Source: Pegea sp. RAD2-039 (taxonomy: Eukaryota > Chordata > Thaliacea > Salpida > Salpidae). Taken from it: 64,000 bases of DNA. Below the pieces are notes generated by a model. That model saw only the letters and a list, made by a program, of their open reading frames with translations. It did not search any database and had not been told where the DNA came from. Positions 1 to 64,000 of the stretch are shown one piece after another. Both the position numbers and the translations under genes were made by a program. Location of the stretch: the NCBI GenBank assembly GCA_034620365.1, contig JAQGEQ010000363.1, forward strand, positions 2,232,001 through 2,296,000, written 5' to 3'. The stretch's first letter is position 1. Every line of letters begins with the position of its first letter.

Positions 1-30
1 TCATGTTTAGTACTTATCAAGCTAAAAAAT

Positions 31-240
31 TTACCCATTTTCTAAAACAATGTCGAAACCAAAGTAAGTTGATGAGCTTCCATTTGAGAATGTTTTGAAC
101 CGATTTGAAATTGCTTTTCCTGTCTTTTCAAGCAGAGGAGATTGTATGAGCTTGTGTGAGTCTTGTCCACTTTCCAAGTTGAACGAAAAAGCTAAAGTAA
201 CTATTGTGAAAAAGACTATTAGTAACTGAGTTGTAACCAT
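31..240 (-). CDS. Integrin alpha subunit-like, first coding exon (partial)
   Basis: The ATG at 240 opens with a hydrophobic signal peptide (MVTTQLLIVFFTIVTLAFS) followed directly by FNLE. The exon ends with a YFGFDIVLENG stretch. Integrin alpha chains begin their mature N-terminus with FNLD and reach a G-x-YFG(F/Y)-x-V motif in the first beta-propeller blade, so the order and spacing fit. The apparent stop at 31-33 overlaps a good splice donor (GG|GTAAAT), so the exon most likely ends near 34-35 and the gene continues beyond the left edge. The family is known to form alpha/beta adhesion receptors at the plasma membrane; no partner or ligand can be read here. Alternative reading: a 69-residue secreted peptide that stops at the TAA. 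The call rests on one exon. Confidence 0.5.
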   Translation of the reverse strand: MVTTQLLIVFFTIVTLAFSFNLESGQDSHKLIQSPLLEKTGKAISNRFKTFSNGSSSTYFGFDIVLENG

Positions 241-2117
241 CTTAGCTTTCGTAATAAAAGCAAGTTCTGAAATTTTCAGTTGAAACCAATTTGCCAATGC
301 CTTAGTAGAGAAATAGTTGTTTCCAAAAAAAGTAAGCTTATAACTAAACTTAAAGATAAACATCACAAGATTATTACAAGAAGTTTATTTACAAAATGAA
401 AAATATTCTAAATCATGTTATTCTACTAATATTTACTTTTCGTCAATATTTATAGAAATGATTACAAAACAGCAAAATATTTGTTAAGGTAAAAAAATGA
501 ATATATCTTTAGAAGAAAAGAGAAATAATTCGTCGAAAAATTAATGTAAATAGTTAATTTCTTCTCATAAAAGTTTATAAAATGTAGAACTATTATTTAA
601 AAGATAATTATAAAATTCTAACTGAATAATTTGCATCAAATATAAACAAAACTGCTTCAATTTATAAAACTAATTTGAGTTTAGTAAATAATTAGTTGTA
701 AAAAGCTTTGTTACTAGAAAGTTTGTCAGAAACCAGAAAGTCTCCTTAAATTCAGCTGGTTTTATTATCAAGATTTTCACTATTTGAAGTTCTTAGCAGT
801 TTAGATTAAATGACTCAACTATTAGAGATTCCACATTGTTTGAAGTCTTTTAGTTTTAATGTTGTAGCAAATAACTACGGCCGATTTAGCTAGTTATTTG
901 TGTTGTTAAATAGAATAAGATTACGACGGCTTAGGTATTATATACAACATAAAAGCTATGAAAGCAACATACGTAAAATAAATTGAAGTTTTTTTTATAT
1001 TTGTTTATAATGTGTTGTTAAACTATTTTATATTTTTAAATAGTATAATTTTCAATTTATTGGCTAAAATTTATTTTATTTATAATAAATCTTTATTATT
1101 AATAATCGGTGACCACTTATTGACATTCTGTAAATAGTAAATGTATTATATTAAGACTGTATAATAGAAGAGTATTTTACCGCATACGTAGATATCACCA
1201 CAAAGAAAGTATTAGCGCGCTTATTCATCTCCAAAGGATTCTGAGAGTCGAATCATTTCTTGTTGTGTAATATTGATATTTCTTGTACTTTACAATAGAA
1301 AAAAGTTGTCATGAAACGTTATTATCATTTGATTAATTATTTAAAATATTATTTTCTATTTATTTTTGGTTAGAATATATGTTAATTATACTTTAAATAA
1401 TTACAATATTTTCTTAAACACTTTCTCTGATGGTCTGCTTGATATAAACCAGAATAGAAAATATTCATTCGTGAAACTCAGCAAATTAGTCAAAGAATAA
1501 TTTAATACTTCCACAAACTACATTTAATTTTTATTCTACAATTTGTTAGAGTGTGAAGTAATCTTTGTTGTGCTTAATCACAAAAGGGCTTTTCAATCTT
1601 TATAATGATAACAATGAGAAGTTTTAAAATATTTTATTTCGCACTAACATAAAGGCCAATAAACATTAATTTTTCCACAATATCAACGTAAACCTTCTAA
1701 AGAAATATTAATAACAATGAAACAAACAGTGAAAATAAAGAATTAAAACTCACTGAAAGGCTAAATAGATAACTTTTAACAGTTTCTAAAACTTTTTGTC
1801 TCAATTTATAAATAATCATGATCTTGTAAAGAAATGATAACGAAAAAATTTGCATCAATTACAGCTCTATGAAAAGCGAAGCTAAAGAATTAGAAGAATT
1901 GTTTAATTTATCTTCAAACGTTTAACTGTTTGCAGCTTAATATTTATTCTTAATAAATTTAAACTATTTCTACAGTATGTTTTCATGAAATTAAAAAATA
2001 AAACTTTGAGTTGAAATCTTCATTCTACCTGACTAAAATTTATAAAAAAGTAAACAGCTAATTATTCAAAAATTGTTGAAAACCTTTCATCTGAAAAATT
2101 AACTGAAAACTTTTGTT
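241..2117. other. Intergenic, AT-rich, no gene seen
   Basis: This stretch is strongly AT-rich with homopolymer runs and no open frame showing protein-like composition. It holds the presumed promoter and 5' UTR of the integrin-like gene at its left end. It ends at the left border of the duplicated block. Confidence 0.6.
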
Positions 2118-2229
2118 TAAAACTCATACACCTGTTCAAATGTAAAATCATTTGATAAACGTTTTTCTAATTGAAGCTGATAAAAACTATAAGTAAAAAC
2201 ATATCAGACAGTATAATTGAATAAAATAG

Positions 2230-2235
2230 TTTATT
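2230..2235 (-). promoter_or_regulatory. Poly(A) signal AATAAA, secreted-protein gene A
   Basis: AATAAA on the minus strand lies about 110 bp past the stop codon of gene A. It is conserved in the duplicate at 13209-13214. Confidence 0.5.
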
Positions 2236-2343
2236 TTGTGAAACAAGCACCAGTTTGCGAAGCACACATTTCAAACAAGCCACCTGTAAGTTAAAAAAAA
2301 GTTCTGGTTTAAGTTAGTAGCTAATTACAGAGTGTTTGCTTAC

Positions 2344-4699
2344 TTAACAAGATGGTTGCCACAAGTTGGTTGATGGTGGACAAAAGTTCCATTCGAATTT
2401 TGCTCCCAACAATGGAACTGAAAACTTTGGAACACATTTGAATGTAGCTTCATAATGCTCTACAAGTTTTGGTCGCCATAGATTCCAGAAAGTGTCGTAA
2501 TCAGTAGTAACTTGGGTAGTTCTTCTGGTAATTTCATCATGATATTCTTGTTTCAAGTAATTGTATACATCATCAGTTATGTTTCTACCGAAAGTGCAAG
2601 TAAAGAATTGATCGAAAAGACACAAGTGTTTACGAGCAAGCTGAAAAACAATAAATTGGTAAATATATTTTGAACTAAAAAATAATTCCCAATAAAAGAT
2701 TTGAATGCAAACAATTCAATTATAAGATATCTCTGCAAAACATTAAATATTGTAAATTATTTATTAATAAATATAATCTTTGCAAAATCTCAAATTACTT
2801 ACTGCTTCAACCTTAAGCTTGATTTTGCTCTTTTCGCTACAGATCTTGTTTTCAAGATGAGTCTCGTAGTGAGCAATCTTAGCAGCTCTATCAGCTTGAC
2901 AGTTAATGAAATGTCTATTAACACTATCGGCATAATCTTTTGATCTGTTTTGCCATTGAGCAATGGCGTGAGTGTAAGTGTAGTTCAAATCGGTAACGTG
3001 GTTATCGAATTCTTCTTTCTTGGCATCAACCCAGCTTTGAGCTTCAGTTTCAAGTCGTGATCGATAAGTAGTGATTTCATCTTCAGTTGGGCATGTACTG
3101 TTGATAGATGAAGTAAATAATATTTAAATGCATTTAGATGTTCGTAGTCTTACCCCCAGGTTGATTTGGGTTTCATGGTACTGATTCTTTGTTTCAAAGT
3201 GTTGAAAGCACCAGTTCCCCAAATTACAATGAGATTTCTCCAGTTAGTAACTATTGGACCAAGTTGCTCGGTATAGTTTCCAGCTCTGTAGTCGATACAG
3301 GTCTTGTAGGTATCCACAGGGAAATCTTCAGTTGCTGTGAGAAGAACATTATTAGTTTCGATGTGACGTCTAGGTTAAGGTTTCAAGTTGACAGCTCACC
3401 TGATGCATTAACCTCTTTAAGATCATCGAAAGCATATCCACTCCATTTTGGATTGAAAGCATGAACTCGGATAAGTTTGTACAAATACTTTGGAGCATCT
3501 GGAATTGGTTTGCTGGAAAAATTTATATTGAGAGCATGACAATCTAAGGTGTTAATTTGGTTTTACCAAGTTCGTTTGTATTGATGTTTTTCGAATCCAT
3601 AACAACCAGTGTTGAAATGACATTTGTAGTTGCATCTGTAACAATCCTTTGCTTTTGTAACAGCCTCAGTGATTGTGGTGTTGAACTCTCCGATAAGAGT
3701 AGTTCTTTCATTAGTAAGAAGTGTACTGTAATTAGTCATAGCGTCGGTGAAGTTGCCTGGCATTGACAATGATCCTGTAAAGCAAAGATACTGTAAGATA
3801 ATGTTTACGAATTCAACCCAATTGGTTACCGTAAAGTGTCTCGAAAACTGAATTGGCAAAGTGTTGTCGCTTATTAATGTGATCTGTAAGAGCATCTGCA
3901 TATTTAGCTTGGATCATTGTGTTCTTCAAGTCAGCGAGTCGTTCGTATTCCTCAACCTTGATTTCACGAACTTGCATGCAGTTAAGGAACCTTACAATGA
4001 AATTGGTTTATAGTTGTAAGATAAGTAAGCGACAAAAACTCACTTTGTTACAAGTTGTTTATGGAAATGTTCAAGCTTGTCAACCATATCAATGACTGAA
4101 TTGTTGTATCGAGTAGATGCAGCGCTCTTCAAGTTAGCAAGTTCAGTTTCATACTCTTGAGTTTTGTTACAATAGAGCTCTGAGTCTTCTTTGTAAACAC
4201 GCTTGAGATATTCCTTGAATGTCTTCAAGTAAGATTCATGAATCTCATCAATTTGAGCTTCAAGTACTCCAAGATTATCATCCATCTCTTCTTTCATGTC
4301 ATTACGCTTTTCAGTCATCTTATCTGTATAGTTGACTTGAACGTAATCAGTGATGTTAGTAGGATCTGTGGAAACAAGGAATAAATTAAAAATCTAGAAG
4401 TACAAATTCTTATAATGCCAGCAACTTACCACTTTCACATGATAGTCCTAGTCGCTTTGGGAAAGCTTTCAAGATGTGTGCATAGAATTTAGCAGTAAAC
4501 CAAGCAGGGTTATGGTTAACATTGTGACCATAACTGTTGGTTGGTGGGAACACATGGAAATGATGTGTACACCAATATTGATAATTTGGAATTGAGATTG
4601 CTTGAGTAGCCTGAAAAATAAATCAAGAAATTAGTATTTTATTCATTAACAATTTATACTTACAGCAACAAACAGCAATAAAATTGCAATCAACTTCAT
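2344..4699 (-). CDS. Secreted orphan protein, copy A (~597 aa, 9 exons)
   Basis: I do not recognise the family. Exons, in order of transcription: 4699-4664, 4610-4430, 4365-4044, 3990-3830, 3774-3567, 3512-3400, 3334-3154, 3097-2803, 2640-2344. All introns are GT-AG and phase closes to 1794 nt. The protein starts with a signal peptide (MKLIAILLLFVAATQA). Next comes an aromatic and histidine-rich segment. A long charged helical region without obvious membrane segments follows, carrying many N-glycosylation sequons (NIT, NYT, NKT, NTT, NRS) and about 15 spaced cysteines, several paired (CYRC, CNYKC). The C-terminus is Cys-rich and ends NLWQPSC. A TATA-like box lies about 60 bp upstream of the ATG. 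The composition suggests an abundant extracellular structural or glandular product, but that is inference only. The other copy differs by very few residues, for example Ala to Ser within KFYAHI. Confidence 0.85.
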
Positions 4700-4754
4700 C
4701 TTCTTTTCTTGTGAAAGCTTGATAAAGAATTAATTCTGTAGTCAGATTGGAGAT

Positions 4755-4763
4755 CTTTTATAT
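4755..4763 (-). promoter_or_regulatory. TATA box (ATATAAAAG), secreted-protein gene A
   Basis: A TATA element lies on the minus strand about 56 bp upstream of the start codon. It is identical in the duplicate at 15757-15765. Confidence 0.6.
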
Positions 4764-5944
4764 TGTTCTTATACAAACAATATTTCGAAGAACTAATATA
4801 TAAGAATACAGAAAAGTATATGTTCAAGTGTCATTGAATTAATAAGTTTTGATAATCAAGCTGTTTTGATATTTTTACTAAGTACAAGTAGTTTAAGTAA
4901 AAATAACAATTAAGTTAATTTGCTGAGTACCGGAAAAATTAAAAATATTTATATTAAACTTTTCTTTAAGTGAATACTGAAAATACTTTTGAGGTAATTT
5001 GGTTAACTTTTTGTTTATAATCAAAAAGTAAATTTGTAAAAGCTTGAAACGATTTTTTTGTTAGTATTTTAAACTGAATAAATACAAACTGATCTGTTGT
5101 TTGTAGATTCCTTTAAACGTTGTACAAAGAATTTTTTTACAATTTTCGTTTGTGATTTCTAATTTTATTAAAATGATGAATTCACTTAGATGGTTAGACA
5201 ATCATTCATCCAAAGTTTCTTTTGTTCAAATAAAAGAAAACTCTAATTAAATGCATTTCAGAACCTTCTATTTTGTATAATTTTCGTTCTTTAAACAAAC
5301 AACTTATCAGTTAAATTTGTTAAATAATTTAATGTTGAGTTGTAATTCTAGATAAACATTTATTACAAAACAATTTTGCTTCAAACTTTTCAAGAATACT
5401 TAAGTTCGATTACTCGGAAGTAATGCGAGTTTTGTGTTATTTTAGTGATCCAAGTTTAACTGAAAGATTGTTAATAAGTAGTTAAGTTTTAAATAATGAT
5501 TGGTTTATTAAAATCTGCTTAGATTAGATAACACTTGAAAGTTAGAAGTAGATTAAACTCTTCTATCGACTCTATGTAAAATGGAACAAATTGTTCTTAC
5601 ACAATTTTTGTTAAAATTGTGAAATATATTGTAAAAACTATCAAAAATATTTGTAATGTTTACAACAATTATTTTTATATTTCATCTATACAAAATAAAA
5701 ATCTCTATTACTTAGATAATATTGATCAGTAATACAAAAGTATATTTATTAATTTCAAAATATACTTCCACCTTTTTACTTGGTTATAAAAGCTTGATCT
5801 AATACTAATAACAACAAGACTTATTAACTGATAAGAAAAAATTTAAAAATTTTTTAAACATAATAAAACTTAACATAATTTGAAGTTATTTAAACTTCTT
5901 CAATTAGTTTATTAGTTATGATTTCTCCTTCTTTTATATTATCA

Positions 5945-6113
5945 ACTTTCTATACAATCGTTCACTGTAATATTCTTTGAGGACTACTAAAATGTACATT
6001 TTTAGTTTAATTATTCAAACTTAATACGTATTATTTGCAAGAAAGTGTTTTAGCGAGAGGTGTTCTCTTCAGGTACCATCCTTTACATTTGTTGTAATAA
6101 AGAAACAGTTATC
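5945..6113 (+). mobile_element. LINE (CR1/Jockey-like) 3'-end fragment
   Basis: The fragment matches the 3' UTR of the other LINE copies here (TTCACTGT...TTTGAGGACTACT) and ends with the shared tail AGCGAGAGGTG...CTTCAGGTACC, then GTAATAAA. Only non-coding 3' sequence remains. It lies antisense just beyond the GPCR stop codon and may form part of that gene's 3' UTR. Confidence 0.75.
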
Positions 6114-6122
6114 CAACAATAT

Positions 6123-7956
6123 TTATAAACTGGTGGTTGCGATTAATTGTCTGTTCTTAGTACTATATTTGTTCTGAATTTTTTTGTGATAAGAAGTACA
6201 ACCAAATTTTAAAGCAATTTTTGAAACCATGATAATAAAAGCTTTTCTGAACTGAGGGTTTCTTGCGCTATAAATAAAAAAATTCCACATGGTGTTTAAC
6301 AACAATAAAAGTGTACAAACCTGTGCTGCTACAATGTATTTCCCAAAATAATCAAAATCAAAACTACGTGGAACTCTAAAGCCATTAATTGGTGTAAACA
6401 TATCGACAATAAAAAGAATAAAAAGAGGAAGAATGCTTATAGTAAAAGCTCCAACCATCAAAAGCAATGTTTTTGCCAAACGAAGCTCTACAGAAGTTAC
6501 AGAGGTAGTAGTGTTTGATCGAATTGATTTTGCTTTTTTACTAAACTTGTAAGTTCTCCAAAAAGTCAAAAAACTAATTACCCACATGGCTGGAATAGGT
6601 AAAAAAGCAAAAACACCCAATACTAAAGAAGAATATCTACCACGGATAGATACTATGGCGTTTGATTTACCCTCATAATATAAATAAGGCTTGCAAAATA
6701 TTGGTATAATAGAAACAATCAAAGCTACAAGCCAAGCCAAAGCAGAAAGTCTTATTGCAATTATCCTACCATTTAATTTGCGATATTTCAAAGGACTTGA
6801 GATTGCAAATAATCTATCCCAAGCTGCTATCACCATAGTATAGATAGAAACAAACATAACAGTCAAAGTAAATACACCAAAAGCATTTATGTAAGTCTTA
6901 TTAAACATTATTGGTTCATCAGCAAATTGTAATGTTATGTTATTTTTTTGACTTGTTTTAAAAGTTGAATTATGAATGTTTAAAGGCCAATTAACTTGCT
7001 GAAAAACGTTATTTATCATTGACGGAAATATCAAACATGACATCATTAAATCTGATACAGCAATTGAAAATCGGTAAATGAATTGTGCATGGCGTAAGGT
7101 CGGTGTTATGAATATTACTGCAACTACACATGCGTTTAATATCAAACTTATTATATCAATCAAGAAAAGAAATGCAATGTAGCCTCTAAGTGAAGATTTG
7201 CAACTGAAAAAAAAATTATCAAATTTATTTTTGTTAGAGAGACTTTGCTTATTTACTAGTTGTTTAAATTTTCAGCTTAGTTGTAAAATGTGATAAATAT
7301 ATTCACCTTTCTGACAATAAATCCATTATTTTGAACTCATAATTTTCTATAGTTTCTAAATTGAATCCCTTCCAGCCTATGAGACACGTAACAAAATTTA
7401 TTTTCAAAAATTCGACAAAATTTTCCGGTTTAGAAATTTCTGATATGGCGACTTGAACACATGGATCTAATACTTCATTTTTACTTAATTCTGAAATTTT
7501 AATCATCGAAACAGCATCTCTCCAGGATAGATTCAAGTTCTTTTTGCTTCTCAAAACTGACTTCACTTTACTAAAGCATTTTTCTTTAAGTTTTGAGTGA
7601 TCACAAAATGACAGATAAAGATTTTTACTGTAATCATTCAACGCAAAAGTTCGGTACTGGCATTCTTTTTTCAGATTTTCAGAACAATTCCAAGACTTGA
7701 GTGTTTGAAAGTATCGTGAAAGATAAAAGTAATCCTTTACCCATGAACATTCAAAAGTTTTAGTTAAATTGTTACAGCACTCTTCTGATTGGCTGATTAC
7801 TTGATCTTTAGGGACATATTGACATTTGATTGGCTGTGCACATTTATCTTCGGTAAATAGATGAACAATATTTGTTTGGTTATTAGTTTGAATGCTTGAT
7901 GATATTGATGAGTTGAATAGTATACAAATAATGAACCAAGTAATTGAATAACCCAT
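6123..7956 (-). CDS. Class A GPCR with long cysteine-rich ectodomain (576 aa)
   Basis: There are two exons, 7956-7307 and 7203-6123. The donor AG|GTGAAT and the acceptor TTTTTCAG| join in frame to give 1731 nt. Exon 1 encodes a signal peptide (MGYSITWFIICILFNSS) and about 200 extracellular residues with 11 cysteines and NQT, NLT, NCS and NLS sequons. Exon 2 adds one more cysteine and a rhodopsin-family 7TM domain. It shows TM1 with LNACVVAVI (N1.50), TM2 with AVSDLMM (D2.50), TM3 ending WDRLFAISSPLKY (DRY variant), TM4 with a conserved Trp, TM5 with Pro, TM6 with ISILPLF, and TM7 with NTMWNFFIY followed by SARNPQFRKAF. The NPxxY proline is replaced by Phe. The class is known to couple G proteins at the plasma membrane. 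I do not recognise the ectodomain and the ligand is unknown. If the 7TM exon were read alone, TM1 would be truncated, which supports the splice. Confidence 0.85.
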
Positions 7957-8317
7957 GAATATCGTATTTCTTAAAGTATTATAAACTACAATTTAAAATT
8001 TAAACAATTTGTACCTGAATTATAAATAGTTTTATACAACTTTTATGTTTGAGATTAGTTACAAGAAAAGTACTTTGATTTCAAGTCATTAAAAAGAGAA
8101 GCAACATCATTAAGACTGAAATAAATGAGTCTGTTTTACTCACAACACTAACTAAGTCATTTGAAAAGTAAAAACATGTTAAAAGAAGTGATGATTTGAT
8201 ATCAATTTAGTTCAAAATTAAACTTTCAAATTGCTATTAAGATCGATCAACTAGAAATATCGAAACAGATGTTAGCAAGCTTTGAAACAGTTTCTTGGTT
8301 AACTAACCTTTTTAAAT

Positions 8318-8757
8318 TGATCTAACCTAATTGATCTTCAGTTTGATGACTTTTTCTCCATTAGTCCCTCCCTCAAGTTATATCAACTTAGAAGACATAA
8401 ATTACATCTTAATAAGCCCACTCCACCAGCTACGTTAACCAGATTAAGTTTTTTCTCATACCGCACAATCAGTGCATGGAACAATCTGCCATCAGAGATT
8501 GTCATGTCAAAATCACTTATGCTGTTCAAGAAAAAGCTGAATTGTTATAATATCGCCAACATTGCCATTTCTAAACTGTGAATTTTTCTCTTTTACAATA
8601 CTATGATTCTGTGCAATTCTTCATTGTCATATGCTTTTTCGTTTACACGTCAAATAGATCTAATTTGTGAGAATGTGTGTTAGCGAGAGGTGCTCTCTTT
8701 AGGCACCCTCCTTCACATTTATTGTAATAAATAAATAAATAAATAAATAAATAAAGA
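8318..8757 (+). mobile_element. LINE fragment (RT C-terminal part and 3' tail)
   Basis: This aligns by eye with the 3' coding part of the other copies (LIDLQFDDFF...SPSLKLYQLRRH with frameshifts) and with the shared 3' UTR stem-loop. It ends in a (TAAA)n tail at 8722-8755. It is truncated at the 5' end and broken. Confidence 0.85.
8722..8755 (+). repeat. (AAAT)n microsatellite tail of LINE
   Basis: About eight AAAT units directly follow the LINE 3' end, as expected for target-primed insertion of elements with short-repeat tails. Confidence 0.9.
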
Positions 8758-11734
8758 AAGAAGTGAAGTGAAGTAAACAAACTGGCTCAACTATTAATCA
8801 AATAGCTGTCAAAACTATTCCAAACAACTCAGCTAAGTTTTTATTTATGTTCTTATATCTTAAATCATATAAATTAAACTTAAAATAAATCATTTACCTC
8901 CAAAAGTATGGGTAAGTAGTACCACTATCTTGTAGTTGTTTTGAGAGAATCAAAGACTAAGGGAGTAAACCGACAGGGAATTTATAACCTGTTGACCTTG
9001 ATGTCACTATTCAATGTCAATGGGTCGTGTCGTCAATGAACGGAACTCAAAGTAATGATGTTTCAGCACACGCTATTCTTCACTGTAATTAGCTAATGCT
9101 CAGGCAGGAAAATATTATGACTGTCAGCATTCATTTACTTCTTCAGTTTTCAAAGGTAAATCAAAAAGTTTTTAAACTATTATGAAAACGATTAACTTTC
9201 ACAACACTCTTAATTAACTTTCACAACACTCTTAATTTTCAAAATACTTTTATATCTTAGTTTTCATATGGAAATTAATTTAAATGAAACACGTTTTCAT
9301 GAAGATTTGTTTTATTTTTACTTTCTTTTATCCAACAAATAGCTGTATGTGATAAATCATACAGTTCTTACAGCGAGCTAAAACAAAACAATATGAGCAT
9401 AAACACAATGAAATGGTCTTAAGTAGCAGAATGTAGCCTAATTAATTAAGAAAGAATAGAAAAACTGCAAAGTGAAAAAGTAAAATATAAATTAAAAATC
9501 AAAAACTTATTACAAATCCCTAAAGAAAATGAATATACTGGTAGCATTAAAAGGCATTTGTTAACAAAATTACTTTAATCTTAATTCTTAACAACATTTT
9601 AAAGGAGGTGATAGATTCAATTTCATTTTGAAAAACTCTGTTGTAGAAGATAATGTGATGAGTTTTTTAATCAATTAAATTTGTGGTCGTACTATAAACG
9701 CTTCAACAAAAACATTTTGAATAGTTTTTGCTAAGAAAATTGTTCTTTAAATATCTATCACCTCATTATCTTAAAGTAGGGCTTGAACTGTTTTCGTATC
9801 TACTCTATAACAACTTGCTTGCTCTATTATTATCGACAATAAATTATTCAAATTTTTTCGTTCTAATTTCTTGGTGTGCATCACATAAAAACCAACTTAA
9901 ACTTTATTTTAAAAGCTGGAATATATAAACTGTAATAATAATCAATAACTTTATTACCAATTACTGAAATTATCTTAAGATACAAATTTGTTACAATAAA
10001 AGTTAAAACATAACAGTAATCTTAATTTATAAATCAAAGTCTCATTAAATTAAATAACAATTTTTTTAGTTCTATCTGGTTAATCAACTTTGATCTAATT
10101 GTAAAGCTCTATTATAACCGATTTAACTAATTGAATGCACGCCTGCAATTACGTATATCCGTTTGAAGATTTTCTCTTATAGATGGAAATGCCAAAATCT
10201 TTAATGTCCTATAATTTTGCTGTATCTTGAATTTCAATTAAATGTAGTAAATGTTAGGAGAAATCAAACAACTTTTGTTTACTTTTAATTCTGTCACTTT
10301 AACATATAGGTTATTTATTATATATGAATAAATATTATGTTTTTTAATAACTATTATCGATTATGAATTTATAAACAGGAATCATTTATTATCATTACTT
10401 TTAAATATAAATGGGAAATGTTTTGTTAATTTGTTGAGTGTTTATAATGTTAAATAAAAATGACAGTTATATCTAAAAAAAATAAAAAAACGATTTTTTT
10501 GGTAATTGATAGAATTAATAATTTTAATATAGATATTGTTAGATGAATAATTAATGCAAATATAAAAATTATTAACTTTATTAATTAATAGAAATAACAG
10601 CTATATCTTAAAGAAAATAAAAATTGACTTTTTGAGTAATTAAATGGTAGATAATTTAAGATGAAAATTTGCTTTTAGATTTATTTTATGCAAATATACT
10701 TGAAAAAACAACAGTTAATTATTAAAAATAACTTTAGTAAAATACTAATTATTGTTTTTTTATAAATGATTGTGTAATAATTACAAATAAGTTAAATTAG
10801 TTTTAAATTTGGATAGCTGTTTTATTACTAAAGTACAATTTGTTGAATATTGTCACTAAAGTGTAACCATCAAGCTACAAAATAATTACTGTAAATGATG
10901 TCTTACCAAAGGTTTTTTGATCTGTAAACACGACAAACAGTTTAAAGCAAAAGTTTGTCCTTTTGATTTTTTAATTTGTTGAGCTTTTTGTATAATACAA
11001 GAATTTTTTATGCTATATTGGCATCTGTTTTACAGAGAAATCTTAGTTGTTAAGAATATTATTTACCTGTTTGCTACATGAAGTATAAAACAAAGCTTTA
11101 TGATTAAGTATACACATTGAAAAATCAATCGACTTATTGAAAATGTTAGTTTCTAAAATCTTTTAAACCTGTCTTAGTTGATCATTCATTAGAGCAATCA
11201 AGAATATTTTCTAAAAATTACATTCAATCTTCAATATCTATTCTTAATATTTTGAGAAAAGTTAAAACTACCTGCTGTTAAACTTTGGTATAGTTAAAGG
11301 CAACTTTATATCTAATTTTTTATTAGTGAACTAAATAATTTCTATTTGCAAAAAAACAAAATATCAATCCTCAAAATTATAATCAATTTGTATATCACAA
11401 TACCTCATTATAAGTGGACAAAAACACAAGTATTTGAAGAGTAATTTGTAATTTACAACTGATAAATATAGAAAATCAAGATTATAAAAGCATTCTTGAT
11501 TAACTTATTCATAGACTTAAAAAAATGTCTCAGAAAATATATATTTTATTCAATTTGAAAAAGTTTTTCAGGTTATATTTTATTGAATAGTGCTTATAAG
11601 TAGTGATAAAATTATTTTTAGTAAGTCATTCGTATATTACTTGTGATAGATTAATCTATCTGAATAAGAAATCGATTCAAACTTTTTTGGTTGATTACAA
11701 GAAAATCTTTAATACTCTATTAACCTCTATAAAT
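8758..11734. other. Intergenic, AT-rich, no gene seen
   Basis: This is very AT-rich sequence with short open frames only; the 66-codon frame near 9728-9928 looks like chance. It includes the presumed upstream region of the GPCR at its left end. A short direct repeat (TTAACTTTCACAACACTCTTAA) lies near 9191-9233. Confidence 0.55.
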
Positions 11735-12260
11735 TAAAAGTAAGTCCAATTCTTGAATACAATGTTAGCGCAGAATGCCATATCAAGTTAGTGATATCAA
11801 AAAAATCGAATCTGTTCAGGCCACATATACGAGATTAGTATGCAGGAAACTTAATATTAAATATGATAGTTATAAACATCGTCTCAACTTCTTAAACTTA
11901 TTTACTTTGGAAACTCAACGGATTCATCCTTATTTGTTAAACTATCCACAATTTAATTGACCTTAAATTTGCTGATTTCTTTTCCATTAATCCTTAACTC
12001 AAGTTATATCAGCTCAGACGACACACATTACATCTTAACAAGCCCATATCACCTGGTACGTTAATCAGAGCAAATTTCCTTCTCATACCGCAAAATTAGT
12101 ACTTGGAACCTACTGCCATTAGACATTGTCTTGCCAGAATCACTCGTGTTGTGCAAGCAGAAGTTTAATTATTGTCAGAAATGTTATTTTTAAACTATGA
12201 TTATATTTTTGGTTCATTAACACTTTTTACTGTTATATTGTATAGGGACTATTAAGATCT
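11735..12260 (+). mobile_element. LINE fragment (RT C-terminal region), broken
   Basis: The translation PYQVSDIKKIESVQATYTRLVCRKLN matches the copy at 25.7 kb almost residue for residue, then breaks into several frames. This region is typical of the tail of the reverse transcriptase protein in CR1/Jockey-type LINEs. The stem-loop tail has been lost. Confidence 0.8.
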
Positions 12261-12417
12261 CATAAGTTACATCAATTAATTCTATAGAGAAACTACAATT
12301 CACTATAAGCTTTAAATAGTTTTTGTAAATGTTTGTTAATGTCAATTTATAATTCATCTTAAACAAATAATAAAACAATTATTTCCATCTATTACAGCCC
12401 TTTCAAAAGCTTAATTA

Positions 12418-12893
12418 ATTTAATTATTTATTTATTACAATAAATGCGAAGGAGGGTGCCTGAATAGAGCACCTCTCGCTAACACACGTTCTCACAAACT
12501 ACATCTATTAAGTTAGAAATGTAGAAAAAAAAAGATGTAACACATGGCATTTCGAATAGCACTCAAAGCATATAACAGTGAACAATTACATAGAATTATT
12601 ATAATATTTAAAAAAAAAGGGAAAAAATCACAGTTTAGAAATGGTAATGTTATAACGGTTCAACTTCTTTTTGAACAACGTGAGCGACTCCGACATGACA
12701 GTTTGAATTTTTGAAAGATTACAAGACTCTGTATACACAAACACTCTGACATCATCTACTGCTACTAATCTTCTGATGAGGTCTTCGATGAAAATTAAAA
12801 AGAGAAGGGGACCCAGAACAGAACCTTGAGACACACCACTAGTGATTTGACTAGAAGTAGATAAAGATCTTTCTACACTAAATTCTACGGGTA
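12418..12893 (-). mobile_element. LINE fragment with RT motif and 3' tail, minus strand
   Basis: The minus strand reads SQGSVLGPLLFLIFIEDLIRR, the RT palm motif around domain 4/B, then VDDVRVFVYTE where YADD is expected. It then jumps by internal deletion to the 3' UTR and stem-loop (12455-12473), with a TAAA-like tail at 12418-12436. It lies about 200 bp from the downstream border of duplicate B. Confidence 0.85.
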
Positions 12894-13208
12894 ATTAAGA
12901 AAATTAAGAAAATAAAAGTATTTTTCATCTAACTGTTTCAAGGAATCTAAACATTTCAGATTTTTCATTTTAAGTACTTGACTCAAACTTGTAAACAACT
13001 AGACGCTAAACAAGTACTGAATATTTCAAAATTTTTCAAGCATAAACTCAATTATAGAAGTTTATGGTTAGTAAAGTTAAACGCAAAGTTTCTAATAAAA
13101 CTCATACATCTGTTCAAATGTAAAATCATTTGATAAACTTTTTTTCTAATTGAAGCTGACAAAAACTATAAGTAAAAACATATCAGACAGAATAATTGAA
13201 TAAAATAG

Positions 13209-13214
13209 TTTATT
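13209..13214 (-). promoter_or_regulatory. Poly(A) signal AATAAA, secreted-protein gene B
   Basis: Same position relative to the stop codon as in copy A. Confidence 0.5.
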
Positions 13215-13323
13215 TTGTGAAACAAGCACCAGTTTGCGAAGTACACATTTCAAACAAGCCACCTGTAAGTTGAACAAAGAGTTATAGTTTAAATCAGTAG
13301 CTAATTACAGAGTGTTTGCTTAC

Positions 13324-15701
13324 TTAACAAGATGGTTGCCACAAGTTGGTTGATGGTGGACAAAAGTTCCATTCGAATTTTGCTCCCAACAATGGAACTG
13401 AAAACTTTGGAACACATTTGAATGTAGCTTCATAATGCTCTACAAGTTTTGGTCGCCATAGATTCCAGAAAGTGTCGTAATCAGTAGTAACTTGGGTAGT
13501 TCTTCTGGTAATTTCATCATGATATTCTTGTTTCAAGTAATTGTATACATCATCAGTTATGTTTCTACCGAAAGTGCAAGTAAAGAATTGATCGAAAAGA
13601 CACAAGTGTTTACGAGCAAGCTGAAAAACAATAAAATCGATAAATATATTTTGAACTAAAAAACAATTTCCAGTAATAGATTTAAATGCAAACGATTCAA
13701 CTATAAGATATCTCTACAAAACATTAAATATCTCTACAAAACTTTAAATATTGTATAATTATTTATTCATAAATATAATCTTTGCAAAATCTCAAAATAC
13801 TTACTGCTTCAACCTTAAGCTTGATTTTGCTCTTTTCGCTACAGATCTTGTTTTCAAGATGAGTCTCGTAGTGAGCAATCTTAGCAGCTCTATCAGCTTG
13901 ACAGTTAATGAAATGTCTATTAACACTATCGGCATAATCTTTTGATCTGTTTTGCCATTGAGCAATGGCGTGGGTGTAAGTGTAGTTCAAATCGGTAACG
14001 TGGTTATCGAATTCTTCTTTCTTGGCATCAACCCAGCTTTGAGCTTCAGTTTCAAGTCGTGATCGATAAGTAGTGATTTCATCTTCAGTTGGGCATGTAC
14101 TGTTGACAGATGAAGTAATTAAAATTTGAATGCATTTAGATGTTCGTAGTCTTACCCCCAGGTTGATTTGGGTTTCATGGTACTGATTCTTTGTTTCAAA
14201 GTGTTGAAAGCACCAGTTCCCCAAATTACAATGAGATTTCTCCAGTTGGTAACAATTGGACCAAGTTGCTCGGTATAGTTTCCAGCTCTGTAGTCGATAC
14301 AGGTCTTGTAGGTATCCACAGGGAAATCTTCAGTTGCTGTGAGAAAAAGATTATTAGTTTCGATATGACGTCTAGGTTAAGGTTTCAAGTTGACAGCTCA
14401 CCTGATGCATTAACTTCTTTAAGATCATCGAAAGCATATCCACTCCATTTTGGATTGAAAGCATGAACTCGGATAAGTTTGTACAAATACTTTGGAGCAT
14501 CTGGAATTGGTTTGCTGGAAAAATATGTATTGAGAGCATCACGATTTAAGGTGTTGATTTGGTTTTACCAAGTTCGTTTGTATTGATGTTTTTCGAATCC
14601 ATAACAACCAGTGTTGAAATGACATTTGTAGTTGCATCTGTAACAATCCTTTGCTTTTGTAACAGCCTCAGTGATTGTGGTGTTGAACTCTCCGATAAGA
14701 GTAGTTCTTTCATTAGTAAGAAGTGTACTGTAATTAGTCATAGCGTCGGTGAAGTTGCCTGGCATTGACAATGATCCTGTAAAGCAAAGATACTGTAAGA
14801 TAATGTTTACGAATTCAACCCAATTGGTTACCGTAAAGTGTCTCGAAAACTGAATTGGCAAAGTGTTGTCGCTTATTAATGTGATCTGTAAGAGCATCTG
14901 CATATTTAGCTTGGATCATTGTGTTCTTCAAGTCAGCAAGTCGTTCGTATTCCTCGACCTTGATTTCACGAACTTGCATGCAGTTAAGGAACCTTACAAT
15001 GAAATTGGTTTATAGTTGTACGATTAGTAAGCGACAAAAACTCACTTTGTTACAAGTTGCTTATGGAAATGTTCAAGCTTGTCAACCATATCAATGACTG
15101 AATTGTTGTATCGAGTAGATGCAGCGCTCTTCAAGTTAGCAAGTTCAGTTTCATATTCTTGAGTTTTGTTACAATAGAGCTCTGAGTCTTCTTTGTAAAC
15201 ACGCTTGAGATATTCCTTGAATGTCTTCAAGTAAGATTCATGAATCTCATCAATTTGAGCTTCAAGTACTCCAAGATTATCATCCATCTCTTCTTTCATG
15301 TCATTACGCTTTTCAGTCATCTTATCTGTATAGTTGACTTGAACGTAATCAGTGATGTTAGTAGGATCTGTGGAAACAAAGAATCAATTAAAAATCTAGA
15401 AGTACAAATTCTTATAATGCCAGCAACTTACCACTTTCACATGATAGTCCTAGTCGCTTTGGGAAAGCTTTCAAGATGTGTGAATAGAATTTAGCAGTAA
15501 ACCAAGCAGGGTTATGGTTAACATTGTGACCATAACTGTTGGTTGGTGGGAACACGTGGAAATGATGCGTACACCAATATTGATAATTTGGAATTGAGAT
15601 TGCTTGAGTAGCCTGAAAAATAAATCAAGAAATTAGTATTTTATTCATTACCAATTTATACTTACAGCAACAAACAGCAATAAAATTGCAATCAACTTCA
15701 T
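13324..15701 (-). CDS. Secreted orphan protein, copy B (~597 aa, 9 exons)
   Basis: Exons: 15701-15666, 15612-15432, 15367-15046, 14992-14832, 14776-14569, 14514-14402, 14336-14156, 14099-13805, 13620-13324. Every splice site of copy A is kept and phase closes. The signal peptide, sequons and cysteines are unchanged, and most coding differences are synonymous, such as TACACT/TACACC. One replacement seen is Ala to Ser in KFY(A/S)HI. No stop or frameshift is visible, so both copies look functional. The function is unknown for the same reasons as copy A. The gene is flanked downstream by a LINE fragment. Confidence 0.85.
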
Positions 15702-15756
15702 CTTCTTTTCTTGTGAAAGCTTGATAAAGAATTAATTCTGTAGTCAGATTGGAGAT

Positions 15757-15765
15757 CTTTTATAT
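15757..15765 (-). promoter_or_regulatory. TATA box (ATATAAAAG), secreted-protein gene B
   Basis: Identical to the element of copy A and at the same distance from the ATG. Confidence 0.6.
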
Positions 15766-16575
15766 TGTTCTTATACAAACAATATTTCGAAGAACTAATA
15801 TATAAGAATACAGAAAAGTGTATGTTCAAGTGTCATTGAATTAATAAGTTTTTATAATTAAGCTGTTTTGATATTTCTACTAAGTACAAGTAGTTTAAGT
15901 AAAGATAACAATTAAGTTAATTTGCTGAGTACCGGAAAAATTGAAAATATTTTTATTAAACTTTTCTTTAAGTGAATACTGAAAATATTTTTGAGGTAAT
16001 ATGGTTAGCTTTTTGTTTATAATCAAAAAGTAAATTTGTAAAAGCTTGAAACGATTTTTTAGTTAGTATTTTAAACTGAATAAATACAAACTGATCTGTT
16101 GTTTGTAGATTCCTTTAAATGTTGTACAAAGAATTTTTTTGAAATTTTCGTTTGTCTTTTCTAATTTTATTAAAATGATGAATTCTCTTAGATGGTTAGA
16201 CAATCATTTATCCAAAGTTTTCTTTTGTTTAAATAAAAGAAAACTATAATTAAATGTTTTTCATGACCTTCTATTTTGTATAATTTTCTTTCTTTAAACA
16301 AACAACTAATCAGTTAAATTTGTTAAATAATTTAATGTTGAGTTGTAATTCTAGATAAACATTTATTACAAAACAATTTTGCTTCAAACTTTTCAAGAAT
16401 ACTTAAGTTCGATTACTCGGAAGTAATGCGAGTTTAGTGTTATTTTAGTGATCCAAGTTTAACTGAAAGATTGTTAATAAGTAGTTAAGTTTTAAATAAT
16501 GATTGGTTTATTAAAATCTGCTTAGATTATATAGCACTTGAAAGTTACAAGTAAATTAAACTCTTCTATCGACTG

Positions 16576-17594
16576 TTTTATATCAGAAACCTTTATAGTT
16601 TTTGCAGAGGTTTACTTCTTGTAAATCAAGTTTAGAATCAAATTGTCAAAATTGGATTTAATTAAAAAATCTTTTCAAATCTTTCTAAATAAAATTTCCC
16701 CATATGATTACTGAACCTTAGTATTGGTAAAAGCACTGCTTTGGGCTGTGATTAATAAATAATTAGAAATCCCAAAAACAATATTAATCATATCAATATC
16801 AAAATATTTTTGTGTTAAGAGTTTAATACCTTCCAAGTTAAACAAGATTTACAGACAGATGACAAGTTATATAAAAAGTAATTAATTAGAAGTAAAACAA
16901 ACACATTGAAGAGCTTTTTAGTAGATGGGAATATGTAAGGATTAGAATTTAAAATAAAGATACCGAAAACTTTGTTGAAGGCTCCTAATTAATGATATGA
17001 TACGAGATAGATTAAGATAACACCGACATGCTACAGGAAGCTGTCACGAAGATGTTCTGAAAATAATTTAAGGTTTGCAGTATTTAGTTATTTGTATTAA
17101 ATTGTCAAATATTTCAGATTTTTTGTGAAATTGATTCTATCAGTTAAAGTCTTCTTCTCTACTGAATGTTTTGAAGATGACTCTCATCTAACACACTGAG
17201 ATTTATGGAAAATGGAATTAATTTGATTTTCTATTTAATGGAACGCTTCTCTTTTTTATTCTACTTTTACAAACATAAAATAGTTTGAAAAAATGTTTGT
17301 ATCAACTTTCATTTATTCATTTCTATAACAAAACACTTTTTTAAAAACTTTATAATTCGTCAACTATAAAGCAAAACAGCGATAATAAATTTGTTGAAAC
17401 GCTTTATTGAATACTTCGTATATTATCTACAATAAAATAAATTTCTAAATCAAAAAACTGTTCAAGTTATTCTAGCCTTTTAAAATCAAACAATTATTCA
17501 ATCATAAGAATCTCGTAAAGTAATACTAAGAAGATGAACGAAATTTATTTCAGAGATTATCGTCTTTTATATCAATTTAGAGTCAAATTGAATC
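16576..17594. other. Intergenic, AT-rich
   Basis: I see no gene. It lies between the right border of the duplication and the TERT stop codon, and would hold the TERT 3' UTR. Confidence 0.5.
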
Positions 17595-19881
17595 TTAATG
17601 ATATCTACTAGTTGCTTTTTTCAGCAAATTTAAGAATGAATTTTGTGGTTTTAGTTTAAGTTCTATTTTACTCATTTCGCTTCTTATTATATTTCTAAGT
17701 CTAATAGAAAATGAATGGCGTTTACAAGTTTCATAAAAAGCTTTTAAAAACAGCCAAATTAGTTGAGATTTTCCGGGAAAAAGTTGCTGTTTTTTTACCA
17801 AAATATGAAAAACTTTCACAGCTAAACATCGAATCATTCGAACAATATCAAACAAAGTTTGTCGATTAATCTTAGCACGCCACAAACGAAAAGTCTTTGT
17901 TCGTATCAGCCATTGTATACTAACAGAAATAGCAATTTTATATAAATTATTTATACAATATTCCGAACTATTTACAAGTGTATTCCAACAAATTGTTAAG
18001 CTTAAGCATTTTTGTAAAGTATATTGATACAAGAATCTAATGCATGGGTTATTTTGGTTTTTTAATTTAATTGTAGTTACAGTTTGAACATTTTTCACTT
18101 TCTTGAAATCAAAAGATATTCCTGATTCACAACTAATTTCTAATGGAAACTTTAATCCAAACCAAAAAAGATCTTTAGATCCACTATTTGCAGACGAAAT
18201 CGAAAGTATATTACTACAAGTTTTTTCCTGGTTAATCTCACCACCATACCCTTGCAAACTTTTATCCAGATGATAATAAAACAACATAACTGGTAGTTGA
18301 CGAGTAGAAACAAACAAATAGTCATCTAAATATCGTAAACAAAGTTGAAAGCTTCCTACTTGATTATGGATTGTTTTATCTACTAGTTTTGATTCCATGA
18401 AACCATAAAAAATATTACACAATGCAGACGAGTACCTACAACCTTGAACAATTCCTCTAACTAGTTTAAAATGTATGCTATTCACCTGAACATATGTATT
18501 TGATAAAATATGTTTGATGTGACAAAATATTCTTTCTGAAACTTTGCCCAACAGTTTGTACTTTTTGCAAACACAGCTGATATCCAGCTGAGAGTTTTGT
18601 ATTAATGTCAATTTCAAAATATTTAAAAGTTTTTCAACAGGTATATAATCAAAACACTTTTTAATATCTGTTGTAAGGTAGTACAGACATTCAGTGTTTT
18701 TAGACTTGCTCTGCACTTGTTGTTGAAAAGAAATCCATTTTGAGTTAATGTCATTATATCCTGATGTAGAATAACCGGCTGTAGTTGGTAACTTGGATAG
18801 TAAAGTAAGAATTTTAGAAACTTCTTTTTCAGATAAATCTAAAGATGAAAATAAATTCTTTTTAAACTTTAACTGCATAATGCTACGAATATCATTATTT
18901 TCTTTTGGGAAAAACCTTGCACTGAATAACACAGCATCATCTGGTAAGAATTCATCAGCTACAGTCCAAAGACCTTTCTGAACTTTCAGCAAAGTAGCTC
19001 TGTTAATGAGAGCTGCCCAAACTTCTTTGCGATAAAAGATAATCTTTTTTGATCTACAATTTGAGTTTGTAATATAAAAAAAGAGTTTTAATAAAGGCAT
19101 GATCAAATTTGCAAACAGCCATTCCATAAATATTTGAATCTTTTTTTTGTTACCATGTGCCCAAGGTATATTATGAAAATTAGTTTCAGAAATAAAATGG
19201 TTAGTTTGAAAGGAATCAAACCTGTTGGAGTTAAGAAATAGTTTAAGTTTTTTGAGAAACCTCTTTTCATTACACTCTGAACCCCAAAAATAATGAAATG
19301 GTAAAAGTCTTTTGATACAAGTTCTTAAAAAGAGGAAAACTTGATTGGTTTGACAGTGAAGCTGAGTTAACTGTAGAATTTCTTTTTCCAGTTCACCACG
19401 TTTTCTTGAATGATAAGAATTTAAAAATCTTTTCAAATTACAAATCTCTACTAGATCTCGAAAATCCTCTGAAATTGGCACATAAGATCTTAAAAGAAGA
19501 TGAAATGAAATTCTTTTAAAATTCTTCATAAGAATAAAACAAATAGAAGAAATTCGTCGAAATCTGTTTTCTATTTTCCATGTTTGTAACTCTATTGTAG
19601 AAATTAGTTGTTGTTGTCTTGTTCTACTTTTTAACTGAATAAAAAATTCACTTTTATTTAAAGAAAGCTTTTTATAAAATATTTCATGATCAAATATATA
19701 AGTTGTTAAAACTCTAGTTGCTAAGCCACATGAAGACAATTTTGCAAACATTCTTAACAATTCCATTTCTTTATATTCTTCACGGCATTTTGGTAAATAT
19801 GTATCATAACAAATAGTTCTTAAAGTATATTCTGACATTTCATATCTTGAACTTATAGAAACTGAAAAAATCTTCAATAAG
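17595..19881 (-). CDS. TERT: Telomerase reverse transcriptase, main exon
   Basis: This is one long exon of about 760 codons. In order it shows a CP/QFP-like segment (FWGSECNEKRFLKKLK), the T motif (FFYITNSN...IFYRKEVW), motif 1 (FSARFFPKE), motif 2 (IRSIMQL), motif A with the first catalytic Asp (TTDIKKCFDYIP), motif B' (RGIVQGC...ALCNIFYGFME), motif C with the Asp pair (RYLDDYLFVS), motif D (GGEINQEKT), motif E (FWFGLKF) and a C-terminal extension. This set and the T motif separate it from LINE reverse transcriptases. The family extends telomeres on an RNA template in the nucleus. Motif B' differs from the usual GIPQGS. The exon opens after a good acceptor (TTTGCAG at 19888-19882), so an upstream exon with the N-terminal end is likely but not found. 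Otherwise the first ATG is at 19838, giving 747 residues with little or no TEN domain. Confidence 0.93.
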
Positions 19882-20796
19882 CTGCAAATACAATAAAAAG
19901 ACTTTTAAACGACAAAGAACAAAATTAAAACATCTTTTTTATTTAAAAAAGTCATATAGTTTTTCACAACGATTACTACAGTATTGTAAAATCGGATTTT
20001 TACATTTGCACTTGATACATTCAAAATAGTTTCAAACTTTGTATAAAACGTAAAAATAATCATTATAAAGAGTAACCGCTAAAATAAAATCTTTGACAAA
20101 TTAAAGCTTTTCAAAAAAATCTTTAAAATATTCTTAGTTACTGTCAATAAACCCATAAAAATCTTAAACTTTTGATAACAACACAAAAAATAATACACAA
20201 AATGTTAAAGTTTCTAGTTTTTAAAGTTTTCTAAAATTTTCCATTTATTATATTTAATGGTGAATTATTACTATCATAAAATAATAAATTAGAAAACAAA
20301 TTAAATTGAAATAAATAAACATTTATTTATTGATTTTACGAAAATATTTTTCGTATGAATATTTATACAAACTGCTAACTGAATTAAAGTAAAAACATCG
20401 ATTCACTTGTAACTTGAAGAAAATCATTAAAAAGTTATCAAAACATTAGAGCTTGAAAGAAAATTTGAATTTAAATGCAGAGCTAATCATAAAACGTATA
20501 ACATTACAGCTTTTTAAATAACTTGAAATCTTTTACAGGCTTCCTTTTACTTATTGCTTGTTTCACAAACTTTTTAGTAGAAAGCCATAATTTCGAATAT
20601 TATATATAATATCGTGATATTTTTAAAAATAAATCTTCAGAAATCAATTTAGGTTTTAGATTAAAAAAGAGCTTTAAATTTACGATGTTTCTTTTAATTT
20701 ATTTATTTAACTTTTGTTAATTTGAGTTGATATTCAAATGAGTAGTTATTAATTGTATTGATTGTATTAATAGTGTATTGAAAAACTCAAAAATGA
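19882..20796. other. Region upstream of TERT main exon
   Basis: This should hold the missing first TERT exon(s) or promoter. I could not identify a coding exon with confidence. It is AT-rich sequence with two short minus-strand frames around 19.9-20.07 kb, neither ending in a phase-compatible donor. Confidence 0.4.
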
Positions 20797-21812
20797 ACAG
20801 CTTTATCTTACAGTGGATTAAAGATTACTTATAAGGTAAAACCCAACAAACTCGTCTAAAAAGATGTGTATCTACTTCTAGTCAAATCACTAGTGGTATT
20901 CCTCAGGGTTCTGTTCTGGGTCCCATTTTCTTTTTAATTTCCATTTAAGACCTCATCAGAAGACTAGTAGCAGTAGATGAAGTCAGAGTGTTTGTGTATG
21001 CAGATGATATCAATCTATTATCTTGTAATCCTTCAAAACTTCAAACTGTACTACACACTGTATAAAACTGGTTTACGAATTGGCAGCTCAGAATCCAGCC
21101 CACAAAGTCTGAACTTATAACTTTTTCTCGTAAACCAGCTGTAATTTCCTTGAACCAATACTCAATCAATAGGTTTATTACTCAACGAGTATCTTCGGTT
21201 CTAGACCTTGGCATTACTCTATCATCTGACTTTAAATTAGTATGTAGAAAACTTAATATTAAATATGATAGTTATACACACCGTCTCAGCTTCTTCAATT
21301 TAGATACTTTGGAAATTCGAAGGATTAAATGCGACTTAATTCTTGTTTTTAAAACTATCAACAATTTAATTGACCTTCAGTTTGATGATTTCTTTTCCAT
21401 TAGTCCTTCTCTCAAGTTATATCAGCTCAGACGACACACATTACATCTTAATAAGCCTATATCACCTGATACATTGGTCAAAGCAAATATTTCTCATACT
21501 GCACAAATAGTACAAGGAACCAGTTGCCATCAGACATTGTCATCTCGGAGTCGCATGCGTTGTTTAAAAAGAAGTTAAACCGTTATAATATTGCAAACAT
21601 TGTCATTTCGAAACTATGATTTTTTTTCTCTTTTTTATATTATTAACATTTCATGTAAATGTTCACTGTCATATGTTTTGAGGACTACTGAAATGCCATG
21701 TGTTACATCTTTTACTTTCTATATTTTTGGCTAAATAGATGTTACTGGTAAGAATGTGTGCTAGCGAGAGGTGCTCTCTTCAGGTACCCTCCTTCGTATT
21801 TGTTGTAATACT
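20797..21812 (+). mobile_element. LINE fragment, RT domain to 3' end, broken
   Basis: This is the longest copy here. It reads LQWIKDYL, then TSSQITSGIPQGSVLGP (motif B), FVYADDINLLS (motif C with the YADD box), and NWFTNWQLRIQPTKSELITFS. It carries in-frame stops and an internal deletion that joins LSSDFK to LVCRKLN. It ends with the common 3' UTR and stem-loop (21770-21788) followed by GTAATAC. It lies tail-to-tail with ASS1. Confidence 0.9.
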
Positions 21813-21878
21813 CAGCAACTATTTAACCAAAAGTTAAAACATCGATTAAACAAGACTGCCTTGAAACGATTGAACAAT

Positions 21879-21884
21879 TTTATT
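21879..21884 (-). promoter_or_regulatory. Poly(A) signal AATAAA, ASS1
   Basis: Minus-strand AATAAA about 60 bp beyond the ASS1 stop codon. Confidence 0.55.
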
Positions 21885-21944
21885 TACAAGTCACCAGTGA
21901 TTCTACAAAATTTACAAAGTAGTGAATTGTAAAATCAAACGTCT

Positions 21945-23743
21945 TTAGTTAGAAAGACTTTTTGCTCTGAGTTGCTCACGAAGGCGTAGTGAAGTGATCT
22001 TAATGAAGCCGCTCACATCAGCCGGTTCATAATCTCCAGCCTCATCCATACTGCTCAAAAAAAATAAATTTCTCATTTAAAAACTTGATATAGACTTCAG
22101 AATAAAATTAAAATAATCAGAAGCTAATAAACCTGACAAGTTCTTGATTGTAGAGTGAATTAGGAGATTTTCGACTTAAAATCATAACTGATCCTTTAAA
22201 AAGTTTCATACAAACAGATCCATTGACATTGTTCTGACTTGATGAAATACAATTTCTCAAGTATTCCCCTTCAGGACTAAACCACATTCCTATTTTGGAA
22301 TAAAACAAAGTTAAAGTTAAGCTTAAACAGACTGGATCCAAAATGAGAATCGACCAAAAATCTCTTTTCTTAAATACTATAAACGCTGACCATTATAAAT
22401 CTGCTTTCCAAGTTGAACAGATAATCCTTCCTTGATATAAAGAACTTCCTTATCCATTGTGATCAACTCAAGATCTTGATGAGCTTTCCAGATCACTTCT
22501 GCCGCTGGGTTTTCGTAGCAACCGCGAGACTTCATCCCGATGAATCGGTTTTCGACAATATCAATTCGTCCAATACCATGAAGGCCTCTGTAAACAAACT
22601 TTTGTTTTAATAAATTTAAATAAATTTTAAGCTTTGTTGTAATCGATAGTAAACTTTTTTATTCCTTAAAAAACATTAATTTTTTGTTAATTTACGCAGT
22701 TTTGTTCAACTCCACCATAATGGCAACAGGCTCAGTTGCCATGACAACTCCGCTACACTCATCTTTAAGCTCAATCGGAACTCCACTTTTGAATTGAAGT
22801 GAGATCTTTGCACCAACATCAGGAGTTTCTTCTACATTCTTTGTAAGCTGATACATATCATTAGGAGCTTCAGTTGCGGGATCTTCAAGGATTCCGGACT
22901 CATAGCTGAGAATAATCTCGAAATTGTTATAAAATGAAACTTAGAAAGTCAGAAGAGATCGTACCTAATATGCATAAGATTGTCATCTTCACTGTAAGAC
23001 TTGTCTTTGGTAGCTTTGACGGGAATATTCTTTTCAGCAGCATAATCAAGGAGCTGTTGACGTCCAACAAACTTCTTTAAAAAGTCATCCTCTCTCCACG
23101 GAGCAAGGAATTTCACTCCATGATGAAGAGCATAGCATCCAAGCTCAAAGCGGACTTGATCATTTCCCTGCACATAAATAGATCGGTTGAGATGAGTAAA
23201 GATACGCGTGTTGATATCATCACCTTTCCTGTCGCTCCATGCGAAATATATTTGGCGTTTTCCTTGATGGCAACCTCGATGAGGCATCGTGCGATACAGG
23301 GTCGCGCCAAAGCGGTACCCAACAAGTAACGCCCTTCGTATTTAACTCCTGCTTTTACTGCTGGCCAAATAAACTCTTTCACAAACTCTTCTTTGCGATC
23401 TTCAATGTAAATCTACATAGATTGAATATTTACATTAGTGACTTCATTCAAAAATGTTACTTTAAGCTTCTATTTGGTTGTTCAACAAACACTTTACTTT
23501 TTCAGCGCCCAGCTTTAAAGCCTTCTGTCTAGCAGCTTCAAAATCTTCCACTTGACCTACATCAACCTATAAAATAAATATTTTTTACAATAATAAAAAC
23601 TTATTAATCTCTTATAACAAAGTTAATAAACTCACCATGCAAGGAATGACTCGATAACCTTTCTCCAAAAGCCATACTAAAATACAAGAAGTGTCCAACC
23701 CTCCGCTGTATGCAAGAATTAAAGTTTCTTTTGTTACTGACAT
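21945..23743 (-). CDS. ASS1: Argininosuccinate synthase (8 exons)
   Basis: The family condenses citrulline and aspartate with ATP to argininosuccinate in the cytosol, a step of arginine synthesis and the urea cycle. Exons: 23743-23636, 23566-23504 (approximate end), 23412-23224, 23167-22965, 22905-22696, 22587-22385, 22289-22133, 22050-21945. The N-terminus shows the ATP-pyrophosphatase P-loop [10 protein letters not shown]. Further conserved blocks are [67 protein letters not shown] and [11 protein letters not shown]. The order and lack of gaps match the usual enzyme of about 410 residues. The shortest introns are about 55 bp. All residues I know to be conserved around the substrate loops appear intact, so this should be an active enzyme. 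Confidence 0.97.
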
Positions 23744-25264
23744 CTTAAAAATATTTGTCTTTCAATGTTTTGCTTAAAAGGAATTCACAGATTCTCTTAA
23801 CTGCAACAAATAGATCGCTTTTAATTCTATCAGAATTAAAGTTTTTTTTGTAAGTTTTTTTTCCAGTTTTATATAAATATTTGAATATTATATCTTGATT
23901 TAAAACATGCTTATCAATAAAGTAAACTTGTACATATATGGGTTACATTACATATTTTATAGCGTTATTCAATCATTTTAAATAGATTTCAATAAAATAT
24001 ATCTGTCAAATTTATAAAGATTTCAGCTTCTTTGTAAACTAAAAGTAGAACAAAAGATTTGAAGTGTCTTGCAGTTACTAACTTAACTCAAATATAAAAA
24101 GTCGATTGTAAAAACAACCAAAATTGTTATCTAGCCTCAACGCTTAATATAGTTTGTCATAACCACTGATTAAATTTTGTTTATCTTGACTTTTGATTAA
24201 AAAGTTTTGCGAGTCAATTTGAAATTACTTTTTGAAATATACCCGAGTTGTTCAAAGAGAGAATACTAAACTACCTTCTAAGTGATGAAATATTACGTCA
24301 TTTGATTTGCTGGGAAAAACAATAGTACATTAACTATGAAAACTTAAATATTACTTATATTAAAAGTAACTGACCAAATCTTATTAACTCTAATTAGACT
24401 GAACAATAAAAACTATTTTGGTTTAATGATAATGGCTCTTTATATAAAGCTTTTTTCAAACTAATAAGGCGGCTACCAACATCGTCAACTATACTAACGA
24501 TACGTTTTACCCACAATACATGCTAATACTGAATGTTAACGGTTAATACTAGAATGAAGAATCACACATTTACGTCAGCGACAAAATACTTTACTGTTTT
24601 ACCAAACTTGATCAACACCTTTTTTGCAAACTAAACTTTTGTCCATTATTTCCCCAAACCTTCTAGCTGGTCTTTTAGTTCCTCTGCTTGTCTTTATATA
24701 AATTTGATTGGCTGAATACTGAAGCTTATGGAAAACAAAAAGTTAAACACGTGTTTCAGTAAACACTTTTCATACTAGACTTGATATATCAAGTGTTAGG
24801 GTTCAGTAAAATGATTATAAATTCCTTTTTTTTAATTAAAGACTTTCTTAAAAACTTTGAAATCATAAAGAAAATAAATATGATTTCTTTTTAAACATTT
24901 TATCAATCAAAGCTTTTAAACTCATAATGTGTTGAGCAAATATGTTGTTGCAGATTTATTAATCGATCGAATCTTTAAACGAAGAAAGATAAAGCTTAAA
25001 GTGAGGAAATTGAAGAAGTACTAAATTAATTTCTCTTTAATCTTCTTAGAAATCCACTAATATATGGATACAATCAACACAACTCAGGCTCGTTGTACTA
25101 ATACACAAAAATGAAAATGAATTTCTAAATTAAATTAGAATTGACTGTAACTACTTGAAATTACATTATTAGTAAATCGAATGATATAAACTATTCAAAA
25201 GATTTCAAATTTAGATTGCAACAACTTTTTAAAGGAATTCAAAAATGTCAGCTGATATTGATCA
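23744..25264. other. Intergenic; ASS1 promoter side
   Basis: AT-rich sequence without a credible gene. The ASS1 promoter should be at the left end, but no convincing TATA box was found. Confidence 0.5.
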
Positions 25265-25905
25265 CTAAGACCTCATCAGAATACTAGTAGCAGTAGATGA
25301 TGTCAGAGTGTTTGTGTATGCAGATGATATCAATCTATTATCTTGTAATCCTTCAAAACTTCAAACTGTACTACACACTGTAGAAAACTGGTTTACGAAG
25401 TGGCAGCTCAGAATCCAGTACACAAAGTCTGAACTTATAACTTTTTCTCGTAAACCAGCTGTAAATTACTTGAACCAATACTCCATCAATAGATTTATTA
25501 TTCAACGAGTATCTTGGCATTACTCTATCATCTGACTTTAAATGGCACAGTTATGTTTCCAAAATCTTTGAAAAATTAATCAACCTTGTCTTTCTTATTA
25601 CAAAGACCCTTAATTCGAAGGACCCACGTTTTTTATCAATCTTTTCAAATTGTACGTACGTCCAATTCTTGAATACAATGTCAGTGCATGGATGCCATAT
25701 CAAGTTAGTGATATCCAAAAAATTGAATCTGTTCAGGCCACATTTACAAGATTAGTATGCAGGAAACTTAATATTAATTATGATAGTTATAAACATCGTC
25801 TCAGCTTCTTCAATTTAGGTACTTTGGAAGTTTGACGATTTAAATACGACTTAATTCTTATTTTCAAAATCATCCTCAATTTAATTGACCTTCAAATCTA
25901 ATTGA
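25265..25905 (+). mobile_element. LINE fragment (RT palm to C-terminus), broken
   Basis: It reads DDVRVFVYADDINLLSC with an intact YADD box, then NWFTKWQLRIQYTKSE. After a frameshift it reads YVRPILEYNVSAWMPYQVSDIQ. It keeps the middle part deleted from the copy at 20.8 kb, and lacks the 3' stem-loop. Confidence 0.88.
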
Positions 25906-26213
25906 GTTCGCCAACAACCTTTTATTTTTTCTCTAACAACTAAATAAAAGAATTAACATTTCAAACTTTCAAAAACATTAAGAGAATTTTTATTTCGATT
26001 TCTGAAGATTAATAATATTGGAAAAACTTTTATTATAACTTTTATCGTATACGAAGTAAGTCAGATTTATATGTTTACTGACAGTTACAAAATAAACATT
26101 GGAATATTTTAAAAAGTATTTTAATGTTATGCATTAGAGCTTCACTAATTACAGCAAGATTAAAATAAATGAAATTCGAGTTTTTAAAATGCCGCCAATC
26201 AACTTCAAAGTTT

Positions 26214-29200
26214 TTAAAATCTCTTCTTCTGCAGGGAAGGAGGAGTCTTCTTCCAACATGCCGAGCTAGTTCGCTTTATATATCTTCCTTCAGTTTTATT
26301 AAACAGCTTTGTCAGATCAACCGATCTATTTTTAGTATTTCGTAAGATTGTAGCGATATTAGGAGGATGAATATGTTGCAAAAACATCTGGCGTTTCAAC
26401 AACTTTCCTGAAGCAGAAAAGTTGAAAATATTTCTAGAAAATAATCTCGAGTACCTTTCGCCCAATTAGGAACAGTTTTTCTGGGAGCATCTTCATCATC
26501 AGTACTATCATCTGAATTGAGATCATAGATATTGTAATCTTCATTAGTTGATGGAAGAAGTACTCGATCTTCATGTTTTGGTGTCATATCGTAGCTGCTG
26601 ATGTTTGATTCATCCTTTTACAAAACAACCAATCAAATGACGTCATTTCAATCAACTATAAGTTACCTTGTTGTAAGTTGTATTCATCTTTTCTTCTTTC
26701 TGTCGAAGTTCTTCTTCTCTTTTTGCTGATTCTTCTTCTCGCCTTTTCATTTCTTCTTTCTTCTTCATCAACATCACTTCTTCTTCTTTCTTCTTCTTCA
26801 AGATCCATCTTTCTTGTTGCTCTTGCGCCAGTCTCAACGCTTCCTCCTCCTTTTTCAATCTTTCTTCTTCCATCTTTAATCTTTCCGCTTCTTTTAACTT
26901 CTCTTCAGCTTCTTTTCTTTTCCGTTCAGCCATTTCCAGCTTCTTGGCTTCCATCATCAATGCACGTTCCTAAAATAAAAATTAACCAACCATCAGAAAC
27001 CGGGTAACAACCATCAAACACCAGCTAACAACCAGTAAACCATACATCAAACACCAGCTAACAACCAGTAAACCATCCATCAAACACCAACTAACAACCA
27101 GTAAACCAACCATCAAACACCAGCTAACAACCAGTAAACCAACCATCAAACACCAGCTAACAACCAGTAAACCATCCATCAAACACCAGCTAACAACCAG
27201 TAAACCATCCATCAAACACCAGCTAACAACCAGTAAACCATCCATCAAACACCAGCTAACAACCAGTAAACCATCCATCAAACACCAGCTAACACCAGTA
27301 AACCAACCATCAAACACCAGCTAACAACCAGTAAACCAACCATCAAACACCAGCTAACAACCAGTAAACCAACCATCAAACACCAGCTAACAACTAGTAA
27401 ACCAACCATCAAACACCAGCTAACAACCAGTAAACCAACCACCAAACACCACCAAACACCAGCTAACATCCATCAAACACCAGCTAACAACCAGCTAACA
27501 ACCAGTAAACCATCCATCAAACACCAGCTAACAACCAGTAAACCAACCATCAAACACCAGCTAACAACCAGTAAACCAACCATCAAACACCAGCTAACAA
27601 CCAGTAAACCAACCATCAAACACCAGCTAACAACCAGTAAACCATCCATCAAACACCAGCTAACAACTAGTAAAGCAACCATCAAACACCAGCTAACAAC
27701 CAGTAAACCATCCATCAAACACCAGCTAACAACTAGTAAACCAACCATCAAACACCAGCTAACAACCAGTAAACCATCCATCAAACACCAGCTAACAACC
27801 AGTAAACCATCCATCAAACACCAGCTAACAACCAGTAAACCAACCAACAAACACCAGCTAACAACCATCAAACACCAACAAACACCAACTAACAACCAGT
27901 AAATAATTTTCTGACCTGCATTTTCTTCATTTGTTTTTCTCTCTGTTCTTGACGAGCTTGCAATCTTCGCGCTTTATCTAATCGCGCTTGTTCGCGTTTT
28001 TCTGCCATCTTCATCAGCTCATCTTTTATCTGCTCTTCTTTTATTCGCTTTTGTTCTAATTTCTACAAAATCGAGAAGTTTAATGACGTCATCGGCTACT
28101 ACGTCACACCTTTTCATCAGCTTCTATTTTAGCGCGTTTCGTTTCTTCTTTTTGATCGGGTCCTTTTCGCTTCTTTTTAGCCGATTCCAACATTCGTTTC
28201 CTTTCTTCAAATCTCACCTATACTACATCATTATCATCGCGCGTCTTATGACGTCATCAAACCTTTTGCTCCTCCTCTTTGAGATTTTTCTTTTGAAGTT
28301 CTTCAGCGCGCTTCTGATCATTCAACTCGCGATTTTTGTTACACTTTTTGAAACGCTCGGCGCGTCGCCTAGCAACAACAGGGTCAGCGATACGAAGTCA
28401 ACGATGACGTCATCGACGCACTGTTTGGCTTCGGCGATAGCGCGCTGCTTGTCTTCTTCAATTTGCTTCTTCACTGCAGCCTGCCTCTTCGCCTTCTCTT
28501 CCAGTAGTCGCGCTTTCTGTTCCGCTTTGCTCTGTGACGTCATCAGTGGTGATCTTGTCACGTGATTACAACAAATTACAATTTGAGGTTTCTCTGGAGT
28601 GTTGCGTTGAACAAACGATCGGATGATGTTGCTATTTGCAGCTGCTGTCTGACGATCGACTATTCGAACAGAAGTGGCGGAAGTTGGAGTCGCGGGAAGC
28701 CGCCGAAGTCTGCTTTGACCAGTCGAACGGTTCAAGAACGACAATGTGCTTCGCGGCTTTGTGTTGCTACTGGCCGGAGTTAGACATTTGCGTTGAGTCT
28801 TCTTAATTGGAGTGATGTAGCCCTGTACCGGATGAAGTTAGTTGATGAAGATGAAGAGATGATACTTCCCGAGAGAATTTGATTCCCGCGTAAAAAAGTT
28901 GTCTAAAATTTCGCGCCAAAATCAGCCAATTAGCAAATACTTACTCCTTTAGATGTGTAACCACGTACTGGAGTTCCCTGTAAAGAGTGGTAGTTAGTTG
29001 TGACGTCATCAGATGACGACATATCTCACTATTTGCATGCTGTTCGAGTTCTTCCTCAATTTGAGATTTTTGCGAGCTTAAAAAATAAAGATCAGATATA
29101 TTTGGTGATAAAAAAGATTAAAATACAAACATCCAGCAACTGGAGGCTTCTTCTTAGATTTAGGGATCACTTTTTTGAATGTTGAAGTGCTTGGAGTGTC

Positions 29201-32086
29201 TTGACCCACAAATGGTCGATTCTGGGGCACTTGACCTTGGTCCTGGACCGCTTCAGAAACGACTGAAATAATCTATTTGATTAAAGAAATAAAATTTGAG
29301 AAAATACCATTTTTGTTGTCATCTTCATCATCAGAAGTTTGATATTCATCGATCTCATCTTCCTACAAATAAATGAGATGAAGAAGTTGAAAGAGTAGAA
29401 GAAGATGATCTTCACCTTGATGATCTTCATATTCGCTCTTCCTCGAGCTACTGATGCTTTTACTCGATTCTTATCAATTGAAATCTGTTTTTTTGCAGCC
29501 AAACCTAAAAGATGTTGAAGAAAATCAAAATTTAAATCCTTGGAAGTAGAAGAGGAGGAGAGAGTCGCCAAGAATCTACAAATTAGGAAGAAGATCAGTT
29601 TAAAGATGCTTGCTCACCAGAAAGTTTTCTTTTCGATTTTCGTGAGCTTCTTCGAGCTTGCTTTGCAGCAGATCTAGTGATTAAAAAAGAAGACTGAAGC
29701 GAGTTGATTAGAGGAAGAAAAGATGTAGAAAGTTCAACTCGTTAAGCAAACTTGCTTTCATGATTATAAAATGTCAGATTCAAGTAGATAAAGTGACAAA
29801 AACTGACCTCCTGGGTAGAGATGTTTCCTCAACTTCCAAATATTCCTGCAATGAAAATTTAGAAATGATGAAGATATAAGATTGAAGATCAACTCACTGG
29901 AGGAACTCTATATTGGCGAGAAGACTCAACATAACATACATTGTTTTTTGTCATATCCACAAATACTTTTCTGTTAACCATATCCTTCATCTTCACTGAA
30001 AAGTATTCACAGTAAGATGAACTAGTTCTTACAAGAGAATAATTATTGAAGTAGTAAAAGGTTTTAAATCTCACAGAACTTTGTAACATTTTTTTAATAA
30101 ACATTTTGAATTTACTTCAGCTCAAACATATCAACTTTTTCTTACTTCGATCAACAATAGATTTAATAGTTTCTTTCCTAGAAGACTTCAATAAAACAGT
30201 TCTTCTTTTATCATGATCATCATCAGATAGATGGAATGAAGAGTCATTAAGGTCATCATCATCAGAAGAAGTATCCATAGCAACATCGTCCTTAAAAGAT
30301 GAACGTAAATCTTCCTTTTGGAGTTTATCTCGGGAACTTTTGTCTTTTGTAGAAGGATCAGTTGAAACAATAGCTTCATCAGTATGTAAAGATAAATCTT
30401 CTTCTTTATCAGAGTCAACTGAATCTTCTCTAGTACCAGGAGCTTCAGAGACTTTATCTTCTTCAACAGGATCAACAGAATCATCTCTAATTTCAGGCAA
30501 TTCTATGATTTGATCTTCTTCAACAGAATCAATTGAATCTTCTCTAGTAACAGGATCTTCAGAGACTTTATCTTCTTCAACAAGATCAACTAAATCTTCT
30601 CTAATTTCAGGCAATTCTATGATTTGATCTTCAACAGAATCAACTGAATCTTCTCTAGTATCAGGAGCTTCAGAGACTTTATCTTCTTCAACAGGATCAA
30701 CTGAATCTTCTCTAGTAACAAGATCTACAGAGACTTTATCTTCTTTATCAGCCTCTTCTTCGAGAAGTATGGATGAAACATCTTGAGGTAGAATCGAGAT
30801 ATAATCATTTCTTATCAGAGTACTATTGGCAATATTACGTTTCTTCGAAACTGGTGAATCCTTTAAAACATTGAAAGTATAATCAAAATATTTCAAATAT
30901 ATTTAACTGAAACATGTCAAAATAAACATTCTTACTTTTTCTCTTCCAACTTTATTCTTTCCAACTTTATTCTTTCCAGCTTTATTTTTTCTTCTTCTGG
31001 ACTTCGTACTAACACAAAAAGAATTTAAAATAATAAATCATTGAACAATCAACTAATTTAGAAAAAAAAATTGAGTAAAAATATTTTATTATATTTATTA
31101 TTCATAATTATTATAATATTTAAGCATAAAAATAAAAGCTATAAAAAATTGTTTCAACTTTTAATAATTATTTCTTTTATTTTCAACTCTACATTAACAA
31201 ATGAAAAAGAGATATATAATGAAATTACTTAGTGTCTTGAAAATCTTCATCACTTTCAATCAGACGTCTTATTTGAGAAGTGAAGTTTGAGCTACTGGCT
31301 ACACTTGTATAAAGTTCATTGTTTTCATTTCTATCATAATCATAAAAGATTGAATGATGATTACTTAGTTCAAATTTAAAAACCAAATTGAATATAAGAT
31401 ACAAAAGTTTTGATGCTGTTTGATAAGCTAAGATTATTATAAAGTTTATAGAGCTACCAAATTTAAAAAGAAACATCAACTCACAAAACTGTTCTCTTTC
31501 TTTTACATCTTCTTGGTTTTCCAGGAGTTTTACAAATAGGTTTACTCAACATCACCTCGTCAGTATTCTCCAAGAGTTCCTCCTCATTTGTTGTGATATT
31601 TTGCTCTAAAAGTTCTTCTTTTGTTCTCACAATTAACCCTCTCTTGATTCTATCAATAAATAACAATCAAACTCACAACAGTAACTTAACTAACTATTTA
31701 CAATTCTTTTGTTTTATCAGCATATAATGCTCTCAAATCAATAAGAGCTTTCTCTCTTGCTCTATATATATCATCAAAAGCCTCAGGATATATAAGAGTA
31801 TCTCTCAAGGAGCATTCTGAGGGTTGATACAAGACTCCCTGATGAGGATCAAACTCTCTAGAAAGTAAAATGTAAATGTTTAAAAACAAAATAAAATTTA
31901 AACGAAAAACTTTGAAAGTTTAAAATAGAAATGTTTTTAAGACTAATAATAATAAAACAAATTATAGGAATGATATGAAAAGATGAATACTAACTTGAAA
32001 ACTAGTTGATAATGTTCCAACTTATAACAATTTTCTCTAGTTTTCCATAAACCAATAGCAAGTCCTTTCTTTGGACCACGTGGCAT
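26214..32086 (-). CDS. INCENP: Inner centromere protein (about 1073 aa, ~22 exons)
   Basis: INCENP scaffolds the chromosomal passenger complex and activates Aurora B through its C-terminal IN-box. Exons from the start: 32086-31995, 31857-31702, 31649-31485, 31330-31229, 31008-30936, 30860-30146, 29995-29898, 29845-29808, 29673-29618, 29504-29416, 29362-29308, 29262-29131, 29076-29030 (doubtful), 28977-28945, 28822-28580, 28531-28422, 28368-28263, 28217-28110, 28062-27916, 26969-26667, 26614-26455, 26407-26214. Exon 6 encodes acidic tandem repeats (EEDKVSEAP, TREDSVDSV, IIELPEIR). Exons 16-20 form a long charged helix rich in Glu, Lys and Arg, matching the SAH/microtubule-binding region. The C-terminus has DLNSDDSTDDEDAPRK, PNWAKG, HIHPPNI and GRYIKRTSSACW. 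The last carries the TSS site that Aurora B phosphorylates in known INCENPs. The basic KTPGKPRRCKRKR segment near residue 130 resembles the human N-terminal region. The first exons are the least certain. Confidence 0.92.
26985..27903. repeat. 33-bp minisatellite in INCENP intron
   Basis: About 28 copies of a unit like CAACCAGTAAACCATCCATC plus AAACACCAGCTAA fill the intron between exons 19 and 20. Because 33 is a multiple of three, the minus strand reads as an open GLLVVSWCLMV repeat. This is a by-product of the repeat, as flanking splice sites and phase place it in an intron. Confidence 0.95.
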
Positions 32087-33129
32087 TTTTAAACCTTTTA
32101 AAAAATTAAAACTTTAACAACAAACCTGTTAATAACCTAAAAATGAAAATGTTACAATCAAAGCTCTACTTGAGAAACTGTTCAAACTTGACAAAAGCTA
32201 AAATAGAACAAAAATTAGAAATAAAAATGATTTTTATAATTTATTTATAAATAGATAAAATTTAATATATTAAAATGTAAATTAGATTTTTTAAAATATG
32301 AAAAAATTGATGAAATAGTAACTTCATTAGAATAATAAATAAACAGAAATAAAAATTAAATAAATAAATTAGTTTTCACATCATTTAAAAAATGTTTAAT
32401 TATGGAAATTTAAAAAATAAAAATATAATAGATAATAAATTCATAAAAATTGAATTAAAATAATATCAAAGATAAAAATAAAAAAAATGTAAGAAACAAC
32501 TCACTAAATTATATAATATAAAAAGTTTTATATATAATAAAAAGTAATTAGCGAATTCTTTAAAATTGTTAGAACAAAAAATAAAAATAAAAAATAAAAT
32601 TGTATCAAAAAAGAGATTTAAATAAAAAAAATCTTTTTTTCACAATAAAAAAAATATTTAATATAAAAATAGAATAATCGTTTATAAAACCTTAAAATTT
32701 TAATAGAAAAATTTCTAGGAAAAAAAATATAAATAACTTGAAATTTTATTGTATGAAAAATCTAACTTTATCTAATAATAAAAAACTACTTTAAAAATTC
32801 TTTAAAATTGTTGATACAAATCATGAAAAAATCGATTAAAAATAGATTTTAATTTAGAAAATAATTAAAATTGGTTTATCGCAATGAAACATATAAAAAA
32901 AAATCATCTTATTAAATGTAGTAAGCGATAGAAGTAGAATTTAAATAACCCGGGTTTATTAGAAAATAATAACAAACTTTTCAGTATTCGATCTTCAACT
33001 TTAAACTAATATTCTAATTAAATTGAAATATTGTAGAAATTTTTAATCTTAGTACTTTATTGCATAAGCTATTATACTAAATTTCAAAATATATAACATA
33101 AAACAAACGTTTCATACGTCTTCTGAAAG
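32087..33129. other. Extremely AT-rich region upstream of INCENP
   Basis: Mostly A and T with homopolymer runs and no gene. It must contain the INCENP promoter unless further 5' exons exist. Confidence 0.55.
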
Positions 33130-33832
33130 AGTCTACTTTCATTCAAGATCTGACAGAAGTCTTTTCAATGCATCACGTCTAAAGACGATCACCAATCTAT
33201 GAGCTACTTTTTGCCGATGACGCAGTAATTGTTGCACATTCAGCAAAATAACTAAAGATGCTGATAGACCTATTTTTATCAGCCTGCACAGGCTTTGGAA
33301 TGAAAATCAGCCTAAAAAAGACAAAAGTTCTCAGCCAAGGTGTTAACGCTCCACAGCCAATCAACATCGAAAGCTGGGACGTTGAGGCTGTAGATAATCA
33401 CATCATCAGTATCAATAGAAGCCGAGATCAGCAGCTACATCAGTAAAGCATCTGGTGCATTTTCATGTTTTACTTCAAGGGTTTGGAATAATCCAAAGCT
33501 ATCTATCAAAATCAAGGCCGCCATCTATAGAACCTTTGTCTGATGTACAATATTGTACGCAAGCGAAACTTAGACTTTGTCGAAGGAAAATAAACACAAA
33601 ATCTTTCATTTTCGGTAAATATCAATAGCAATTGGGAGTATATCGCTCCAAATAGCGCTCTCCACAAACAACAGAAAGAGAAAGAAAAAATAGATTCAAA
33701 GAAAAGGAAAAACCCTAAAAACTTTTAGCTTCTTTGGATTTCACTGTGTTTTGCTTTGCTTTTAATGATGCATGACCGTTCTCGGTAGAAGCAGGTCATT
33801 ATTATTAAAGAAAGAAAGTAAATAGAGCTCTT
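33130..33832 (+). mobile_element. Second LINE family, RT fragment (FADD box), broken
   Basis: The frames read LLFADDAVIVAHSAK, then LIDLFLSACTGFGMKISLKKTKVLSQ, then FTSRVWNNPKLSIKIKAAIYRTF, with stops and frameshifts between them. The order (FADD box, ISLKKT, TSRVW, IKAAIYR) is typical of the RT C-terminal half of non-LTR elements other than the YADD-type family above. A possible 3' end with inverted repeat TGACC/GGTCA near 33771-33797 and a TTATTATTAAAGAAAG tail follows. It is non-functional. Confidence 0.75.
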
Positions 33833-35169
33833 CAAATCATGAACCTTTCTTCACCTTATAAGAGAAATTACAAGCCTCTCCTGATTAGTAAGTAAAAAGT
33901 CCCATCAATATCTGCGACGACTTTGCATTTGTTCGAAGCGGAAGTTCTATCATAGGTCTCAACCGTTTCAAATCGAGTTTAACTTGATTTCTTTTCAAAT
34001 AACAACTCAAGAAACAAATCTGGTTTAATCCATGTATTGTTTTGGACTTGTTTACAGTCATTTTCCTGTCTCTGATCGATTTTTAAAAACTTGTAAAAAG
34101 CTGCAGTTCATTCAAAGAATTGGGTCTAATAATGTCACTGCCAAATATTTCAAATATTCTTGAGCTGATCCTTTTTCTATAAATTCAGTCATTATCCTTT
34201 AAAATACTACAAGTAGAGTTGCATTAAACTGTAATAACGCCCAGACTTAAAAGTCATAAACTTCTTATCTTTCTTTCGAGTCTTCAGAATTTTTCTTCCA
34301 GTGACGCCATTTATAGCTGCAGACGGACTATTTAGTAAAATTTATTTACAATAAGCAATTTAAGAAACTAAGTAACAGGCAGCAATTTGCAGAAAAAAAG
34401 TTTAAAAATTAAATTGTAACTCTTTAACAGAGCTTTACACCATTATAACTGGAGCGCCGCATTGACTTTAATTAACCCTAAAATAAAACTGTAGACAAAA
34501 CAGTAAGATTTTAAATAACTAATTAGAGCTTTATAATGACATTTACGTATGTGGTATTGTAGGGTAATCTTTTTTAGATATCTCATTACTTTCCGTACAT
34601 TTAAAACTAAAACAAGTTTCATTGTTTCAATCGTATCTTTAAATGTTTGCTTTATGTGAATTAATACTTGATCTTTTTCAAAAGATTTAGTCTAATGATA
34701 AGTAGAAAAATATCTTTAGTTTGAACTGAGATGAACTTTAAATTATTGACTACATATATTTCAAATTATTAAACAAGTTTTGAGTACCGTTTAAAAGTAA
34801 ATTTACAATAAATAGAAAAATGTATTGTTTATTTGTAATAATGTGTTTAAGTGTAAATTGAGATGAGAAACTATTCCTTATAAGTTCCACAAACCTCATT
34901 ATAAGATTTTATTTGCTACTGGCTGCTGCTGTGATATCTGCGTGGATGTGAAGACTCTGAATTGTCTATAAGTAGGATCGCAACTGCGGCTTCAAAATAT
35001 CATCTTTCCCTACTATCACTTATAAGACTTTTAGAGATGCATTTTAGCAAACTTTCATGCAGTAATTGAAAGATTAAAAGTTTGGTAAGATCAATGTTTT
35101 TATTTTATGCAATTTATTCAAATACTTTTTGTTTGATTTATTACAGCATATATCATTTGAAAGTCGGGA
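33833..35169. other. Intergenic, possible old repeat debris
   Basis: No gene is recognised. Base composition is less extreme than in neighbouring gaps around 33.9-34.3 kb and 34.9-35.0 kb, suggesting decayed inserted sequence, but no identifiable domain remains. Confidence 0.4.
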
Positions 35170-35325
35170 ATTCTATTCCAACATTGTCATTTCTAAACTT
35201 TGAATTTTTCTCTTTCTTATATTATTAACATTCCATGTAATTGTTCACTGTTATATGCTTTGAGGGCTATCGAAATACTATTTGACATCTTTTCTAATTT
35301 TTCGCTGTATTATAATAAAAGAAAC
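35170..35325 (+). mobile_element. LINE 3' UTR fragment
   Basis: Matches the 3' UTR of the YADD-type LINE copies (AACATTGTCATTTC, then CTCTTTCTTATATTATTAAC, then GTTATATGCTTTGAGG). The terminal stem-loop is missing. Confidence 0.75.
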
Positions 35326-36290
35326 TTTTCAAATAGTCGTTGGTTTCTCAGAAACTGGATTCGAAATGTTAACTGAGTCTCACAAGCAAGTCAGAAAAAT
35401 GCAGAAAATTTTATAAATTTGTTAAAATCCAAAAGTTTGACAGTTCTATAAGAAAAAAGATATTTTGAAACATCAAAATTCTTTTTCTTCAAATCTTCCC
35501 TCTCATCTTACAAATGGTTTGCGACTAGCATTAAATTTGTTGAGGTCCATGGATAATATTAGGACTAGAGGTGGTTTTGAGGCTATGGTCATGATTTATT
35601 CAATGATGTTGAAATGCTTCTAAACTTTATTCTTAAATCTGAACTGGGCTCTAAAGAGAGCTTCTTTAACTGTAGAAGACACAACAATCCTGCAAACATT
35701 AATCGGGAGAAGAGTTAGTTTTTGTGCTTTAAGTAGCTGGATTCATTCTGAGTACTGAGCGAATGTTCCAAGGTCTTCACAGTAAAGTATCATATAGGGG
35801 TTTCCCCGACAACACCAGTAGGTTTATCATATTTGAACTAGCTGATTGCTTTCTCCTCATTTCTTTAATCATTTGTCGTTTGGAATAAGAAGGAATATAT
35901 GTGGCAGACTGCGCGCTGAAAAGTGATGAGATCAACATTAAGTAAGTTTCCGAAGAGGTTTAAACGATGAACGAAACCACCCTTTGAATAATGAATAAAA
36001 CCTTCGGTGGTTACAAGTGTCTGCTTGCAACTGGCTTTTCTTAGCAAGCTTATTCTACCAGGGGTTCTACATCATTAGAATTCCCGTGGTAAGGGACACG
36101 TGGTACGAAATGTTTCTTTGTCAGTGGACAATTTGACCTGGTGGTCATTTCTTTGCTGGTTCAAACTTCTCGGGCGTTTGCGTCAAACCAAATCTTTAAT
36201 GTTATTGACAAGACGAAGTTTTGTGTAATAATTTTAGCAAAGTAAAAAAGTAATCTCTTAACGGGCCTTAAAAAAAATAAAAAAAGAACA
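35326..36290. other. Intergenic, no gene assigned
   Basis: Short open frames only. The 60-codon minus frame at 35865-36047 has mixed composition and sits among likely repeat debris, so I do not call it. The last 20 bp hold the T-run terminator of the tRNA pair. Confidence 0.4.
36270..36285 (-). terminator. Pol III terminator of the tRNA pair
   Basis: On the minus strand, two T-runs lie within about 5-20 bp of the tRNA-Ala 3' end. No T4 run occurs between the two tRNAs. Confidence 0.6.
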
Positions 36291-36362
36291 TGGAGATGCC
36301 GGGGATCGAACCCGGGGCCTCACACATGCAAAGCGTGCGCTCTACCACTGAGCTACATCCCC
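36291..36362 (-). tRNA. tRNA-Ala (TGC)
   Basis: The gene is 72 nt. The acceptor stem GGGGATG pairs with CATCTCC (one G-U), the discriminator is A, and the anticodon loop TTTGCAT reads alanine GCA codons. The A box (TAGCTCAGTGG) and B box (GGTTCGATCCC) are intact. No intron; CCA is not encoded. Confidence 0.97.
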
Positions 36363-36366
36363 ACTA

Positions 36367-36448
36367 CGACGAGGATGGGATTCGAACCCACGCGTGCAGA
36401 GCACAATGGATTAGCAGTCCATCGCCTTAACCACTCGGCCACCTCGTC
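36367..36448 (-). tRNA. tRNA-Ser (GCT)
   Basis: The gene is 82 nt with a type II long variable arm. The acceptor GACGAGG pairs with CCTCGTC, the discriminator is G as in serine tRNAs, and the anticodon GCT lies in loop CTGCTAA. The B box GGTTCGAATCC is intact. Only 4 bp separate its 3' end from tRNA-Ala, which is downstream in transcription. Confidence 0.97.
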
Positions 36449-37293
36449 GCTTCAGAAAGTTGATTTAAGTTTTATTTCAACCTAAATTTGACATTGACTT
36501 TTACAAGAGACAATTTTTTGATGTTTTTTAGAGAATATTTTTAAAATATCAATATTTCGAATGAGGTGGTGTCACCATTAACAAGATGGATGCTCAAAAA
36601 ATCACTTTCAAGAACTCAATTCCTAATTCTCAACATAAATTTACATCAAGCTGTTATTTGATTCAAAATCTGATTGAAATTTCAACTTGAAAAAAATTTG
36701 AGTTGCATCTACTTGTCGTGAGATCAGCAAACAATTCCATTGACATCTAGATGAGCTAACTTGCTAATAAGTCTTTGATGTGCCTCAAAAGATCCGTTTG
36801 CTTGATAGTTTGTCGAGGATGTAGTAAATATTATATTTTTATTACTTTGCTGAAGGTAAAAAATTTGATAAAGATACAATTACTTGAAGTTTCTATATTT
36901 TTCTAATTTAACATGAATCTAATGATTTTATTTAATTATTCCTCTAAGGAGATTTAAACAGGTTGATGGCGAGGTTTACAAATATTGATGAAAGCAAGTG
37001 GCGACTGAAGCACCTTAAATTAAGGAGCCGACTTTTAAATAATCAGACAAAATTGAAAAGTTGGAAATTTAATAATTTAAAAGACAAATAAATATCTTCG
37101 CTTATTTGTATAGTTCACATATTCACTGTTGATGACGTCATACAGGATGAAAAATGAAAAAAAAGATCAATAAAGAAGCTAGATAGAGAAGCGATGACGT
37201 CACAAAGCTGTCAATCAAGTCTTTGCATAGAGCAGCTTTACCTTTAGGTGATAGTAAGTGCAAAAAGAATAAAGAAACGCGATTTTTGTGACG
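36449..37293. other. Flippase 3' UTR and intergenic
   Basis: AT-rich, no coding region. The right-hand 170 bp hold three TGACGTCA palindromes and should be the 3' UTR of the flippase gene. Confidence 0.5.
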
Positions 37294-40200
37294 TCATACA
37301 TGTGGTTGGTCACGCGTTGATGACGTCATAGAAGATTCCGATGCCCATGCATCCATTTTCGGCTTTGGTGGTGACGTTTTAGTAATGACGTCATCATAAG
37401 TAACATCACGTGACTGGTATAGTGCTGACGTAGTACTAGGGCGATTAGGAAGCGGCGGTGACGTCATCGAAGTGACGTCATCATCGATGTTGTTTGAAAA
37501 CGAAAGATTGTCGTGACCGGTTGCTGATGACGTATTTGAGTCTCTAATTACGTCATCAGCAGTAGAGTTGTTGTTGTTGCTGTTGTTAGTGGATGACGTC
37601 ATCTGACGATCGAAGAGGTGTTGAGGTCGAGGAATGAAGTCATCAGTGAAAAGTGGATTTTTGAAAGTTGGAGGTTTCGATCCTGAATTTCTGAAAGATG
37701 AGGATCTCTTGGATGTTGAAGATCTCTTGGATGCTGCTGGTTTATTGGATGATCTTTCGGATGCAGAAGATCTTTCCTTTTGACGTTCACGTTGACATTC
37801 CGTTGGAAAAAGATCAGTTTGAAGAGATCGAATCACAAATCTGTAACAACAAGATCAGATGATGTCTCCTGGATGCTGCTGTTACCTTGGCAACAAAGCA
37901 ACGATCGTCGTGATGATGATGGAGAACCAGAAGGTTGGAGTTTGGATGACTCGCTCCATGACGTAATAAGGATTACTGGGAGGAAGACAAGCCGGACATA
38001 TGATGTTGTAGATGAGAGCAAACGCAAAGAAACCAACTAAACTCAAACACTGTCCAGTCCAATGTATCCACGTCTGTACATGATATGACGTCATCAAGCA
38101 AGCAGTGACGTCATCAGCACTTACCCAGGTCTTGGTTTCGATTGCCAGGTGCAGAAGAATGACAAATACGGAGCAAGTCGTCACCACAGTTCCCCATTCG
38201 ATCAAACCAACATCAGAATCAAAGTACGCCTGCAAGCATAAGAAGCGCTCACGTGACTGCTTCACGTTCATGACGTCATACCGCGTAGATGAAGAAAAAG
38301 ATGATAAGACTTTGATAGATGGCATCAGCGATGTTGATCCAGAAGCTTCTCGGTCGGTAGATCTGTAAGCGTGACGTCATCAGTGATTTAATGATGACGT
38401 CATCAGTAGTCTCACCTCATCTTCCACTCCTTGTTTGTAGAGATGAGGTTTTTGTAGAAGAGTATCTGATCTGAGATCTTTATCAAAGACTCCGTTGACG
38501 AGAGGAGGAAATCCGGTGATTGTAAGATTGAAGAGGAGAAGATACATTTGCTCAATCATGTTTGATCCGGAGAAACCACAAAGAAGTTGGAACCAGAAGA
38601 TGAGGAAGACAAAAGCCTGCATCAGAGGATGAAGATCAGGAGATGAAGATCAGGTGATGAAAATCAGATGATGAAGATCAGAGGATCAAGATCAGAGGAT
38701 CAAGATCAGAGGATCAAGATCAGAGGATCAAGATCAGAGGATCAAGATCAGGTGATGAAGATCAAGGGATGAAGATCAGAGGATCAAGATCAGAGGATCA
38801 AGATCAGTGGATAAAGATCAGATGATGAAGATCAGATGATGAAGATCAGATGATGATCAGAGGATAAAGATCAGAGGATCAAGATCAAGGGATAAAGATC
38901 AGATGATGAAGATCAGGGGATGAAGATCAGAGGATGAAGATCAGAGGATGAAGATCAGGGGATCAAGATCAGGGGATAAAGATCAGAGGATGAAGATCAG
39001 GTGATGAAGATCAGATGATCAAGATCAGAGGATCAAGATCAGGGGATAAAGATCAGAGGATCAAGATCGGGGGATCAAGATCAGGGGATAAAGATCAGAG
39101 GATCAAGATCAGAGGATCAAGATCAGGGGATCAAGATCAGAGGATCAAGATCAGGTGATGAAGATCAAGGGATGAAGATCAGAGGATCAAGATCAGAGGA
39201 TCAAGATCAGGTGATGAAGATCAAGGGATGAAGATCAGGGAGATGTTCCAACTAACCGCGTTTTTATAGAAGAAATACAAAACCATGGAAGCGAGACGCG
39301 CGTAATTCCAATGTCCGTGAACCAATAGAAGTTTACGAAGAAATCGAAATTGCGCGATCGCGTAATCGCTGCTCATCACAGCTTGCATCCCTTCCTGACC
39401 ACTCAATCCAATTCCAACATCCGCGACTTGTATCATACTGACGTCATTAGCACCATCACCTACGTCATCATCAACGTCATCAACTACTCACAACATCATC
39501 ACGCCACCTACCGATCGCTAACGTCATCACGTGTAGCTGATCGCGAATCAACTTGACGACTTCACCTTTCTGTAGCGGTGTTGCCCGGCAACAAAGCACC
39601 GAGCGACATTTACGAGCAAGTCTCACAAACTTCTGATGTAGATCCTTCTGTAGCGCGAAGCCAAGCGTTCGTCCATCAATGACAAGCACTACAATGGAAT
39701 GATGACGTCATGACGACGCGAAAACGCGATTGAACTGACCTAGAGCAGGAAGTGAGTTATCAGCGAGTGATGAATAGGAGGTAGGTTTCAGTGAAAGATG
39801 TCTCATCACAAAACTGATCCTTGAATCCTCATCTTTTCCTCTTCTCTCTTCTTGATGCTTTATGTGAGTATCTAACAACTTCTCAAATGACTCCTGTAAC
39901 CAACCATTAAATCGCGCTGTTGCTAAGCGACACTGATGACGTCACACCTTATTTTCTGACGTCAGCACGATGACTTCATCATGTTGATGTATTAGACGAC
40001 AAGAGTAACCGATATTAACCGCCGTTTCCTGTTTGTCGCCGGTCACCACCCAAACTTGCATCCCTGCCTGCCTCAGCGACTCAATAGTCTCTGGGACTCC
40101 TTCCTGCAACCGATCTTCGATTCCAGTTGCCCCTAGCAACTCGAAATTCGTCTCGATGCGTTGAAACGATTCCATCAGCTTTTGTTCGCGGTTTTCGAGC

Positions 40201-43200
40201 GCGCTTTCTGCTTGGCGGTGTTGTTCCAACCAAGTCAGATACTCCTCTTCACTCAGCACCTGAACAACCATCATTAGTGACGTCACAAACGCGTGAAACA
40301 TCGCCACTAACTCGCTTAGCCATACAAAGAGTACGAAGTCCCTGATGAGCGTATTGGTTGAGAGCTTTCTTAGTTCGTGAAATCACTTCCGGTGAGTTGC
40401 TCTCTAAACGCGAAAGATCGCCACCAGGAGGCGCTGTAAGAAGGCAGATGACGTCATCGCTTTTATGTGAAGTCATCGAACCTCTCTGGTTGTCGCTAGA
40501 GGGCGCGAGAAGTGACAAGATCGCGGAATCGGCGCCTTTCGAATAAATGATAATCTGTTTCCGGCGAAGATCCCTCACCACTACTGACATCCGCTTCCGG
40601 TTTGAATCAAATGTGAGTGTGTGTAGCACCTGTGAATACGCGTTGATGACGTCATCACAACATGTAGAGACTCACTTGAAATTGAATATTATGATTGTGA
40701 GGTGATAATGAAAGAGTGACAGTTTCTTGGGACCCTTGGATACTACGATGAGCAAGGACACATCCGTAAGCGCGCGCTGCATACACGAGAGCTGCTTCAT
40801 CTGGTGATTCAGCTTCGTATCTAATCTCTTCTTCCTCATTTCTTTCAACCGATGTCTTCCTATCATTTAAATCAACATCTGTTTGCTGAGTTGTGACGTC
40901 ATACGTTTTAATAGCGACGTCACTGGGAGAATTAAATGAGCGGCAATTGGGAGCATCATCCGTGGTAGGAGTGGTTCGAGGTGAAAGGTCAAACATCGAA
41001 GTCAATTTGTAAGTTCCTAACTTGCGCTGAAATTAAACAAATTGCTATAATCGCTACTAGGTAACAAATAAATAGTTGCTAGGTAACAAATATATGGTTG
41101 CTAGGTAACAAATACAAAGTTGCTAGGTAACAAATACATAGTTGCTAGGTAACAAATACAAAGTTGCTAGGTAACAAATAAATAGTTGCTAGGTAACAAA
41201 TATATAGTTGCTAGGTAACAAATACATAGTTGCTAGGTAACAAATACAAAGTTGCTAGGTAACAAATACATAGTTGTTAGGTAACAAATACATAGTTGCT
41301 AGGTAACAAATAAATAGTTCCTAGGTAACAAATACATAGTTACTAGGTAACAAATACATAGTTGCTAGGTAACAAATAAATAGTTGCTAGGTAACAAATA
41401 AATAGTTGCTAGCTAACAAATAAATAGCTACTAGGTAACAAATACATAGTTGCTAGGTAACAAATAAATAGTTGCTAGGTAACAAATAAATAGTTACTAG
41501 GTAACAAATACATAGTTGCTAGGTAACAAATAAATAGTTGCTAGGTAACAAATACATAGTTACTAGGTAACAAATACATAGTTGCTAGGTAACAAATAAA
41601 TAGTTGCTAGGTAACAAATACAAAGTTGCTAGGTAACAAATACATAGTAGCTAAATAACAAATAAATAGTTGCTAGGTAACAAATACATAGTTGTTAGGT
41701 AACAAATAAATAGTTGCTAGTTAACAAATATATAGTTGCTAGGTAACAAATACATAGTTGCTAGGTAACAAATAAATAGTTGCTAGGTAACAAATACATA
41801 GTTACTAGGTAACAAATACATAGTTGCTAGGTAACAAATAAATAGTTGCTAGGTAACAAATACAAAGTTGCTAGGTAACAAATACATAGTAGCTAAATAA
41901 CAAATAAATAGTTGCTAGGTAACAAATACATAGTTGTTAGGTAACAAATAAATAGTTGCTAGTTAACAAATATATAGTTGCTAGGTAACAAATACATAGT
42001 TGCTAGGTAACAAATAAATAGTTGCTAGGTAACAAATACATAGTTACTAGGTAACAAATACATAGTTGCTAGGTAACAAATAAATAGTTGCTAGGTAACA
42101 AATACAAAGTTGCTAGGTAACAAATACATAGTAGCTAAATAACAAATAAATAGTTGCTAGGTAACAAATACATAGTTGTTAGGTAACAAATAAATAGTTG
42201 CTAGTTAACAAATATATAGTTGCTAGGTAACAAATACATAGTTGCTAGGTAACAAATAAATAGTTGCTAGGTAACAAATACATAGTTACTAGGTAACAAA
42301 TACATAGTTGCTAGGTAACAAATAAATAGTTGCTAGGTAACAAATAAATAGTTGCTAGCTAACAAATAAATAGCTACTAGGTAACAGATATACAGTTGCC
42401 AGGCTAATTCCTAAATATCTAGCAAGCAAAGAATATTTTTTCTAAAAGTGAATAGCCAAATTCATGCAAATTAAATTTTTTTTTACTTTAATCAATTGAC
42501 TGACGTTGGTCAAAGGTGTACTTGGAGTCGAAGAAAGTTTTTGCTAAAACAATAAAAGGAATTGCTAAGCTGCACTAAAAGCTCATTTAAAAGCTAATAA
42601 TTAATGAAAAATTAACACTAAGATTAACAAAAATACATCTACAAACAGATACATCTACAAACAAATACATCTACAAACAGATACATTTACAAACAAACAC
42701 ATCTACAAACAGATACATCTACAAACAGACACATCTACCAACAGACACATCTACAAGCAGGTACATCCACAAACAGATACATCTACAAACAGATACAACT
42801 ACAAAAAGATACATCTACAAACAAACGCATCTACAAATAGATACATCTACAAACAGATACATCTACAAACAGATACATCTACAAACAGACACATCTACAA
42901 GCAGATACATCTACAAACAGATACATCTACAAACAGACACATCTACAAGCAGATACATCTACAAACATGTACATCTACAAACAGATACATCTACAAACAG
43001 ATACATCTACAAACAGATACATCTACAAACAAATACATCTACAAACAGATACATTTACAAACAAACACATCTACAAACAGATACATCTACAAACAGACAC
43101 ATCTACCAACAGACACATCTACAAGCAGATACATCTACAAACAGATACATCTACAAACAGATACAACTACAAAAAGATACATCTACAAACAAACACATCT

Positions 43201-46200
43201 ACAAATAGATACATCTACAAACAGATACATCTACAAACAGATACATCTACAAACAAACACATCTACAAACAGATATATCTACAAACAGATACAACTACAA
43301 ACAGATACATCTACAAACAAACACATCTACAAACAGATACATCTACAAACAAATAAATCGACAAACAGATACATCTACAAACAGACACATCTACAAGCAG
43401 ATACATCTACAAACAAATACATCTACAAACAGATACATCTACAAACAGACACATCTACAAACAGATACATCTACAAACAGATACATCTACAAACAGATAC
43501 ATCTACAAACAAATACATCTACAAACAAATACATCTACAAACAGATACATCTACAAGCAGATACATCTACAAACAGATATATCCACAAACAGATACATCC
43601 ACAAACAGATATATCTACAAACAGATACATCTACAAGCAGATACATCTACAAGCAGATACATCTACAAACAAATACATCTACAAGCAGATACATCTACAA
43701 GCTACAAGCAAATATTGAAAAAAGCTCACATCAACTTCGGGCTTCTGGTTATGATCTTCATTTGAAAGTACTACAGTGTTACAAATTGCCAAGTTGATAA
43801 AGAAATCTAAAACTCTGCGTTTCTCTTTACTAAGTTCAAATGAAATATCATTTGGTATTTCAGACATCGTCGAAGTAGCAATCATCTTGGACGGAATACT
43901 CGCTAGATGTCGATAAAGAACAGGATCAGGTGTGACGTCAGTCGCCTTCATAACATAAGATGATGATGACGTCACAACAAGCATCACTTACTAGATCTTC
44001 AATAGCGAGATCGACAGTATCATCATCATTACCATGTTCATTTGCATTTGTCGCGTGAACTTCACGAGCAGACACAATACTCATATTACGACGATGATGT
44101 GAAGCTGGTCTTTTTGTACTCACCTGTCACACAACAACGTTATCGGTTGTCATGGCAACCGATGAAAACAAAAACCGGCGTAGATAAAATTTAAGATTTA
44201 TTTGTAAATACAAAATATGATGTCATCGTTGACATCACGATGTTTATGACGTCATCACTAACTCGATGTGCTCTGATGGGTAAAGCTGGTGAGTTTGGAA
44301 GTGATTTAGAACCTATTTGGACTCCACCATTTGCTTCTTTCATTGATTCTTCCTGATCTCGATGTTGATTTGATGACGTCACAGCATGACTAGAAGGTCT
44401 AGTGAAGATACGCATTAGTGATGACGTCATCAGTAGTACAAATCACCTCTGACGCAATGATGAACGACGTGATCTTCTCTTTTCATTCAAACTTCTGCGA
44501 CTCAAACTATCCAGGTGATTTGGATCTAAAAGATTTAAATACAAGACGAACCAATTAACTTAGCAACTAATCAACTTAGCAACCAATCAACTTAACAACC
44601 AATCAACTTAGCAACCAATCAGCTTAGCAACCAATTAACTTAGCAACCAATCAACTTAGCAACCAATCAACTTAGCAACCAATCAGCTTAGCAACCAATT
44701 AACTTAGCAACCAATCAACTTAGCAACCAATCAACTTAGCAACCAATCAACTTAGCAACCAATCAACTTAGCAACCAATCAACTTAGCAACCAATCAACT
44801 TAGCAACCAATCAACTTAGCAACCAATCAACTTAGCAACCAATTAACTTAGCAACCAATCAACTTAGCAACGAATCAACTTAGCAACCAACCTGGATGCA
44901 TCGACGCAGGAGTTGGTTCGCAATTTTCGATACGAGCAGCTAGAAATGATAAATTTATCAAACTCACATCATCAAGTTGTCATAGCAACCAACCATTAGC
45001 AGCATGTGGGTAATCTTGACCACCAACAGTACATCTTTTAAAAACCATTTTATTTTCAGTTAAGGTTCCAGTTTTATCGGAGAAAACATATTGAATCTGC
45101 CCCAGGTCCTCAGGTATATTTAAGGCACGACAAACCATGGGTGTATTTGATTCATGATGATATAATTCGATGTCGTTGTTGATCATGTACACTTGTGCCC
45201 ACTTGACCACCTCTATTGACACATATAAGCTGATTGGGATGAGGACCTGGGATCAATTGATTAGATGGATGAAGGGGATGAGGACACTTACTTGAAGTAG
45301 AATGACCATGGTCCAAAACATGAAAAAGCCAGAAAGGGCCGGGTCCACTGTGTTTCCTGAAGTGTCACGTGGTATGAAGAGTTCTGTTTGTGGTACAGAA
45401 GCTTTAATTCCAGCCCAGATTCCATTTCCTGAATAAAATCAAGATATTTTTAACAAGTTTGAAAATTTGATGTAATTTCTGAGTAAAAAGTTTGTGAAAT
45501 GGAATAATTAACGACAAAGTTACCTATTGCGCCAATTAAACACATGATTATCAACATGGCCACACAATAGATGATATCTTTGTTCATCTGTCTTTCTAAT
45601 TTACTTCGTTTATATCTGAAAAGTTTAATATTTAACTGAAGTTTGAAAAACCATAAATTTTGTGGCTCAACATTTAATTAAAGATAAGAATTTTTTACAT
45701 AAAAGTCATAAAAAACAATTAATTAAAATCTAAATTACTTTAACTATTATTTTAGATTTATTAATAAATTTATTTCAATTAATTTCCTTTTTTTTTTAAT
45801 TATAAATTTGGTTTATTTTTTTTATAATAAAAAAATTTAAAATTTGAAAAAGTTTTAAACATTTTTTAATTTGAAAAAATAGTGAAATAATTGAAAGTTT
45901 TCAAATGAAAGTTGATTTCTTCAAATAAGTAATAAAAATTTGAAAATTAATTTCGAAAATGGACTTGAACCTTGGTCCGTTGTTATTCAACATAGCCTTG
46001 GTTTCATGACCAGCATAAACCACTATTCCCTCAACGTAATCCGTGTTCCTGATCACGCATCCTCTAAGGAGCAGATTGAGATTGTTTACAGGGATTTTAT
46101 CATCTCCATCAGGAGGGATTCTGTAGATGAAGAGTGAAGATGTGAACTTCTGATGTTGGAATTAAAATAAAAAGAAATTTTTTTGTGAGAAACAAACTGA

Positions 46201-49200
46201 GAAGTTGAAGCAACAAAAATAGAACAAATAAAACGTGGAAAGATGGAAATATGGGCTAAAGTTGAGATGACGTTAAAGTTTGGCTTATAAACCTGATTAA
46301 TTATTAACTAAAATAAAAGATTTTGTAATTGCTTTTACACTTGCTTCTAAATTATTGATCAAAATTTGGTGTTTTGAAAGTTGTTACATTTTAAAAACAA
46401 AATGAAACATAAAATGTGTTTAATCACGTGATTAGAAGACATAAAATTGATGAGAAGATATCAAGATGAGACTCAAGGATTTAAAAATTGACGGAAAAAT
46501 TTAAAAAATGTCTTTTTAATTTCAACTAAAAATTAAAAACTTTACAAAAATCAAAAAATTTTGGAATCACTGAAGCAGAAACGACCAATCAGAAGCAGAG
46601 ATTGATAAAAACGAGAAGTAGGCTTACATGTTGCCATGGAATTTGTAGATTTCATTGTTAGGTGTTTGGCATTCGATGATGCTTTTAAATTTCTCAGGAC
46701 TGAAGTTCTCCTTCTATAAAATGACGACGTCATCAGTGACGAAATCGAAACGTAAATAAAAACAGCGCCACCTGGTGATAATCTCCGTGTCTTTTGACGA
46801 CAACTCTTTGCTTTAAATTGCTCTCTCCATCAATGTTTGAAGTCTCAATGAAACAGACTCCGTGATGATCCGAGGAGTGAAGAAGAAGAAGATCTGCTGG
46901 GATTATGGAGTTACAAGTGACCCGGACAATGTCCCCGACTTGCAGTTGGGACCAGCGGACTTTGTGGTACTTTTCATCTGAACTATGAAAGGATTTGAAG
47001 ATTAGAGAAGTTTATAGAAGTTGTTTGAATAATATTTGTTTTTCTTTTATGATTCAGTTTAGGTTTTGGGGTTTGGTTTCATTGAAAAGTTTCCAAATTT
47101 CAATTTTATGAAATAGATTTTGAAATTTATTTAAATTTTAAACTAAAACTTTTACGCGGAACTTCTTTTTCTGTTTAAATATTTAGCTAAAAATTGTTGA
47201 GTTTCACTTGTTAAAAATCAAAAGAAATAATTTTGATCGAGACGTCTTTACACTTGAAAATTGTGTTTTCACGCTAAGTGTTTCCAAGCAAAAAATATAA
47301 AATTTCGTAAAAAAGCTTTTAAGCTCTAAGCTCTTAAATTTGTTGTTTTAATATTTTTCCTTTAACTGCTGAAAATAAAACTACACTTGAAAAAAATCCC
47401 TTCCTAAAATACTTTTCAAATTTGATGCCTTGACAGCAAAAAATGTAATTTCTGCAAACTCCTACCACCAGCCAATCACGTGACTAATACCTGGAGTAAA
47501 TTTCGCAAGCAGCACCATTAACTTCGCCATCATTTCGTCTTCTTCCATAATCTTCAAATAAATCTTTAATAGCTTGAACAGCTAAGATACAAATAACGGG
47601 AATCATAGACACAAACGGTTGTATAGCACTAATTTGTGGAACAAAGTTTAGGAGGATTATAAAAACAAAGTAGATATTAGCAAATCTGTGAAACTGTTCA
47701 AAAAGATTCTTTGGTAGGAACGATAAGGCCGTGTATTTGGTGGTTTGGATTCGATTTTTTGCATAGGAGTTTTGTAGCTTTTTAATTTGTTTTAACTTTT
47801 CATTTGCATCTACAATTGAATCGCTACTTAAAAGGAGATTTGAGCATAAGGTTCTAACTTTGTGTTCACTTCGTATTCGTCTGAAACAAGAGATATATTA
47901 GTATTAGATCGATTAACAAAAGGTGTCATGCGTTACAATTTACAATTTATTACTTACTCAATTCCATAAAGAAAGCTTTTAAATAATAGACAATAGAATA
48001 AGCTTATTTGTGTTTGTTTAAGGTTAGATATTACTAAAGATATATGTAACAGAAGAATTGCTATGAAAGGTTTGAAGATATGAATTTTGATTTTATAATA
48101 GAACATATGATTAGAACAAAAAATTAGGAATTTTATGTATTTATTGAAGAGTCTTTTTACTGTTTCAAACTTTCATTGTCTAGAAAATAATTAAAGTAGA
48201 AAGAGGAACTTTGGTTAATATTTAACTTTAAAAAAACAACAGTGAACTTTACAAGCAGTTAATCAAAGGGAACTAAAAATTAGAAACTAAAAAAAGAAAC
48301 TCTGAAGTAAATATGGAAATTTTCTCACCTTTTTTTAAAATGTAATAAATCTTGAAAAGCAGTTGATTTTCTAAAACTAGAGTGAGCTATACCATCTGAA
48401 ATTTGAACTTCGACTTGATCATAATAATTATTTTCTGATGAAGTCTCAACATTTTCATTTAAAGCAGGAGTGTTCATTATTAAAAAAATTATAAAAGTTT
48501 GGGAATAAATTAAACTTCCACAATGACAAAAAAGTTGTTAAAAAGTTCTGTAATATAAATACTTCTAAACTTTCTACCTTCTCATTGACTATTAAAAAGA
48601 GTTTTTTTTAATATAGTTTTAATTTTATCATTTTCTAACTCCATAGATTATCAGATAAAATATTAAAACTTTCAAAATATGTCATAAAAATCAAACAATT
48701 TGGAAATTAATTTTGATTACCATCAATATAAAACAAACAATTTACCAACAATATAAAACAAACAATTCACCAACAATATAAAACAAACAATTCACCAACA
48801 ATATAAAACAAACAATTTACCAACAATATAAAACAAACAATTCACCAACAAAAATAGAAAAGTTGATTTGGAAAAGAAGCTATCTTATAAAAAGATCATC
48901 AGACTTGAGGTAAATTGATATTTGATAAAATGATGAAAATTTGCTGATACAATATATTAATTAATCATAATATTTAAATAGTTATGACTATTTAATAAAA
49001 AGACAAAAATAAAATAGCTTTTTGTTTTTTTTAGCTTTTAAAATGATGTAAGATTAAACAATTAACTTTATGATCAAGAATTTGGATTATTTAGCAAATA
49101 TTTAAAATAGTTATATTTTTAAAGTTGACAGAAAAAAAAAACTAATATACAAGTAGTTTATTTATTTAGTGACTAAAATAGAAATCAAAATCATAAAACA

Positions 49201-51750
49201 TTTAGAGATATTTGTGATCTAATTATTTAGACTTATATACTTAAACATAAATTATTTTAATTCAAAATTAACAAAAAGTTTAATTTGACTAAAAGAATAA
49301 TTTATTTATTTATTTATGAAATATATTTTTGTTAAAAGGAATTTTTAATAAAGAACATTTGCTAAAAAACTTAATTAAAGCTCTTATCAGAAGATAGATC
49401 CCTTAAATCATCAGCTTTATTTATAAATCTTAAATATTAATATAAGAAAGTAACTATCTAAAAAACAATGTTTAGAAAGTTCAATTTAAATAGCACAAAA
49501 CAGAAAGATTAAATAAAAACAATAATTCTATAAATATGTAAACTTTCTGTTTATTAAAATAACAATTTTCAGCAATAAAAACTTAACAATAATTTTCTGA
49601 TTTATTACAATAATAAAAAGTATTAAATATTCAATTTAATAAATAAAATAATCGTCGCCAATCTACATTTTATTAAATTACAAAATTAAAAGTTTGAAGT
49701 TATGAAAAATGTCAACTTTTCAGCCGCAACTTGCTCTTGAACTAACAAAGATCAAGTCTTTGTTTGTAAAGATTTGCTGATATCATACTACATTGTAAAA
49801 TACTAATATTAAAGTTCCGCGCCACTAATGTTCATGCATGAGTGCACATCTTTCTTCGCGATTTTCTCGTTTTTTGTTTATTTAAAAAGGTGAACGGCTT
49901 TCCCGGCGGCCATTTCTCCTTTGAGTTTCGTAATTTTTTGAAATAACTGTTAGTAATCCTTATGATAATTACACTAAATACAGATTAAAAATTAATTTTA
50001 AAAATAAACCTATTGTAAGCTTAACTAGAATTAATTTGTTTTTTCGAATTGATTTTATTAGTAGACTGAGACTACAAGAAAGTAATAGTTAACAAGAAAA
50101 GACAAGCTTTGGAAAATAAAAGAATTTTAATAAAGAAAGTGACTGGTGACATTTCTTTCATCATACTTGGATATTAATTTAATCAAAAGTTGACCTTAGA
50201 TAAAAATAGCTGAACTAGTTTAGTACACGTAAAATTGTTTAAAAGTCGTTTTTTGAAAAAATAAGAAAAACTAAATTTTCAAGTAAACAAGATTGAACTT
50301 CAATATACCTGAAATTAATCTTATTAGACTGACTTTTTCTGATCAGATTAGTTTCAATACTTCAGTTTTATTTTCCATATGTTAATAATCATTCTAAAGT
50401 ACAATGTTTTAGGAAAAATATTTAAAAAAAACAGAAAAATATGCCACTCAAAAAATTTTACGCTGGAAGCTATTTGAAAAAAAGTAAGCTTTACAAAAAA
50501 CACTTTCACTTTAAAACAAACACTAAAAAATTCTTCAAAATTTTAGGGTTAATTTTATCAAAAGAAAATTAGATCTTAGCCTATCTGATCTTATGAATTT
50601 TTCATCCTAAATTTTTTCACTTTATAAGGTTAAAAACTTGGCTATACATCTACCAAACTTATTTTTAACTTCTAGGTTATTTTTGAAATCATTTTAAAGT
50701 AAAACATGTCTATCCTACAAATCGACCGTAATTAATCGATTTATTTTAATTTGTCTTTTACTGACCCCTAGTGGATGTATAGTGTAACAGTGTAAACAGA
50801 AACTTGTAAAAACATAAATATAAAAACTATCTGATTTTAAAATGTTTTTAATACAAACAATTTATACGAAACAATTTTTTTGAACATTTCAACTTTCCGA
50901 CTTTCTATTAAAAAGTTTTTTTTGTATCTTAATTTATGCTAAGTACAAAATATCTCAACTTGTGTTATGAAGGTTTGAGTTTGAAACCGATATCTCAATT
51001 TAATTTTGAAAAAATTATTTAATTATTAAACTTTTAAGAATTTAAAAATTCAACATATTTATTTCTTAGATATTTTTCAAGACTATTTTAAACATAATAT
51101 TTAAGAAAAATTAAATCAAACCTGTCATAGCATAGAGCAAGTGAGTTATTGATGTTCTTGTCGCTGTTAAACCTTCCATAATCTTCGACAGCATCTTTGA
51201 ATGCTTGTAGTACAAGTACAGATAGTAACGGAAGCATACTGACTTCCTTTGCAAAAGCGTTTACTTCCGGAATAAAATTCAATCCAATGATAAAAAGGAA
51301 ATAGAAATTTGCTAAACGATGAAATTGCTCAAATAAATTTTTAGGAATAAAACTGAAAATTGTGTATTTGGTGGTTTTAATTTCATTAGCTGTATAATTT
51401 CTAAAGCGATTTGCAAACTTTTCCATTTGACTCGGGAACAATTGCCAAAAATCTGGTAGAGAGTCTTCAGAAACAGGATCAATATTATGTGGTGAAGGTG
51501 GAGTGATGAAAGATTGAGAACGAAAAAAATTGAATATGGATTTTTCACCCTTTGCTTCAGGATTGAATGAGGGATGGTGCTTTTTAAGGGATTTCTCGTA
51601 TAAAGATCTGGGTACAATTATTCTTCTTCTTTTACCAAGAGAAAGCGTTTTTTTCTTTGATCTTTGATTAAATTCTGATGTAGATCCAGTCTTGCGTCTA
51701 CTCATATTTTCCATTTTCATATCTTTAGTTTGTTGTAATTTATTTTTCAT
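37294..51750 (-). CDS. ATP10-type P4-ATPase phospholipid flippase (23 exons in the long form)
   Basis: P4-ATPases flip phospholipids to the cytosolic leaflet, usually with a CDC50 partner. Exons of the distal-start form (about 1601 aa): 51750-51122, 46982-46772, 46713-46628, 46120-45971, 45615-45524, 45428-45292, 45246-44994, 44939-44892, 44525-44447, 44398-44263, 44123-43992, 43945-43730, 41026-40676, 40629-40312, 40259-39948, 39893-39740, 39688-39512, 39459-39257, 38616-38416, 38362-38282, 38229-38125, 38073-37886, 37840-37294. Phase closes. Motifs: KNLFEQFHR before TM1, DGESNLK (actuator), PISLYVS (TM4), DKTGTLT with the phosphorylated Asp near residue 492, [12 protein letters not shown], and [10 protein letters not shown]. 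The block [20 protein letters not shown], the Ser/Arg-rich insert between phosphorylation and nucleotide domains, and the long tail point to the ATP10 branch. The Ser/Asn-rich tail contains repeated DDVI and MTSS pieces encoded by TGACGTCATC palindromes. Confidence 0.95.
38625..39239. repeat. 14-bp GATC-containing minisatellite in flippase intron
   Basis: A near-tandem unit of GATCAGAGGATCAA and variants (GATGAA, GGGGATAAA) fills the intron between the GDGAND exon and the next transmembrane exon. Units vary between 14 and 15 bp. Confidence 0.93.
41046..42385. repeat. 22-bp minisatellite with higher-order period of 242 bp
   Basis: The unit is close to AGTTGCTAGGTAACAAATACAT, about 60 copies. 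A marker variant TACATAGTAGCTAAATAAC recurs at 41641, 41883 and 42125, exactly 242 bp (11 units) apart, which shows block amplification. It lies in the flippase intron 43729-41027. Confidence 0.95.
42633..43710. repeat. 16-bp minisatellite (ACATCTACAAACAGAT)
   Basis: About 67 units in the same intron as the 22-bp repeat. The variant ATACATTTAC recurs at 42681 and 43049, a distance of 368 bp (23 units). The long open frame through it (42967-43356) is a by-product of the repeat. Confidence 0.95.
44550..44890. repeat. 16-bp minisatellite (CTTAGCAACCAATCAA)
   Basis: About 20 copies fill the intron between the exons at 44939-44892 and 44525-44447. The unit is unrelated to the other 16-bp repeat. 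Confidence 0.95.
47491..48477 (-). CDS. Alternative N-terminal exons of the flippase (proximal module)
   Basis: There are two exons, 48477-48329 and 47880-47491. They encode about 180 residues from an ATG ([17 protein letters not shown]) to IYSR. They contain their own copy of the segment before and through TM1-TM2 ([20 protein letters not shown], then a hydrophobic hairpin, then [16 protein letters not shown]). The distal exon 51750-51122 encodes the same segment in a different version (ending CYDR). Both end in phase 2 at AG|GT and both join in frame to the exon starting at 46982. The gene therefore has two alternative starts, giving about 1601 or 1571 residues. Using both in one transcript would duplicate the first hairpin, so they are probably exclusive and driven by separate promoters. 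Confidence 0.88.
48722..48851. repeat. 25-bp short tandem repeat upstream of proximal flippase start
   Basis: About five copies of AATATAAAACAAACAATTYA plus CCAAC lie some 250-370 bp upstream of the proximal ATG. Confidence 0.9.
48852..51121. other. Intron/upstream region between the two flippase 5' modules
   Basis: Mostly AT-rich. A locally GC-rich patch at about 49815-49930 stands out (see findings) and may be the proximal promoter or 5' UTR. No coding exon was recognised elsewhere. Confidence 0.45.
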
Positions 51751-51815
51751 TTTACTTAACAAACTCTCTATAAAATAAATATTGTAAAAAATTTTATATT
51801 TTTATTTAGCTTGTT

Positions 51816-54800
51816 TACACATCTACAAACAGATACATCTACAAACAACTACATCTACAAACAGACACATCTACAAACAAGTACATCTACAAACAGACAC
51901 ATCTACAAACAAGTACATCTACAAACAGACACATCTACAAACAAGTACATCTACAAGCAGACACTTCTACAAACAAGTACATCTAAAAGCAGATACATCT
52001 ACAAGCAGATACATCTACAAACAGATACATCTACAAACAAGTACATCTACAAACAGACACATCTACAAACAAGTACATCTACAAACAGACACATCTACAA
52101 ACAAGTACATCTACAAGCAGACACTTCTACAAACAAGTACATCTAAAAGCAGATACATCTACAAGCAGATACATCTACAAACAGACACATCTACAAGCAG
52201 ATACATCTACAAACAGATACATCTACAAACAGATACATCTACAAACAGATACATCTACAAACAGATACATCTACAAACAGATACATCTACAAGCAGACAC
52301 TTCTACAAACAGATACATCTACAAACAAATACATCTACAAACAGATACATTTACAAGCAGATACATCTACAAGCAGATACATCTACAAACAGACACATCT
52401 ACAAGTAGATACATCTACAAACAGATACATCTACAAGCAAACACATCTACAAACAGATACATCTACAAGTAGATACATCTACAAACAGATACATCTACAA
52501 GCAAACACATCTACAAACAGATACATCTACAAACAGATACATCTACAAGCAAACACATCTACAAACAGATACATCTACAAACAGATACATCTACACAAAA
52601 ATAAATCTACTAATAGACACATCTACAAACAGAAACATTACAAACGAATACATCTACAAACAAATACATCTACAAACAGATACATCTACAAACAGATACA
52701 ACTACAAACAGATACATCTACAAACAAATACATCTACAAACAGATACATCTACAAGCAGATACATCTACAAACAGATACATTACAAACGAATACATCTAC
52801 AAACAAATACATCTACAAACAGATACATCTACGAACAGATACATCTACAAACAGATACATCTACAAACAAATACATCTACAAACAGATACATCTACAAAC
52901 AAACACATCTACAAACAGACACATCTACAAACAGATACATCTAAAAACAGATACATCTACAAGCAGATACATCTACAAGCAGATACATCTACAAACAAAT
53001 ACATCTACAAACAAACACATCTACAAACAGATACATCTACAAACAGATACAACTACAAACAGATACATCTACAAACAAATACATCTACAAACAGATACAA
53101 CTACAAACAGATACAACTACAAACAGATACATCTACAAACAGATACATCTACAAACAGATACAACTACAAACAGATACATCTACAAACAAATACATCTAC
53201 AAACAGATACATCTACAAACAGATACATCTACAAACAGACACATCTACAAACAGATACATCTAAAAACAGATACATCTACAAGCAGATACATCTACAAGC
53301 AAATACATCTACAAACAAGTACATCTAAAAACAGATACAACTAAAAACAGATACATCTACAAACAGATACATCTACAAATAGACACATCTACAAACAGAT
53401 ACATCTACAAACAGATACATCTACAAATAGACACATCTACAAACAGATACATCTAAAAACAGATACATCTACAAGCAGATACATCTACAAACAAGTACAT
53501 CTAAAAACAGATACATCTAAAAACAGATACATCTACAAGCAGATACATCTACAAGCAGATACATCTACAAACAAGTACATCTAAAAACAGATACAACTAA
53601 AAACAGATACATCTACAAACAGATACATCTACAAATAGACACATCTACAAACAGATACATCTAAAAACAGATACATCTACAAATAGACACATCTACAAAC
53701 AGATACATCTAAAAACAGATACATCTACAAGCAGATACATCTACAAGCAGATACATCTACAAACAGATACATCTACAAACAGATACATCTACAAACAGAT
53801 ACATCTACAAATAGACACATCTACAAACAGATACATCTAAAAACAGATACATCTACAAGCAGATACATCTACAAGCAGATACATCTACAAACAGATACAT
53901 CTACAAACAGATACAACTACAAACAGATACATCTACAAACAAATACATCTACAAACAGATACATCTACAAACAGATACATCTACAAACAGACACATCTAC
54001 AAACAGATACATCTAAAAACAGATACATCTACAAGCAGATACATCTACAAGCAGATACATCTACAAGCAGATACATCTACAAACAAGTACATCTAAAAAC
54101 AGATACATCTACAAGCAGACACTTCTACAAACAGATACATCTACAAACAAACACATCTACAAACAGATACATCTACAAACAGATACAACTACAAACAGAT
54201 ACATCTACAAACAGATACATCTACAAACAGATACATCTACAAACAGATACAACTACAAACAGATACATCTACAAACAAATACATCTACAAACAGATACAT
54301 CTACAAACAGATACATCTACAAACAGACACATCTACAAACAGATACATCTAAAAACAGATACATCTACAAGCAGATACATCTACAAACAAGTACATCTAA
54401 AAACAGATACAACTAAAAACAGATACATCTACAAACAGATACATCTACAAATAGACACATCTACAAACAGATACATCTACAAACAGATACATCTACAAAT
54501 AGACACATCTACAAACAGATACATCTAAAAACAGATACATCTACAAGCAGATACATCTACAAATAGACACATCTACAAACAGATACATCTACAAACAGAT
54601 ACATCTACAAATAGACACATCTACAAACAGATACATCTAAAAACAGATACATCTACAAGCAGATACATCTACAAGCAGATACATCTACAAACAGATACAT
54701 CTACAAACAGATACAACTACAAACAGATACATCTACAAACAAATATATCTACAAACAGATACATCTACAAACAGATACATCTACAAACAGATACATCTAC

Positions 54801-55195
54801 AAACAGATACATCTAAAAACAGATACATCTACAAGCAGATACATTTACAAGCAGATACATCTACAAACAAGTACATCTAAAAACAGATACAACTAAAAAC
54901 AGATACATCTACAGACAGATACATCTACAAATAGACACATCTACAAACAGATACATCTACAAACAGATACATCTACAAATAGACACATCTACAAACAGAT
55001 ACATCTAAAAACAGATACATCTACAAGCAGATACATCTACAAACAAGTACATCTACAAACAGATACATCTAAAAACAGATACATCTACAAACAGATACAT
55101 CTACAAACAAGTACATCTAAAAACAGATACATCTAAAAACAGATACATCTACAAACAGATGCATCTACAAACAGATACAACTAAAAATAAATACA
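51816..55195. repeat. 3.4-kb 16-bp minisatellite (ACATCTACAAACAGAT)
   Basis: More than 200 units of the same 16-bp sequence as at 42633-43710, with variants (AAGTAC, AAAAGC, ACTTCT). A marker (GCAGACACTTCTAC) at 51957 and 52117 shows 160-bp higher-order blocks. The array begins about 70 bp upstream of the distal flippase ATG, in the likely promoter/5' UTR region. Confidence 0.96.
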
Positions 55196-58100
55196 TTTTC
55201 AAGTAGACATCAGAAACGTAATAACTAATAATCTATTTAAAGCCATTGTAACAAAAACAAAGTGGTATCCTTAAATCTATTAATTAAATACTTAATATAA
55301 TTTAATTATAGTCTAACTTATAATTGAATAGCTTCAAGCTAAAAGATAGTATTCTAAATGAGTTGTTTATTTACAGTCATTAATCAGAAAGAAATTTTGA
55401 AAAAATATCATAATGAAAGCTTGAATAAATGCTAAAAGTATTTTAAAAATGCTCTACAAAACAGACTAAAACTTTATAGATTGAAACTTCCGTCTTGAAA
55501 TACTTTTTTTTTTAACTTTTGATATTCTCTCTCCAGATTCTACTCTGCCTCGAATACTTCCTAAAATTCCCTTTAATGTGTTGAAACTTTTCATCAAAAT
55601 ATTATTTTATTTATTTATTCTAATAATTTTTTTAATTTTATTCAGAATGATAAGATTATTTTAAAAGTTCTTACATAATTTATTTATTTATCAACAACCA
55701 TATAGTTGTTTAAACAACAAATTTTTTACTGTAATCATAAACCCAGTCACTTTCTATTTATCATTAAAACACTTCTTTCAAAAGCTAAATTTTCATAAAG
55801 AGTAAAATATAGCTGTTGTTGCCTGAGGGTTTCAAAACCAGAAATAAATAAAGCGGAACGATCTGTACGTCAAACGCTTACGTAAAAGCTTTAGAGCAGT
55901 TGATTTCTCCAAAATGATTTATCAAAATCTGTTCAATTTTGTATCAACCGTTTTCGCTGGAGAAAGCTTTTATCGTCTGTAAATCCTTGTTTTGATTGAA
56001 GTACAGATTTATAAACAATCAAAATAGTTTTTAGGAATAATGTACATATAAGGTAAATACTACTTTGACTGAACTTTTATATCAAGCTCTAAAAAATGAA
56101 ATCGAAGTTTTATCTATACATGAAAATTAAATTTACTTAAGGTAACATTTTCTAAACAAAATCAAACTTATACAAAAATGTTGAACTGAAAAAAAAATGC
56201 AATGACGACACATAATGTATAGTAAACAAGAATATGATTAATTAGCTATTGAATAATACTGAAAGTGATCTTAAAAGCAAGGTAACAATGACTTAAACTA
56301 CAACTGAACGGATGCTCTAGTTATGTCACGTTTTATAAGCATGAAAATTTCACTTAACCAGCTTTTATGAGTTATCTAAATTGTTAATAGTTATCAAGAT
56401 CAATTTTTTAACTTTGACTTTAAAAACTAAAGTTTTTTTGTCGATTTTGGCTTTTAAGATAAATGCTAGTATAAAAAAAATAATATTTTTTATAATTCAA
56501 AGACAAATATTTTATTTTGAAATAAAATTTGTAAAAATAATTATCATATTATATATTTATTAAAATCAAAAATCTCTAAGTTTGATTCAGTTCCTCAGAT
56601 AAAAACAAATAAAAAAAGTTCTAATTCCAAAACCGTAGTAGCAAATTATTTTGTAATTTTACACAGCCATTATCTTTTTGATGCTTCTAAATTTATAACT
56701 GACAATTAACTCATCAATTAAATAGCTTAGCTGAGCTCTAAAGTGGCTGAATAACAATTTTGCGTTGGCTGTGAATATTTCTTTGACAAAAAACAGTTTT
56801 TAAGTTACAAAGCAAACAGGCATTTGTTTTTAAGCTAGTTATTTAGAAAATGCAACAGCACAAATAAGAAATTTTTCAAGAAATTTATGACTTTGTTTGG
56901 AAAACAAATAAAAAATTTGTTAATCAGTTTAGTGATAGCATTCTAAATTCATTTGAGTTGATATAAACTTGTTTGAACATAAAGTTAAAACGATAATATG
57001 TTTTCAAAATACTAGCTGCGAGAAAAGTGGGTAAAAATATGAAAGAGGCAAGAAAAATAGAAAACTTAAGATTAGGTTTTTGTTACACTCAACAACAAAG
57101 ACTTATTTTAGTTGAACTTAGATAAAGCTCAATTCATTTTGCTTGTTTCTCAAACATTTAATGGTTAAAGTTATCTATCATAAAGTTAGTGATTATTAAA
57201 TAAACCATTAATAATTTTAATAAACTAATTTGAAAAAAGCTCATTCTGAAGTTATGTCAGTCTTCTTATGAAAATTAAACAAAAACTTTATAAAAATATT
57301 TCTAAAAGTAAATTAAAACTAATTTATCTCTTTGAAAAGCTAAACCAAACTAAGAAATAAAAACAAAATGATTTATCTTATATCAAAAAAAACATAAACA
57401 AAAATCAAAGACAACAAACTACATAGCTCATTCAACTATAGTTTGCTTTGTATTTCAGTTATTAACTTGTAATAGCGTCTAGCGGCTAGACAACACTAAA
57501 GCCTTAAAATGAATAGCTACAGGAAATTACTCGAGAGAATAAAACTTACGGTGAAAACAGAAAACTTTACAAAGCAGAAACTGTTATTCAATAAAAGCAA
57601 AAAATAAACTTATATTAAAACCGACGGCGTTATTTAGCTTTCAATGATAAAATATTAATATCATTACAATAGACATTCGTCTGCTGATAACAAGGAAAGA
57701 AGTTTCTATCACTTGAGGTTGGCAAGTTTAAAATAGCTGCCTCGTTGAATTTATACATATTGGATATTTCCCAAGTATAAAAAGGTTAAACTCACAAGTT
57801 ATAAACTTCAAGAAAACATTTTGTCTCATTATGTTATCAAATCACATATGTTTTGTTAAAAATAATGTCTTAACCTTAACAGTCTTTCTTGTTTTGTAGA
57901 CGACTAGAGACTACTTGTAATTAAGTTTTGGTTGATTCATGACATTTATACTTTTCTGATCAACTTATTAGAAAAATTATAGTTTTAGTCTTTTGCAATT
58001 CAAGAAAATACTTTTATTTAATCAAAGTTGTTTCTTCTGAATGTTGGTGAAAACTAATTTTCAACTCAATAATCTGTTTCAATTGCATTTTTTTTGTTTT

Positions 58101-59797
58101 TTAGGCTCTTGGTCGAAATTGAAATAGATATTGCTTGATTTTTATGTCAATAAAGAGTATATTGAAAGTAAATTGTAAGATTAAAGTATAACTTTAAATT
58201 AGAGTACTTTTCACCTTAATCTGCGTTTTTAAACAGAGTTTTATTAAGCGTGGAATTAACAATTGTTTAAACATCTAAGTGCTTAACTAATTTCATCTGC
58301 GGATAAAACTTAAAATCTCCTCGCTTAAAAAACAAAATAAATTAATAATATTAGATATACTACTAGAAAATATTTATAAGCAAATAGTTGTTCAACGGAA
58401 TGCATTATCTTGGTAAATATTTCTTTTTTACCGAGTTTTACTTATTTAAAAATTTATATATAAATTTATATAAAATTTATATATAAATTTTTAAATACTT
58501 TTCAAAATTTTGCCTTTTGATTAGTCTTTTTCAATAGAATTTGTAATAGAAATGCTTTTTAAAATGTATATCATCCTACTTAGTCAAGAACATACAACTT
58601 CCGCTAAAACTGTTCTTATCAAAAATAGACATTTATATAATTTATCGTTTTGATAAATTCTTAAGATTAATAACGAAGTTGTTTAAAATAAAACCAAAAT
58701 ATTAAAAACAAAAAAATATAAATGTTAGTAAGGCTCCTAATTGAAAAAAGTTGACATAAATATTTTTTAAATTCTGTATTTGAAGAATTTAAAGCTTTAT
58801 AAGAATAATTTAAAAAAAGAAAAAATACTCAATTCAAATCTAAAAAAATTCCGTAATTATTGTAGTAGTTTTTTCTGTTGATTATAGGTTGATATATAGT
58901 TGTCTAGCAACATAATAAGCTACAGGTAGAAAATCACAAGTAAAACGTTAATCAATATTTTTGATTCTAAACAATTTTTGATGTTAGTTCTAGCAAGCTT
59001 ATCTTGAAGAGTTTTCTTCTATAAATATAAAAATATTTACAATTCGAATAATTATAGCTGAATTTTTTGATCTAATTAAAAACTTATCAAATAGTTTACA
59101 TTTTACAGTTATTAGTAAGTAAAACATCATTTATTTAACATTTTTTAGTATGATCTTTTTTTTAATGATAATTTAGCTGTACGTGGGTTGATTACTTCGA
59201 TATTTTAATTCCTTAGTAGGCTAAAAGTTGGAAAATTAGTTTTATTAAATCTTTATTATAAAAATTAATTTAAATCTGAAAAATTATTCAGAAACTAGTT
59301 TTTATCATTTTTTCTTTCATGCTATATTTGAAACCCCTTATTGATAACCTTTTTTTAATTTTTTTTTTTGTTTTAAAGCTCTACATTTTAGTAAGCTATT
59401 TGTATGCTAATAAACTATATTTTGATGTTTTTAAAAACAGTTTTCTTGGTTTTACTTTTGTATAGCAGTAAACTTGATTTTCAACATGGCTGTTTTTGGT
59501 TGAAGTAGGCCATTATGGTTGTTATTATAAGCTTGATTTTAATAACTAACTATCATTTAGATATTTTGTTGATGTAAGAAAACTCTCACATTTTTCCAAA
59601 ACACTAACTTAAATTTTTTATATTATTTTGTTATTTTAAACAATGATTTTTTGCTTTGCCTTAAATATTTTTGCTATAAAGCTTTTATATTTTTACAAAA
59701 TAATTACAAAAAAGTATTTTAACTATTATGGAAACTATAATAAGTAAATCAAAAATATTCAGGAATATATTTTGTGTATGATAACAGTAATAATAAA
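55196..59797. other. Intergenic desert
   Basis: 4.6 kb of AT-rich sequence with no gene, RNA or repeat element that I can support. A small inverted repeat of AT sequence (TTTATATATAAATTT) lies near 58450-58490. Confidence 0.55.
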
Positions 59798-60466
59798 ATG
59801 CAAGTTGGTGTTTTGAAATATGTCACCTTTATTGGAGGTGTTTTAGCTGGAAAAAAAATTGCTGTAACTTCAAATAAGTATCAGACATGGGCATTAAAAA
59901 AGTCTTCAGATTGTAGTCCTTCCACAGGTTGGGATAAGGACTGGGATGGAATGGGTAAACCAGAAAATTGCTGCGATGTAACTCGGAATATATTTATATT
60001 AGCTCACAGTGATGCTGATTTTTCTAATGACCCTTTACTAGATGAAACAGTGAAAGAAAAAGCTAAATCAATCTCTGTATTAGCTAATGATTCGTATCTA
60101 CGTATCACTCATTCTAAGGAATGCAGTAAGGATTTAGCTCATAAACTTAGTTCAGCCATTTACTCGTCTGAAGAGCTGCTGGATGAAGGAGACCCGTTTC
60201 AGACTCCTCTTTTTAAAAAGTTAAATAGACGAGCTGTTTTAGATCATGCTAGAAGTGAAGCAGCTTTTAGAAGTATGTTTTCTAGACTTCCTATTGGTGG
60301 TTTTAAAGATGTTGTTGATGTTTTGGTTTGTAAAACTGATACAGCAAAATACTTACTTAAACGTTTCAACCAATCAGAAGAAGAGTACCCTTTCCCAAAT
60401 CAACCTTTAATACTAGTCATGCTGGAGATTAATCAAGATGGTAGTTGCAAGTCAATAGTTCAATAG
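59798..60466 (+). CDS. PGAM5-like predicted pseudo-phosphatase, copy 1 (222 aa)
   Basis: The ATG is at 59798; the in-frame GTG further upstream is not a likely start, and the paralog starts with the same MQVG. Residues 1-20 are hydrophobic with GGVLAGKKIA, a probable membrane or mitochondrial-targeting segment. Then WDKDWDGMG corresponds to the WDPNWD multimerisation motif of PGAM5. The order that follows is also that of PGAM5: NIFILAHSD at the RHxxx site, a LLDEGDPFQTP segment, then DHARSEAAFRSMF (RIEAAFR-like), then DVLVCKTDTAKYLL at the second histidine site. The phosphate-binding Arg of RH is Ala, and the second catalytic His (CHAN) is Lys. PGAM5 is a mitochondrial Ser/Thr/His phosphatase; this copy should lack activity. 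It is intronless, with AATAAA at 60541. Confidence 0.75.
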   Translation: MQVGVLKYVTFIGGVLAGKKIAVTSNKYQTWALKKSSDCSPSTGWDKDWDGMGKPENCCDVTRNIFILAHSDADFSNDPLLDETVKEKAKSISVLANDSYLRITHSKECSKDLAHKLSSAIYSSEELLDEGDPFQTPLFKKLNRRAVLDHARSEAAFRSMFSRLPIGGFKDVVDVLVCKTDTAKYLLKRFNQSEEEYPFPNQPLILVMLEINQDGSCKSIVQ

Positions 60467-60540
60467 GTTTATTCAAAGCCTTTTACATCTGTACAATCTG
60501 TTGAGTAAAAAAAAGTATAAATGTTTTATAAATTATAGAA

Positions 60541-60546
60541 AATAAA
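60541..60546 (+). promoter_or_regulatory. Poly(A) signal AATAAA, PGAM5-like copy 1
   Basis: AATAAA 75 bp past the stop codon on the plus strand. Confidence 0.55.
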
Positions 60547-61544
60547 TTTTGTTTATTTGTCAGTGATTAAATATTTAATTTCAAGAAATTTTAAATGTTG
60601 ATACTTTTTTTAATGACTATGTAACTTGATGATTTTGGTAATCAAAGTCAACATGATATTGTACTTTTTTGTTTTAAAATCTTTTCAAACTTGATACAGT
60701 AAAATGACTTTATGTTTTCAGAAAGTGTATGATTTTTTTCACAACATTTAAAATATTTTTTATGTTAAACCTTTTTGATTGAAAAACAACCAGCTTTTTT
60801 ATTGTAGAAAAATAATTTAGATTATTAGAAATCTCTGCTTACTCTCAGAAATAGACGTATTCTATCTAACCAGGAAAAGAATAGTAATTTGATGCTGATG
60901 AACCTTACAAATAGATTGTAGACAATTAAAAAGTTGGCATTAATGAAAGAATTTTGACAAATAACTTTAATTTTGAGGTTTATAATTATTAGACAATTTT
61001 TAATAATATAAATTCAAGCTTCTGATAAAATTTATATTTCTGCATTAATTGTAAATCTAATGCAAAAAAATATAGAAAGCGTCATTCAGCTGTTGCTTTC
61101 AATAAGTTTTCTAACCCTAATCTTTTCTTTCACACCACCCCTCATATTGCACTGTTTTCAGCAACCTTTTTAGACCTAAATCATGAGCAAAGCTTAACAG
61201 AAGTTGAACAAAAACTTTGCAAACTAAATTTTGATTAATAAAAAGAATTATTTTTAAGATTAAATTTTTTATACAAAACAACTAGATCATCAAATAACTG
61301 TTATCAGTTTATCTTCATAACGCTTATATTTCATTATCCTAAACAATTTTAGTATATAGTAAACAAAATTAAAAGATATTATTATCGAAAAATACTAAAT
61401 TTATTTATCAAGGGACTTGATTTATTTTTGTGTCCTATCATGTTAAAAGATAATAATTTCGATAAGCAAATATTAGAATCAAAAAACATTTATAAGGAGT
61501 GTCAGAAATAAGGGTAAAAAATGGATCACTGTGATCTTGAGACC
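60547..61544. other. Intergenic, AT-rich
   Basis: No gene recognised between the PGAM5-like gene and the LINE relic. Confidence 0.5.
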
Positions 61545-62060
61545 TTCCGACAAGCACGCTTACGCTAATCTTTCCATAGGGGCGTAAAGAATGCAATTTC
61601 TGGGTAACAGGGAAACCTTATCTTCCTTGTATTTTTTTGTAGCAATAGTTCAAGCTTTTTTTCACAGAAGACTCACTGTTACAGGTCGGTCTTTGTATTG
61701 GGTTTGAGATCATTGTTACTCCAAGCTCTTTTATGAAATGGACCAGAGACTCTGTTTACAACTGTTAATCTTTTGTATTATTTCCTATCGATGTTGCTGT
61801 CAAATATTATCATGCTGCCCAGATACTTGAAGCACTGAACGGACCCGAGTCTCTCACTGTTGATGGTATTATAAGAATTATGGTAAAGCAGGTCACCTAG
61901 AGTAGGTTGGTGGAAAGCTTCTGTCTTTTTAAAATCACTTCAAGTTTAAAGAATCTTGCGGTCTTTGTGAATTAAGATGCTATTGCTTGCAACGCTGATT
62001 AATTGTGTGTCACTAGAGCAGCATCATCGGCAGAAAAAAGTTTACGAACCATGTTGTGGA
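61545..62060 (-). mobile_element. Degenerate LINE RT relic (ADD box), minus strand
   Basis: The minus-strand frames read SADDAALVTH at about 62010-62040, then FFKLEVILKRQKLS, then SVQCFKYLGSMI with shifts. This is the FADD-type RT order (box C, ILKK, VFKYLGS). There are many stops. It resembles the family at 33.1 kb more than the YADD-type copies. Confidence 0.7.
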
Positions 62061-63463
62061 ATGTTTTACTTTTAAATTTTAGTAAATATCTCAGTATGAA
62101 TAGTTAGTCATCAAGGCGATACTGAACATCAATTTTAACATTTATGTGAAATTAGCGGTTAAAAAACGTTTTAAAGATTGATTAGACTAATTAAAATTAT
62201 CGAAGTCAAATTTGGTGAGTTTTTGCGTAGACATTTCTTCATTCGAATAAAGTGTTCTTCAAAGGTTTTGCGTTATATTTAAATACAAATTTTAAAGTAA
62301 CCAACTGATTTATATTTATAAAAGCAGTTGCCTATAACATAATTTATAGAGTAACAAAATTCCAAGAGTAAGTTCCAACAAAATAGTTTTAATTTATCTA
62401 AGATTATGTGAGTATGTCAGCAACAGATCGAAAAACTCATAAGTTTACTTAATTGCACCTCAATTTAACTCGTGTATTTTTCTTAGTTTATGGCAAAAAT
62501 ATTACTTTAAAGAGTTTAAATATACTAAAAAGTTTTATTTTAGGAAATATTATTTTTATAAAGACTTAAGAATTATATTTTGGAAGCACTGTTAATTGTA
62601 ACTTAGCGATTAATATTTTAAATTGTTTTGATGAAATGCTTGACTGAACAATCGTTCAAGATATTTACTTTTTTAGGACATATCGATAATTTTAATACAA
62701 TTTTTCAATAAAACTGATCTGCTTAAAATTCAAAAGGACTATGATTGTACTATTTAGAAAATTCTTCCAATTCCTTGATAAAAGATTTAAAAACTTATTT
62801 TGAAAAACATGTGTTTCAATTTTTAGCTTGTTAGTATTCGACATTTTTAATTACATTCTTTTATATCTGTCTTAACCTGCCAAAAAAAATTGATTTAATG
62901 TTGATAAATTTCAAATAACTTTAAATTTTCAATTATTTCCGATTTTTTACGCTCTTAATATCTTTGTAAAAAGCGTTTGCAAAAATATTTGTATGAGGTA
63001 GAAATTTGAAAAAATGAATTAACTTCGATTTATTACTTGTTTAAAACAGTTTTAATTCTTGAAAATAGTTTTAAGACTTAGTTGTAGAACTAAAAAATTG
63101 ACCATTTCATCCGTTTACAGTTTATTAAAATATTACTTTAGTTTAACACACATTTTATTGTTTAATTTATTGAGTTAATTAATCACTAAGAAGTTATATT
63201 AATTTGATCATAAACGTTATAAAATTTGTTTTTTTTATTTATTATTAATCGTTATGTTTACTTTGAACTTTAAATAGACATACTATGGAAGTCTCAATTA
63301 CTTACCTTTATGTATAAAATACATAAATATCAATGAATTGATCAAATATAAGATCAGGAAATTTAATTAAAACAACTATATTTTTTCAGTTTTTGTAAAT
63401 TTAGAAAAAAATTGATAGAAAAGATAAAAAGAAAATTAAAGTTTGTGGTTAGTAATTATTAAA
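62061..63463. other. Intergenic, AT-rich
   Basis: No gene recognised. It would contain the promoter of the second PGAM5-like gene. Confidence 0.5.
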
Positions 63464-64000
63464 ATGCAGGTTGGTTTAATAAAATATGTCACCTTTCTTG
63501 GAGGGGTTATAGCTGGAAAAAAAATTGCAGTCAGCTCAAATAAATTCCAGTCTAGAGCTGAACAAAATAATGACTGGGATAAAAGAGGTGCCCCAGATCA
63601 GTGCTCTTGTAGAATTAGAAAAATGTTTGTTTTGTCATACATGCCTATGAAATATGGGACTTTTATTAACCCTGAGCAGTTAAAGAACAGTGCGGTTAAA
63701 ATTGTAGAAAAAATAAAAGAAGAATGTTCAGAAGATGCATATTTTCGTTTGAAATGCACCGATTCATTTTTTGGTGATATTTTTAGAAACAATTTGGATT
63801 TTAGCAGTTCAAATTCACTATTAAATTATGACTCATATGGTAATTCCAAAGCTTTTGGAAAGTATATTACAAGATTCTCAGCTGAAGCCGAACATGAGAC
63901 TGTAGATATAATTGTTTGCCCGCATCAAATAACTGAATATTTTTTTTCTCGCTTGAAGTCAAGTGGAAGAAAAAGATATTGTAAAATCAAGTTTAAAGAA
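63464..64000 (+). CDS. PGAM5-like predicted pseudo-phosphatase, copy 2 (partial)
   Basis: The ATG at 63464 opens 179 codons that run off the window end with no stop. The first residues (MQVGLIKYVTFLGGVIAGKK) match copy 1 almost exactly. The middle has NDWDKRG where copy 1 has WDKDWDG, then RKMFVLSYMP at the first catalytic site, where both Arg and His are gone. Near the end VDIIVCPHQITEYFFSRL parallels VDVLVCKTDTAKYLLKRF of copy 1. It is shorter between the sites and more diverged. The two genes lie in tandem on one strand, 3 kb apart, both without introns. Confidence 0.72.
   Translation, partial: MQVGLIKYVTFLGGVIAGKKIAVSSNKFQSRAEQNNDWDKRGAPDQCSCRIRKMFVLSYMPMKYGTFINPEQLKNSAVKIVEKIKEECSEDAYFRLKCTDSFFGDIFRNNLDFSSSNSLLNYDSYGNSKAFGKYITRFSAEAEHETVDIIVCPHQITEYFFSRLKSSGRKRYCKIKFKE

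Follow-up and report, generated by a model that had tools for sequence, protein, structure and literature searches.

Why should one exact eight-letter palindrome, TGACGTCA, recur throughout two neighbouring genes of an animal genome? In the window, the whole 64-kb stretch of DNA analysed here, TGACGTCA occurs exactly 32 times, the number counted in the preliminary description. The first copy lies at 26638 and the last at 44422-44429, with none outside 26,638-44,429, and 100 dinucleotide shuffles of the window yielded a mean of 0.60 copies and a maximum of 3. The apparent confinement of the word to two genes holds inside the window only: the 105.7-Mb genome contains 27,792 copies, versus 969 of the reversed word. 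The earlier proposal of a motif that multiplies is thus upheld as to multiplication and has to be widened from two genes to a genome-wide spread. This spread is very uneven, with a genome mean of 0.26/kb versus 0.50/kb in the window. A sample of 13 stretches of 10 kb (20 were requested; seven contigs were too short) held 31 copies, all in six of the stretches and 15 in a single one. In these 13 stretches alone, where palindromes with at least 12 copies were ranked, TGACGTCA stood 11.8-fold above a third-order model.

A 207-kb sample, which includes three stretches picked for their high TGACGTCA density (L018-L020), gave 128 copies after tandem masking versus 1.5 expected under a trinucleotide model. 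Local composition therefore does not provide the full explanation that had been considered as an alternative. At 86-fold, TGACGTCA is well ahead of the next palindromes, which reach ~12-fold with 3 to 16 copies. The same dense stretches, one of which (L020) packs 45 sites into 10 kb, also enter the test of arm independence, the near/far comparison of GC and CpG, and the spacing counts. Tandem arrays were masked for the logo, the trinucleotide model, the arm test, the near/far composition and the counts in dense patches. A second palindrome, TCACGTGA, is also in excess genome-wide (4,614 vs 237 copies), and TGACGTGA, built from halves of TGACGTCA and TCACGTGA, is not (1 copy versus 3.0 expected in the 207-kb sample).

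Both genes that carry the sites lie on the minus strand. The INCENP gene (26417..31545, its 5' limit set by the open reading frame only) was identified by the ARK-binding region PF03941 (E 8.4e-8) in exon 26614-26417 and has coiled-coil exons at 26652-28837. Its sites sit in introns, namely at 26638..26645 in intron 26666-26615 (52 bp), 28084..28091 in 28109-28063 (47 bp), 28249..28256 in 28262-28218 (45 bp), 28405..28412 in 28421-28369 (53 bp), 28535..28542 in 28579-28532 (48 bp) and 29001..29008 in 29029-28978 (52 bp). The fifth of these lies 3 bp upstream of the 3' splice site, with TCACGTGA in the same intron. The 5' part of the gene (~30.1-31.5 kb) contains no site.

The P4-ATPase flippase gene (37080..47932) was delineated from PhoLip_ATPase_N at 47487-47897, PDB alignments (top match E 1.7e-83) and exons read by hand. 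All of its sites lie below 44.45 kb, leaving the 5' part without any. Two copies (37133 and 37195; 37133..37202) are located 3' of the stop codon, in the 3' UTR or beyond, and the copy at 37289..37296 supplies the stop codon with its own TGA. Five more (37321, 37386, 37459, 37473 and 37594; 37321..37601) fall in the coding sequence of the C-terminal tail, which looks disordered. Sites are also found where AAT-GAC-GTC-AGT encodes part of the conserved GDGANDVS motif (39439..39446) and in the codons for VLTSEN (39957, within 39937..39964), TYDVTT (40894..40901), ATDVTP (43933..43940) and HAVTSS (44374..44381). Two introns hold two copies each: 38124-38074 (51 bp; 38086 and 38106, spanning 38086..38113) and 38415-38363 (53 bp; 38372 and 38395, spanning 38372..38402), the latter pair as originally noted. 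Introns with one copy are 38281-38230 (52 bp; 38271..38278, with TCACGTGA in the same intron), 39739-39689 (51 bp; 39703..39710), 39947-39917 (31 bp; 39937), 40311-40260 (52 bp; 40278..40285), 40481-40434 (48 bp, in-frame and inferred; 40449..40456), 40675-40630 (46 bp; 40647..40654), 43991-43946 (46 bp; 43967..43974), 44262-44124 (139 bp; 44247..44254) and 44446-44399 (48 bp; 44422..44429). When the flippase piece 37900-38560 was compared with the genome, its single match was itself, leaving no second haplotype copy to compare.

By these hand-built models, the 32 sites comprise 19 in short introns, 10 in codons, one at a stop codon and two downstream. Delimited introns, which are GT-AG, contain TGACGTCA in 17 of 20 cases in INCENP and the flippase, 10 of 13 in tankyrase and 3 of 8 in formin, the intron limits having been set manually and with knowledge of the sites. 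Not counted among the 20 window introns are those filled with minisatellites (~26.98-27.93, 38.62-39.25, 41.05-43.7 and 44.5-44.9 kb), an INCENP intron of uncertain status at ~29.1 kb and all flippase introns above 44.45 kb; none of them contains a site. The tankyrase list omits at least the site-free minisatellite intron at ~6.16-6.42 kb of L019, and the eight formin introns are those that could be delimited, not all. In the minisatellite and spacing analysis, the match for one tankyrase intron fell on its paralogous copy; both copies are in the list of 13. Within introns, TGACGTCA lies anywhere from 3 to 48 bp from the 5' splice site, a scatter that rules out a splice signal at a fixed place. 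Spacings below 27 bp make up 27 of 131, partly through local tandem duplication, and are given no weight here. By eye, and uncounted, the marked genes tend to be rich in introns.

The flanks of TGACGTCA display a preference of their own. Across the 128 sites of the 207-kb sample the consensus is T-G-A, TGACGTCA, T-C-A, with A or G preferred at -1, G at -2, T at -3 and nothing clear at -4. At -1, the frequencies are 0.71 for A, 0.22 for G and 0.4% for T, and 67 of the 128 sites have A on one side together with T on the other. Such a preference is the pattern of a DNA-binding dimer. The 14-mer TGATGACGTCATCA, which joins the word to its preferred arms, has 1,972 genome copies versus 0 for its reversed control. 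The preliminary description had suggested that the palindromic form itself is maintained, for example as a hairpin in pre-mRNA. The arms are self-complementary in 73, 49, 57 and 33 of the 128 sites at offsets 1, 2, 3 and 4, respectively, and independent arms would give 71.4, 44.0, 54.2 and 32.3. Mirror positions thus vary independently, and a hairpin or cruciform, which would require covariation, is not supported. A purine at -1, a pyrimidine at +1 and independent half-sites, all present here, are the marks of bZIP sites of the CREB/ATF/JUN kind. The core is the textbook CREB/ATF site; the arms match sites of JUN/ATF/BATF-type bZIP dimers, with TGATGACGTCATCA as the optimum of BATF3/JUN-type dimers.

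The 24 one-letter neighbours of TGACGTCA fall into four classes with 9,103, 3,063, 3,680 and 21,279 genome copies, versus 8,117, 5,199, 3,379 and 11,004 for the reversed controls. The only class clearly above its control is the one with the CpG-loss forms, a reading for which CpG decay is the background. In L012, one of five tandem copies has lost TGACGTCA through a change of CG to CA. Against the trinucleotide model (207-kb sample), four of 12 neighbour classes are raised 7.8-, 3.7-, 3.0- and 2.9-fold with 6 to 18 copies each, so that the sharpness of the word is not absolute.

Patches of TGACGTCA are richer in GC and CpG than their surroundings. In the sample that includes the three dense stretches, observed/expected CpG is 0.95 near sites versus 0.63 beyond 3 kb, GC is 0.373 versus 0.278, and GC without CpG, TpG and CpA is 0.259 versus 0.188. 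Site density climbs with GC, from 0.02/kb at GC 0.25-0.30 to 4.6/kb at GC 0.40-0.45, the latter in five 1-kb windows. Observed/expected TpG+CpA averages 1.19 where sites are dense and 1.12 where there are none; as it is not lower at dense sites, a plain absence of methylation decay is argued against. The genome has 11 matches to the DNA-methylase family. At fourfold degenerate sites, GC4 is 0.36-0.41 in exons of site-bearing segments versus 0.11-0.16 in TERT, a GPCR and the 5' part of INCENP. High GC can occur without sites, however, since the site-free 5' exons of the flippase have the same GC3 (0.380 versus 0.376).

Minisatellites on the minus strand occupy several introns of the window. A 33-bp unit is repeated 27 times inside a site-free INCENP intron (26987..27903), a 14-bp unit 44 times inside a site-free flippase intron (38621..39238), and three arrays lie between flippase exons (41057..44890) at 41057-42403 (22 bp), 42633-43700 (16 bp) and 44549-44890 (16 bp, containing CCAATCA). 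In the window and L005-L017 together, nine of 14 minisatellites are within 1.5 kb of a site versus 3.86 expected (p 0.003); without the window the link is three of six. Two ankyrin units of tankyrase have in common a tract of ~150 bp that differs at a single position and covers the intron and the site, between diverged flanks. Recombination could account for the synonymous-site GC and for this single conversion-like tract, neither of which proves it.

The explanation we prefer, tentatively and at somewhat less than even probability, is that TGACGTCA is a genome-wide, iterated site for bZIP dimers of the CREB/ATF/JUN/BATF kind that marks open gene bodies. The word would have accumulated within the gene bodies of some of the genes with introns, chiefly in introns of ~50 bp. 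Dimers bound there would hold the chromatin of the gene body open and its CpGs unmethylated. Recombination in these open patches might then produce higher GC and minisatellites as by-products. What the sequence establishes is the number and exactness of the word, its logo, the independence of its arms, its placement in introns and codons of the modelled genes, and the shift in GC and CpG; a bZIP protein as reader, and patches that are open, unmethylated and more recombining, are inferred. The genome has 12 matches to bZIP exons, all above cut-off. Bearing bZIP-like basic regions by pattern in only two of these 12 loci (L027 and L029), it offers no JUN, ATF or BATF gene that could be named. Besides the TpG+CpA values, the GC3 of the site-free flippase exons and the raised neighbour classes, two further observations weigh against such a mark: the 45 sites in 10 kb of L020 seem to exceed what a chromatin mark calls for, and the excess of TCACGTGA would require a second reader, of bHLH type.

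The main rival, which we consider unlikely, is a recombination system resembling M26 of fission yeast, in which binding of a CREB/ATF-type dimer to ATGACGT(CAT) makes chromatin accessible, breaks arise next to the site, and conversion raises GC and breeds minisatellites. In its drive version, breaks spare the bound site, so that alleles with the site act as donors more often and the word spreads where it is tolerated. M26 is described as ATGACGT, its 10-bp form ATGACGTCAT as very active in S. pombe and the site as a hotspot also when placed in budding yeast (PMC9775316, PMC3534124), and ~70 bp around it are reported to be free of visible breaks (PMC9775316). The GC4 values, the clustering of minisatellites near sites and the tankyrase tract are indirect signs that would fit such a system. 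GC-biased conversion and the hotspot paradox form the background to any recombination reading, and in theory hotspot motifs should be lost, not gained, by conversion. Further, the four A/T positions of TGACGTCA cannot gain from GC-biased conversion, the minisatellite link falls to three of six outside the window, the conversion-like tract is a single case, and the 5' exons of the flippase are GC-rich without sites. Not every CRE sequence is reported to be a hotspot (PMC9775316), and no significant link of natural M26 sites to breaks was reported in budding yeast (PMC3534124).

A function at the level of the intron is more doubtful than the M26-like system. Here selection, at the DNA or the RNA level, would maintain roughly one site in each short intron to aid splicing or intron-mediated expression. 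Exactly one site is present in 23 of the 33 delimited introns of INCENP, the flippase and tankyrase, compared with 13.4 to 14.9 expected if sites were placed at random (p 0.0003 to 0.0018). However, p weakens to 0.002-0.014 for short introns only and to 0.017-0.08 once formin is added, and these values carry the hand-drawn limits and the omission of site-free minisatellite introns. Further, 13 of the 32 window sites are outside introns, the position is not fixed, arms without covariation leave no RNA hairpin, and the same genes also have introns without TGACGTCA. A self-spreading word is a quite improbable idea in which the bZIP-bound octamer would shield itself from meiotic breaks, become the preferred conversion donor and be driven into every tolerant position. 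Its targets would be recombining gene bodies, with their introns, tails and even conserved codons, reversing the hotspot paradox.

Ordinary clustered CRE enhancers or promoters of cAMP- or stress-regulated genes, made extra numerous by a large effective population, are improbable enough to rank lower again. The textbook core and the strong sequence constraint agree with them. The preliminary description, with its copies in introns, in the 3' UTR and in coding exons, had already seen no ordinary promoter pattern, and our models concur: sites run through gene bodies as far as the 3' ends, and the 5' parts of INCENP and the flippase carry none. Nor are 27,792 copies, one of them inside the codons of a conserved catalytic motif, expected of such elements. 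That the word lacks function and simply results from base composition or biased mutation is very unlikely: density does track GC, but the shuffles, both background models, the equal-composition reversed word and the lack of excess of TGACGTGA lead us to reject it. Least probable of all is a mobile element or introner family, since, despite the many and often intronic copies, the few made by local tandem duplication (L020 5342-5402 and 5520-5560) and the near-identity of one pair of window sites (38388-38410 with 44415-44437; 22 of 23 bases), introns are by eye alike in TGACGTCA only, the logo ends at -3 and is flat from -4, no site lies in repeats of at least 45 bp among the matches listed for the tandem-masked window, and introners are rejected for want of flank similarity beyond the word.

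Several known systems invite comparison. CRE sites of CREB/ATF and the 12-14-bp bZIP sites of JUN/ATF/BATF have a similar core and flank preference, whereas TGACGTCA is not promoter-bound and differs in number and intron placement. To our knowledge, no genome has M26-type sites iterated by ten thousand. The ade6-M26/CRE hotspots of S. pombe have the identical core and arms (ATGACGTCAT) and are active inside a gene; M26 is reported to have arisen by point mutation in ade6 and to be read by the Atf1-Pcr1 dimer (PMC9775316, PMC3534124). With A at -1 in 71% of arms, TGACGTCA conforms to ATGACGT and often approaches the strong form. The PATCs of C. elegans, clusters of periodic An/Tn runs, are likewise a non-coding signal tied to introns of one gene class and are said to stop germline transgene silencing; as described, they are periodic A/T runs, in contrast to the palindromic, protein-type site seen here. 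Introner elements also place a palindromic feature in many introns, but those of Amoebophrya are described as inverted repeats linking both ends of one intron, most introns there being non-canonical (PMC7789003), whereas here the delimited introns are GT-AG and no common intron sequence is seen.

The HIP1 palindrome of cyanobacteria, GCGATCGC, is also a single exact 8-bp palindrome in large genomic excess with, in the account consulted, an unsettled function and ties to GATC and CGATCG methyltransferases (PMC4390886). Like it, TGACGTCA is one exact palindrome far above genome-wide expectation; unlike it, TGACGTCA stands in an animal genome, favours introns and has the arms of a protein site. 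HIP1-like palindromes are typically spread over the genome, whereas TGACGTCA is patchy across the 13 sampled stretches. Literature searches, judged on titles and the opening of abstracts, yielded no prior description of an iterated TGACGTCA. Counting, dating and mutating the word are all feasible, which makes the question directly testable. In a natural setting, it also allows one to ask if biased conversion can spread a DNA word and if chromatin proteins use short introns as landing strips. As an exact transcription-factor word repeated tens of thousands of times in an animal genome, in introns and codons among other places, TGACGTCA would be, as far as the literature was searched, a eukaryotic counterpart of the HIP1 of cyanobacteria whose reader belongs to a recognisable class.

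An exact search bore out the 32 copies of the 8-bp palindrome TGACGTCA that the preliminary description had counted by eye in the window (contig C21:2,232,001-2,296,000, in a genome of 105.7 Mb in 387 contigs). Their starts run from 26638 to 44422, the rest of the 64 kb holds none, and shuffled dinucleotides, the comparison proposed there, gave a mean of 0.60 and a maximum of 3. The claimed confinement to two neighbouring genes, encoding INCENP (26417..31545, minus strand) and a P4-ATPase flippase (37080..47932, minus strand), is however only local. The genome holds 27,792 copies compared with 969 of the reversed form, which has equal composition, and 1,972 copies of the 14-mer TGATGACGTCATCA, whose reverse has none. 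Since these numerous copies are patchy, an equal density everywhere is ruled out as well: in a background sample of 13 10-kb stretches (20 requested) picked without reference to TGACGTCA, 31 copies fall in six stretches, 15 of them in a single one. Among 8-bp palindromes with at least 12 copies in this sample, TGACGTCA ranks first at 11.8-fold over a third-order model, followed by TATATATA at 3.1-fold.

The word is sharp, in that its one-letter neighbours lie mostly near or below reversed controls. Genome-wide, the sole class of four clearly in excess is TGACHTCA (21,279 versus 11,004 reversed), which includes the CpG-loss form of TGACGTCA; the other three stand at 9,103 versus 8,117, 3,063 versus 5,199 and 3,680 versus 3,379. 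Under a trinucleotide model over 207 kb, the CpG-loss class reaches 1.9-fold compared with 86-fold for the word itself, but against sharpness 4 of 12 neighbour classes, each numbering 6 to 18 copies, reach 2.9- to 7.8-fold. Direct CpG loss was seen in one of five tandem copies in a sampled stretch (L012). A logo built on 128 sites outside tandem arrays reads T (0.60), G (0.48), then A (0.71) or G (0.22) 5' of the core, is mirrored on the 3' side and is flat from the fourth base outward. The earlier suggestion that the word is kept for its palindromic form, as a hairpin, is not supported: mirror positions of the arms are independent at offsets 1 to 4 (self-complementary pairs 73, 49, 57 and 33 observed versus 71.4, 44.0, 54.2 and 32.3 expected), which argues against a pairing demand and points to two half-sites, one for each subunit of a dimeric protein that would read them. 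TGATGACGTCATCA is the optimal site of JUN/ATF/BATF-type bZIP dimers. Another palindrome, TCACGTGA, likewise far exceeds its reverse genome-wide (4,614 copies versus 237) and lies beside TGACGTCA in window introns 28579-28532 (INCENP) and 38281-38230 (flippase). As the mixed word TGACGTGA shows no excess (1 versus 3.0 expected in 207 kb), the two palindromes likely have two readers.

With sites and tandem arrays masked, GC is 0.373 within 400 bp of TGACGTCA versus 0.278 beyond 3 kb, and CpG o/e 0.95 versus 0.63. Loss of methylated CpG does not by itself account for the GC gap, since it persists without CpG, TpG and CpA (0.259 versus 0.188). Four-fold-site GC is 0.36 in the 3' part of the flippase, 0.41 and 0.16 in the 3' and 5' parts of INCENP, with values of 0.15 for TERT and 0.11 for the GPCR; the 5' part of the flippase has no sites, yet reaches 0.39. 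The telomerase reverse transcriptase domains (PF12009 and PF00078) lie in a single 769-aa open frame at 17595-19904. Our best reading of these sequence patterns, held tentatively, is that a bZIP dimer would read TGACGTCA within gene bodies and, once bound, hold them open and unmethylated; raised GC and minisatellites would result from recombination there. A point against it, which lowers its odds slightly, is that dense sites bring no drop in TpG+CpA o/e (1.19 versus 1.12), at odds with a simple unmethylated-island picture. Seven matches to the DNA-methylase family, with open frames of 832-873 aa, lie on contigs C57, C249, C32 and C52, and a split match on C49.

Of 14 minisatellites, nine have a TGACGTCA within 1.5 kb, versus 3.86 expected (p 0.003); without the window, only three of six do. 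Two ankyrin units of tankyrase (L019, a stretch chosen as dense, 6760-6957 and 5243-5440) have a common ~150-bp tract with one mismatch that spans an intron and its TGACGTCA while the flanks have diverged, likely the mark of recent gene conversion or copying. The main rival draws on M26, the fission-yeast ade6 hotspot, where a like site and a like dimer establish meiotic exchange (PMC9775316, PMC3534124). That TGACGTCA might act in the same way is unlikely, and is slightly weakened because natural M26 sites in budding yeast are reported to show no significant link to breaks (PMC3534124). The review PMC9775316 describes ~70 bp surrounding the M26 site without visible breaks; if such a zone holds here, a site-bearing allele could act as donor and the word spread, the boldest part of this rival and a highly doubtful one.

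Two 16-bp minisatellites share a ACATCTACAAACAG-type unit; they occupy 42633-43700 (67 copies), between flippase exons, and 51819-55196 (211 copies), adjoining the exon at 51088-51801 that codes for the N-terminus in a second flippase gene. A core like GGTTGCTA is common to minisatellites on different contigs (L011 2364-3424; L015 5903-8163; L019 7778-8144; L020 2225-2348; window 44549-44890). The window also holds a 3.5-kb duplication (2118-5571 and 13096-16574; 96.9% identity, no TGACGTCA) and a dispersed, diverged short repeat family in both orientations (~77-96% identity; 11834-12130, 21236-21541, 25266-25829 and others).

On hand-drawn gene models, 19 of the 32 window sites fall in introns, 10 in codons, one over a stop codon and two downstream. 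Within INCENP and the flippase, 17 of 20 delimited introns carry TGACGTCA (19 sites in 1,133 bp, 16.8 per kb), compared with nine sites in 3,978 nt (2.3 per kb) of coding sequence from the same segments, the tenth coding site lying at a segment edge; outside the 20, minisatellite introns and flippase introns above 44.45 kb are all without a site. Tankyrase has the word in 10 of 13 delimited introns and a diaphanous-like formin in three of eight. Exactly one copy occurs in 23 of the 33 introns of tankyrase, flippase and INCENP (median length 51 bp), above random placement (p 0.0003-0.0018), a result that is weaker for short introns alone (p 0.002-0.014) and with formin added (p 0.017-0.08). Position within introns is free, with no set place, and one flippase copy is built from codons of the conserved GDGANDVS motif; that the word serves a function in introns seems to us quite improbable. 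The genes recognised include INCENP, tankyrase, the formin, integrin alpha and a PDZ protein, a set that points to an animal. Several long single-frame ORFs occur in those sampled stretches that have between 0 and 2 sites (L008, integrin alpha; L013, WD40; L014, a kinase; L006, zinc fingers), which hints, as an impression from these stretches, that sites accompany intron-rich genes.

Among open papers, TGATGACGTCATCA was not found in the text, and no earlier description of an iterated TGACGTCA was found by title and abstract opening. Introners, as portrayed in PMC7789003, form a contrast to TGACGTCA, and the PATCs of C. elegans (periodic An/Tn clusters) appear to be an analogue in placement. 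The nearest kind is HIP1 of cyanobacteria (PMC4390886), a single exact palindrome in great excess; unlike HIP1, TGACGTCA occurs in an animal genome, is patchy and has a presumed reader of recognisable class.

Follow-up and report, generated by a model that had tools for sequence, protein, structure and literature searches.

The palindromic octamer TGACGTCA, identical to the canonical cAMP response element (CRE) recognized by CREB/ATF proteins, occurs 32 times in the window (the whole 64-kb stretch of DNA analyzed here) and 27,792 times in exact form in the genome (105.7 Mb), where its reversed word occurs 969 times, a difference of about 29-fold. These copies may well be sites for ATF/CREB-type bZIP proteins in CpG-rich gene segments, kept exact through selection on binding.

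Octamer copies in two neighboring genes

The original prediction of 32 exact copies in the window proved correct to the copy, compared to a mean of 0.60 and a maximum of 3 in 100 dinucleotide shuffles of the same DNA. Its restriction of the motif to two genes stands inside the window, where every copy maps to the 3′ portion of INCENP or of a P4-ATPase flippase (Table 1), but fails beyond it, as the genome-wide count demonstrates. The short introns, 3′ UTR and coding exons it had named as locations are also borne out: 19 copies are intronic (two of these assignments, 29001 and 40449, depend on weak splice boundaries), 10 are coding, one sits on a predicted stop codon (37289), and two lie beyond that stop in the presumed 3′ UTR, all placements being taken from sequence-only gene models. 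The intron 38415–38363, said to hold two copies, does so within 53 bp. None of the 32 copies falls at the 5′ end of either modeled gene, and there is thus no promoter-proximal placing in these two genes.

Table 1. Genes and exact octamer copies in the window, by position. Gene models are sequence-only.
Feature	Position	Strand	Location or evidence
INCENP gene	26214..32086	(-)	Pfam PF03941, E 9.7e-10, match obtained with a hand-edited model; copies only in 3′ part 26638-29008; minisatellite 26987-27903 partly mis-modeled as exons
P4-ATPase (flippase) gene	37294..48477	(-)	PDB 6lcp, E 2.8e-195 (best PDB match); automatic model wrong for some exons at ~46.2-46.8 kb and 42.5-42.8 kb
Flippase gene copies	37133-44429		only within or just beyond the 3′ part of the gene
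TGACGTCA (first copy)	26638..26645		INCENP intron 26615-26666
TGACGTCA	28084..28091		INCENP intron 28063-28109
TGACGTCA	28249..28256		INCENP intron 28218-28262
TGACGTCA	28405..28412		INCENP intron 28369-28421
TGACGTCA	28535..28542		INCENP intron 28532-28579 (in-frame, 48 bp; automatic model reads through it), adjoins acceptor; intron also has CACGTG
TGACGTCA	29001..29008		probable INCENP intron, weak boundaries
TGACGTCA	37133..37140		beyond predicted flippase stop, presumed 3′ UTR
TGACGTCA	37195..37202		beyond predicted flippase stop, presumed 3′ UTR
TGACGTCA	37289..37296		provides predicted flippase stop codon TGA
TGACGTCA	37321..37328		coding, flippase C-terminal tail (MTSS)
TGACGTCA	37386..37393		coding, flippase C-terminal tail (YDDVI)
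TGACGTCA	37459..37466		coding, flippase C-terminal tail (SMTSP)
TGACGTCA	37473..37480		coding, flippase C-terminal tail (DDDVT)
TGACGTCA	37594..37601		coding, flippase C-terminal tail (QMTSS)
TGACGTCA	38086..38093		flippase intron 38074-38124 (51 bp), first of two copies
TGACGTCA	38106..38113		flippase intron 38074-38124, second of two copies
TGACGTCA	38271..38278		flippase intron 38230-38281; TCACGTGA in same intron
TGACGTCA	38372..38379		flippase intron 38363-38415, first of two copies
TGACGTCA inside TGATGACGTCATCA	38395..38402		flippase intron 38363-38415, second of two copies
TGACGTCA	39439..39446		coding, flippase 10-residue peptide, presumably the P-type ATPase hinge
TGACGTCA	39703..39710		flippase intron 39689-39739
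TGACGTCA	39937..39944		flippase intron 39894-39947
TGACGTCA	39957..39964		coding, flippase (VLTSEN)
TGACGTCA	40278..40285		flippase intron 40260-40311
TGACGTCA	40449..40456		possible flippase intron 40434-40481 (weak donor), else coding
TGACGTCA inside TGATGACGTCATCA	40647..40654		flippase intron 40630-40675
TGACGTCA	40894..40901		coding, flippase linker (TYDVTT)
TGACGTCA	43933..43940		coding, flippase (ATDVTP)
TGACGTCA	43967..43974		flippase intron 43946-43991
TGACGTCA	44247..44254		flippase intron 44124-44262; GTTGCCATGACAAC in same intron
TGACGTCA	44374..44381		coding, flippase linker (AVTSS)
TGACGTCA inside TGATGACGTCATCA (last copy)	44422..44429		flippase intron 44399-44446

Short introns of the 3′ parts carry the octamer in 17 of 20 cases, with 19 copies in total, and the 5′ parts have none in the 16 introns checked there. 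The position of the copies along the introns is uniform (KS p 0.56) and their arms show no strand asymmetry (12 vs 9 of 32, p 0.60), which together favor recognition at the level of DNA over recognition at the level of RNA. The octamer might serve very short introns as a hairpin or splicing signal in pre-mRNA, a role to which its frequency in short introns lends support, as does one two-copy intron that folds at z −4.3; however, the other five of the six copy-bearing introns folded (out of 17) give z scores from +0.1 to −2.7, and the uniform positions, the lack of strand preference, the ten coding copies and the copy-free introns of the 5′ parts all speak against such a role, making it highly improbable. 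The pre-mRNA hairpin put forward in the original prediction thus finds little support.

Composition, flanks and neighboring words

Windows of 1 kb with two or more copies have a GC content of 0.427 and a CpG observed/expected ratio of 1.09, compared to 0.277 and 0.67 in windows without copies, although six of the seven copy-rich windows come from the 64-kb window, an observation that counts against the binding-site reading. When the twelve other stretches are taken by themselves, their GC is 0.332 (6 windows) vs 0.276 (p 0.03). The GC content of copy-rich windows is raised outside the motif too, and minisatellites occupy 24% of the surrounding 5 kb, compared to 2%. In the 3′ part of INCENP, GC3 doubles from 0.20 to 0.40; in that of the flippase it barely moves (0.36 to 0.39), and this near-constancy likewise counts against binding sites, as does the enrichment in copy-rich DNA of GCAGCAGC (25-fold, 11 copies) and other triplet words (5–16-fold).

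These segments resemble CpG islands in their local CpG ratio, raised GC content, and CRE and E-box words, and PMC1796609 places 62% of the canonical human CREs that it surveyed in CpG islands. The segments differ in that their mean GC of 0.43 falls short of the 50% commonly required (length ≥200 bp, GC >50%, high CpG observed/expected), and in that they are found at the 3′ parts of the two window genes rather than at 5′ ends.

An explanation by base composition, tandem repeats or a general over-representation of palindromes would draw on the GC- and CpG-richness of the copy-rich windows and on a few rare GC-rich palindromes that are raised as well (e.g., AGCGCGCT, 17.6-fold, 4 copies). It is nevertheless refuted, and its probability is negligible: the dinucleotide composition of the introns would give 0.11 copies, compared to the 19 present, the anagram palindrome with a central CG, AGTCGACT, has just 694 genomic copies, and other palindromic 8-mers lie at 0.97–1.16 times expectation in the classes with many counts. 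Palindromes with four G or C letters, minus the CRE and E-box, stand at 1.03-fold, and the rare class with six at 1.96-fold (26 vs 13.3). The near-expected counts of other palindromes also undercut the original suggestion that the motif is kept up for its palindromic form as such.

The flanks of the copies are informative with regard to what may recognize them. Among the 140 arms of 70 copies, the first flanking letter is T or C in 125, and bZIP proteins have a purine/pyrimidine preference in the flanking bases. As described in PMC5349851, such bases affect binding of the CRE by JUN–ATF3. Arms carry TCA on both, one or neither side in 6, 27 and 37 copies, compared to 5.4, 28.1 and 36.4 under independence, and the 14-mer TGATGACGTCATCA is found 1,972 times in the genome vs 0 for its reverse, where independent arms predict 2,163. 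We take TGATGACGTCATCA to resemble motifs obtained in vitro for ATF7, JDP2 and BATF3; a literature search for motif strings of this type found no paper printing them. The AP-1 (TRE) site TGACTCA is little raised (5,592 vs 4,779, 1.2-fold), and AP-1 spacing was rejected on this count. Taken together, the symmetric TGA/TCA flanks, the independence of the arms and the lack of an excess at AP-1 spacing fit a dimer of the CRE type.

Past position 3, the flanks of the 70 copies are nearly flat. Self-comparison (alignments >150 bp) yielded a single copy-bearing duplication and no dispersed repeat family carrying copies. A mobile element as carrier was rejected, since the 70 copies share nothing beyond three flank bases and belong to no repeat family. 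Other words are enriched in the genome alongside the octamer, including the E-box TCACGTGA (4,614 vs 237, 19.5-fold), the RFX-like GTTGCNNNGCAAC (518 vs 18) and GTTRCCWNRGNAAC (284 vs 30 forward, 285 vs 16 reverse), and CCGGAAGT (793 vs 285).

Exactness, clustering and the CREB/ATF reading

The 24 one-mismatch words of TGACGTCA have a mean of 1,547 genomic copies, compared to 1,154 for those of the control, and the peak at the exact octamer is therefore sharp. The words TGAC[A/C/T]TCA sum to 10,744 (control 5,470) vs 27,792 exact copies and, of 304 CGTCA half-sites in a 231-kb sample, 140 lie within full palindromes and 43 are one letter off. In terms of excess over background, one-mismatch words contribute ~9,400 and exact copies ~26,800, a ratio that is rough in that the control word has no CpG. 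Neutral birth and decay at equilibrium, which predicts derivatives at ~8/7 of the exact copies, was rejected on these figures, and the shortfall indicates that the copies are either maintained or the product of a young expansion. A recent burst, in which some event spread the octamer and neutral decay has since set in, would be compatible with this shortfall at a few per cent neutral divergence; however, copies that lack both a common flank beyond three bases and a repeat family offer no visible vehicle, and we regard such a burst as quite improbable.

Nor is the octamer evenly spread. Among the first 100 copies listed on contig C1, 38% of gaps are shorter than 1 kb, compared to 6% expected (CV 1.61). 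With neither a uniform density nor local dinucleotides accounting for the copies, the central claim of the original prediction, that the motif has been multiplied or maintained across introns and exons beyond what composition provides, is supported. The CREB/ATF site, which that prediction had set aside, now appears to be the best explanation in light of the flanks, arms and AP-1 counts.

The CREB/ATF reading would make each TGACGTCA copy a candidate target of a bZIP dimer from the ATF/CREB class that recognizes the 8-bp CRE, and the genome encodes bZIP_1 domains (12 exon matches). Binding is predicted to keep CpG-rich gene stretches open, with selection acting on the binding of the octamer; such patches would need many strong sites, and most copies may lie in short introns because these are the least constrained DNA of the stretches. 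The patches may open chromatin, act as intragenic enhancers, or do both. Should the copies prove to be binding sites, this animal, likely a tunicate, would carry ideal CREB/ATF sites by the tens of thousands, in clusters extending into introns and exons, providing a natural test of the effect of dense intragenic sites on chromatin, splicing and transcription, and bearing on how CREs became restricted to promoters in vertebrates.

In Ciona, as described in PMC1796609, CREs show no promoter bias, unlike those of vertebrates, and the window copies likewise lie away from 5′ ends; the same source puts the canonical CRE at 25% of its expected number in the human genome, and here there are 263 exact copies per Mb on average, clustered in gene bodies and exons. 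The weaker variants TGATGTCA = TGACATCA, also reported there as CREB-bound, are raised only 1.6–3.1-fold in three sets, and a binding-driven process might have raised them more, which counts against the binding-site reading. Two further observations do so: the copies occupy coding exons and the interiors of genes and are absent from the 5′ ends in both genes, and the genomic total is large for one-by-one upkeep by selection.

A codon-pair excess is real but weak as evidence, since most of the models used were picked for holding a copy and some have read-through introns. Avoidance of the reading frame with an in-frame TGA was dropped because the models cannot hold internal stops. At one copy in Arp3 (VVDDVI), a changed amino acid proved uninformative, as these residues also occur in two Clavelina sequences. 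A search with COX1 gave no match, and one with TERT turned up two weak relatives.

Possible gene conversion and iterated palindromes

The main rival, possible though somewhat unlikely, is self-favoring gene conversion, in which a heterozygous octamer is copied more often than it is lost and gathers without benefit in recombination-rich stretches, for example because a bound bZIP protein shields its own chromatid from breaks. The copies span exon/intron boundaries and are sharply exact, and the windows rich in them are GC-rich outside the motif and close to minisatellites, as expected of recombination-rich DNA. There is also a CRE-like precedent in the M26 hot-spot motif ATGACGT of fission yeast, which is read by the ATF/CREB dimer Atf1–Pcr1, is active inside a coding region, and lifts meiotic recombination ~20-fold at ade6 (PMC6827382); an M26-like form arises here in 89 of the 140 arms, where TGACGT with its flanking T gives ATGACGT. 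However, the yeast motif promotes breaks and should thus erode itself, an effect of the opposite sign, and the enrichment of TCACGTGA and the RFX-like words would require several motifs to share the same property. M26 is, moreover, known from engineered or single break-promoting sites, whereas TGACGTCA is present in tens of thousands of copies.

If conversion did spread the octamer, a non-adaptive process strong enough to leave its mark on codons would have built up a short exact motif in an animal, apparently a new case; our search of titles and abstracts, with most subscription journals and preprints outside its scope, returned no report of such an animal expansion. Heterozygous sites in a few individuals could tell selection from conversion.

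A related and unlikely proposal is that we are seeing an animal counterpart of bacterial highly iterated palindromes, with the CRE octamer spreading itself through gene bodies by conversion that favors the bZIP-bound allele, and altering introns, the synonymous choice of codons and the disordered tails of proteins as it goes. HIP1 (GCGATCGC), the highly iterated palindrome of cyanobacteria, is like TGACGTCA an exact 8-bp palindrome far above expectation. It is also present in coding DNA, as are the ten coding copies of the window. An octamer-recognizing modification or mismatch-repair system that converts near-matches and protects the octamer, akin to the methylation-dependent mismatch-repair model proposed for HIP1 (PMC4390886), would account for an exact palindrome over-represented in coding and noncoding DNA, and for the exact word alone being high. 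Neither the clustering nor the excess of unrelated words would follow from such a bias, which we consider improbable. High-frequency HIP-type words reach ~500–2,500 per Mb (PMC4390886), and TGACGTCA differs in its lower mean density, in its strong clustering, in its presence in an animal genome, and in the unrelated words that are raised together with it.

Octamer copies in the window and across the genome

An exact search of the window, which spans 2232001–2296000 of contig C21, returned 32 copies of the palindrome TGACGTCA, all within 26638–44429, in agreement with the count, range and example intron of the original prediction; 100 dinucleotide-preserving shuffles of the window gave a mean of 0.60 copies and a maximum of 3. 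The proposed confinement to two genes, however, was not borne out, as there are 27,792 copies genome-wide (105.7 Mb assembly), compared to 969 for the reversed word (the same letters read backwards). The same-letter palindrome with a central CG, AGTCGACT, has 694 genome copies, and its reversed word TCAGCTGA has 2,917. The density of TGACGTCA averages 263 per Mb in the genome and reaches 500 per Mb in the window; twelve 10-kb stretches, picked regardless of the motif, hold 8 copies in 120 kb. Copies are clustered on contig C1, where gaps below 1 kb make up 38%, compared to 6% expected (first 100 copies listed). We note that word counts refer to the whole assembly, that statements about introns and codons rest on our own gene models, and that the sequence examined locally comprises 12 + 30 small stretches of one genome.

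Both motif-bearing genes in the window, INCENP (Pfam PF03941) and a P4-ATPase (flippase), lie on the minus strand, and were modeled from codon usage and splice sites, with corrections where short in-frame introns had been read through. In these models, all 32 copies fall in the 3′ parts of both genes (19 intronic, 10 coding, 1 at a stop codon and 2 past the stop). There, 19 copies fall in 17 of the 20 short introns (1,147 bp), compared to 0.11 predicted by their own dinucleotides, and the coding sequence holds 10 copies in 4,294 bp; no copies were found in the three long minisatellite introns of the 3′ parts, in 16 introns (2,105 bp) of the 5′ parts, or in a few ill-defined, uncounted introns of the latter. 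Copies are uniformly positioned within introns, and their arms show no strand preference in these two genes. Intron GC, motif excluded, is 0.23 in the 5′ parts vs 0.41 in the 3′ parts, while GC3 (ambiguous exons excluded) rises from 0.20 to 0.40 in INCENP and, in the flippase, only from 0.36 to 0.39. A near-copy, TGATGACGTCGTCA, lies at window 46722–46735 (−), in a probable intron of the otherwise octamer-free flippase 5′ part.

Exactness, flanks and a putative binding protein

Within 14.6 kb of the 26.0–44.5 kb region (minisatellites excluded), there are 32 exact copies vs 11 one-letter-off words (12 classes). Across three sequence sets, the second selected for holding copies, exact TGACGTCA stands at 162-, 67- and 13-fold, and its one-letter neighbors at 0–6.4-fold (counts of at most 12). 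In the whole genome, the 24 words that differ from TGACGTCA by one mismatch add up to 37,125 copies, an average of 1,547 per word, compared to an average of 1,154 for the control. Most other palindromes occur about as often as expected: 1.16-fold with no G/C, 0.97-fold with two, 1.03-fold with four (TGACGTCA and TCACGTGA excluded) and 1.96-fold with six (26 vs 13.3), a few rare ones being raised, such as AGCGCGCT (17.6-fold, 4 copies) and ACGTACGT (9.6-fold, 5 copies). A repair bias of the HIP type, as outlined in PMC4390886, may keep TGACGTCA exact and would account for this exactness, but fails to account for the clustering.

Among 70 copies, 125 of 140 arms have a T or C as the first base beyond the core, followed mostly by C and then A, giving the extended consensus TGATGACGTCATCA, with frequencies farther out close to background. 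The two arms are independent of each other, and the 14-mer occurs 1,972 times in the genome, compared to 2,163 expected as the product of the arms. Symmetric half-sites that contribute additively are the pattern recognized by a dimeric DNA-binding protein. For the AP-1 word TGACTCA, the genome-wide excess is only 1.17-fold, and thus the 8-bp spacing matters. In addition, TCACGTGA, an E-box of the USF/MITF type, has 4,614 genome copies vs 237 for its reversed word (19.5-fold), and shares clusters with TGACGTCA (e.g., C1:23089 and C1:1210069–1212797). Words of the RFX type are raised 29-fold and 9–18-fold, and the ETS word CCGGAAGT 2.8-fold; triplet words are also raised in copy-rich DNA (GCAGCAGC 25-fold, 11 copies; GAAGAAGA 8-fold). 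bZIP_1 domains are also encoded, with 12 exon matches in the genome. Taken together, the exact core, its symmetry, the additive flanks, the specific spacing and the co-enrichment of other words known as binding sites argue for selection or drive acting on protein-bound DNA.

Coding copies and composition of copy-rich patches

One copy encodes part of a flippase peptide (10 residues), and coding copies beyond the window occur in a kinesin motor (GDVI) and Arp3 (DDVI). In copy-bearing models, those outside the window mostly selected for holding a copy and some with read-through introns, GAC-GTC encodes 29 Asp-Val pairs out of 70, where 3.9 are expected, and ACG-TCA encodes 21 Thr-Ser pairs out of 103, where 4.3 are expected. 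For INCENP and the flippase by themselves, these counts are 9 of 18 and 10 of 33, respectively. Among the best 120 of 4,921 matches, the Arp3 model (367 residues, C1) is 91% identical to that of the tunicate Clavelina lepadiformis and 97–100% identical to environmental proteins, the best E-value belonging to a longer Timema record (81% identity, 84% of query). Judging from this one protein, the genome is likely that of a tunicate.

Composition was obtained for 177 of 184 1-kb windows (the window plus the twelve stretches; repeats and motif masked), 7 being dropped for too little unmasked sequence. The 7 windows with at least two copies, 6 of which lie in the 64-kb window itself, have a mean GC of 0.427 and a CpG observed/expected of 1.09, compared to 0.277 and 0.67 in the 163 without copies, and minisatellites cover 24% vs 2% of the surrounding 5 kb. 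In the twelve stretches alone, GC is 0.332 (6 windows with a copy) vs 0.276 (p 0.03). We favor reading the copies as putative binding sites in CpG-rich gene segments, likely for an ATF/CREB-type dimer, and give this slightly less than an even chance. Self-favoring conversion would account about as well for the exon-blind spread of TGACGTCA and for its GC-rich, minisatellite-rich setting, but M26 of fission yeast, the one relative that has been studied, promotes breaks (PMC6827382) and should erode.

Minisatellites, duplications and neighboring genes

Further features of the window
Feature	Window position	Strand	Remarks
Minisatellite, 33 bp	27008–27903		Intron in or adjoining octamer-bearing 3′ parts (INCENP/flippase); 0 octamers
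Minisatellite, 14 bp	38621–39238		As above; 0 octamers
Minisatellite, 16 bp	44549–44890		As above; 0 octamers
Telomerase reverse transcriptase	17595–19904	−	One open frame, 769 aa; PF12009, PF00078
tRNA-Ala (tgc) + tRNA-Ser (gct)	36290–36449	−	2 bp apart, between INCENP and flippase
N-terminal exon, second P4-ATPase	51088–51801	−	By eye; just upstream of flippase; without octamers

A search with the telomerase reverse transcriptase returned two weak relatives only (best 23% identity). A flippase intron carries a further minisatellite (window 41057–42403) of 61 copies of the 22-bp unit CTAGGTAACAAATACATAGTTG, which is GTTGCTAGGTAAC repeated, and which resembles an RFX X-box. Two arrays ∼8 kb apart, at window 42633–43700 (67 copies) and 51819–55196 (211 copies), have nearly the same 16-bp unit as each other, ATACATCTACAAACAG. 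The window also contains a direct duplication of ∼3.5 kb (2095–5571 and 13073–16574, 96.7% identity), and an inverted duplication of ∼620 bp on contig C1 (308253–311782 and 331973–337561, 93.7% identity) has kept the octamer in both arms.
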